From Clostridia bacterium (GTDB lineage: Bacteria; Bacillota; Clostridia; Christensenellales; Aristaeellaceae), in assembly GCA_017427165.1 (NCBI GenBank), contig JAFRTK010000147.1, forward strand, positions 1-35,715: 35,715 nt of DNA, read 5' to 3'. A program made the position numbers and the translations under genes. This document shows, piece after piece, positions 1 through 35,715 of the stretch. The notes beneath the pieces were generated by a model. The model saw nothing but the letters and a program-made list of their open reading frames with translations. It was not told where the DNA came from and ran no database searches. Each line of letters opens with the position of its first letter. Position 1 is the stretch's first letter.

Positions 1-51
1 GCCCTTGACCGGATGACAGCTGTGTGCTATTTCCCGTGCTTTCTCTAAAGA

Positions 52-87
52 AAATCTCTGGCAACCGTTGTTGGTCACCAGAGATTT
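52..87 (-). terminator. Rho-independent terminator of the CotH operon
   Basis: Two 10-base arms (52-61 and 78-87, AAATCTCTGG and its complement) form a perfect stem with a 16-base loop. Read on the minus strand the stem runs into a T-rich stretch (TTTTCTTTA). It lies about 90 bases past the stop codon of the CotH-type gene, so it most likely ends that operon. I see no gene in the remaining bases 1-175. Confidence 0.75.
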
Positions 88-175
88 CTTGTCCCGGTTT
101 TGTTTTTTGTTTCACTGTCCACTTGACGGGATGCAGTTCACGCCGGCAGGGCTGGAAAGCCATGAATATCCTGTC

Positions 176-2428
176 TTACTGGTTGTGGAATCCGGCACGG
201 CGGATGATCAGCAGCGCTGCCAGGAGCACCGCGCTCCAGACAGCCGCCTGGATCCACAGCCCGCTCTGGTCGGCCTGTGTGCCTTCCATGCCGGGGAAGT
301 TCATTCCTTCCGGCATCCCCGAAGGCCGTTCCGGCCGGGAGGATTCCGCGGGTTTTTCAGTGGTTTCGCCTTCCGCGGCTTTTTCCGCGGGCTTTGCCGT
401 GGTTTCCGGTCCGGCTGTCACGGGCGCTTCAGCGGCTTCCGTGCTGCCCGCCTGTTTCCCGGCGCTTCCGTCGAAGGATCCGCCCATGTCCCCGGTTCCG
501 CCCGGCACGGTCATTCCTTCGGGCATCTTCATGCCTTTCGGCATCGTAAAGCCGCCTCCGCCGCTCATATCCGGCATGCTGAAGCCGCCTCCGCCTCCCG
601 GCATGCCGCCGGGAGCTCCGCCGGCGCCGTTCATGCTGCCCATGTCTGCCGTGGAAATTTCGCTGGCGTCAATCAGGGCGCTGCTGGTGCGCTGGCCCTC
701 GCTGGTGGACGGAATTGCGCCATCCAGCTGGCCGCGGATGCTTTCCCCGCGCTTCGCGCAGAAGGTCTGCAGCGTTTCCACCGCCTTGGTAAACTCATCC
801 ATGGTGTAGAAAGCGGTCGGATCATTCTCCAGGTACGGAGTAATCATTTCCTGCACCCGGCTGATCTCTGCTGCCATCCACCCGGTCTCAACGTTCTCCG
901 AGATGAACCGGTCGTACGCTTCATGGTAGGCTTTCAGCGCTTCCTCATCCTGGAAGATCCAGGCGATCAGCGGGCGGGAGTCCGTTGTTCCGCCGCTCAC
1001 CGGAGAATCAATCGGCGAGTTGACCGTGGAGGTCGCGTTCGTTGACGCGGAGAACCCGCCGAAGCCCAGGTTGTAGTCCCACGGGATGATGGACAGCTTT
1101 CCCTTTTCCTCATACAGGTAGTAGTTGTGTACCATCATACCGGTATAGCTGTCGTCGTTGCACAGGAAATTGTGCACCGCCAGGTACCGGGTCACCTCGT
1201 CCGTATCCACGACGGATTCGATGTCCTCCTTCGCGTTCAGCTTGCGGATCGACTCGATCAGGCGGATCTTGTCCTTCATCCTGATATCGGTCTTGGCATT
1301 GTTGAAGATATTGCTGTAGCTGTCCGGATTGTCATCCGAATAGACCAGCTTCACATCCCCGCTGCCCATGCCGAAGTTGAAACCTCCGAAGCCGAAACCG
1401 CCGAAATCACCGTCACCGGGCATCTCCGGGGGCGTTCCCCGGCCGTTCCGGGCCGTGCTGCCGCCGTCCGGCAAGGCAGATCCTTCCGGTATCGCGGTAT
1501 CCGTGGCGCCTGCGCTGCCGCCGTTGGAAGCCGCGAAGTCACCGCCCGGCATTCCGGCAGGCATTCCGCTGTCAGTGCCCTGCGGCATTCCGGAGGATGC
1601 TCCGTCTCCGTTCTGCCTGCCGGAAGACCCGCCGAAGGATCCGCCGTTCCCGTCCGCGTCCGCCGGTGCTGCCGGCTGCGTACCGGTTTCCGGTGCTGCG
1701 GTTGTTCCCGGCGTCGTCGTTTCAGTTTCGGTTTTTGCGGATTCCCCGTTCTCTTCCTTCACGCGGAACTTTTCAATATCGAAACCTCCGCCGTTGCCGC
1801 GGCCGCCGCCGAAGGACATGCTGTCCGGCTTGTACAGTTCGCCCTTGGTCATCCCGTTCCGTTCCATGAAGCCGTCTTCCACGCCTTCCACAGCCAGGTA
1901 CAGGCCCCAGGGTTCCCCGTTCACTGTAATCTGCACATAGCTGCACAGGGAGGACGGCACACCCATGCGCCCCATCAGCGTATAGGACAGGTAGTCCTTC
2001 ATCATCGTGGCGTCCTGGATGAGGTTGTTCAGGCTCAGCTTGTCCAGGCCGTGGTACGTCATGCCTTTCACAAAGTGGCCGAACTCGATCTTGAAGGAAT
2101 ACCGGCTGGAGCCCAGCGTCGCCACCGAGGACAGGGATGTGTTGCCCTTGCAGCGGATTGCCGCATGGCTGTATGTTTCCCCGTCAATGGTCACATTGCA
2201 GTCGACGTATTCTTCCGCGGTGGCGTTGGCAACAAAGCTGTCCCAGTCGTCCATCCGGATGTCAATCGTATGGACAGCGGAGGAGTCAAACAGCAGGCTC
2301 TCATAGCCGACCGTATGGCTTCCGTCACCCTGCACGGATTCAACCGCACCCCACATCAGGACCGAAATCACCAGCATCACCGCCACGGCGATACAGCACA
2401 CCCGGTCCATTGACTTTGATTTCAGCAT
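176..2428 (-). CDS. CotH-type extracytoplasmic kinase-like protein with two low-complexity inserts
   Basis: This 750-residue protein belongs to the CotH family (spore-coat protein kinase-like fold). The start at 2428 is chosen because a GGGGTGAT ribosome site sits just upstream; a longer frame would run into the preceding gene. A membrane segment lies at residues 11-28 and a second at about 724-742, so the bulk should be outside the membrane. CotH motifs are visible: NGEPWGLYLAVEGVEDGF (170-187), the HNFLCNDDSY block (419-428) and the catalytic-type IPWDYNLGFG (448-457). Two glycine/methionine/proline-rich stretches are odd: residues about 205-358, which split the kinase-like domain in two, and about 594-715 before the last membrane segment. 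It is the last gene of a four-gene operon, 4 bases after DUF4956. The family is known to phosphorylate spore-coat proteins in Bacillus; activity and target here are not known. Confidence 0.85.
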   Translation of the reverse strand: MLKSKSMDRVCCIAVAVMLVISVLMWGAVESVQGDGSHTVGYESLLFDSSAVHTIDIRMDDWDSFVANATAEEYVDCNVTIDGETYSHAAIRCKGNTSLSSVATLGSSRYSFKIEFGHFVKGMTYHGLDKLSLNNLIQDATMMKDYLSYTLMGRMGVPSSLCSYVQITVNGEPWGLYLAVEGVEDGFMERNGMTKGELYKPDSMSFGGGRGNGGGFDIEKFRVKEENGESAKTETETTTPGTTAAPETGTQPAAPADADGNGGSFGGSSGRQNGDGASSGMPQGTDSGMPAGMPGGDFAASNGGSAGATDTAIPEGSALPDGGSTARNGRGTPPEMPGDGDFGGFGFGGFNFGMGSGDVKLVYSDDNPDSYSNIFNNAKTDIRMKDKIRLIESIRKLNAKEDIESVVDTDEVTRYLAVHNFLCNDDSYTGMMVHNYYLYEEKGKLSIIPWDYNLGFGGFSASTNATSTVNSPIDSPVSGGTTDSRPLIAWIFQDEEALKAYHEAYDRFISENVETGWMAAEISRVQEMITPYLENDPTAFYTMDEFTKAVETLQTFCAKRGESIRGQLDGAIPSTSEGQRTSSALIDASEISTADMGSMNGAGGAPGGMPGGGGGFSMPDMSGGGGFTMPKGMKMPEGMTVPGGTGDMGGSFDGSAGKQAGSTEAAEAPVTAGPETTAKPAEKAAEGETTEKPAESSRPERPSGMPEGMNFPGMEGTQADQSGLWIQAAVWSAVLLAALLIIRRAGFHNQ

Positions 2429-2432
2429 GGGA

Positions 2433-3104
2433 TCACCCCATATAATCGCCGTTGTAGCTGACCAGGACCGCGCTGCTGACACCTTCCATCGCGGACAGTT
2501 CGGTGATGAAATCCGTATTGTTATCCTTCAGCGTAACCTCGCAGCTCAGCTCGATGCCGTCCTTGCGGGCGCTCTTGCTCTTCACCACACTCTTGTCGGT
2601 ATGGCTGTTCAGGTACTCCGCCACCTTGTGCTCCGCATCGCTGTTCTCGCAGGAGATCACCGCGATATAGGGCTTCTGGGAGGACTTGCGGTTGCAGAAC
2701 ACAATCATGATGATACCGATGATCACGCTGCCGACGACAGCCAGCGGAATCATGCCCGCGGCCAGGACGATGCCACCCGCGATGGCCCAGAACAGGAACG
2801 CGATGTCCATCGGTTCCTTGATCGCGGTCCGGAAACGCACAATGGACAGGGCGCCGACCATGCCCAGGGAAAGGACCACGTTGCTGGTGACCGCCAGGAT
2901 CACCATGGTGGTGATCATCGTCATGGCGAGCAGCGAACCGCCGAATGCCTTGGAGAACATCACGCCGGCGTAGGTCTTTTTATACACGAAATAGACGAAC
3001 AGCCCGAGGCAGAAGGAAAGCACCAGGGAAAGGGCCATATCCGGAATGGATACCGCTGTCACGTTTTCCAGGAAAGAGGATTTGAAGATGTCATTGAAGC
3101 TCAT
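2433..3104 (-). CDS. DUF4956 membrane protein
   Basis: This 223-residue protein has about four hydrophobic segments in its first 135 residues and a soluble C-terminal domain (about 145-223). The run GALSIVRFRTAIKEPMD at about residues 84-100 is the hallmark of the DUF4956 family. Its stop codon overlaps the ribosome site of the CotH gene, so the two are probably translationally coupled. Genes of this family often sit beside VTC-domain and CotH genes, as here, but their biochemical role is not established. The C-terminal part resembles a small ferredoxin-like domain of the kind seen in MgtC-like proteins; that comparison is only an impression. Confidence 0.85.
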   Translation of the reverse strand: MSFNDIFKSSFLENVTAVSIPDMALSLVLSFCLGLFVYFVYKKTYAGVMFSKAFGGSLLAMTMITTMVILAVTSNVVLSLGMVGALSIVRFRTAIKEPMDIAFLFWAIAGGIVLAAGMIPLAVVGSVIIGIIMIVFCNRKSSQKPYIAVISCENSDAEHKVAEYLNSHTDKSVVKSKSARKDGIELSCEVTLKDNNTDFITELSAMEGVSSAVLVSYNGDYMG

Positions 3105-3143
3105 GGTTTTTATCTCCTGTCTTTTTTATTTCTGTCCGTTTGT

Positions 3144-3815
3144 TCAGCACCAGACCCGGCAGGCTGCGTACTTGGAAAACGCGGTGGGTTCGCGGCTTTT
3201 CAGGGCCGCCGCCTTCCGGATTATACCGGGCAGGTACTCGTCCCACTTGACCTCCAGCAGGATCACGTTGTCCTCAATCGGCAGCGTCAGTCCGTCCGGT
3301 TTCAGGAAATCCCCGGGCGGTCCGGTGCGGATGTCCCAGTCGATCGTCACGCGGACGTTGCCGGGCGCATAGATGAAAGGCATCCGCCTGTACTGCACCA
3401 CCGTCTTGGGCTGCAGCCGCCGCGTCTTCATGTCCGCGTACAACGCCGCCAGCAGCGGCCGGCCGCTGGCCGGCATCCAGCCGATATCGCCCCGCATGAT
3501 TTTCTCCGTTTCCTCCAGGGTCAGCCTGGCCTGGGGCTTGCATCCCACGCCGTCCCGTTTCATCTTGCACTCCAGCATGATGTAGGACAGGTCGTCATTG
3601 TAATATCGGATGCGGAATTTCCGCCGCTCGTTCACGCCGTCCAGCTTCTCATGCAGCGCCGTGTCCAGCGGATCGTCGAAGTACAGGCTGCGGATGCGGT
3701 AGCTCCCGTTCTCCGCCGCATGGGGGTCCGGGTTCGCGACCGCGGTCAGGTTGGCGCGGATCGCGGCGGCGTCTCCCGGGGAGATGATATGTTTCACCTC
3801 ATGCCGGTAATCCAA
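3144..3815 (-). CDS. VTC-domain (polyphosphate polymerase-like) protein
   Basis: This 223-residue protein begins with YRHEVKHIISPGD, the usual opening of bacterial VTC-domain proteins, and carries further tunnel-type basic and acidic residues: RIRSLYFDDP (about 41-50), ERRKFRIRYY (about 63-72), LECKMKRDG (about 81-89) and a late LLEVKWDEYLP (about 190-200). In yeast Vtc4 this fold makes polyphosphate from ATP. Bacterial versions next to DUF4956 and CotH are annotated as polyphosphate polymerase domain proteins without proven activity. There is no signal peptide, so the protein is cytoplasmic and may work at the membrane with the DUF4956 product encoded 39 bases downstream. Confidence 0.85.
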   Translation of the reverse strand: MDYRHEVKHIISPGDAAAIRANLTAVANPDPHAAENGSYRIRSLYFDDPLDTALHEKLDGVNERRKFRIRYYNDDLSYIMLECKMKRDGVGCKPQARLTLEETEKIMRGDIGWMPASGRPLLAALYADMKTRRLQPKTVVQYRRMPFIYAPGNVRVTIDWDIRTGPPGDFLKPDGLTLPIEDNVILLEVKWDEYLPGIIRKAAALKSREPTAFSKYAACRVWC

Positions 3816-3844
3816 TCTGGTTCCCTCCTTTGCGGTTTTTTCCC

Positions 3845-5911
3845 TTATTCGGTCTTTTCCAGCACACAGCCGGTAAATGCCTCTCCGTTCACCGTCAGCG
3901 TCACGCCTTCCGGCACGACCACCTTGCAGCCTTCACCGACGGTCAGGCTTTCGATGAGGGAGGTGGCGGTCACATTCCATACCGCGCCGTCCGACAGCGT
4001 TACGTTGATTTTGTTGCTGCCGTTGCTGTTCACCAGGTTGGCCACATGACCGATGCTCCAGTACTCGTTGATGGTGACGTACGTGTTCTGGTACTGCGTC
4101 GCGAAGTCATCCGCCGCTTCCGCATCGTCAAACGCGAGTCCGCCGTTTTCCTTCACCGCTTTGGAGCCTTCGTACGTCACATGGATCGCCGCTGTGGAGG
4201 CGATCGCGCCGGTATATTCGGTGTTCTCACCGAAGGTCACGTCCAGCGTCACCCCGTTCAGCCCGTCGGATCCGGAAGCGTTGTAGATATTGCCCGAATA
4301 GCTGCCGTTGGTAAAGGTGAATACCTGCTTCGCGCTGTCCGACCCGGCCGTTTCCGTCCGGAAGCCTTCCTTCTCATTGTGGTACGGGATGAAGTTCTGC
4401 ACGCCGCCGTTGGTGTTCAGCGGGTCGTTCGTGCTCATCATTCCGCCGTTGGTTGCATCGTCGTTGTCCATCAGCTGGATCAGCACGCCGCCGTTGGTGA
4501 TTTTGGCATTGTCCACGGAAGCAGTCAGTGTCTCCCGGCCATACCCGGTCTTCACCAGGAAGGTGGCATATCCGCTTTCCACAGAGGTACCTTCGCCGAT
4601 GTTCAGCACGTTGGCGTTCTGCATCGCCATGAAACCGAAGGTATCGGAATGGATCTTCGAGGCTTTGGTTTCCTGCGCCTCATATGTCTCGGTCGTCTCG
4701 CCCGCGGCGTTCTTCAGCTCGTAGGTCTTCCCTGCCTCCAGACCGCCGTAGGTCGCGCTGCCGCCGTTGAAGATCGCGGCGTAGGTGCCGGTGTTGATCT
4801 CCACGCCGGCGAATGTTTCCGCCGCACTGCCGATCACGAAGGTTCCGTATCCGGATCCGTAATTTTCGGTGTACAGGTTATCCAGTGTCTCTGAAATCTG
4901 GCCGCCCTCTGCCTGCAGCGGGATTTTGCTCTCATCTGCGTTGTTCAGCGTCAGGCTGGAGTTGTATACGTTCAGCGCCATGTTCGTTCCGGAGTCCGTG
5001 GAAAGCACGGCCCAGGCGCCGGCGGATGCCGACGAGTCGATCACGTTCATTGTGGTGTTGTTCCCCATCAGGTTCGAGCACCGGGAGGTTCCCATGATGC
5101 CCAGGATCCACGGGGGCGCCACCATCAGGTTCTGCGTCGGCGTGTTCAGGTATCCGCTGTACAGGGTACCGCCGTCCGACTGCATCGTGGAATTCTTCAC
5201 GGTCAGCACCGCGCCGTCATCCGCGAAAAGCGGGGTCACCGCCACACCGGCCGTATGCACAGCGGACTCCTTCACCGTCACCTTCGCTTCGCTTCCGTAC
5301 ACGGCAATCGCTGCGCCCTTGCCGGAGAAGTCGCATGTATCAGTGCCGTCCGCCGCGGTCACCAGGTCGATCTTCGCGTTGGAGACAGTGTATTCCGTCC
5401 CCACCACCAGCACGCCGTTGTGTCCGGTTTCGCTGTCGTCAATCACGATCCCGTCTGCAGCCGTTCCGTCATACGCGCCGGCAGCAAGCCGGTCCGTCGC
5501 GGATTTTTCCGCGTTCACGCCGTCCGCCGTCACATACAGCGCCGCGTCGTAGCCGTAGTCGTTGCCTTCCGGGGTGGCCGCGTCCGTGCCGCCCATTGAC
5601 CAGGAGCCCAGCTGGCCCTCCGCCTTTTCCCCGCTGCCGGGGAAGCCGCCCGGGAAACCTCCCGGAAAACCGCCGGCCGGGAAGCCGCCGCTTTCGCCGA
5701 AATCTCCGGAGGGCATCTGCCCGTCCGGGAATCCCTGCCCGTCCGGCATCTGGGGCATTCCGCCCTGGGACCCGTCGCTGGGGCCGAAGTCACCGGAGGG
5801 CATCTGTTGTCCATCCGGTATCTGAGGCGGCATACCGCCCTGCTCTGCCAGCGCGGCCAGGCTGAAAATCATCATTGCTGTACAAAGGATCAGTGCCAGA
5901 ATCCATTTCAT
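3845..5911 (-). CDS. Secreted beta-helix-like protein with Gly/Pro/Met-rich N-terminus
   Basis: The start at 5911 is set by an AAGGAG site 9 bases upstream and by the signal peptide that follows directly (hydrophobic core, cleavage near residue 22 after SLAALA). This gives 688 residues. Residues about 23-95 are low complexity, built from PDGQ, MPSGDFG and repeated GGFPG units. The rest has many short asparagine-, serine- and threonine-rich turns (for example ALNVYNSSLTLNNAD) typical of a right-handed beta-helix or similar solenoid, and ends in GVTLTVNGEAFTGCVLEKTE. Proteins of this kind are often annotated as carbohydrate-binding domain proteins beside CotH genes. It is the first gene of the operon, 30 bases ahead of the VTC gene. 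The low-complexity segment resembles the inserts in the CotH protein. I cannot name a substrate. Confidence 0.75.
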   Translation of the reverse strand: MKWILALILCTAMMIFSLAALAEQGGMPPQIPDGQQMPSGDFGPSDGSQGGMPQMPDGQGFPDGQMPSGDFGESGGFPAGGFPGGFPGGFPGSGEKAEGQLGSWSMGGTDAATPEGNDYGYDAALYVTADGVNAEKSATDRLAAGAYDGTAADGIVIDDSETGHNGVLVVGTEYTVSNAKIDLVTAADGTDTCDFSGKGAAIAVYGSEAKVTVKESAVHTAGVAVTPLFADDGAVLTVKNSTMQSDGGTLYSGYLNTPTQNLMVAPPWILGIMGTSRCSNLMGNNTTMNVIDSSASAGAWAVLSTDSGTNMALNVYNSSLTLNNADESKIPLQAEGGQISETLDNLYTENYGSGYGTFVIGSAAETFAGVEINTGTYAAIFNGGSATYGGLEAGKTYELKNAAGETTETYEAQETKASKIHSDTFGFMAMQNANVLNIGEGTSVESGYATFLVKTGYGRETLTASVDNAKITNGGVLIQLMDNDDATNGGMMSTNDPLNTNGGVQNFIPYHNEKEGFRTETAGSDSAKQVFTFTNGSYSGNIYNASGSDGLNGVTLDVTFGENTEYTGAIASTAAIHVTYEGSKAVKENGGLAFDDAEAADDFATQYQNTYVTINEYWSIGHVANLVNSNGSNKINVTLSDGAVWNVTATSLIESLTVGEGCKVVVPEGVTLTVNGEAFTGCVLEKTE

Positions 5912-5955
5912 TATCCATCGCTCCTTCATCCGGGCGCCGGCTCCTGTCCGGCACA

Positions 5956-5969
5956 CAGATTGTAATCTG
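5956..5969. promoter_or_regulatory. Perfect 6+2+6 inverted repeat upstream of the CotH-cassette operon
   Basis: CAGATT-GT-AATCTG lies 45 bases before the start codon of the first gene of the cassette. Read on the minus strand its centre contains TACAAT, which could be a -10 box, though no good -35 box is seen at 16-18 bases. An operator overlapping the promoter is a plausible reading, not a proven one. Confidence 0.35.
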
Positions 5970-6070
5970 AAAAGTGCAGGCAAAAACCGGAAAATTGCAA
6001 ACACTCACCAGAAAAATAGAACCTCTCTTTGAACAATTGATGAATATAATATGAACAATGCCGGCATATA

Positions 6071-6105
6071 CAAAACACCCGCCGCGGCAGATGCCGCGGC
6101 GGGTG
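6071..6105 (-). terminator. Strong Rho-independent terminator after GH3
   Basis: Perfect 14-base arms (6076-6089 and 6092-6105, CACCCGCCGCGGCA and complement) with a 2-base loop are followed on the minus strand by TTTTGTATAT. It lies about 50 bases after the stop codon of the GH3 gene and separates it from the CotH cassette. Confidence 0.85.
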
Positions 6106-6151
6106 CGGGGGTATGCCTTCCGGAAGAAGCTCGCCGGAAAGCGGGAAAGTC

Positions 6152-8539
6152 CTACTCGCCGACTGTCATATGGCCCTTCACTGTGCCGACTTCGATATCA
6201 TACTCGCCGGCTTCGAGGGTCAGTTCCATATCCACCACGCGCCAGGATCCGCCCTGGACGGTGTAGATCTTCTCGGCAACCGGTTCTCCGTTGGCTTTCG
6301 CCACAACAGTCGTAATGTCATCCGCGCCGTTGTTGTGGAGCAGGCAGTATACGTGGAACGGTTCTCCGCCCTTTGCCGTGTTGGTCACGGTGGTGGTTAC
6401 CGTCTTGCTGCCCCAGCTGTTCTCGCCTTCCTCTTCGGTTACGCTCTGCGGCAGGATCAGGCAGCTGTAAGCAAAGTCGCCCGCCTTGCCATAGCGCATG
6501 CTGTAATCATAGATGACCAGCGGATCGCCGTAGTTGTTGGGCGAAGCATGATTCTCCGTATCCGCCATCATCAGGGCCTGGACGATCAGCCGTACATAGG
6601 GGGACGCACCCTGGTCACCCGCAAGGTCCTTCCACTGGAGCGCTTCCTCAATGTTGTTGCGGGCCTGTTCCTTCTGGATGATGCCTTCCGGTTCACGGGC
6701 TCCGAACAGCAGGTCCGCGTATACCCAAGGTTCCGTGCCGTAGATGAAGCCGGCTTCACCGGAGCCATGGTCAGGCTGCTGGCTGAAAGGCATGTAGATG
6801 AGCGCGTCGGAATTGGCCAGCGCGTACTCCGTCGCCTTGTTGGTCAGCGTCAGGATAACAGGCTTGCCGGCATCCTGCGCGTCTTCGATCAGCAGTTCGC
6901 CCGCGTCATTGATATCGCCGTAGTAACCGATGACCACGTCCGCGTCTTCCAGTGCTTCCGCAATCTCGCCATACTCCGCGATATACTGCTTGTAATGATC
7001 AAGGGTTTCGTTGGAGGAGGATTCGATATAAACCTTGGTGCCCTTGGCAAGCGGCAGCACCGCGTTGTCGTTCTTCATCAGGACAGCGCTCTTGGCCTGC
7101 AGCTTTTCAGCCATTTCCACTTCTTCCGCGGTGCGGGCTTTGCGAAGCGCTTCGTTGGTGTCCAGCGGCCACTGCTCCGCCTGGTATTCAGGAGACGCCA
7201 CAACAGCCAGCGCTTCTTCCGGTACGCGGTAGGGATTCTCAAACAGGCCCTTGCGGAACTTGAAGTTAAGGATCCGGGCCACGGAGCGGTCCACATTTGC
7301 CTGGTCCACCTGGCCGTCCTTCAGGCCTTCAATAATGCAGTCCGGCCAGTTCCACATGGTGGATCCGGTCTTGGTGCCGTCGCCGTTGTCGATGCCGGTG
7401 ATGTCGGTGCCATGGCCGATGCCGCCCGCGCCGAACATATCGGTGCCGTTGAGCAGCGCGTCATTGTACAGCCATGCGCCGGTCTGCTCGCTCAGTTCGA
7501 TTCCTTCGTTCGTGACACCGGAAACCTGGCCGCCCATGCCCAGGGCCCACCAGTCGGTCACGACGATGCCGTCAAAGCCGAGGGTGTCACGCAGGTAGCT
7601 CATGGTCACCTTGTCCCACTTGACGTCGGTGGTATTGGTGATGCCGGTGCCGCCGCAGTTGGTCATCACCCACTCATTTCCGCCGGACAGGGCAGCCTTC
7701 CAGCCGACCATCCAGTTGTCAAAGTTCTGGGCTACGGAACGGGCATTGCCGAAGTTGCTGTCGCCGCCGCGGCCGATCCAGTGCTTGACACAGCTGGCAA
7801 ATCCGGCATCTTCCATACCCTTGACTTCCTGGGAAACGATTGCCGCAATGTGCTCGGGGTTCTCGCCGTACTGGGCGCCGATTTCATTGGCATAGGGCTC
7901 GAATGTGACATGGACGCCGATGGCAACCATCGCCTTGCCGTAGAAGTAGCTCAGCTTGTAGGCCAGTTCGGGATCATTCGCGGTGCCGTACGCGATATGC
8001 GCCTTGTCGATGTAGCCGCCGAACGCGTTGTATTCACGGTCGGAGGTGAAGATCATCGGCATGCTCAGGCGCTCCGCTTCCGCGGTTGCCTGCAGGTTGT
8101 TCAGGGTGTTGACTACCTGGACCGGCGCGCCGTTCAGGTTGAACAGCATGCAGGTCAGTGCAAAGTCCGGGATCAGGGAACGCGCGGTTTCCAGGTTCGC
8201 GCTGACGCAGAACAGGGTACCGGCCTTTTCCTTGTCGTTCATCTGGGCCAGCAGGTCGTTCACGCGGGCGTCAATATCCTGGCGCCAGTCCTCATAAACG
8301 TCCAGCTCGCCGTTTCCGTTCATATCCTTGAACTTGAGTCCGTCCACTTCCAGGATCGGGGTGACGCCTTCCATATAGGTCAGGCGGGGCTGCCCGGTGG
8401 TTTCATCCGCTTCAATCAAGGCGAACTCACAGGTCTGGGCCAGGATTTCAGCTTCTGTGGGACCGGCAGGTTCCTCGGCGAATACCGTGCAGACAGAAAA
8501 CGCCATAATCACCGCCAGTAAAAGTGCCAGTTTCTTCAT
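6152..8539 (-). CDS. Secreted divergent GH3-family protein (paralogue 1)
   Basis: This 795-residue protein has a signal peptide (MKKLALLLAVIMAFS, cleavage near residue 21). An EF-hand-like loop follows, D72-M-N-G-N-G-E-L-D-x-x-E83, then the GH3 N-terminal barrel. The Lys-His pair (CVKHWIGRGG, K252 and H253) and the nucleophile aspartate (VVTDW, D329) are present, as is a C-terminal alpha/beta sandwich and a beta-sandwich tail. The usual PRWGR segment is missing; PYANEIGAQYGENP (215-228) takes its place, as in the other GH3 encoded at 11156-13672. The family removes single sugars from the non-reducing end of beta-glucosides or beta-xylosides; substrate and even activity are uncertain here because of the altered site. 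The gene stands alone between two terminators. The start has an AAAGGAG site. Confidence 0.85.
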   Translation of the reverse strand: MKKLALLLAVIMAFSVCTVFAEEPAGPTEAEILAQTCEFALIEADETTGQPRLTYMEGVTPILEVDGLKFKDMNGNGELDVYEDWRQDIDARVNDLLAQMNDKEKAGTLFCVSANLETARSLIPDFALTCMLFNLNGAPVQVVNTLNNLQATAEAERLSMPMIFTSDREYNAFGGYIDKAHIAYGTANDPELAYKLSYFYGKAMVAIGVHVTFEPYANEIGAQYGENPEHIAAIVSQEVKGMEDAGFASCVKHWIGRGGDSNFGNARSVAQNFDNWMVGWKAALSGGNEWVMTNCGGTGITNTTDVKWDKVTMSYLRDTLGFDGIVVTDWWALGMGGQVSGVTNEGIELSEQTGAWLYNDALLNGTDMFGAGGIGHGTDITGIDNGDGTKTGSTMWNWPDCIIEGLKDGQVDQANVDRSVARILNFKFRKGLFENPYRVPEEALAVVASPEYQAEQWPLDTNEALRKARTAEEVEMAEKLQAKSAVLMKNDNAVLPLAKGTKVYIESSSNETLDHYKQYIAEYGEIAEALEDADVVIGYYGDINDAGELLIEDAQDAGKPVILTLTNKATEYALANSDALIYMPFSQQPDHGSGEAGFIYGTEPWVYADLLFGAREPEGIIQKEQARNNIEEALQWKDLAGDQGASPYVRLIVQALMMADTENHASPNNYGDPLVIYDYSMRYGKAGDFAYSCLILPQSVTEEEGENSWGSKTVTTTVTNTAKGGEPFHVYCLLHNNGADDITTVVAKANGEPVAEKIYTVQGGSWRVVDMELTLEAGEYDIEVGTVKGHMTVGE

Positions 8540-8602
8540 GGGTTTTGCTCCTTTCTCCGGTCGAAACAGTTATGGAATTGTCATGGGTTACCTGCTGGAT
8601 TC

Positions 8603-8638
8603 ATTATCTCACATACTTCCCTCCCGTATTCATGAATA
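8603..8638 (-). promoter_or_regulatory. Possible promoter and palindrome for the GH3 gene
   Basis: On the minus strand GATAAT (8603-8608) is preceded by TGA, giving an extended -10 box, about 64 bases before the start codon. Just upstream is the perfect 12-base palindrome TATTCATGAATA (8627-8638), which would lie near the -35 region and could be an operator. No clear -35 box is seen. Confidence 0.35.
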
Positions 8639-8695
8639 AACTGCACAATCACAGGGAAAATACATTCTTCGCGCTGTATAAGGCATTCAGGAATG

Positions 8696-8734
8696 AAAAC
8701 CGGGCAGGATGCATATCCTGTCCGGGATTTTTTT
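8696..8734. terminator. Terminator after the CBM9-like gene, possibly bidirectional
   Basis: Arms 8700-8710 (CCGGGCAGGAT) and 8715-8725 (ATCCTGTCCGG) pair over 11 positions with one G-T pair and a GCAT loop. The minus-strand transcript from the CBM9-like gene runs into TTTTC; on the plus strand seven T follow. Its place 18 bases after the stop codon fits a terminator of the upstream operon. Confidence 0.75.
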
Positions 8735-8742
8735 CTGCCCAG

Positions 8743-9543
8743 TTATTCGCCCAGGGTTACGCTGCCCCACTCGGCCGGGCTGCTGTTGATTTTCTGGCTG
8801 CCGCACCATGCCATCTGCGGAATGTATTCCGTGCCGGGGCAGGGATAGCTGATGTCGGTAATGGCAAAATCGCAGGAGAGCACATCACCGGCCTTGGGTG
8901 TATACAGCTCAATCTTGTTCTTCTTAGCCATGGTGTTTTCGCTGGACAGGTCTGCCCACGGAATCACCGCTTCCCAGGTGAAGCCGGTTACCGTTTTCTC
9001 CACAGCGCATTCATAGCCGGGCAGCACGCTCTCGCCGCCGTCCATGCCCAGGCTGACAAAGCGCAGGCGGCTGTCCTTCGGCACCATGGAGCGGTCGATT
9101 GCCGTATCCCAGTAGCCTTCATTCATCACGAAATAGATCTGGAAATCGTTGGAGCTGTATTCGGTCCGTTCCGGATCCGCCGCGGGATCGGTGGAGATGT
9201 ACAGCTTCAGGTTGTCCTCCCCGTCGATTGGCAGCATCTCAATGGCTCCCAGGGGAGTATCCTCTGTAACGTCCGCGGCAACATAGAGGTTTTCTTCATT
9301 CCAGGCCAGGTAGAATTTCACGGAACAGTCGTTCGGGCCCTGCCAGAATACCACGTCCCGGATGACCTGTTCGGGGTTTTCCACCACGGCGGGAGAGTCG
9401 AGGTTCCAGTCTTCAAGTTTTCCGTCAATCACGATTCCGTCAGCTTTATGGGCAACAATGCCGGGGCGCTCAGCCGCCGCAGCGGAGACCGCAAGCATCA
9501 TAACCATCAGGACTGCGATGATAATACTCATCCATCTTTTCAT
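8743..9543 (-). CDS. Secreted CBM9-like sugar-binding protein
   Basis: This 266-residue protein has a signal peptide (to about residue 24, AAAA). The rest is one CBM9-like domain: GIVIDGKLEDW (about 35-45) is the usual opening, NEENLYVAADV (about 82-92) the middle strand, then a STDP block and a closing WEAVIPWADL. CBM9 domains hold the reducing ends of glucans and xylans in known xylanases; here no catalytic domain is attached. A paralogue at 30850-31662 leads the sugar-transport operon, with matching ENLY, STDPxADP and RTEY blocks. It follows the beta-helix gene after 79 bases and is closed by the hairpin at 8696-8734. It likely binds sugars at the cell surface, although no anchor is visible. 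Confidence 0.75.
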   Translation of the reverse strand: MKRWMSIIIAVLMVMMLAVSAAAAERPGIVAHKADGIVIDGKLEDWNLDSPAVVENPEQVIRDVVFWQGPNDCSVKFYLAWNEENLYVAADVTEDTPLGAIEMLPIDGEDNLKLYISTDPAADPERTEYSSNDFQIYFVMNEGYWDTAIDRSMVPKDSRLRFVSLGMDGGESVLPGYECAVEKTVTGFTWEAVIPWADLSSENTMAKKNKIELYTPKAGDVLSCDFAITDISYPCPGTEYIPQMAWCGSQKINSSPAEWGSVTLGE

Positions 9544-9584
9544 ATCTGCATACCCCTTTCACATGCGGATAATAATCTGAAGCA

Positions 9585-9595
9585 ATGATATGATA
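9585..9595 (-). promoter_or_regulatory. Possible -10 boxes upstream of the CBM9-like gene
   Basis: Two overlapping TATCAT boxes are read on the minus strand in an AT-rich patch, about 42-52 bases before the start codon. No convincing -35 box is seen, so an internal promoter for this gene is only a possibility; transcription from the upstream genes is equally likely. Confidence 0.25.
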
Positions 9596-9622
9596 GCATA
9601 CATGCGCTTGCGGAAAGCAGGA

Positions 9623-11080
9623 TTATTCCGAACAGGAAATGGGAAAATTCGGTATAAAGCCGTCTGACGCGGCAGACATGTCCGGCGCCGTGTCCAGTTC
9701 GTTTCCGATCCACAGGCTGCCGCCCATCGTTCCCGAAGCCTCCACGCTCTTCTTTGCGCTGCCGGCAAATACATTGCCGCTGAACCGGCTGTACCCGATA
9801 TCCCGGAGGTACAGCGCGCAGCAGCCGGTATTTTCAAACCGATTCTCCGAGATATCAAAGGATACGCCGCCGTAAGCCATCACTGCAGTCCAGTTGTCCT
9901 TCAGCGTATTGCCGAAGAATGCCGTTGGCGTGGCATCCAGCCGCACCCCGCATACAGTGCAGGCTTCCGCCGTACATCCAGTCATCAGTACACTGCCTTC
10001 CTTCTGCAGGTTAAATCCGTTTTCACAGGCTGATGCAGTGCAGTTCAGCAGGACATTCCCGCTGCCGGCTGCCATGAAGTATCCTTGGCCGGTACCGGTA
10101 ACCGCGCAGTCAATCATGGCGCCGTCCCTCACCAGGGAAAAGAACAGTCCCTGGTCGCAGTCCGCCGCGGAGCATTCCCGCAGGATCATATGGTCCGTGG
10201 CCCGGATATCCAGGGCATGATTGGTTTCCCGTGCGGAGCATCGCAGCATTTCACCGCCGCCGCACTTGGCCACATAGATGCCGAAAACGCCGCAGCGGTC
10301 CGCCTTGCAGTCAGTCAGCTGCACATTTTCATTATATGCCAGCACCATACCCATGGAACTGTCGGATACATCAGCGCCTTCCACGGTCACCTTCCCGCAC
10401 CCGCAGCAGATGACCTCGCCCGCATCCGCGGGTGCGTTCACTTCCGGCAGCAATGCCGCATAGAACAGCGGCTTCCCGTTCACTGTACAGTCTTCAATGG
10501 TATGGGTGGTAAAGAAGCCGATATCCTCTCCCACCTCAAACAGGCCCGTCAGTTTCGGAAGATCCGCGCTCCTTTCGCTCAGCGGCGGGCCGGCCAGGGA
10601 AATTCCGCAGCCGGTGAAAGCGCAGCCGCGCACGGTCATGCGGTATATTCCGCCGCACCACATACCGCAGGAGGAGGTACGCCATTTCGTGTCTGCCAGG
10701 CTGATCCGGCAGTTCTCCAGCGTCATGTCATTGCCGATGGCGTAAATACCGGTGCGCAGGAAGCGGATATCCAGTCCCTGCAGCGTAACTCCCTCCGTTT
10801 CCACACGGATTGCCGCCTTGAACTCCGGCGATTTGATCACCGGGCTGGTGCCTTCCGCCGCCCGGATGGTCACCGCCTTCGTCACCGTCAGCGGGAACAC
10901 CTCAGCCGGCTCCGCATATGTTCCCTCTGCCAGTTCAATCACATCACCGTCTTCGCAGGCAGTCAGGGCTTCGGTCAGCGTCATCTGCCCCGGCGCGGCA
11001 TGCAATGTATCCCCATGAGCGGCAGGAAGGAGCAGCAGCAGGACTGTCAGGATCAGGATCAGCCAGGGGAACCTTTTCAT
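9623..11080 (-). CDS. Secreted right-handed beta-helix protein
   Basis: The start at 11080 is chosen because GGTGAAGA precedes it and the signal peptide begins there (MKRFPWLILILTVLLLLLP). The 485-residue product opens with LTEALTACEDGDVIELAEGTY (broken by the helix start), the usual N-terminal cap of pectate-lyase-like beta-helix proteins. It continues with repeated coils such as GVTLQGLDIRF, NDMTLENCRIS, NVQLTDCKAD, DHMILRECSA and NVLLNCTASA. Cysteines recur at the same coil position. No lyase or hydrolase catalytic residues could be identified, so it may be a binding or structural protein, or an enzyme of the parallel beta-helix type. It lies between a GH3 and a CBM9-like gene, which suggests a role in polysaccharide use. 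Confidence 0.75.
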   Translation of the reverse strand: MKRFPWLILILTVLLLLLPAAHGDTLHAAPGQMTLTEALTACEDGDVIELAEGTYAEPAEVFPLTVTKAVTIRAAEGTSPVIKSPEFKAAIRVETEGVTLQGLDIRFLRTGIYAIGNDMTLENCRISLADTKWRTSSCGMWCGGIYRMTVRGCAFTGCGISLAGPPLSERSADLPKLTGLFEVGEDIGFFTTHTIEDCTVNGKPLFYAALLPEVNAPADAGEVICCGCGKVTVEGADVSDSSMGMVLAYNENVQLTDCKADRCGVFGIYVAKCGGGEMLRCSARETNHALDIRATDHMILRECSAADCDQGLFFSLVRDGAMIDCAVTGTGQGYFMAAGSGNVLLNCTASACENGFNLQKEGSVLMTGCTAEACTVCGVRLDATPTAFFGNTLKDNWTAVMAYGGVSFDISENRFENTGCCALYLRDIGYSRFSGNVFAGSAKKSVEASGTMGGSLWIGNELDTAPDMSAASDGFIPNFPISCSE

Positions 11081-11105
11081 TTCTTCACCATCTTTCATTG
11101 CAGAA

Positions 11106-11136
11106 GCCGGGAGGCGGCTTCGCAGCGCCTCCCGGC
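11106..11136 (-). other. Strong intercistronic hairpin
   Basis: Perfect 11-base arms (GCCGGGAGGCG at 11106-11116 and its complement at 11126-11136) lie between the GH3 and beta-helix genes. On the minus strand no T-run follows, so it is not a standard terminator for these genes; it may limit read-through or protect the 3' end of the upstream message. Confidence 0.55.
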
Positions 11137-11155
11137 CGGATGGTTTTTCTTTTGA

Positions 11156-13672
11156 TTACTCAACGGTAACAGTTGCGGACATATCACCCACGGTGATGGT
11201 ATGCTCGCCGGCTTCCAGGACCAGGTCCACATTGATCACCCGGAACTGTCCGGCAGTCACACCCACAACCTTCTCCGCGGCAGTTTCGCCGTTGTCCAGC
11301 ACAGGAACCGTGATCAGGCCGTCACCGGCGCCGGTGTTCTCAGCCACAAAGCGGATTGTAAAGGGCTCACCCGCCTTGAGGATGCTGGTATTGACCGTGG
11401 TCTGCATCTGCATGCCGGAAGAGGTTTCCACTTCTTCATTCTTTACAGTGCGCGGAACGGTCAGCAGGCTCAGGTGGATATCAGCAGGCTTGCTCAGCTC
11501 AATGCCGAAGCCGTCCGTGACGATCACATCGCCCAGGTTGTTGGGCATTTCGACCGCGGGGTTGCGCTTGGCCAGCATGGCCATGTACAGACGTACATCG
11601 TCGCTCACACCGATATCGTCCTGCAGTTCGCCCCAGGACAGTGCCTTGTCATCCGGGTTATATGCCAGTTCAAACAGCGTCTTGCCGGTGGGTTCCTTCT
11701 CGCCGAAGAGCATCGCCGCAGTCACGGACGGTGTCACGTAGCGGTAGAAGGATCCGACAGAAGAGCCATGGTCCGGCGTGTTGCGGTAGGTCTGCATCAC
11801 CAGGGCGTTGGCATCAATGAACTGCTGCAGGGCGGGCTCATTGCTGTTGGTTCCCTCATAGATCAGCACAACCGGCACCTTCTCGTCCTGGGCATCTTCA
11901 ATCATGGCCTCATAGGCATCGTTGAAGCTGGTCACATGGAACACAGCTGCCGTTGCTTCCGCAAGATCATCCACCACAGCCACCTTCTCAGCGACAGCCG
12001 CCGCGATGGCATCCCGGCTGCCGGCGTTGGAGTCGATGTACACCTTGGCATCAGCCTTCAGGGGCAGGACACCGTCATTCTTGTACACGATGGTGGACTT
12101 GACCATCAGTTCTTCTTCCATGGCAATGATTTCCGGGCGGCGGTATGTATCGATCGTCTCGGTGCTCAGCGGGATGGTCTGTTCCGCCTTATAGGCATCC
12201 GTTCCGATCAGCTCCAGCAGTTCGCCCCAGTCCCGGTAGGGATTCTCGAACAGGCCGTACGCAAATTTGGTCTTCAGCACGCGGCCCACATGCACATTCA
12301 GGTCTTCCTCGGTCACCAGGCCGTCCGTTACCGTCTGGACCACAACCTGGGGACGGGCGTGCATGAAGATGCTGGCATAGGTTTCATCGTTCACATCCGT
12401 ACCCGGAACGCCGACCGAGCAGGAGAACATATCCACGCCCGCGTTCAGGATCAGGGCGTACCGTTCCACCAGGCTCAGCTTGGAAATATCCGTGCCGTCG
12501 GACAGGATACCGGTCTTCGTCATCAGGCTGGAGTCGCCCAGGGGCCAGTCAAGGCACACAACGCCGTCATAGCCCAGTTCATTGCGCAGGATATCGTAGG
12601 TATCCTTGTCCATATAGCCCTGCACACCGGGGGTGACGCCTTCGTTGTTGTTCGTCATGATGTACTGCGTGCCGGCGTCCACAACCGCCTGCCAGCCGAT
12701 CTTCCAGGAATCAATCAGGTTGGCGGGGGACTTTGCCGCCATGTAGGAATTACGTCCGCCGCGGGCGATAAAGTGCTTGGAGTGGGACTGGAAACCGTTG
12801 TCCTCATAGGCCTTGGTTTCGGCAGCCGACATCTTGGCAATGTAGTTGGGATCATCGCCGTACCAGGATCCGATTTCATTGCCGTATCCGTGGAATACCT
12901 GGTGGTATCCGAGCGCAACGGATTCCTTGGCATATTCGCTCATCAGGTTGTACAGCAGTTCGGGATCCCTGGCAACACCAAACGCATAGTGCGGCGCGTC
13001 AATCATGCCGCCCCAGGTGTTGTATGTACGGTCGCCGGAGAAGGTGGCCGGGATACCCAGCCGCGTATCTTCCGCATAGCCCTGCAGGCGGTTGAAAACA
13101 TCCAGCTGGTCCTTCGGAACACCGGTCAGGGCCGCAATAAAGGTGTTCACGTGCATCGTCTGCAGCTGGTACCGCGTGGACTGGTAAACCTTGCCGTTGA
13201 CATCCACGGTCAGATTGTCCGGATCGTTGATCGCCGGGCTCTCCAGGTCGACCACCGCCGCGCTTGCCGCGGTTGCCGCATCGCTTCCGCCTCCGCCAAA
13301 GCCGGCGATCTCAGCGTTGAAGTTGGTCACGGTGGAGCCGTTCTGGCCGGCAATGCATGCGAAGAGCAGCAGGCCGCCCTTTTCGTCCATCGTCATTTGG
13401 GCTGTCAGGTCCGCCACACGGGCCGGTACATCCTGGCGCCAGTCTTCATATACATCAAGGGTACCGTTTCTGTTCAGGTCTTTGAACCACTCGCCGTCCA
13501 CCTGGATAAATACATCCTTGGACGCCGCGCTCAGGCGGGGGCGGCTGCCTTCTGCTTCAATATAGTAGAAGCCGGAAGCGCTTTCCACGATTGCTTCATC
13601 TTCCGCAAATGCTGTGATACCCACAGATGTGAGCAGCATAACAAGTGCCATCAGCAATGCCAGTTTTTTCAT
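11156..13672 (-). CDS. Secreted divergent GH3-family protein (paralogue 2)
   Basis: This 838-residue protein has a signal peptide (cleavage near residue 23). An EF-hand-like loop follows, D65-L-N-R-N-G-T-L-D-x-x-E76, then the GH3 barrel with an extra glycine- and alanine-rich stretch around 124-142. Lys-His (K299, H300 in HSKHFIARGG) and the nucleophile (VVCLDW, D375) are present. The PRWGR motif is replaced by GYGNEIGSWYGDDP (262-275), close to the same region of the GH3 at 6152-8539, so the two are close paralogues and differ from the two GH3s of the transport operon. It is probably the first gene of an operon with the beta-helix and CBM9-like genes, and is divergent from the response regulator gene. 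Beta-glycosidase activity is likely by family, but substrate is unknown. Confidence 0.85.
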   Translation of the reverse strand: MKKLALLMALVMLLTSVGITAFAEDEAIVESASGFYYIEAEGSRPRLSAASKDVFIQVDGEWFKDLNRNGTLDVYEDWRQDVPARVADLTAQMTMDEKGGLLLFACIAGQNGSTVTNFNAEIAGFGGGGSDAATAASAAVVDLESPAINDPDNLTVDVNGKVYQSTRYQLQTMHVNTFIAALTGVPKDQLDVFNRLQGYAEDTRLGIPATFSGDRTYNTWGGMIDAPHYAFGVARDPELLYNLMSEYAKESVALGYHQVFHGYGNEIGSWYGDDPNYIAKMSAAETKAYEDNGFQSHSKHFIARGGRNSYMAAKSPANLIDSWKIGWQAVVDAGTQYIMTNNNEGVTPGVQGYMDKDTYDILRNELGYDGVVCLDWPLGDSSLMTKTGILSDGTDISKLSLVERYALILNAGVDMFSCSVGVPGTDVNDETYASIFMHARPQVVVQTVTDGLVTEEDLNVHVGRVLKTKFAYGLFENPYRDWGELLELIGTDAYKAEQTIPLSTETIDTYRRPEIIAMEEELMVKSTIVYKNDGVLPLKADAKVYIDSNAGSRDAIAAAVAEKVAVVDDLAEATAAVFHVTSFNDAYEAMIEDAQDEKVPVVLIYEGTNSNEPALQQFIDANALVMQTYRNTPDHGSSVGSFYRYVTPSVTAAMLFGEKEPTGKTLFELAYNPDDKALSWGELQDDIGVSDDVRLYMAMLAKRNPAVEMPNNLGDVIVTDGFGIELSKPADIHLSLLTVPRTVKNEEVETSSGMQMQTTVNTSILKAGEPFTIRFVAENTGAGDGLITVPVLDNGETAAEKVVGVTAGQFRVINVDLVLEAGEHTITVGDMSATVTVE

Positions 13673-13702
13673 AGTGAATACCCCTTTCTTTTTTTGTAAC
13701 TG

Positions 13703-13726
13703 CAGGATAAATAAAACCTTATCCTG
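13703..13726 (-). other. Hairpin in the 5' leader of the GH3 gene
   Basis: CAGGATAA (13703-13710) and TTATCCTG (13719-13726) form a perfect 8-base stem with an 8-base loop, 31 bases before the start codon and just ahead of the GAAAGGGG ribosome site. It may shield or stabilise the leader. It has no T-run of the kind needed for termination. Confidence 0.4.
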
Positions 13727-13749
13727 TCTCTCCGATCAATAATGTAGTA

Positions 13750-13786
13750 CGGTTTCAGATCCGAAAATCCAAAATATCTGAAACCG
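13750..13786. promoter_or_regulatory. Perfect 11-base inverted repeat between divergent genes
   Basis: CGGTTTCAGAT (13750-13760) and ATCTGAAACCG (13776-13786) are exact complements separated by 15 bases. They lie between the GH3 gene (start 13672, minus) and the response regulator gene (start 13927, plus). The centre-to-centre distance of 26 bases is close to two and a half helical turns. It is a good candidate for an operator controlling the GH3 gene or both genes. Confidence 0.5.
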
Positions 13787-13821
13787 ACTGTTCAATATTC
13801 GTGCATCTCCTTACGGATTTG

Positions 13822-13837
13822 AAAAAATCCTGCACAG
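13822..13837 (+). promoter_or_regulatory. Possible regulator-binding half site
   Basis: GAAAAAATCCTGCACAG resembles the paired sites upstream of the sensor kinase (AATCCGGCAC at 31813 and ATATCCGGCAC at 31833). It lies about 25 bases upstream of the expected -35 region of the response regulator gene. Similar words also occur by chance inside genes of this GC-rich region, so the call is weak. Confidence 0.25.
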
Positions 13838-13881
13838 GAACCCGTAAATTCATGCCATGTGCTGGATTTTCCAAATTGATA

Positions 13882-13890
13882 TGATATAAT
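13882..13890 (+). promoter_or_regulatory. Extended -10 promoter of the response regulator gene
   Basis: TGATATAAT is an exact extended -10 box (TG-N-TATAAT). It lies 36 bases before the ATG, leaving room for a short leader with the GGAGGT ribosome site at 13915-13920. The -35 region (about 13862-13867, CTGGAT) is poor, as is usual for extended -10 promoters and for promoters that need an activator. Confidence 0.65.
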
Positions 13891-13926
13891 GCATACAAAT
13901 AGAAACGAGTATTTGGAGGTGCTTTG

Positions 13927-15396
13927 ATGTACCGGGTCCTGATCGTGGATGATGAGCTTCCGGCACAGCGCTTTGTGCGCAGTATTATTGAGCAGTTTTC
14001 CGCCACCTTCCAGGTGGCGGGCACGGCCTCCAGCGGCGAGCAGGCCCTGGAGTTCCTGCAGCTGGAAACCGTGGACCTGCTGGTTACCGATATCAGCATG
14101 CACGGCATGAACGGCATCGAGCTGGCCAAGTCTGCCCGTGCGCTCCAGCCCAATATCCGTATCGTGATCATCAGTGGCTACGGGGAGTTCGAATACGCGC
14201 AGGGCGCCATCGAGGCGGGAGTGGATGAATACCTGCTCAAGCCGGTCAGCATCAGCAAGATGTCCGCCATCCTGCAGTCGATTGAGAAAAAGCTGACATC
14301 CCAGAATACCGATATTGAGGCTTCCCTCCTTCCGGCGATTGCCTGCGGTCAGCCCTACTCCGCGGAAACAGCCGCCCAGATGTACAGCCGCCGGCGCTTC
14401 CGCTTTGCGATGATCCGCTGGGGCAACCAGGATATGACGCTTCCCCGGGTGCTGAGTGCCTCCTCTCTGGTGCTGCCGAAGCAGGAGCGCTTCCAGGTCC
14501 TGCGCGGGCGGGATGACGATGAACAGATCCTCATCGCCCCGGAAGGCCCGGTGGAGGAATTCCTTACCGACCTGAGCGTATACATGACCCGCAAGGGCCC
14601 GTTGAGCACCTGGACCGCGGTATATACTCCGGCGGAGCGGGAAATTGAGTTCCTGCCGGCATTCATCGAGTGGTCCCTCACCCTGCTGTACCGGAAAACC
14701 GTCATCGGCCGTCACCAGATCATCCAGTTTACCGGCGGTGCCATGCCGAAGGAGCATATGCGCCTTCCCGCCTCCGAGATGAACCAATATACATATTTCA
14801 TTACATCCGCCAAATACCGCATGATCAAGGATTACTTTATGTCCCTGGCATCCTCCTGGGAGAAGGATCAGCTTCCCCAACGCGAGGTGTGGCACCTTGG
14901 CCGCCAGCTGATTCACCATGCCTCCGCCGTCAGCCCGTCCATCGGTGCCCGGCAGGAGGATCTGCTCACCGGGTTCAACGACCTGATCCGCAGCGCCTCC
15001 TCCACCGGTGACCTGATGGCTTCCGCCTATTCCATGCTGTTTGACGGCGGCAGCATGTCGGACCGCAAGCTCTCCCCGCGGGAGCTGTACGACTACGCGG
15101 CCCAGTACATCAGGGACAATTACGCCCAGCCGCTGAGCATGCAGAGCGTCTGCGATGAGATCGGCATCTCCCAGACATACCTGAGCCGGCTCTTCCGCAA
15201 GTACAGCGACACCACCTTCAACGCCTGGCTCACCCGCTGCCGTATGGAAGCGGCCAAGAAGCTGCTCACCGAAAAGCCGGACCTGCTGCTGCGCGACGTG
15301 GCAGCCTGCGTCGGCTATGAGGATTCCAGCTATTTCACCAAGGTGTTCCACCAGTACACCGGCCAGACCCCTTCCCAGTTCACCTCAGACAATTAA
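13927..15396 (+). CDS. YesN-type response regulator, AraC-family DNA binding
   Basis: This 489-residue protein has an N-terminal receiver domain: acidic pair in VLIVDDE, phosphorylation site D55 in VTDIS, switch serine S83 and K105 in LLKP. A middle linker domain of about 250 residues, as in YesN-like regulators, follows. An AraC-type double helix-turn-helix fills about residues 385-489 (IGISQTYLSRLFRKYS and VAACVGYEDSSYFTKVFHQ). The ATG at 13927 is 6 bases after GGAGGT; a TTG just before it is only 3 bases away and less likely. Such regulators usually sit beside a YesM-type sensor kinase and control sugar uptake and glycosidase genes. Here no kinase adjoins; the best partner in the window is encoded at 31913-33724, 16.5 kb away, on the other side of the transport operon. 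Confidence 0.9.
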   Translation: MYRVLIVDDELPAQRFVRSIIEQFSATFQVAGTASSGEQALEFLQLETVDLLVTDISMHGMNGIELAKSARALQPNIRIVIISGYGEFEYAQGAIEAGVDEYLLKPVSISKMSAILQSIEKKLTSQNTDIEASLLPAIACGQPYSAETAAQMYSRRRFRFAMIRWGNQDMTLPRVLSASSLVLPKQERFQVLRGRDDDEQILIAPEGPVEEFLTDLSVYMTRKGPLSTWTAVYTPAEREIEFLPAFIEWSLTLLYRKTVIGRHQIIQFTGGAMPKEHMRLPASEMNQYTYFITSAKYRMIKDYFMSLASSWEKDQLPQREVWHLGRQLIHHASAVSPSIGARQEDLLTGFNDLIRSASSTGDLMASAYSMLFDGGSMSDRKLSPRELYDYAAQYIRDNYAQPLSMQSVCDEIGISQTYLSRLFRKYSDTTFNAWLTRCRMEAAKKLLTEKPDLLLRDVAACVGYEDSSYFTKVFHQYTGQTPSQFTSDN

Positions 15397-15415
15397 TTTC
15401 TGAGATGAACCGGGA

Positions 15416-15460
15416 ACTCTTCACTCTAAACTCTTCACTCTCAACTCTCAACTCTCAACT
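15416..15460. repeat. Heptamer tandem repeat
   Basis: Six seven-base units of the form ACTCTNN (ACTCTTC, ACTCTAA, ACTCTTC, then ACTCTCA three times) and a final ACT lie head to tail between the response regulator stop codon and the bidirectional terminator. It is non-coding and changes in unit number would be expected by replication slippage. Confidence 0.8.
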
Positions 15461-15501
15461 AAAAAAGCGTCACCGTGAACATTCACGGTGATGCTTTTTT
15501 T
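15461..15501. terminator. Bidirectional terminator between converging genes
   Basis: GCGTCACCGTGAA (15467-15479) pairs with TTCACGGTGATGC (15482-15494) over 13 positions with one G-T pair. Six A precede and seven T follow, so it can end transcription of both the response regulator gene (plus) and the adenylating enzyme gene (minus) that converge here. Confidence 0.9.
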
Positions 15502-15516
15502 CTTTTCACTTCGTAC

Positions 15517-17022
15517 TCATTTCATCATCTGCTTCAGGGTATTCCGGTCCACCTTCATGGACGGTGTATGCGGCATCTCGTCCAGGTGCACATATCTGTC
15601 CGGTAGCATGTACCGCACCAGGCTTTCCTTCAGCCCGGCCCGAAGCTGCTTCTCATCCGGTGCGCCCGACCAGAAGCACCAGATTTTGTCGTTCTCCCGG
15701 TCAAACAGCACGCAGCCTTCCTCCCAGCCTTCCAGGCCGCGCAGCGCGGCTTCCACCTCGCCCAGCTCCATGCGGTAACCCATATGCTTGATCTGGTTGT
15801 CCCGGCGGCCCAGCACCATCAGCTGGCCATCCTCCTGCAGGTAACCCACGTCGCCGCTGCGGAAAAAACGTTCCTGCCAGCCGCGTTCCAGCGGGTCCAC
15901 CACCCAGGAAGCCATCGTCCGCTCCGGATCCCGGTGGTATCCCCACGCGATCCAGGGACTGGAAAGCAGCATCTCACCCGGCTCGCCGGGCTTTGCCTCG
16001 TTCCCGTCCTCATCCAGGAAAAGGATATGCGCCAGCCGGAACGGCCGGCCCACCGGCAGGCGGCTGCCCGCGTCATGCTCATGCGATACCTTGCCCACCG
16101 CCACGGAGAACATCTCCGTGCTGCCGTAGTAGTGCCACCAGTCGGCATTCGGCGTCGCGTCCATCCACACCTTCAGCGGCGGCCACGGCATGGATTCGCC
16201 GCTCATGATGCCCCACTTCATTTCCGGCAGGCACCCGGGTTCCAGCACACCCGCGTTCACGATGCTGATGAAGCTGCTCGGCGTCATGCACAGGCAGGTC
16301 ACATGCTGCTCCTTCAGGCAGGCAAGCATCTTCTTCGGGAATCCCAGCACGCCCGCGGGCAGCAGGTACACCGTCGCCCCCAGGGATACCGGGGAAATCA
16401 CGTCCAGCACGGAGTTCGCGTAGAAGAACGGCGACTGGTTTCCGAACACCATGTCCTCCGTAAAGCCATACACCTCATTCGTGGCATCCGTCCAGTTCAC
16501 ATAGCTGAAATGCGTCTGGATGGACCCCTTCGGGATTCCTGTGGACCCGGAGGTGTACAGCACGGACATCGGATCATACACACTGGCCTGGCGGCGGATC
16601 GCCGCCAGCTTTTCGGTGTCGTTCTCCGCAGATTCCGCATTCGCGTACTGCACCAGCGGTACGTCCATTCCGAGGGCTGCATATGCCTTTGCGCCCTTTT
16701 CATCCGCCAGCACTGCCGAAGGCTGCAGCAGGTCCAGCAGCAGCTTCAGCCGTTCCGCAGGCATCGCGATATCCATGGGTGCGTAGGCGCACCCGGCATA
16801 CAGCGTACCGTACATGGCGGATACGTTGCGGATGCTGCGGCTTTCCAGCAGCAGTGCCACCGGTGTGCGCAGCGGCGCCGTAGCCGCCAGGCAGGAGCCG
16901 ATCCGCTGCGCCTTTTCCGTCAGCTGCGCGTAGGTCAGGCTTTCCCGGTCATCGTAAAAGGAAACCTTATCCGGCAGCCGCCGGGTGGTTTCTTCCAGGA
17001 ATTCCAGCATACTGGCTTTCAT
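15517..17022 (-). CDS. DltA-like adenylating enzyme 2, altered substrate pocket
   Basis: This 501-residue AMP-binding enzyme is of the DltA type, which activates a carboxylic acid with ATP and loads it on a carrier protein. Visible motifs are LYTSGSTGIPKG (155-166), YYGSTE, the hinge GRRDNQIKHMGYRMELGE and a late catalytic lysine in MKVDR. In the pocket, FFYANSVLD (199-207) carries alanine at position 202, where the sister enzyme encoded at 19671-21161 and typical DltA proteins have an aspartate that holds the amino group of alanine. It may therefore activate something other than D-alanine, perhaps an acid with no alpha-amino group. It is the last gene of the Dlt-like set, 18 bases after the DltD-like gene, with an AAGGAG site 8 bases from the ATG. 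Confidence 0.85.
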   Translation of the reverse strand: MKASMLEFLEETTRRLPDKVSFYDDRESLTYAQLTEKAQRIGSCLAATAPLRTPVALLLESRSIRNVSAMYGTLYAGCAYAPMDIAMPAERLKLLLDLLQPSAVLADEKGAKAYAALGMDVPLVQYANAESAENDTEKLAAIRRQASVYDPMSVLYTSGSTGIPKGSIQTHFSYVNWTDATNEVYGFTEDMVFGNQSPFFYANSVLDVISPVSLGATVYLLPAGVLGFPKKMLACLKEQHVTCLCMTPSSFISIVNAGVLEPGCLPEMKWGIMSGESMPWPPLKVWMDATPNADWWHYYGSTEMFSVAVGKVSHEHDAGSRLPVGRPFRLAHILFLDEDGNEAKPGEPGEMLLSSPWIAWGYHRDPERTMASWVVDPLERGWQERFFRSGDVGYLQEDGQLMVLGRRDNQIKHMGYRMELGEVEAALRGLEGWEEGCVLFDRENDKIWCFWSGAPDEKQLRAGLKESLVRYMLPDRYVHLDEMPHTPSMKVDRNTLKQMMK

Positions 17023-17039
17023 GTTATTCTCTCCTTCGG

Positions 17040-18227
17040 TCAGGCGTCAGCCGGTTCCTCCGGCAGTTCCGGCCACATCTCCTCCGGCGGTTCCGGATAG
17101 AATTCTTCCGGTATGAAGTCTTCCGGCAGTTTTCCCGGCGGTGGCGGGAACCAGTCCAGCGGCTGTTTTTCCACACTGGCAGACGCAAAGTCCGCGTACT
17201 TCTCCGCCCAGATCCCGGCGCATATATCGTAGGAGGCGTAGTAGTCGTCTCCCCGGCGGTCCGGCAGGTCGAACAGTTCCTTCAGGTCTTCCCCGAGCTT
17301 CCGGGTAAAGGTGATGCTCCCCTTCACGTTCAGGTGCTGCCAGTCGGCAAAGTCGGTGGAGAATCGCAGGCCGAACCGCATCTTCGGATCGTTGTAGTTG
17401 ATTCCGGTGATCCCGTATTCCGCCGCGATCGCCCACAGCGAGTTGTAGTACATATGGTCATTTGCGTAGTCGGGGTTCGGGAAGCCCACCAGCATAATCG
17501 TGATTCCCTCGTCCCTGGCCATTTCAAAGATCTTCCGGGCGTATTCCTCTTCCCGGTCATTGATATTGCGCTTCACGGTATTCCACACCACGGACGGCCG
17601 GTCGTGGTGTTCCGTAACGTCACTTTCGATGTACCCTTTCCAGGTCTCCCCGCGCCCCCCGTTGTCCGGCGGAAACGTGAAGTCCTCCGCGGTCAGCTTC
17701 TTGTAGTTGCTGTGCACCTCCGGCAGGCCCAGGATGTAGCTCACAGCGTCCTGCGGTTTTTCCACGCAGGCCATGATCGCACCGATCCGGTTCCCGATCC
17801 CCCGGATGCCGAAGGTGGACAGGATCGTCCGCCCGCGCTTGGAATAATCCCGTGTATACGTTGCCGCCTTGGCGTCCAGCAGGATGATCTTCGGATGTTG
17901 CGTCTTCAGCGCTTCCTTAATCGTGTAGTAGCTTACCCAGAACGGCTGCTCCGCGCTGCACAGGTTGTAGGAGGCGATTCCGAATTCCTCCCACAGCACG
18001 TTCGTATTCACGCCGGCGTAAGCCAGCGAGGAGCCCACCGTCAGCACGTCCACGCTGTCGTCCGGCTGGCGGTACAGGTTCATCATGGAACAGATGCCGT
18101 AGTCATGCTTGGGCGTCAGCACAAAGTTGGCGTACACCAGCAGGAGGACGGCGATCACGGCAAAGCAAACAAGCCGGACCAGGAATCCCGCCCGTTTCTT
18201 TCCGCTCACCGCTCCGTTCTCCTTCAT
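17040..18227 (-). CDS. DltD-like SGNH-fold membrane protein
   Basis: This 395-residue protein has one N-terminal membrane segment (residues about 15-35) and then an outward-facing domain. DVLTVGSSLAYAG (60-72) supplies a GxS-type serine (S66 or S67), and DWQHLN supplies the Asp-x-x-His pair (D295, H298) of an SGNH catalytic site. The order and length fit DltD, which helps MBOAT enzymes pass acyl groups to teichoic acid or its carrier. The C-terminus is rich in proline, glutamate and glutamine-free PPEEMWPELPEEP runs, probably a flexible tail. It lies 14 bases after the MBOAT gene. Sequence identity to true DltD looks low, so SGNH-type acyltransferase or esterase are alternatives. Confidence 0.75.
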   Translation of the reverse strand: MKENGAVSGKKRAGFLVRLVCFAVIAVLLLVYANFVLTPKHDYGICSMMNLYRQPDDSVDVLTVGSSLAYAGVNTNVLWEEFGIASYNLCSAEQPFWVSYYTIKEALKTQHPKIILLDAKAATYTRDYSKRGRTILSTFGIRGIGNRIGAIMACVEKPQDAVSYILGLPEVHSNYKKLTAEDFTFPPDNGGRGETWKGYIESDVTEHHDRPSVVWNTVKRNINDREEEYARKIFEMARDEGITIMLVGFPNPDYANDHMYYNSLWAIAAEYGITGINYNDPKMRFGLRFSTDFADWQHLNVKGSITFTRKLGEDLKELFDLPDRRGDDYYASYDICAGIWAEKYADFASASVEKQPLDWFPPPPGKLPEDFIPEEFYPEPPEEMWPELPEEPADA

Positions 18228-18241
18228 TGCCTGTTCCCCCG

Positions 18242-19690
18242 TTAGAACTGCGTATACAGGAACGCCGCCCCGTCATAGCCCGAACCGTAGACGCCGAACA
18301 CCACGATCACCAGGATCAGGGCCAGCAGCACCGGCCACCGGATCCAGAAATGCGTTTTCGCGAGCCCGCCGCACACGTCGATCTTCTTCTCGCATAAAAT
18401 GTCCACAACCAGCACAATCACGCATCCCGCCGCGGCGATGATCCACTCGGTCAGTTCCATCACGCCGGTCATCTGTTCCGCGAAGCCCGCAAAGCTCCAC
18501 GGCTGCACCGTCTGCGCCATCAGGCTGAGCCCCTGCCCGGGGCCGGCCGTAAACGCGAAATACTGCGCGATCAGGGTCAGGATCCACGTCCGCACCAGCC
18601 GGAAGGGTTTCATCCACCCGTCCTTCGGCAGGTTCAGCGTATTCCGCATGCTCTTCCACACCGGATCCAGCAGCATGCTCGCCGCCATCACGATACCGAA
18701 ATACGTGCCGAACACCACCGCGTTCCAGTTGGCGGTATGCCAGATGCCGATCAGCAGGAACACCAGCATCGTCGCCAGCGCGCTGGGCACCATGCGCCCC
18801 GTCTTCTTGCCGAACGCCTTCGACGCCGCCTTCCCCAGCCCGATGCCCGCCTTCGAGGTCGTCAGCGGGTACAGCAGGTAGGAGCGGAACCACGCGCCCA
18901 GCGTGATGTGCCAGCGCCGCCAGTACTCGGCCACGCTCTGGCTGAAGAACGGCCGGCGGAAGTTCTCCGGCAGTTCAATTCCCGCCATGCGGGAGAAGCC
19001 GCGCACCACGTCCATGCCGCCCGAGAAATCCAGGTACAGCCGGATGGCGTACAGGATCACGCCGCCCAGCACAAACCAGCCCGGCAGGTCCCCGCCCTTC
19101 AGCAGCGCGGTCGTCACGGACGCCAGTCGGTCCGCGATCACCAGCTTTTTGAAATAGCCCCACAGCAACTGCTGGAAACCGGATACGAAACTGTCCGGAT
19201 CGAGCCGGTGCCCGGTCCGCAGCTGCGGCCCCAGCTCCTTCCAGGTGGAAATCGGCCCCTGGGCCAGCTGGGGGAAGTACCCGATGAACAGCCACGCCTC
19301 CAGCGGGTTTTTCCGCGCCTCCGCCTTGCCGCGGTATACGTCAATCAGGTATCCAGCGCTCTGGAACGTGAAGTAGCTCAGTCTCAGCGGCAGGATCAGG
19401 TCCGCCCCGGAAAACGCGGGATAATACTTCAGGAAAACCATGGCGCCCAGGTCGAGCACCAGCAGGAATGCCAGCAGCAGGCGGCTTTTCTTTTTCTGCA
19501 GCAGCAGGCCGCCGCCCCACATCACCAGGGCAACGGCCGTCAGGTGCGCCGCGCTGTACCAGCCGGAAAGGCATACAAAAACCGCGCTGGCGCACACCAG
19601 CACCAGCCAGCGGACCTTCAGCGGCATCAGGTAGTACAGCAGCAGCGTACATGCCGCGAAGGCCAGGAATTCAACGGTCAGTATGCTCAA
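18242..19690 (-). CDS. MBOAT O-acyltransferase, DltB/AlgI type
   Basis: This 482-residue membrane protein has about 11 hydrophobic segments. MBOAT hallmarks are present: RLYLDFSGGMDV (217-228), EYWRRWHITLGAWFRSYL (255-272, H261) and LIGIWHTANW (313-322, H318), the two histidines that line the catalytic tunnel. DltB moves acyl groups across the membrane from the carrier protein. It starts at a TTG codon (19690) inside the end of the previous gene, with GGGAGG 6 bases upstream, giving a 20-base overlap and likely translational coupling. The order carrier, adenylating enzyme, MBOAT, SGNH protein matches the Dlt logic, though the acyl group and acceptor are not known. Confidence 0.9.
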   Translation of the reverse strand: MSILTVEFLAFAACTLLLYYLMPLKVRWLVLVCASAVFVCLSGWYSAAHLTAVALVMWGGGLLLQKKKSRLLLAFLLVLDLGAMVFLKYYPAFSGADLILPLRLSYFTFQSAGYLIDVYRGKAEARKNPLEAWLFIGYFPQLAQGPISTWKELGPQLRTGHRLDPDSFVSGFQQLLWGYFKKLVIADRLASVTTALLKGGDLPGWFVLGGVILYAIRLYLDFSGGMDVVRGFSRMAGIELPENFRRPFFSQSVAEYWRRWHITLGAWFRSYLLYPLTTSKAGIGLGKAASKAFGKKTGRMVPSALATMLVFLLIGIWHTANWNAVVFGTYFGIVMAASMLLDPVWKSMRNTLNLPKDGWMKPFRLVRTWILTLIAQYFAFTAGPGQGLSLMAQTVQPWSFAGFAEQMTGVMELTEWIIAAAGCVIVLVVDILCEKKIDVCGGLAKTHFWIRWPVLLALILVIVVFGVYGSGYDGAAFLYTQF

Positions 19691-21161
19691 GTTCCGCCTC
19701 CCGCTTCAGCGCCGCCCGGTCAATCTTTCCGCTGCCGGTCCGGGGCATGGTCTCCCGGCGCAGCAGGCTGTCCGGCAGCATATACTTGGGCAGCGCCGCC
19801 TTCAGCGCTTTCCGGATATCCTTTTCATCCGCGGTCCCCGTAAAGGCCGCGATAATCTTCTCGTTCGGGGCGTCATACCAGCAGCACGCCAGCTCCACGC
19901 CGTCCGCCGCGCTCAGCGCGCACTCGACCTCGCCCAGCTCGATGCGGTAGCCGCTGCGCTTGATCTGGCTGTCCCGCCGGCCCAGGAACATCAGCTCCCC
20001 GCGGTCGTTGTACTCGCCCAGGTCGCCGGTTTTGTAGATCGTTTCCCGGATCTGCGGCCGCAACGGGTTCTGCACGAACGCGGCGGCGGTCTTCTCCGGC
20101 GCGTTGTAGTAGCCTGGCGACAGGCACGTTCCGCCCACGCAGATCTCCCCGTCGATCAGCTCGATCCGTGTATTGGTGCACGGGAAGCCGATCGGCAGGC
20201 TGTCCGTATCGGCGAAATCCCGGTCCACCCGGTACCAGGCGCATACGTCCGTAATCTCCGTCGGCCCGTACATGTTCACATAGTCCGCGTCCGGCAGCGC
20301 CTGCTTCCAGCGGTTCAGCGTGGCGCACGGCATCGTCTCGCCGCAGAAGAACACCCGCTTCACGCCCGGCAGCGATCCGGGGGCCAGAACGCCGGCGTTC
20401 GCCAGCGCCGTCAGCGCGGACGGCACCCAGAACAGCGTATCGATCTTCTCGGCACTGATCCGTTCCGCGAGTTTTTTCGGGAACATGAAATCCCCGCGAG
20501 GAATCAGGTGCAGGCTGCCCCGCATCTTCATCGCGCAGTAGATGTCCAGCACGGAATTGTCAAAATAGAACGGCGCCTGGCTTCCGAACCGCACGCCCTC
20601 CGGCAGGCGCAGCGCGCCGCAGGCCCACTCGATAAAGTCCACCACGCTGCGGTGCATGATGGACACGCCTTTGGGCACGCCGGTGGACCCGCTCGTAAAC
20701 AGCACGTACAGCAGGTCCGTATCGATATGTCCCGCGCGGCGTTCCGCCAGCTTCCCCGCGTCTTCCCCGCCGGGGATCTCAGCGAAGCACGCCGTTTTCG
20801 CGTCCCCCGCGATCCGTTCCGCGGTGTCCCGGAACTTTTCCTCAAACAGGATCACCGACGGCTGCAGCGTTTCCGCGATCATCCGCATCCGCGCCTCCGG
20901 CATGGAGGAATCCAGCGGCGTGTAAAAGCACCCCGCGTACACCGCGCCGAACATCGCGCACAGGCAGTCCGGGCTCTTTTCCATCAGGATCAGCACCGGC
21001 TGCTGCGGCTTTGTAAGCGCGCAAAGAAAGGTCCCGGTTTCCCGGGCCCTTGTCCGCAGGGCGCCCCAGGTATAGCTTCCGCCCGGCCCGTCATAGGCCA
21101 TGGACTGCGGCGCGGCCTCCGCCGCCTCCTCCAGCCAGTCCAGTACGCTGCGCGTGCTCAT
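19671..21161 (-). CDS. DltA-like adenylating enzyme 1
   Basis: This 496-residue AMP-binding enzyme is of the DltA type. Motifs: LFTSGSTGVPKG (154-165), NMYGPTE, the hinge GRRDSQIKRSGYRIELGE and the catalytic lysine in SGKIDR. Residue D201 in FYFDNSVLD is the aspartate expected to bind the alpha-amino group of an amino acid such as D-alanine, so this enzyme keeps the normal pocket. Its ATG overlaps the stop codon of the carrier gene (ATGA), and its end overlaps the MBOAT gene, so these three genes are tightly coupled. It likely loads the carrier encoded at 21158-21394. D-alanine is the family default, not shown by the sequence alone. Confidence 0.85.
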   Translation of the reverse strand: MSTRSVLDWLEEAAEAAPQSMAYDGPGGSYTWGALRTRARETGTFLCALTKPQQPVLILMEKSPDCLCAMFGAVYAGCFYTPLDSSMPEARMRMIAETLQPSVILFEEKFRDTAERIAGDAKTACFAEIPGGEDAGKLAERRAGHIDTDLLYVLFTSGSTGVPKGVSIMHRSVVDFIEWACGALRLPEGVRFGSQAPFYFDNSVLDIYCAMKMRGSLHLIPRGDFMFPKKLAERISAEKIDTLFWVPSALTALANAGVLAPGSLPGVKRVFFCGETMPCATLNRWKQALPDADYVNMYGPTEITDVCAWYRVDRDFADTDSLPIGFPCTNTRIELIDGEICVGGTCLSPGYYNAPEKTAAAFVQNPLRPQIRETIYKTGDLGEYNDRGELMFLGRRDSQIKRSGYRIELGEVECALSAADGVELACCWYDAPNEKIIAAFTGTADEKDIRKALKAALPKYMLPDSLLRRETMPRTGSGKIDRAALKREAELEHTDR

Positions 21162-21394
21162 TTTCCCTGGTACCGGTGCACCAGCTCCAGCATGGACTGC
21201 ACGTTGTTGAAGTTTTCCGGCTCGATGTCGCCGGTGATGATGTGGATGTCAAAAGCCTCGTCCAGGGCGGCGATGATCTGGGTCAGGTCGAAGGAATCGA
21301 TCAGCCCGTCGTCCACCAGCGCGCCTTCATCGGCGAAGTCCACGTCGTCGCGGACCTCCGCCAGTGCCGCAAGCAGCTTTTCCATGTCGGTCAT
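21158..21394 (-). CDS. DltC-like acyl carrier protein
   Basis: This 78-residue acidic protein has the four-helix carrier shape and the phosphopantetheine site DSFD (S34 in GLIDSFDLTQI). It is the size of DltC. A G-rich site (GGGGGG) precedes the ATG. It is the only carrier protein in the window and is the first gene of the Dlt-like set, so both adenylating enzymes probably use it, although another carrier elsewhere cannot be excluded. Confidence 0.85.
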   Translation of the reverse strand: MTDMEKLLAALAEVRDDVDFADEGALVDDGLIDSFDLTQIIAALDEAFDIHIITGDIEPENFNNVQSMLELVHRYQGK

Positions 21395-21446
21395 GCCAGA
21401 TACCCCCCTGTTCTTGGTGCAGCACGCCGATCAGCTTCGGCTGCCC

Positions 21447-21482
21447 TTCCGGCAGGGGTGGAACGCGCCGCCCCTGCCGGAA
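21447..21482 (-). other. Intercistronic hairpin 2, before the carrier protein gene
   Basis: TTCCGGCAGGGG (21447-21458) and its exact complement (21471-21482) form a 12-base stem with a 12-base loop. It directly follows, on the minus strand, the hairpin at 21486-21520. No T-run follows, so full termination is not expected; attenuation, RNA processing or message stability are possible roles. Confidence 0.6.
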
Positions 21483-21485
21483 AGG

Positions 21486-21520
21486 CATTCCGGGGGAAAA
21501 CGGGATTTTCCCCCGGAATG
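21486..21520 (-). other. Intercistronic hairpin 1, after the MsmK-type gene
   Basis: CATTCCGGGGGAAAA (21486-21500) and its exact complement (21506-21520) form a perfect 15-base stem with a 5-base loop, 11 bases after the stop codon of the ATPase gene. The stem ends without a T-run, so it may act as a partial terminator or as a 3'-end stabiliser dividing the transport genes from the Dlt-like genes. Confidence 0.65.
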
Positions 21521-21530
21521 TGTGCGCTTG

Positions 21531-22649
21531 TTATGCGTTGATACGTTTCTGGGTTTCCGGATCGAAAAGATGCAGCTTTTCCATGTTCGGTTTCAGCAGC
21601 ATTTCCGTCTCTGTGGGCGCTTTTTCTCCGGCGTACTTAAATACTACCACTTTTTCGCCGATCCGTACATACAGCAGGTACGCGTCACCCAGCGGCTCGA
21701 TGGAATCCAGCTTTGCCGGAATGGAATTCACGCCTTCCTGCGCGATTTCGAAGTCGGACGGCCGGATGCCCAGGTCCACCTTTTTGCCCGTATAGGGCGC
21801 CAGGGATGCCTTCACATGGTCCGGCGCTTTCAGCCGGAAGGTGCCCGCGTCCAGGATATATGCGCCGTTCTCTTCCTTCACGCTGCAGGGGAAGATGTTG
21901 ATCTGCGGGGTGCCCAGGAAGCCCGCCACGAACTCGTTGGCCGGATGGTCGTACAGGTCGTTCGGGGTGCCTTCCTGCATGATGTGGCCGCCGCTCAGCA
22001 GCACAATGTGGTCCGCCATGGTCATGGCTTCCGTCTGGTCATGCGTTACATAGATGGTGGTCACATTCAGTTCCTTCTGGATCTTCTTCAGCTCGTAGCG
22101 CACCTGGTCGCGCAGCTTGGCGTCCAGGTTGCCCAGCGGTTCGTCCAGCAGGAAGACCTGGGGGCTGCGCACCAGGGCGCGGCCCAGGGCCACACGCTGG
22201 CGCTGGCCGCCGGAAAGCTGGGCAATCCGCCGGTCCAGCAGGTCCGTCAGCTCCAGCTTGGCCGCCTGCTCATTCACCAGCCGGTCAATCTCATCCTTCG
22301 GCACCTTCTTGGTCTTCAGGGAAAAGCCCATGTTTTCCCGCACGGTCATGTTCGGGTACAGGGCGTATTCCTGGAACACCATGGCGATGTTGCGCTCCTG
22401 CGGCGGAACGAAGGTTTTCTTCTTGCCGCCCTCCGTTTCCGTCATCAGCTTGTCACCGAAGTAGATCTGGCCCGAGAAGGGCTCGAGGAGGCCGGCGATG
22501 GAATACATGGCCGTGGATTTGCCGCAGCCGGAGGGTCCCAGGAACACGCAGAACTCGCCGTCCTTGATATCCAGGTTCAGCTTGTCCAGTACGTAAGTCT
22601 TGCCCTTGTTGTAGCTTACGCACATATCCTTGATCGTAATCGAAGCCAT
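21531..22649 (-). CDS. MsmK/UgpC-type sugar ABC transporter ATPase
   Basis: This 372-residue ATPase powers sugar importers of the CUT1 class. It has Walker A GPSGCGKST (38-46), a Q-loop in VFQEYALYPN (91-100), signature LSGGQRQR (145-152), Walker B VFLLDEP (165-171) and the switch histidine in YVTHDQTEA. Residues from about 235 form the regulatory OB-type (TOBE) domain that marks the MalK/MsmK group, where regulators bind. It lies 5 bases after a GH3 gene, with GGGAGG at the end of that gene as its ribosome site. Energising both permeases upstream is the natural role. Such ATPases often serve several importers. Confidence 0.95.
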   Translation of the reverse strand: MASITIKDMCVSYNKGKTYVLDKLNLDIKDGEFCVFLGPSGCGKSTAMYSIAGLLEPFSGQIYFGDKLMTETEGGKKKTFVPPQERNIAMVFQEYALYPNMTVRENMGFSLKTKKVPKDEIDRLVNEQAAKLELTDLLDRRIAQLSGGQRQRVALGRALVRSPQVFLLDEPLGNLDAKLRDQVRYELKKIQKELNVTTIYVTHDQTEAMTMADHIVLLSGGHIMQEGTPNDLYDHPANEFVAGFLGTPQINIFPCSVKEENGAYILDAGTFRLKAPDHVKASLAPYTGKKVDLGIRPSDFEIAQEGVNSIPAKLDSIEPLGDAYLLYVRIGEKVVVFKYAGEKAPTETEMLLKPNMEKLHLFDPETQKRINA

Positions 22650-22654
22650 GTCTT

Positions 22655-24628
22655 TTACCTCCCGAAGCCTTCAGCGTCGATACCAAAGCCGTATTCATAC
22701 AGCGGGTTTTCGATATCCTTGGGCATATCCTCCCGCTGCGCGAGCACTGATTCCATGGTGGCGGGAATCTGGAACGGCAGCCGGCCGGTGATCTCGGTCT
22801 CGCCGAAGAGGCAGTCCGCAACGGCCTCCGCGCCGCAGGTTACGCCGGGGCGGTATACCAGCAGCACGCTGTCCGCCGCTTCTGTAACCGGGGTCAGCAC
22901 GTAGGCGCGGTTCATCACCACGACGGCTGTCACATTGGCGCCTGCCTTGTCCAGCGCGTTGATCAGCTTCACCTGTTCCTCCGGGAATTCCAGGGTGGAG
23001 GCGCCCCACGCGGGATCATGGGTGCCGCTCTTCTCGCCCACCACGACCACGGCGGTCACACCGCTCAGGTCCGCGGGAACTTCCGCGGCATCGGCGATAT
23101 ACGTTACGTTTTCTTCACCGGCCTTGTTCTTCAGCTCCTGCAGGATGGTGGTACCTTTCAGTTCCACCGGCTCCTTGGCGGTCCAGCCGCTGCTCAGGCA
23201 GCGCAGGTCTTCCGCCAGCGTGCCGGCCACGATGAACTTCTGTCCTTCCAGGGATACGGCGTTCTCGTACTTCACCAGCGTGAAGGACTTCGCCGCGGCT
23301 TCCTTCGCGACCGCGCGGTGCGCTTCGCTGCCGATGATTTCCTCGGCCGCGTCTTCGTCCACATAGGGGTTCTCGAACAGGCCCATCTTAAACTTCAGCA
23401 CCAGGATCCGGCGGCAGGCTTCGGTGATTTTTTCCGCCGGCACCTCATCCACCACCTGCCGGGTGGAGCGTACGCCCGCGCCGCCCAGGATATCCGCGCC
23501 GGCATTTGCCGCGCCGGAGAAGTTCAGGCCCCAGTCGGTCTGGATGATGCCTTCATAGCCCAGCTGTCCGCGCAGCAGGTCGGTCATAACCACGGCGCTC
23601 TGGTCGGCGGAGTTGTCCACCGCGTCGCCGCCCAGGTACGGAACCGTGGAATAGCCGTACGGCATGACCGCGGCTGCCCCGGCTTCCATACCGGCTTTGA
23701 ATCCGGCCAGGTGGAGCTCCAGGGAGTCTTCGGAAATCGTCAGCGGGGTTCCGTCCACACCGCCCGTCTGGGCGCCGGCGCCGGGGAAGTGCTTCACAGT
23801 CGCGACCACGGAGTTTTCATCTATCCCGTTTTCGCCCTGCAGCGCCACAACTGCCGCCCTGATTAGGTTCTGCACCACTTCGGTGTCTTCGGAATAGCAT
23901 TCCTGGTTCCGGCCCCACCGGGGATCGGTGATCAGGTCGGCATCCGGGGACAGCGCCATGCGCACACCCACCGCCATCAGTTCTTCCTTCAGCACCCGGT
24001 TCAGTTCCGCCACCAGCTCCGCGTCATTCGCGGCGCCCTGGTTGATTTCATCCGGCAGGTAGGTTGCGTCCTTCACGAAGGCCGCGCCGGCTTCCGTGTC
24101 CATGGAGAAGATGACCGGGATGCCGAAGTCAGACTCTTCGCTCAGCTCCTGGATCTCATTGGTCAGGCGAGCCGCGTTCCGGGCGTTGGAGAGGGGGCCT
24201 TCAGGCTCCTTGTCCTCATCCTCATCTTCGTCCTCGTCCTCTTCGTCTTCCTCTTCATCCTCATCGGGTTCTTCCGTTTCGAAGATGTATTCATAGACCA
24301 GGGCAAACCCCACGTTGTTTTTGGTAAACCAGCTGTCCTTCATCGTTACCAGCGTCAGGTGCACCATCTGTGCCGCCTGCTGGTCGATGTCCATCTGGCT
24401 GATCAGGTCGTCCGCCCGCTCTTCGGGGGTCAGCCGCCAGTCCTCATAGGGATCCAGTTCGCAGTTGTCGTTCAGGTCCTTGAACTGGTATCCGTCCACC
24501 TCAATGATGTCCTTGACCCGGGCGACGAGCTCCGGCTGGACCGGCGCGTCCTCCGCCATGGCGGGCAGCACGCCCAGCACCAGCAGCGCGGCCAGGGCCA
24601 GGGAGGCAATCCGTTTGAATGTTTTCAT
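22655..24628 (-). CDS. Secreted GH3 glycosidase with acidic tract (paralogue 3)
   Basis: The start at 24628 is set by the AAAGGAG site 8 bases upstream and the signal peptide MKTFKRIASLALAALLVLG; a longer frame to 25078 would overlap the permease gene. The 657-residue product has an EF-hand-like loop D51-L-N-D-N-C-E-L-D-x-x-E62 and a typical GH3 site: DPRWGR (235-240), TVKHFPGAGAQ (K279, H280) and nucleophile D365 in IIQTDWGLNF. It ends in NPLYEYGFGID, as active GH3 enzymes of this length do. Residues 118-143 are a run of mostly Glu and Asp, which is odd for this family. It sits between the permease G and ATPase genes, so beta-glucosidase activity on imported or surface sugars is likely. Confidence 0.9.
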   Translation of the reverse strand: MKTFKRIASLALAALLVLGVLPAMAEDAPVQPELVARVKDIIEVDGYQFKDLNDNCELDPYEDWRLTPEERADDLISQMDIDQQAAQMVHLTLVTMKDSWFTKNNVGFALVYEYIFETEEPDEDEEEDEEDEDEDEDEDKEPEGPLSNARNAARLTNEIQELSEESDFGIPVIFSMDTEAGAAFVKDATYLPDEINQGAANDAELVAELNRVLKEELMAVGVRMALSPDADLITDPRWGRNQECYSEDTEVVQNLIRAAVVALQGENGIDENSVVATVKHFPGAGAQTGGVDGTPLTISEDSLELHLAGFKAGMEAGAAAVMPYGYSTVPYLGGDAVDNSADQSAVVMTDLLRGQLGYEGIIQTDWGLNFSGAANAGADILGGAGVRSTRQVVDEVPAEKITEACRRILVLKFKMGLFENPYVDEDAAEEIIGSEAHRAVAKEAAAKSFTLVKYENAVSLEGQKFIVAGTLAEDLRCLSSGWTAKEPVELKGTTILQELKNKAGEENVTYIADAAEVPADLSGVTAVVVVGEKSGTHDPAWGASTLEFPEEQVKLINALDKAGANVTAVVVMNRAYVLTPVTEAADSVLLVYRPGVTCGAEAVADCLFGETEITGRLPFQIPATMESVLAQREDMPKDIENPLYEYGFGIDAEGFGR

Positions 24629-24648
24629 TTCATATACTCCTTTCCGCC

Positions 24649-25554
24649 TTACGACGCGGTGACCGCGCCGCTCATCTGGCCGCTGATCAGGTACTTGCCC
24701 ATGAAGATGTAGATGATCAGCATCGGCAGGGCCAGGATCATGGAACCGGCCATCAGCTGGTTGATTTCCACGCCCGTGGATCCCACAAAGCTGTTCAGCA
24801 CAATCGTGGCCAGCGGTGCCTGCGCGCCCTCGCCCTGGTTGGCCAGGACCAGCGCGAACAGCATCTCGTTCCAGATCGATGTGCACTGGAACACAAACGT
24901 GGTAATCGTGGCCAGCTTGGTGTTGGGTACCACGATCTTCCGGTAGATCTGCCACATGCCGTTGCCGTCGATCATGGCCTGGCGGATCAGTGCGTCCGGC
25001 ACCTCTGAGTAGTAGCCGCGCATCATGGTGGTGCACATCGGCATACCGAAGATCGAGTGGGCCAGCACAATACCCCATATGTTATCGTACAGGCCGTAGT
25101 TGGTAATGTTTTTCAGCAGGGGGATCAGGATCGCCTGGAAAGGCAGGTACGTGGCCGCGATCAGCGCGATGAAGAACACGTTGTTCAGCTTGAACCGCCA
25201 CTTGCCCAGCGCGTACGCGCAGATCGATCCCAGGAACACGGATCCGGCCGCGCCGAATATCGTGACCACCAGGCTGTTGAGCAGCGAGACCGCCAGCAGG
25301 TCCATGGCCCCGCTGTAGCCTTCCATGGAGAAGTTCTGCGGGAGCGCGATAGGCGACGTGCTGATCGCCTCGGCATTGCTCTTGAAGGAGGATACGAGCG
25401 CGCCCCAGAAGGGCAGCATGTAGAATACCAGGAAAAGGACCAGGATCAGGTAGTAGACAATATGCAGCACGGTCATATGCCACTTCGGCTTGACCTTCAG
25501 CGTTTGTGCTGCCTGCCCTGCCTTGCTGCGCTCGGCAATCATGTTGTCCTGCAT
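24649..25554 (-). CDS. Sugar ABC transporter permease, MalG type
   Basis: This 301-residue membrane protein has six membrane segments. The cytoplasmic EAA loop that contacts the ATPase is YSEVPDALIRQAMIDGNGMW (residues about 181-200), followed by IYRKIVVPNTK. Length and motif fit the second permease subunit of CUT1 importers. Its ATG is one base after the stop codon of the first permease gene, with AGGAGG within the end of that gene, so the two are translated together. It works with the 613-residue permease, the binding protein and the MsmK-type ATPase. Confidence 0.95.
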   Translation of the reverse strand: MQDNMIAERSKAGQAAQTLKVKPKWHMTVLHIVYYLILVLFLVFYMLPFWGALVSSFKSNAEAISTSPIALPQNFSMEGYSGAMDLLAVSLLNSLVVTIFGAAGSVFLGSICAYALGKWRFKLNNVFFIALIAATYLPFQAILIPLLKNITNYGLYDNIWGIVLAHSIFGMPMCTTMMRGYYSEVPDALIRQAMIDGNGMWQIYRKIVVPNTKLATITTFVFQCTSIWNEMLFALVLANQGEGAQAPLATIVLNSFVGSTGVEINQLMAGSMILALPMLIIYIFMGKYLISGQMSGAVTAS

Positions 25555-25555
25555 A

Positions 25556-27397
25556 TTATCTCTTCCTCCTGTTCGTCAGATAAGTCAGCGGCAGAATCAG
25601 CACCAGCACCATCGCCAGCAGGAAGCAGCTGATGGCCGCGGCGTAGGCGTAGTTGTCATGCGCGTACATTTCGTTGTACATCATGATCGGCAGCGTCGCG
25701 GATGCCGGATTCGTGTAGCTGGTCAGGGAATAGATCAGGTCGAATGAACGCAGCGCGTACATGGCCAGGATCGTGATGCAGCTGCCCATGGCGCCCGTCA
25801 TCTGCGGCAGGATCATCTTCCGGTAGATGCGGGGCATGTAGGAGCCGTCCAGCTTGGCGGCGTTCACGATATTGGTCGGCACGTTCTTGATGGCCGCCAG
25901 GAAGATCACCGCCACATAGCCGGAGAACTGCCACACCATCACCAGCATGATCGAGAACATGACCATCTCGTTGCTGGTCCAGTTGATATTCAGGTTAATT
26001 CCCAGCAGCCGGAAGAATTCCACCAGGATACCGCCGTTGCCGTTGAACATCTGCTGCCAGATCAGGCCCGTCACCACGAAGGAAAGGGCGAAGGGCAGCA
26101 GGATCAGCGTCCGGAATACCGGGGTTCCTTTCAGGCCCTGGTCCATCACCAGCGCCAAGCCCAGGCCCAGCAGCAGGCAAACCGGGATGATCAGGAACAG
26201 CTTCAGCGTATTCCACACGGAATTCCAGAAGGAGCTGTCCGCAAACATCTTTGTGTACTGCCCGAAACCGCCCCAGCCGTAGGAGGCTGTCTGGCTGTGG
26301 TCCGGCCAGTCGGACACGGACACCCACACGTTCCAGCCGATGGCCACATACACAAAGTAGATCAGCAGGGCTGCGGGAATCAGCAGCCAGATCATCGGGT
26401 GCCGGTTCAGGAACGCCTTGATCCTGTCATGGAACACATAGATCAGCACAATCGCCGCTGCGACCGCCGCCGCGAAGATCAGCCAGATATACTGCGCGCT
26501 GAAATTCTTCCGGAATGCGGCCGCGCCTTCGGCGTTGGCCATCACCAGCTCGCCGCCGCGGTAGGCGTAGTGTCCGTTCTCCTGCGCGCTGCCGTCCGCC
26601 GCCGCAAAGGTATACGTACCGTCCGGATTGAACGTGATGGAGGTGGCTCCGTCCGTGCTTTCCGCTGTATAGGCTTCCTGCACGGCTTCGGCGCTTTCCT
26701 CAACGACGAACATTTCCTTGAGGCCCTTGATACCGTATTCCGCCTTGTACGCCTCGCCGGTGGCGGGACTCGTCACCGCGGAGGTGTACCGCAGCTTGGA
26801 GCTGGTTTTGCCCACCTTGGTCTCGCTGCCGTCCGTGTCGTTCACCAGCGTCAGCGCCTTGTCCGCATAGGTATATTTTCCGGTTTCCTCAGCACTGCCG
26901 TCGGCTGTGCTGAACCTGTAGGTTCCGTCCGGGTAGAAAGTGATTCCGGATGTTTCGTCCGATCCGGTCACCGTGAATTCCTCTGCTACATGGTCGGAGG
27001 TCTCGCGGGTGGTCAGCCGGCCCAGGATATCGCTGAAGGTATATGTCTGGGTGTAGGCCGCCCCGGTGGCGGGATCCTTCACGTCCGACACATACTCCAG
27101 GGTGTTTTCCGATTTCTTGGTCGTCTGCTCCCAGGCGTAAGCCGGGGTGCCTTCCGCCCGTTCCGATATCGGAACGTAGTTGCAGGAGTTGACCAGCACC
27201 AGTGCGAACACAGCCAGCAGCAGTGCCGGAACAGCCAGCAGGAACCATCCCTTTCTCTTCAGCTTGTTCCTGAGGTTTTCCGCGCAGAGATAGACCAGGA
27301 CAAGGAGCAGGACTGCCAGGATGATGCCCCAGAAGGCGCCCTTGCCCTCAAACGTCATCTTGTAGAAATTGTTCAGGAATAATTGGATCTTTCCCAT
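25556..27397 (-). CDS. Sugar ABC transporter permease, MalF type, with duplicated extracellular domain
   Basis: This 613-residue permease is about twice the length of a typical CUT1 permease. Its C-terminal part (about 335-613) is a normal six-segment core with the EAA loop NAAKLDGSYMPRIYRKMILP (512-531). Ahead of it are two membrane segments (about 21-38 and 50-70) joined by a basic loop, then a soluble part (about 71-300), then another membrane segment (about 304-322). The basic loops NLRNKLKRKG and HDRIKAFLNRH point inward, so the soluble part is outside. It consists of two repeats offset by exactly 102 residues: DPATGAAY/SPATGEAY and ITFYPDGTY/ITFNPDGTY. The arrangement recalls the extracellular loop of Escherichia coli MalF, which touches the binding protein, but the sequence is unrelated as far as I can see. 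Confidence 0.9.
   Translation of the reverse strand: MGKIQLFLNNFYKMTFEGKGAFWGIILAVLLLVLVYLCAENLRNKLKRKGWFLLAVPALLLAVFALVLVNSCNYVPISERAEGTPAYAWEQTTKKSENTLEYVSDVKDPATGAAYTQTYTFSDILGRLTTRETSDHVAEEFTVTGSDETSGITFYPDGTYRFSTADGSAEETGKYTYADKALTLVNDTDGSETKVGKTSSKLRYTSAVTSPATGEAYKAEYGIKGLKEMFVVEESAEAVQEAYTAESTDGATSITFNPDGTYTFAAADGSAQENGHYAYRGGELVMANAEGAAAFRKNFSAQYIWLIFAAAVAAAIVLIYVFHDRIKAFLNRHPMIWLLIPAALLIYFVYVAIGWNVWVSVSDWPDHSQTASYGWGGFGQYTKMFADSSFWNSVWNTLKLFLIIPVCLLLGLGLALVMDQGLKGTPVFRTLILLPFALSFVVTGLIWQQMFNGNGGILVEFFRLLGINLNINWTSNEMVMFSIMLVMVWQFSGYVAVIFLAAIKNVPTNIVNAAKLDGSYMPRIYRKMILPQMTGAMGSCITILAMYALRSFDLIYSLTSYTNPASATLPIMMYNEMYAHDNYAYAAAISCFLLAMVLVLILPLTYLTNRRKR
26489..27100 (-). repeat. Tandem 102-residue domain repeat within permease F
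   Basis: Residues about 100-201 and 202-303 of the permease line up without gaps. Anchors are P-A-T-G-x-A-Y at 109-115 and 211-217, ITF-x-PDGTY at 152-160 and 254-262, A-x-DGSA at 165-169 and 267-271 and G-x-Y-x-Y at 173-177 and 275-279. The pattern of short strands and glycine turns resembles small lipocalin-like beta domains; the fold is inferred. Confidence 0.75.
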
Positions 27398-27421
27398 AAG
27401 CAGCGCTTCCTCTCAGGAAAG

Positions 27422-27456
27422 CCTGCGCAGGCGCCGGAAAACCGGGCCTGCGCAGG
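27422..27456 (-). other. Intercistronic hairpin between GH3 and permease F genes
   Basis: CCTGCGCAGG occurs twice (27422-27431 and 27447-27456). Since the word is self-complementary, the two copies pair into a stem extended by CCGG around a TTTT loop (minus strand). No terminator T-run follows. It could lower expression of the permeases relative to the binding protein and GH3 genes ahead of it. Confidence 0.6.
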
Positions 27457-27469
27457 TCGTCTTTAGTGC

Positions 27470-29449
27470 TTACTCGTAACTCAGGCCCCAGCCGTAATCG
27501 TACAGCGGGTTCTCAAGGTCGAAGGAGACGTCGCCGGCCTGGTCGTTCACAGAGGCCATATCCCGCGGGAACTGCATGGGGGTCTTGCCGGTCGGGTTGT
27601 TCTCGCCGAAGATCGTCTCGGCGATCGCGATGCCGCCCTGCTGTCCGGGATAGTACGCTTCCAGGATCGCATTGGTGTTCTCGTCGCACCAGGTCAGGAT
27701 GTAGGGCCGTCCGCCCGTGACCACGGTTATGATCTGGCCCTGGGTGTTGGCCTTCACCGCGTCGAGGATCTCCTGCTGGGAAGCGGTGATCTCCAGGGTG
27801 TCGTAGCCCCACGGCGGGTCGTGCTGGTAGCTGGGCTCACCGACGGAGACGATCACGACGTCGGCTTCCTTCGCCGCTTCGGCAATCGCCGTCACGTCGT
27901 CCGAAATATAGGTCACGGTGTCGTTCTCACCGGCATACTGCTCAATCGCGGCAGCGATGGTCAGGCCTTCCTGCTGGGAGGACCAGCCGCCCACCAGGGA
28001 GTCCATGTCGCCGGCACGCGGGCCGCAGACCAGGATCTTCTGGCCGGCATTCGCCATCAGCGGCAGGGCACCGTCGTTCTTCAGCAGGGTCATGGCCTTC
28101 CGCGCGGCTTCGAGGTTCACCGCGGTATGCTCTTCGTTGCCCACGAAGGATACGGCGTATTCCACGTCGCAGTAGGGATTCTCGAACACGCCCAGTTCAA
28201 ACTTGGCCTTCACGATGCGGTGGGCCGCGGCGCTTAGGATTTCTTCGTCAATCTTGCCTTCGGCAGTCATTTCTTCCATCTGGTCGATCAGGCGGATGGA
28301 TTCGCCGCCGATGCCGTCCACGCGGCTCTGGGTCACGCCGATGATGATGGCTTCCTCATCGGAGATCTCTTCGCCGGTCATGGTGCCCAGGGCTTCCTGG
28401 ATGGCCCAGATCATGCCCCAGTCGGTCTGGATGATGCCTTCAAAGCCCATCTGCTCACGCAGCAGGTCCTGCAGCGTGGCCTTGGAACCGATGGCGCTGT
28501 TTTCCATATCCAGGGCCAGCGGCACGGAGTAATACGGCATCACGGAGCCGACATTCGCTTCGATGGCGGCGTAGTAGGGCTTCAGGTGGATCTGCAGGGT
28601 TTCCTCATCCGCCACGATGGGAGAGGTGTCCTTGCCTTCCATCTGCGGGCCGGCGCCGGGGAAGTGCTTGATGCACGCCACGATGCCGTCCTTGTTGACG
28701 CCCATGGTCCCGTTCTGGAACGCCACGATCTGTGCCCGGACCATGCTGGTAACCAGGTCGGGATCCTCACCGAATGTCTCCATCACGCGGCCCCAGCGGG
28801 GTTCGGAGGCGATGTCGGATTCGGGGCTCAGCGTCATGCGGACGCCGATGGCGATATGCTCTTCGCGGGCGATTTCCGCCAGCCTGACCACCAGTTCTTC
28901 ATCGCGGGTGGCGGCCAGGGCCAGGTTATGCCCGGTAACGGTCGCGCCGGACACGTAGCTCAGGCCGTGCACGGAGTCCATGGATACCAGGACCGGAACG
29001 CCCAGGCGGCTCGCTTCGGCGTATTCCTGCACCACGTTCATGGTCTCGGCCGCCGTCTGTACACTGTTCAGTTCACGGATCAGCAGCATGCCGATGCCAT
29101 AGTCCGTGCAGTACTTCTGCAGGTACGGGGCAATCTTGCCGTCAGCCCGGGGCAGGTAGGTCGGGTGCTGCATCTGCGCGATCTTTTCCCGCACAGTCAT
29201 CTGGCCCACCAGGTCGTCGGCGCGGGTGTCCGCGTCCAGGCGCCAGTCTTCATAAACGTCCAGGGAGCCGTTGCCGTTCAGGTCGATAAACCGGTACCCG
29301 TCGGCTTCAATAATGGTTTTCACATGGGGATTCAGTACCGGCTGTTCATAGGCGGTTTCTTCCGCCGCGGAAACGCTGACCAGGCTGAACGCCATCATCA
29401 GCGCGGCGAGGACCGCGAGGCCCCGTCTGAAATGATTCTTAGTCAACAA
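27470..29449 (-). CDS. Secreted GH3 glycosidase (paralogue 4)
   Basis: This 659-residue protein starts at a TTG codon (29449) 9 bases after AAAGGAG, inside the last codons of the binding-protein gene; no ATG lies before the hydrophobic core of the signal peptide, so the TTG start is needed. Cleavage is likely near residue 29. It has the EF-hand-like loop D56-L-N-G-N-G-S-L-D-x-x-E67 and a full GH3 site: EPRWGR (216-221), CIKHFPGAGPQ (K261, H262) and nucleophile D343 in IIQTDWG. It ends in ENPLYDYGWGLSYE, typical of beta-glucosidases and exo-glucanases of this group. It is the third gene of the sugar-transport operon. Release of glucose from beta-glucans or cello-oligosaccharides is the most likely role. 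Confidence 0.9.
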   Translation of the reverse strand: MLTKNHFRRGLAVLAALMMAFSLVSVSAAEETAYEQPVLNPHVKTIIEADGYRFIDLNGNGSLDVYEDWRLDADTRADDLVGQMTVREKIAQMQHPTYLPRADGKIAPYLQKYCTDYGIGMLLIRELNSVQTAAETMNVVQEYAEASRLGVPVLVSMDSVHGLSYVSGATVTGHNLALAATRDEELVVRLAEIAREEHIAIGVRMTLSPESDIASEPRWGRVMETFGEDPDLVTSMVRAQIVAFQNGTMGVNKDGIVACIKHFPGAGPQMEGKDTSPIVADEETLQIHLKPYYAAIEANVGSVMPYYSVPLALDMENSAIGSKATLQDLLREQMGFEGIIQTDWGMIWAIQEALGTMTGEEISDEEAIIIGVTQSRVDGIGGESIRLIDQMEEMTAEGKIDEEILSAAAHRIVKAKFELGVFENPYCDVEYAVSFVGNEEHTAVNLEAARKAMTLLKNDGALPLMANAGQKILVCGPRAGDMDSLVGGWSSQQEGLTIAAAIEQYAGENDTVTYISDDVTAIAEAAKEADVVIVSVGEPSYQHDPPWGYDTLEITASQQEILDAVKANTQGQIITVVTGGRPYILTWCDENTNAILEAYYPGQQGGIAIAETIFGENNPTGKTPMQFPRDMASVNDQAGDVSFDLENPLYDYGWGLSYE

Positions 29450-30806
29450 GGTTCCAGTCTCCTTTCACATTGGCTTCCCTGAGGATATTCACGATACGGT
29501 TCGCATAGTATTCCGCGTCATGGTCGGTGGAGGTAGCATACTCCTGGATCTGGGTCTGCAGGCTCGTGGATGCGCTCCACGGAATCGCCGTGCCGTGGGT
29601 GATGCTGGGATACACCTTCGTGGCGGGGTCCAGCAGCTGTTCCTTAAAGTGCAGCGTCAGCTCGTTGTATACGTCATCCGGCGTATCATTGTAGGGGGAG
29701 ATGGATTCCTTCCGTGCGGAGAAATACTCCTGCACGTCCTGGGTGCACACGCTGTACGCCCAGCGGACGCCGCCCTCCACGTTGGCGGAATTGTTGCTCA
29801 CCACAAATCCGTCCACGCACATGCCGAACCAGCCTTCGGTGCCGGGGAAGGTGAATACGCCGTAGTCCACGCCGTACACCTGTTCCATGTTGGTCATCAG
29901 CGGCTGCGCCCAGGCGCCCATGATCTGCATGGCGTATGTGCCGTTCACCATGGAGCCGGTGGCATGGTACCAGTCGCGGCTGTTATGGTCCGGCGCGACG
30001 TAGTCCATCAGTTTGGTATAGGTCTCCATCACGCGGGTCAGGTCTTCCACGCTGTACTCGCCGTTGATAAAATTCTCGTAAATCTGCGGATCGGTGCCCA
30101 GCAGGATGTTCTCAAACACCTGGCTGGCCGGCCAGCCTTTCTGGTCACCCAGGTCCAGCGGATATTCGCCTTCGGGCATCTTCGCGGCCAGCTCGTCGCA
30201 GATGGCCCAGAACTCGTCCCAGGTAATGTCCTCGTGGTCCGGGATCGCGACGCCGTACTTCTCAAATACGTGGATATTGTAGAGGATGATGTTGGTCTTG
30301 TGGATGCCGATCGGCACCACATAGTGGTTGCCGTCCGCCGCGGTGCACATTTCCGTCAGGCCGGGAATAATCCGGTCTTCCAGTTCGCCGTATTCCCATA
30401 CCTGGTTCAGGTTCAGCAGCAGGTCGGAATCCAGGTAGGGCTGGATTTCCTGGCCGGGATGGGCCTGGAACGCTTCGGGGCTCTTGCCCGTCTGCTGCAG
30501 CACCTTCACCTTCATGACCATCGCGCCGCCGGCGCCGCCGGGGATCGCATTGGATTTGGCCGGCTTGTCCGCTTCGTCTTCCAGGTAAACCGAATTGAAT
30601 TCGGAAACAACGCTCTCGATGGCGTCCTTCTCGCCGCCGGCGGTCCACCAGTGGTAGACGTTCACGGTGCCTTCGGCCTCGGTATCGTCAATGATTGCCT
30701 CGAAATTCAGGTCATCCGCGTTGATCTTGGGATTCTTGGCTGCCAGCGCGCTTGTACAGGATACTGCCAGGAGCACAGCCAGCAGCAGGGAAATCAGTTT
30801 TTTCAT
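29439..30806 (-). CDS. Sugar ABC transporter substrate-binding protein
   Basis: The start at 30806 has GGAGG 9 bases upstream and opens a signal peptide; a longer frame to 30860 lacks this. The 455-residue product is a CUT1-type binding protein. VYHWWTAGGE (near residue 52) and the GGAGGAMVMKVKVLQQTGKSP to FQAHPGQE region (split by me) resemble glucose/mannose binding proteins such as GtsA. The signal peptide contains LLAVSC, a weak lipoprotein box with C17, and also an ordinary cleavage site (ALA-A), so anchoring is uncertain. It is the second gene of the transport operon, after the CBM9-like gene. A gluco-oligosaccharide ligand is an inference from family likeness and the neighbouring GH3 genes. 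Confidence 0.9.
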   Translation of the reverse strand: MKKLISLLLAVLLAVSCTSALAAKNPKINADDLNFEAIIDDTEAEGTVNVYHWWTAGGEKDAIESVVSEFNSVYLEDEADKPAKSNAIPGGAGGAMVMKVKVLQQTGKSPEAFQAHPGQEIQPYLDSDLLLNLNQVWEYGELEDRIIPGLTEMCTAADGNHYVVPIGIHKTNIILYNIHVFEKYGVAIPDHEDITWDEFWAICDELAAKMPEGEYPLDLGDQKGWPASQVFENILLGTDPQIYENFINGEYSVEDLTRVMETYTKLMDYVAPDHNSRDWYHATGSMVNGTYAMQIMGAWAQPLMTNMEQVYGVDYGVFTFPGTEGWFGMCVDGFVVSNNSANVEGGVRWAYSVCTQDVQEYFSARKESISPYNDTPDDVYNELTLHFKEQLLDPATKVYPSITHGTAIPWSASTSLQTQIQEYATSTDHDAEYYANRIVNILREANVKGDWNLVD

Positions 30807-30849
30807 GTTCCGGTCCCTCCCCTTCTCTTGTCCGTTCCAGCTTCCCAGG

Positions 30850-31662
30850 TTAATCCACAAAAGTCAGCGTGGCCCACAGGCTCGGATTGGTATCCACCGC
30901 ATGCATTTCCGGCTTGCGGTCCCGGCCGTCCAGTTCAGAGGAGTACTGCATCCGCAGGCTGTGGATGCCGGGGCACGGCAGGTCCACGTCCAGGATGGAG
31001 ACGTCGAATCCGATCGTCTTGCCGGCTTCGGGCGCCAGCTGCGGGATGTTCTTGTTGCTCAGGTTATGCAGCGGGATTTTGCTTTCCCAGACGATGCCGC
31101 CGTCAATGGAGGCGATGGCTGCCTCGTAGTCGTCAAAGACCACTTCATCGCCGTATTCACCCTGCGTGTCCCAGCCCTGGGTGTCAGCGATCATGTCGCG
31201 GTCGATGTAGTTGAAGAATTCATATTCTCCCTTGTAGCCGTACGCGCTCTGCACGATCCGCCAGTCGGTGGCGGTGTACTCGGTGCGGGCGGGATCCGCT
31301 TCCGGATCGGTGGAGAGGAAGAAGATCACGGCGTCCAGCTCATCCAGCGGGAAGCCTTCCCGGTAGACCAGGGGAGTGTCGTCCAGGATCTTCATGGCGA
31401 TGTAGAGGTTTTCCTCATCCCACATCACATACGTTTCCATGGAGCAGTCCGCCTCGCCGTCCCAGTGCTCAATCTGGTCGATGATCTGGTTCTGCGCGTT
31501 GATCTTCAGGGCCTTCGTTGTATCCCACTCGCCCAGGTCGCCGTCAATTACAACTTCCCCGGCCTTGGGGGCTTCCAGGTTTTTGTCGGAATATGCCAGC
31601 GCGGTGGTGGAAACGCCTGCCAGCAGGGCCAGCGTCATCAAGATGGCAATCACTTTCTTCAT
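30850..31662 (-). CDS. Secreted CBM9-like sugar-binding protein, first gene of the transport operon
   Basis: The start at 31662 is set by GGAGG 9 bases upstream and the signal peptide MKKVIAILMTLALLAG. The 270-residue product is one CBM9-like domain: VVIDGDLGEWD opens it, DEENLYIAMKI, a STDPEADPARTEY block and a closing VWESKIPLHNL follow. It is a paralogue of the protein encoded at 8743-9543. No anchor or catalytic domain is seen. As the first gene of the sugar-transport operon it may be made in large amounts and capture oligosaccharides near the surface for the binding protein. Confidence 0.75.
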   Translation of the reverse strand: MKKVIAILMTLALLAGVSTTALAYSDKNLEAPKAGEVVIDGDLGEWDTTKALKINAQNQIIDQIEHWDGEADCSMETYVMWDEENLYIAMKILDDTPLVYREGFPLDELDAVIFFLSTDPEADPARTEYTATDWRIVQSAYGYKGEYEFFNYIDRDMIADTQGWDTQGEYGDEVVFDDYEAAIASIDGGIVWESKIPLHNLSNKNIPQLAPEAGKTIGFDVSILDVDLPCPGIHSLRMQYSSELDGRDRKPEMHAVDTNPSLWATLTFVD

Positions 31663-31726
31663 GTTCAGATTCCTCCTTTGTTTCAATCAACTCTTACGGG
31701 CAGATATTCCCCGTTCTGTTACCGTC

Positions 31727-31754
31727 ATTGTAGCGATTCTGCGGATATTCTACA
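31727..31754 (-). promoter_or_regulatory. Likely promoter of the sugar-transport operon
   Basis: On the minus strand TACAAT (31727-31732) lies 64 bases before the start codon of the first gene; the -35 region is poor. The same spot is framed by TGTAG (plus strand 31729-31733) and CTACA (31750-31754), a 5-base inverted repeat 16 bases apart that could be part of an operator. A promoter needing an activator would fit the poor -35 box. Confidence 0.4.
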
Positions 31755-31812
31755 CGTTAAGATACAAAACGGGAATGAGAAAAAAGAAAGCATCCGCCTG
31801 ATTCATGCGAAA

Positions 31813-31843
31813 ATCCGGCACGGTGTGATGGAATATCCGGCAC
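31813..31843 (+). promoter_or_regulatory. Paired direct repeat, possible YesN-type operator
   Basis: ATCCGGCAC occurs at 31813-31821 and 31835-31843, 22 bases apart (two helical turns), between the divergent transport operon and sensor kinase gene. It ends about 15 bases before the expected -35 region of the kinase gene. Spaced direct repeats beside a -35 box are typical for AraC-type activators. The same 9-mer also occurs in coding sequence (191-199), so chance is possible. Confidence 0.4.
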
Positions 31844-31878
31844 AGACGGCACTTTTTCTTCCGGAAAACCGCCTCCTG

Positions 31879-31887
31879 TGATATGAT
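31879..31887 (+). promoter_or_regulatory. Extended -10 promoter of the sensor kinase gene
   Basis: TGATATGAT is an extended -10 box (TG-N-TATGAT) 25 bases before the ATG at 31913. It overlaps an in-frame ATG at 31883, which supports the later start. The -35 region is poor, as in the promoter of the response regulator gene. Confidence 0.5.
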
Positions 31888-31912
31888 GGGCACACAGAAG
31901 GACGGTGATCCC

Positions 31913-33724
31913 ATGCGGCTGAGCGTTAAAATCGTACTGATATTCTCCGCGATGATGATCCTGGCAATGCTGTTGTTGTCATCCTATGCCATGGACATCA
32001 CCCGGGAAGGTTCCAAAGAATATACTGTGGCACGGTTCCACAACATGGCCGAAAACATCTCCAATGAGCTGCAGGAAGATTTCACCATGATGCGGATGAC
32101 CATGCGGGACCTTTCGGAAAACTCCGTGCTGATCACCGCGCTGAACCAGATCGTCCGGGATGATTCGGATGATCATAAGCTCGGCGTCCGGGCTGAAAAT
32201 ACTGCCATGGTCCAGTTCCGCCGTTCTCCCCTGGCCAATGCCTGCGACCGCGTTTCCTTTTTTACACGGGATGGAATATTCCTGACCTGGCCGGAACTTT
32301 CCGGCAATGATGGCGCGAAAGCGGAAAACCGCCTGAACACCCGGCTGGATACCGTTTCCGCCTTCCCCTGGCTGGATATTGTGGAGAACAGCAATGAACC
32401 GTATATTCTGGTACCGTACAGGATTCCCTTCTTTACAGCGGAAAGTGACCTGGTATTCGGCATGGCACAGCCGGTAAGACAGGGAGACCGGATCATCGGC
32501 TGCCTGGAGGTGGACCTGAAGCTTTCCCGTCTGGAACGCCTGATGGAATACACCGATGAAAAAGATATCCTCCTGCAGGTTTTCCTGGATGACGGCCGGC
32601 TTCTGTATTCCAGTGTGCCGGATCATCTGGTTCTTCCGGAAGATATGCCACAGAATGAGTTTGTCCTGATTTCCCCGGAAAACTCCGACAAGCAGTACAA
32701 CGCCTATCATATCCAGCTGAAAGAGCATGGACTGAGCATGACCATTGCCCAGGATTCAGCCGCAATAACGGCAATGCAGGAGACCCTCCGTCGGAACATC
32801 CTGACACGGGCATTGTCCATCCTGGTTCCGGCTCTCGTCCTGATTACCCTGGTGTCCATCGGCCTCACCCGGTCCATCCGGAAGCTGACACGGAAGGTTC
32901 AGCAGGTTCCGGCAGGCCGGGTCCTGCTGGGCAATGACGATGAGGTGGAAGACTTCCGGAAAACCGTCACCTCACCCACCGACTATGAGACACACGAGCT
33001 GGAGAATGTATTCAACCAGATGATGCACCAGCTGCGGGAGCAGGCCAGCACAGAAATGTCCCTGCGTGAAGGCACGCTGCAGGCACAGCTCAGCGCCCTG
33101 CAGACCCAGATCAACCCGCACTTCATCTATAACACCCTGAACATCATCAGCGCCAAGTCCATGGAAAGCGGCAATTTCGACGTCATCGAGATCTGCGACC
33201 GCTTCGCGTCCATGCTCCGGTATTCCACGGATACCCGCAGCCGTACCGCCACCCTGGCGGAGGAGATTGAGAACGTCCGCAATTACCTGATGCTCGCCAA
33301 GGCCCGGTATGAGAATAACCTGGAATATGCGATTGACGTGCCGGAAAGCCTGAACGAAATCACCGTGCCGAAGCTGACGCTGCAGCCGCTGGTGGAAAAC
33401 GCGCTGACCCACGGTTTTGACGGCACCAATATCATACGCATCCTGTCGGTCACCGGCTTCGTGCTGGGTGATTCCCTCGTGCTGGAGATCCGGGACAACG
33501 GCACCGGCTTCTCGGAGGAGATGCTGAAGAGCCTTCGTTTCCGCATCCGTGAGATTGAGGATGGCAAGGTGTCCATTGAGTCCACCGGCGGCCACATCGG
33601 TCTGGTCAACACCTGCCTGCGCCTGTATTACTACAGCAAGGGCGCCATGCGCATCGCTATCAGCAATGACAGCGGCGCCGTCATCACGATGACCTTCCCG
33701 GCCGCCGGAAACGAAAAAAAATAA
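31913..33724 (+). CDS. YesM-type sensor histidine kinase
   Basis: This 603-residue protein has two membrane segments (about 5-26 and 298-318) with an outer sensor domain between them, probably of the Cache type. A HAMP-type linker starts near 319 (LTRSIRKLTRKVQQV). The His_kinase domain carries H403 in QTQINPHFIYNTLN, and an ATPase domain has LQPLVENALTHGF and the glycine motif IRDNGTGF. The ATG at 31913 is 10 bases after AAGGA; the earlier in-frame ATG lies in the promoter. It is divergent from the transport operon, without an adjoining regulator gene. Sensing of sugars or sugar-loaded binding protein and phosphorylation of the regulator encoded at 13927-15396 are likely, but unproven. Confidence 0.9.
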   Translation: MRLSVKIVLIFSAMMILAMLLLSSYAMDITREGSKEYTVARFHNMAENISNELQEDFTMMRMTMRDLSENSVLITALNQIVRDDSDDHKLGVRAENTAMVQFRRSPLANACDRVSFFTRDGIFLTWPELSGNDGAKAENRLNTRLDTVSAFPWLDIVENSNEPYILVPYRIPFFTAESDLVFGMAQPVRQGDRIIGCLEVDLKLSRLERLMEYTDEKDILLQVFLDDGRLLYSSVPDHLVLPEDMPQNEFVLISPENSDKQYNAYHIQLKEHGLSMTIAQDSAAITAMQETLRRNILTRALSILVPALVLITLVSIGLTRSIRKLTRKVQQVPAGRVLLGNDDEVEDFRKTVTSPTDYETHELENVFNQMMHQLREQASTEMSLREGTLQAQLSALQTQINPHFIYNTLNIISAKSMESGNFDVIEICDRFASMLRYSTDTRSRTATLAEEIENVRNYLMLAKARYENNLEYAIDVPESLNEITVPKLTLQPLVENALTHGFDGTNIIRILSVTGFVLGDSLVLEIRDNGTGFSEEMLKSLRFRIREIEDGKVSIESTGGHIGLVNTCLRLYYYSKGAMRIAISNDSGAVITMTFPAAGNEKK

Positions 33725-33848
33725 CCCGGCCCGGCATCTCAGGAGGGGAAATGCCATCCGGGTCTGCAGGAAGCACGCGTTGTTGCAGCCCTACCGCGCG
33801 GTTCTGCCCTGGTTCGATCCTATATTAACAAAGAAAGGCACGGAAAAT

Positions 33849-34937
33849 ATGAACATTTGGGGCAAAAAACTGAAAAATCCGGCACAAAACACCGCATGTC
33901 CAAAAAAAGCGGCAAGCCTTCGGTGGTTTTCCGTCCTGCTGGCCGTGATGCTGCTTGTATTCTCCCGGCCGGCTGCGGCGGAAGAAACCGTCAGCCCGCC
34001 GGACGGCGGTTTTGACTTCGGCGCATCCTCCGGCATGCAGACACTGACCGACGAAAACTTCTCCCTGGATGACATGCCCGGGAAATATACCGAAGAATCG
34101 GAAAACCCCGGCCGGGTGGAAAAGGTCCGCTACGTCACCTCGGACGAAAGCGGGGATGTGAAGTCCGCCATGGTCTACCTGCCCGCCGGATACGACGATT
34201 CCGACAAGCCTTACAACGTGCTGTACATCCTGCACGGGGCCAGCGGTTCGCCGGCCAACTACCTGGATCCGTCCCGGGTGACGCACTTCCAGGCGCTTCT
34301 GGACAATATGATCGGAAACGGCGACCTGGAGCCCCTCATCGTCGTGGCTGCCACATACTACCCCACCGAGAGCTTCGCGCGGTTCCAGCCGCTGGCGAAG
34401 CAGGTGGAGGTTACCGCCGTGTTCCCGCGGGAGCTGACGGAGGACGTCATCCCCGCTGTGGAAAGCAAATACCGCACCTACGCGGAGTCTGTCGATGAGG
34501 CGGGCCTCACTGCATCCCGGGACCACCGCGGCATTGCCGGCTTCTCCCTGGGCGGCGTCGCCACATGGTATCTCTTCCTGCAGAAAATGAACACCTTCCG
34601 CTGGTTCCTGCCAATCAGCGAAGCCTCCTGGGACGACGGGGAGGGCGGCACCACAGGCATCTGGGACAGCGATACCTCCGCCCGGGTGCTGTACGACGCC
34701 GTGGTGGAACAGGGCTACGTCAAGGATGACTTCCGCCTGTTCGTCGCCACCGGCACGGATGACGAGGCCTTCGATATCGCGACCACGCAGATGGTCTCCC
34801 TTCTGGAATACGCGGACATATTCAAGCCCGGCGAGAACACCAGCTGCTCCATGATGTCCGGCGGCACCCATACGCTGAATGCCGTATACGTCTACATGTA
34901 CCACATCCTGCCGGCGCTGTTCGTCGGGTACCGGTAA
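33849..34937 (+). CDS. Secreted alpha/beta-hydrolase esterase (CE1/esterase D type)
   Basis: The start at 33849 follows AAAGG by 10 bases. The 362-residue product has a long N-terminal region with a hydrophobic stretch at about 26-40 and a cleavage site near AAAEE (44), so it is probably secreted. The esterase fold shows the oxyanion loop YILHGASGS (126-134), the nucleophile elbow GIAGFSLGG (228-236, S233), a likely acid near D304/D305 in TGTDDEAFD and the catalytic histidine H341 in SGGTHTL. Enzymes of this group remove acetyl or feruloyl groups from xylan or act on other esters. It follows the kinase gene after 124 bases and may share its control. The substrate is not known. Confidence 0.85.
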   Translation: MNIWGKKLKNPAQNTACPKKAASLRWFSVLLAVMLLVFSRPAAAEETVSPPDGGFDFGASSGMQTLTDENFSLDDMPGKYTEESENPGRVEKVRYVTSDESGDVKSAMVYLPAGYDDSDKPYNVLYILHGASGSPANYLDPSRVTHFQALLDNMIGNGDLEPLIVVAATYYPTESFARFQPLAKQVEVTAVFPRELTEDVIPAVESKYRTYAESVDEAGLTASRDHRGIAGFSLGGVATWYLFLQKMNTFRWFLPISEASWDDGEGGTTGIWDSDTSARVLYDAVVEQGYVKDDFRLFVATGTDDEAFDIATTQMVSLLEYADIFKPGENTSCSMMSGGTHTLNAVYVYMYHILPALFVGYR

Positions 34938-35084
34938 AAATCCCCCGGCAGAACATTTTCGTGAAAACCTATTCTTTCCTATTCCGGTTGATATGGGATC
35001 CCTCGAATGAGCCGCGGTTGCTTTCCCGATCGGCGTCACCGGCGCGGGTGTTGCAGTGAGAAGTCTGTCGCAACAATTGAATGG

Positions 35085-35211
35085 GAATGAAATCGATGAC
35101 CGCCTGCGGCGAAAATCTCATCGGTTCTGAGGTCATCCGAAAGGAAGTGGTCTCCACGGTTGTGGAGCCACGACCATTGAGGATGCGGCGGAAATCTCAT
35201 CGATTTCATTC
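35085..35211. ncRNA. Structured inverted-repeat element, possible non-coding RNA or mobile repeat
   Basis: GAATGAAATCGATGA (35085-35099) and its exact complement (35197-35211) enclose 97 bases. Inside are a near-perfect hairpin (35147-35157 with 35162-35171, one bulged base), TCC-GAAA-GGA with a GNRA tetraloop (35136-35145) and two copies of GCGGCGAAAATCTCATCG (second copy with one change, 35183-35202). The parts nest so that the whole could fold as one branched structure. No protein is encoded. It could be an RNA, or a small non-autonomous repeat whose other copies lie elsewhere. Confidence 0.5.
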
Positions 35212-35410
35212 TCAACCGAAAAGGAGCGCTGCCGCGCGCGGTGCGCGAGAGTCGTGAACACAGGTGCTTGCCGTTGTATCATTGGGCAGAAATCGGGCAA
35301 AAAAAGATTGAAAACGAAGTGGAATGTGCAGAATATGTATAAGCAGGAGCAGCGCGCCGACTGAGGTTGCAGAGCGAAGATCAAGTTTCGCCCATTACGT
35401 CAAAGTAACT

Positions 35411-35448
35411 AAAAACCCCGGATCCCGTTTTTCGGGTTTCCGGGGGTT
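35411..35448 (-). terminator. Terminator of the Tex-like gene
   Basis: On the minus strand CCCCGGA pairs with TCCGGGG and an inner CCCG with CGGG around an AAAAA loop, followed by five T. It lies 5 bases after the stop codon of the Tex-like gene. Confidence 0.8.
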
Positions 35449-35453
35449 CATAT

Positions 35454-35715
35454 TTACATCCGGGACTGGACCATTGTCAGGGCGATGCGCTTCTTCTGCT
35501 CGTCCACGCTGACCACCCACACCTTCACGATATCCCCGACCTTTACGACCTCCGAGGGATGCCGGATAAACTTTTCCGCCATCCGGCTGATGTGCACCAG
35601 GCCGTCCTGGTGGACGCCGATATCCACAAAGGCGCCGAAGTCGATCACGTTGCGCACCGTGCCTGTCAGCTCCATCCCGGGCTTCAGGTCCTTCATTTCC
35701 AGCACATCCGTGCGA
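35454..35715 (-). CDS. tex: Tex-like protein, C-terminal S1 domain, cut by window end
   Basis: Only the last 87 or so residues are in the window; the frame is open to its edge. [36 protein letters not shown] and [19 protein letters not shown] (each given apart) form a complete S1 RNA-binding domain. The [10 protein letters not shown] lead and the [17 protein letters not shown] core are those of the transcription accessory protein Tex. Other S1 proteins, such as polynucleotide phosphorylase, differ in this lead. Tex is an RNA-binding protein that associates with RNA polymerase. It seems unrelated in function to the sugar genes next to it. Confidence 0.8.

What the first reader, a model, noticed from the sequence alone, without database searches (positions are those of the whole stretch)
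15517..21394. Dlt-like operon with two adenylating enzymes, one lacking the amino-anchoring aspartate
Classical Dlt operons have one DltA. Here enzyme 1 (19671-21161) keeps Asp201 in FYFDNSVLD, while enzyme 2 (15517-17022) has Ala202 at the same gap-free column (FFYANSVLD). In the NRPS/DltA group this aspartate binds the alpha-amino group. Enzyme 2 otherwise has complete motifs including its late lysine, so it looks active. It may load a hydroxy acid or another acid, giving an envelope polymer with two kinds of ester decoration.
Basis: partly seen in the sequence, partly recalled or inferred. Interest (0 to 1): 0.8.

Follow-up and report, generated by a model that had tools for sequence, protein, structure and literature searches.

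The report
Two-ligase Dlt-like envelope acylation operon
A family of bacteria carries a gene set for attaching small acids to surface polymers that holds two loading enzymes instead of one, and the second has lost the parts that usually recognise amino acids, so it probably attaches a hydroxy acid or a similar amine-free acid.

Summary
Five tightly packed minus-strand genes encode a carrier (C), adenylating enzyme E1, an MBOAT (B), an SGNH-like protein (D) and adenylating enzyme E2. E1 has Asp201 where E2 has Ala202, in a gap-free stretch. It is fixed: Ala in 20 of 20 E2 rows, Asp in 17 of 17 E1 rows, and all 20 of 300 sampled family genomes with an E1 orthologue hold E2. Published alpha-hydroxy- or alpha-keto-acid-selecting domains change these same positions. 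Catalytic motifs remain and E2 is under purifying selection. E1 and E2 are sister clades from an old duplication. B carries the FxYxxF acyl-shuttle tail. In 10 of 20 fetched loci a sugar importer and GH3 genes stand in fixed order upstream. Best reading: E1 loads an amino acid and E2 an amine-free (likely alpha-hydroxy) acid onto one carrier for transfer to an envelope glycan. Substrates are untested, and E1 need not use D-alanine.

The parts
21158..21394 (-). C: carrier protein, 78 aa, phosphopantetheine Ser34 in DSF
   Evidence: NCBIfam DltC 2.7e-6, 27.3 bits, below cut-off 68; D-S-(L/F) in 17 of 17 rows listed, window included
19671..21161 (-). E1: stand-alone adenylating enzyme with Asp201 (235), Cys at 301, Asp305 (330), Lys479; pocket code DNLFFCMDVK
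   Evidence: TIGR01733 5.2e-94 and DltA model 3.1e-82, both below cut-offs; code positions
18242..19690 (-). B: MBOAT, DltB/AlgI-like, His318, C-terminal acyl-shuttle motif FLYTQF with Tyr479
   Evidence: Pfam MBOAT 3.8e-10; TIGR04091 DltB 148.3 bits, below cut-off 375; FxYxxF in 18 of 19 B rows, the exception being an N-terminal fragment; positions; His318 as the catalytic one is recalled from the family
17040..18227 (-). D: SGNH-like protein, one N-terminal membrane segment, Ser67 / Asp295 / His298
   Evidence: S67, D295, H298 invariant in 14 of 14 aligned (14 of the 17 D rows; L112, L118, L130 not aligned); weak Pfam matches, Lipase_GDSL_2 in 6 of 14 (best E 0.0045) and DUF1574 in 5 of 14 (best E 0.00039); window D itself has no Pfam match. 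Membrane segment read from the sequence
15517..17022 (-). E2: stand-alone adenylating enzyme with Ala202 (235), Ser301 in place of the A5 Pro, Ser306 (330), Lys490; pocket code ANLCISYSVK
   Evidence: TIGR01733 1.9e-81, DltA model 4e-64, both below cut-offs; 20 rows
15461..15500 (.). Terminator-like hairpin between E2 and the convergent response regulator, usable in both directions
21531..22649 (-). Sugar ABC importer ATPase (UgpC/MsmX type), upstream gene of the conserved locus
   Evidence: UgpC model 4e-120, 401 bits, below cut-off 432; same position in the syntenic loci
22655..24628 (-). GH3 family glycoside hydrolase with apparent signal peptide
   Evidence: Pfam GH3 N and C domains; synteny; signal peptide read from the sequence
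24649..25554 (-). Sugar ABC permease 2
   Evidence: Pfam BPD_transp_1; synteny
25556..27397 (-). Sugar ABC permease 1, with a long N-terminal extension
   Evidence: BPD_transp_1 at residues 409-604; synteny
27470..29449 (-). Second GH3 glycoside hydrolase
   Evidence: Pfam GH3 N and C domains; synteny
29439..30860 (-). Sugar-binding protein of the importer
   Evidence: Pfam SBP_bac_8 / SBP_bac_1; synteny
13924..15396 (+). Response regulator with AraC-type DNA-binding domain, convergent with E2
   Evidence: Pfam Response_reg and HTH_18; reversed on the E2 side in 8 of 20 fetched loci

Best explanation
E2 is an active stand-alone adenylating enzyme that activates a small carboxylic acid without an alpha-amino group, most likely an alpha-hydroxy acid, and loads it on the operon's single carrier C. 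E1 loads an amino acid on the same carrier. B takes either acyl group from C and puts it on Tyr479 of its own C-terminal FLYTQF tail. D takes it from that tyrosine onto Ser67 and passes it to a cell-envelope glycan, which therefore can carry two chemically different esters, one cationic and one neutral. Shown here: gene set, motifs, fixed pocket differences, co-inheritance of E1 and E2, purifying selection, common ancestry of E1 and E2. Inferred: the substrates, shared use of C, the B to D relay (by analogy with the Dlt and Pat systems) and the polymer. My sub-estimates: no amino acid substrate 0.8; alpha-hydroxy acid in particular about 0.5; loads C about 0.75.
For: Position 235 is Ala in 20 of 20 E2 and Asp in 17 of 17 E1. 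The A5 Pro is Ser in 20 of 20 E2 and Pro in 112 of 112 others (E1 17, DltA-like 3, other Dlt-like 92). Position 330 is Ser in 15, Thr in 1, Ala in 2, Gly in 1, Pro in 1 of 20 E2, and Asp in 17 of 17 E1. In the review PMC11253843 (passages; section 9 whole), TycA engineered for phenyllactate has Asp to A223 and Ile to C318 (GrsA 235 and 330 by the offset of 12 that also links its W227 to W239; the offset is my inference), the Cys being thought to hydrogen-bond the substrate; EnSyn has Gly at 235; the keto-acid domain StsA has Ile at 235 and Met in place of a conserved Pro, and changing that Pro in LgrA (P483) gave a small increase of keto-acid activation. LgrA P483 matches the A5 Pro in the numbering of chain 9be3_A (485 in 6mfy_A). 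No acid occurs in the ten pocket positions of E2; the three columns acidic in E2 but not E1 (residues 90, 338, 365) are not among them. Catalytic motifs are invariant. dN/dS of E2 between window and 8 orthologues is 0.12-0.32, like E1 0.09-0.27. All 20 genomes with an E1 orthologue (58% or more) hold E2, two of them as contig-edge fragments. E2 directly follows D in 15 of 20 fetched loci. The B tail is FxYxxF in 18 of 19 rows, the motif that PatA auto-acylates and DltX uses (PMC12148441, passages).
Against: No biochemical data. A microcystin domain (McyG) activates Phe although it has Val at 235 (PMC11253843), so Asp is not strictly needed for an amino acid; conversely the HcaB domain, predicted to take a keto acid, keeps Asp235 (PMC10949194, passages), so this position alone does not decide. 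Ser at the A5 position is, from my own knowledge, also usual in acyl-CoA synthetases, so the pair of changes does not single out hydroxy acids. Position 330 is not Ser/Thr in 4 of 20 E2. No hydroxy-acid-forming enzyme was found beside E2 among the neighbours that I annotated; the one metabolic dehydrogenase seen, of the Glu/Leu/Phe/Val family beside the solitary E2 of L126, would make keto acids. Solitary E2 copies exist away from the cassette (L125, L126), and L128 has E2 on the opposite strand. No structural model could be made.
Confidence: 0.5

Rival explanations
1. E2 activates an amine-free acid that is not an alpha-hydroxy acid: an alpha-keto acid, a short-chain fatty acid or an aromatic acid released from plant material by the neighbouring hydrolases.
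For: Loss of the amine-binding Asp and of the conserved Pro is what StsA (keto acid) shows (PMC11253843); the solitary E2 of L126 lies beside a Glu/Leu/Phe/Val-type dehydrogenase; fatty-acyl-CoA ligase models also score on E2, though equally on E1; half of the fetched loci lie beside GH3 and sugar-import genes.
Against: E2 scores best as an amino-acid adenylation domain; it is the sister of an Asp-bearing enzyme; Phe or Tyr at 322 in 20 of 20 suggests a small pocket, against bulky acids; no ketoreductase was seen among the annotated neighbours.
Confidence: 0.27
2. E2 still activates an amino acid, through backbone contacts, as McyG does with Val at the Asp position.
For: McyG precedent (PMC11253843); E2 scores best with amino-acid adenylation models; in DltA residues Gly295 and Val301 also coordinate the amine (PMC11253843).
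Against: Both the Asp and the A5 Pro are gone in 20 of 20 E2; no acid in the ten pocket positions; E1 already supplies an Asp-bearing enzyme in the same operon.
Confidence: 0.12
3. E2 is not a substrate-loading enzyme for this cassette: it is an acyl-CoA ligase or a partner protein that regulates or edits charging of C by E1.
For: Two solitary E2 copies (L125, L126) and one on the opposite strand (L128) show that E2 can live apart from the cassette; only one carrier gene is present in the operon.
Against: The genomes of L125 and L126 (G288, G198) also hold E1; E2 directly follows D in 15 of 20 fetched loci; the catalytic residues are kept and selection is purifying.
Confidence: 0.11

Closest known systems
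Dlt pathway (DltA, DltB, DltC, DltD, DltX) of teichoic acid D-alanylation
   Same: One carrier, an adenylating enzyme, an MBOAT, an SGNH protein and an FxYxxF acyl-shuttle tyrosine.
   Different: Two adenylating enzymes; C, E1, E2 and B stay below the curated Dlt cut-offs and D matches no model; the shuttle motif is on the MBOAT; E1 and E2 both have Asn where DltA has Leu198; the polymer is unknown.
PatAB, AlgI-type and related MBOAT-SGNH O-acyltransferases
   Same: MBOAT with its own C-terminal FxYxxF tail plus SGNH partner (PMC12148441, passages).
   Different: PatA takes acyl-CoA; here a carrier and two loading enzymes are encoded.
Other Dlt-like operons among L002-L080, mostly from Clostridia
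   Same: Where the full set is in the fetched piece, carrier, adenylating enzyme, MBOAT and SGNH-like protein lie side by side.
   Different: One adenylating enzyme per cassette (L051 has two, each with its own carrier); the A5 Pro is kept in 92 of 92 rows; the D-like protein has Cys in the nucleophile column of the consensus.
Alpha-hydroxy-acid adenylation domains (engineered TycA, EnSyn) and the alpha-keto-acid domain StsA
   Same: Small or aliphatic residue at 235; TycA has a hydrogen-bonding residue at 330; StsA lacks the A5 Pro.
   Different: Those are domains of large peptide synthetases, not stand-alone enzymes of an envelope acylation operon.
AlmE (glycine loading for lipopolysaccharide)
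   Same: DltA-like enzyme for envelope acylation with an amino acid (PMC11253843, passage).
   Different: Amino acid substrate, lipopolysaccharide target.

Membership tests
DltA, D-alanine--carrier ligase (TIGR01734) | Score over the curated cut-off 559.85 bits | tested here: not met
   E1 276.7, E2 217.0 bits
DltA, D-alanine--carrier ligase (TIGR01734) | Amine-binding Asp197 (235) | tested here: not met
   E2 Ala in 20 of 20; met by E1, Asp in 17 of 17
DltA, D-alanine--carrier ligase (TIGR01734) | Methyl-contacting Leu198 and Cys268/269 | tested here: not met
   Leu is Asn in 17 of 17 E1 and 20 of 20 E2; Cys kept in 17 of 17 E1, but Ser in 17, Cys in 2, Ile in 1 of 20 E2; DltA residues from PMC11253843 and the chain numbering
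DltA, D-alanine--carrier ligase (TIGR01734) | Activates D-alanine | not testable with these tools
   Needs an exchange assay
Amino-acid adenylation domain (TIGR01733) | Score over 317.4 bits | tested here: not met
   E1 315.4 (just below), E2 273.9
Amino-acid adenylation domain (TIGR01733) | Catalytic motifs A3, A5, A7, A8, A10 | tested here: met
   A3 Lys, A5 Glu, A7 Asp, A8 Arg and Gly, A10 Lys in 20 of 20 E2; motif names recalled
Non-amino-acid (hydroxy/keto) adenylation domain | Small aliphatic residue at 235 | tested here: met
   Ala in 20 of 20 E2
Non-amino-acid (hydroxy/keto) adenylation domain | A5 Pro replaced (StsA) | tested here: met
   Ser in 20 of 20 E2, Pro in 112 of 112 others
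Non-amino-acid (hydroxy/keto) adenylation domain | Activates a hydroxy or keto acid | not testable with these tools
   Needs an exchange assay
MBOAT-SGNH acyltransferase pair | MBOAT domain with FxYxxF tail | tested here: met
   Pfam MBOAT, FLYTQF, tail in 18 of 19 rows
MBOAT-SGNH acyltransferase pair | SGNH partner with Ser-Asp-His | tested here: inconclusive
   S67, D295, H298 invariant in 14 of 14 aligned, weak Pfam support in some members, none for window D; no SGNH structure found by profile
Dlt operon | DltX microprotein | not tested
   Not searched for by model; the shuttle motif sits on B instead

The most novel reading that the evidence does not exclude
A natural two-substrate envelope acylation machine: one carrier, one MBOAT and one SGNH transferase served by two duplicated and diverged adenylating enzymes, so that one glycan is decorated with an aminoacyl ester (positive charge) and a hydroxyacyl ester (neutral), with the ratio set by the two loading enzymes and expressed together with a sugar-uptake locus.
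Probability: 0.42. Interest if true: 0.78.

Novelty: new variant of a known kind. Interest (0 to 1): 0.62.

Why it matters
To my knowledge Dlt-type systems have been described as aminoacylation systems. A conserved sister pair of loading enzymes, one with and one without the amine-reading residues, would show that the pathway has been rewired to attach amine-free acids, and would give a natural stand-alone enzyme in which the switch from amino acid to hydroxy acid can be studied. It would make the surface chemistry of this lineage testable with two purified enzymes and one carrier. More widely, three groups of Dlt-like enzymes in this comparison lack the Asp (Ala, Ser, Ile/Val), so envelope acylation with something other than D-alanine may be more common than recognised.

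Tried and rejected
Sequencing or assembly error at codon 202: rejected, the Ala is fixed in 20 of 20 E2 rows. Decaying paralogue: rejected, dN/dS 0.12-0.32 against eight orthologues and invariant catalytic motifs; one decayed copy exists (L129, frame broken). Asp loss as a unique oddity: rejected, 17 of 112 other enzymes lack it too; what is unique in this comparison is the pair with the A5 Ser. Relocated acid in E2: looked for and not found in the pocket positions, whereas the Ser235 group has Asp at 330 in 11 of 11 and E1 has both Asp235 and Asp330. Spread beyond the family: an exact 27-base degenerate pattern for NQSPFFYAN found only the window's own genome among 398 genomes of the phylum and 4 of 396 of the order, the own genome included, all in the window's own family; no mismatch was allowed. 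Structure prediction: switched off, so no fold comparison. Profile search of D against solved structures gave only short matches to S-adenosylmethionine decarboxylases, best E 0.047, which I take as chance. Papers: the listings showed no report of a Dlt-like operon with two adenylating enzymes; the extra dltA_1 and dltA_2 of Staphylococcus shinii (PMC11161930, passages) code for proteins of 1442 and 3023 residues, by their size peptide synthetases (my inference). The library holds open-licence papers only. TycA P313 was not used as a match to the A5 position, because the review does not make its place clear.
Full report
What is there. On the minus strand, 21394 to 15517, five genes lie end to end: a 78-residue carrier C, the adenylating enzyme E1 (496 aa), an MBOAT B (482 aa), an SGNH-like protein D (395 aa) and the adenylating enzyme E2 (501 aa). 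C and E1 overlap by 4 nt, E1 and B overlap, and the next two gaps are 14 and 17 nt. A hairpin at 15461-15500 closes the unit and separates it from a convergent response regulator. Pfam and NCBIfam place E1 and E2 with AMP-binding / amino-acid adenylation enzymes and B with MBOAT / DltB, but C, E1, E2 and B stay below the curated Dlt cut-offs and D matches no model. The right word is Dlt-like.

E1 Asp201 and E2 Ala202 sit in one column of a stretch that has no gap from A3 through A5. The phmmer alignment of E2 to linear gramicidin synthetase A places Ala202 under the reference Asp as well. The ten pocket positions were mapped by motif onto GrsA numbering, the position list being given in PMC11253843 (passages); the DltA equivalents follow from the chain numbering (Asp197, Leu198, Gly295, Val301 of Bacillus cereus DltA).

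Is it fixed? E2 orthologues were found in 21 of 300 sampled genomes of the window's own family, the window's own included: 18 with complete hits of 43-100% identity and three as fragments (G156, G226, G101). Twenty loci from 18 genomes other than the window's were fetched. In an alignment of 132 enzymes (20 E2, 17 E1, 3 DltA-like, 92 other Dlt-like; two rows of L001, which is the record of L112, left out of the count, and three E2 fragments under 430 aa dropped before), position 235 is Ala in 20 of 20 E2 and Asp in 17 of 17 E1. E1 orthologues of 58% identity or more occur in 20 of the 300 genomes, and all 20 hold E2, in G156 and G226 as contig-edge fragments; G101 has an E2 fragment without such an E1. 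Six further genomes have E1-like enzymes of 41-46% and no E2 (G032, G195, G220, G240, G292, G294); I did not count these as orthologues, and the three whose pocket codes I read (G032, G240, G294 = L107, L101, L106) have other codes.

More than one change. E2 has lost the A5 proline: YGSTE in 20 of 20, against Pro in 112 of 112 of the other enzymes. The review names a proline as conserved in amino-acid domains and replaced by Met in the keto-acid domain StsA; its change in LgrA (P483) gave a small increase of keto-acid activation (PMC11253843). In the numbering of chain 9be3_A this is the A5 Pro. Position 330 is Ser in 15, Thr in 1, Ala in 2, Gly in 1 and Pro in 1 of 20 E2, while it is Asp in 17 of 17 E1. 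In TycA engineered for phenyllactate, the Asp of 235 became Ala and the Ile that corresponds to 330 became Cys, whose side chain is thought to hydrogen-bond the substrate (PMC11253843, section 9 read whole). E2 thus carries, naturally, the same Ala and, in 16 of 20, a like hydrogen-bonding residue. None of the ten pocket positions of E2 is acidic, and the only columns that are acidic in at least 90% of E2 and under 20% of E1 are residues 90, 338 and 365, not among them. Against: McyG takes Phe with Val at 235, and HcaB, predicted to take a keto acid, keeps Asp (PMC10949194, passages).

Is E2 alive? The A3 Lys, A5 Glu, A7 Asp, A8 Arg and Gly and A10 Lys are invariant in 20 of 20. A counting estimate (Nei-Gojobori type) gives dN/dS 0.12-0.32 for E2 between the window and eight orthologues, 0.09-0.27 for E1 with eight and 0.14-0.19 for B with three. 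One copy (L129) is broken; its pieces were not joined.

Where it came from. In a 93-row maximum-likelihood tree (17 E1, 20 E2, 31 minority-motif and 10 randomly kept majority-motif Dlt-like rows, 12 further family rows, 3 DltA-like; quick search), E1 and E2 are each one clade (SH-aLRT 100) and each other's nearest group (91); next come 12 rows, eleven with Ser235 and Asp330 and one (L035) with Asp235 (84). So E2 most likely arose by an old duplication in this lineage. An exact motif scan found E2 only in the window's own genome among 398 genomes of the phylum and in 4 of 396 of the order, all in the same family; the pattern allowed no mismatch, so more distant forms could be missed.

The larger locus. 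In 10 of the 20 fetched loci, and in the window, the full order is sugar-binding protein, GH3, permease, permease, GH3, ATPase, C, E1, B, D, E2 (L111, L112, L114, L115, L116, L119, L122, L123, L127, L129; in L127 the carrier is seen only, in L122 E2 is double, and in L129 E2 is broken). L117, L118, L121 and L130 are cut by contig ends; L124 has an extra GH3-like gene before C and its sugar-binding protein was not in the fetched piece. L113 (no D found), L120 and L128 (E2 on the other strand) show no importer homologue beside the cassette in the fetched piece; L125 and L126 have E2 alone. A response regulator stands reversed on the E2 side in 8 of 20. Uptake and hydrolysis of a glycoside and acylation of a surface glycan may therefore be co-expressed, though no expression data exist.

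How it would work. C is charged by E1 (amino acid) or E2 (amine-free acid). B, whose tail ends in F-x-Y-x-x-F in 18 of 19 rows (the exception is an N-terminal fragment), would move the acyl group to its tail tyrosine, as PatA and, through DltX, DltB do (PMC12148441, passages). D, with Ser67, Asp295 and His298 invariant in 14 of 14 aligned (14 of the 17 found), would transfer it to the polymer. That E2 loads an amine-free acid is an inference from residues; the shared carrier is inferred from the single carrier gene; the relay is by analogy; the polymer is unknown. D has only weak Pfam support as an SGNH protein and no solved relative was found.

E1. E1 should not be called a D-alanine ligase. 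Its code DNLFFCMDVK is invariant in 17 of 17 apart from position 299; it keeps the Asp and the DltA Cys, but has Asn for Leu198 and Asp for Val301. Two acids in the pocket could suit an amino acid with a second amine; this is a guess.

Novelty. The listings showed no two-ligase Dlt-like operon; the library holds open-licence papers only. I rate it a new variant of a known kind.

Noticed in passing
L004, L049, L055, L056, L057, L060, L064, L067, L068, L071, L073 (adenylating enzymes of Dlt-like operons): Eleven enzymes have Ser at 235 and, in 11 of 11, Asp at 330, as if the amine-binding acid had moved across the pocket or the substrate carries its amine elsewhere.
   Followed up: partly
L074, L077, L079, L080, L102, L108: Six further stand-alone Dlt-like enzymes have Ile or Val at 235, keep the A5 Pro and have His or Gln at 322: a third group without the Asp, substrate unknown.
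   Followed up: no
L051:8362-18982: Another locus with two adenylating enzymes, each followed by its own carrier, and one MBOAT; both enzymes have Asp235 and differing codes DVKIMSLCNK and DMRMCSFGSK.
   Followed up: no
D-like proteins of other Dlt-like operons, alignment A4 (18 rows from L003-L072): The consensus at the SGNH nucleophile column reads GDCE, a Cys where the two-enzyme clade has Ser in 14 of 14 aligned.
   Followed up: no
window 19671-21161: E1 has Asn for DltA Leu198 and an extra Asp at the Val301 position in 17 of 17 rows, so its amino acid may not be D-alanine.
   Followed up: partly
L122:13348-16658: One genome has two E2 genes in tandem after D, with differing pocket codes (ANTCVSFGVK and ANITISFSVK).
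   Followed up: no
L129:12460-13982 and L113:9607-14323: G219 has two cassettes: in one E2 is frame-broken, in the other E1 carries an in-frame stop, B is split in two frames and D was not found.
   Followed up: no
window 25556-27397: The first permease has several hundred residues before its usual permease domain (residues 409-604); homologues stand at the same place in the syntenic loci.
   Followed up: no
window 176-2482: A CotH kinase-like protein lies at the window's edge; GH3 and beta-helix proteins follow at 6152-13672.
   Followed up: no
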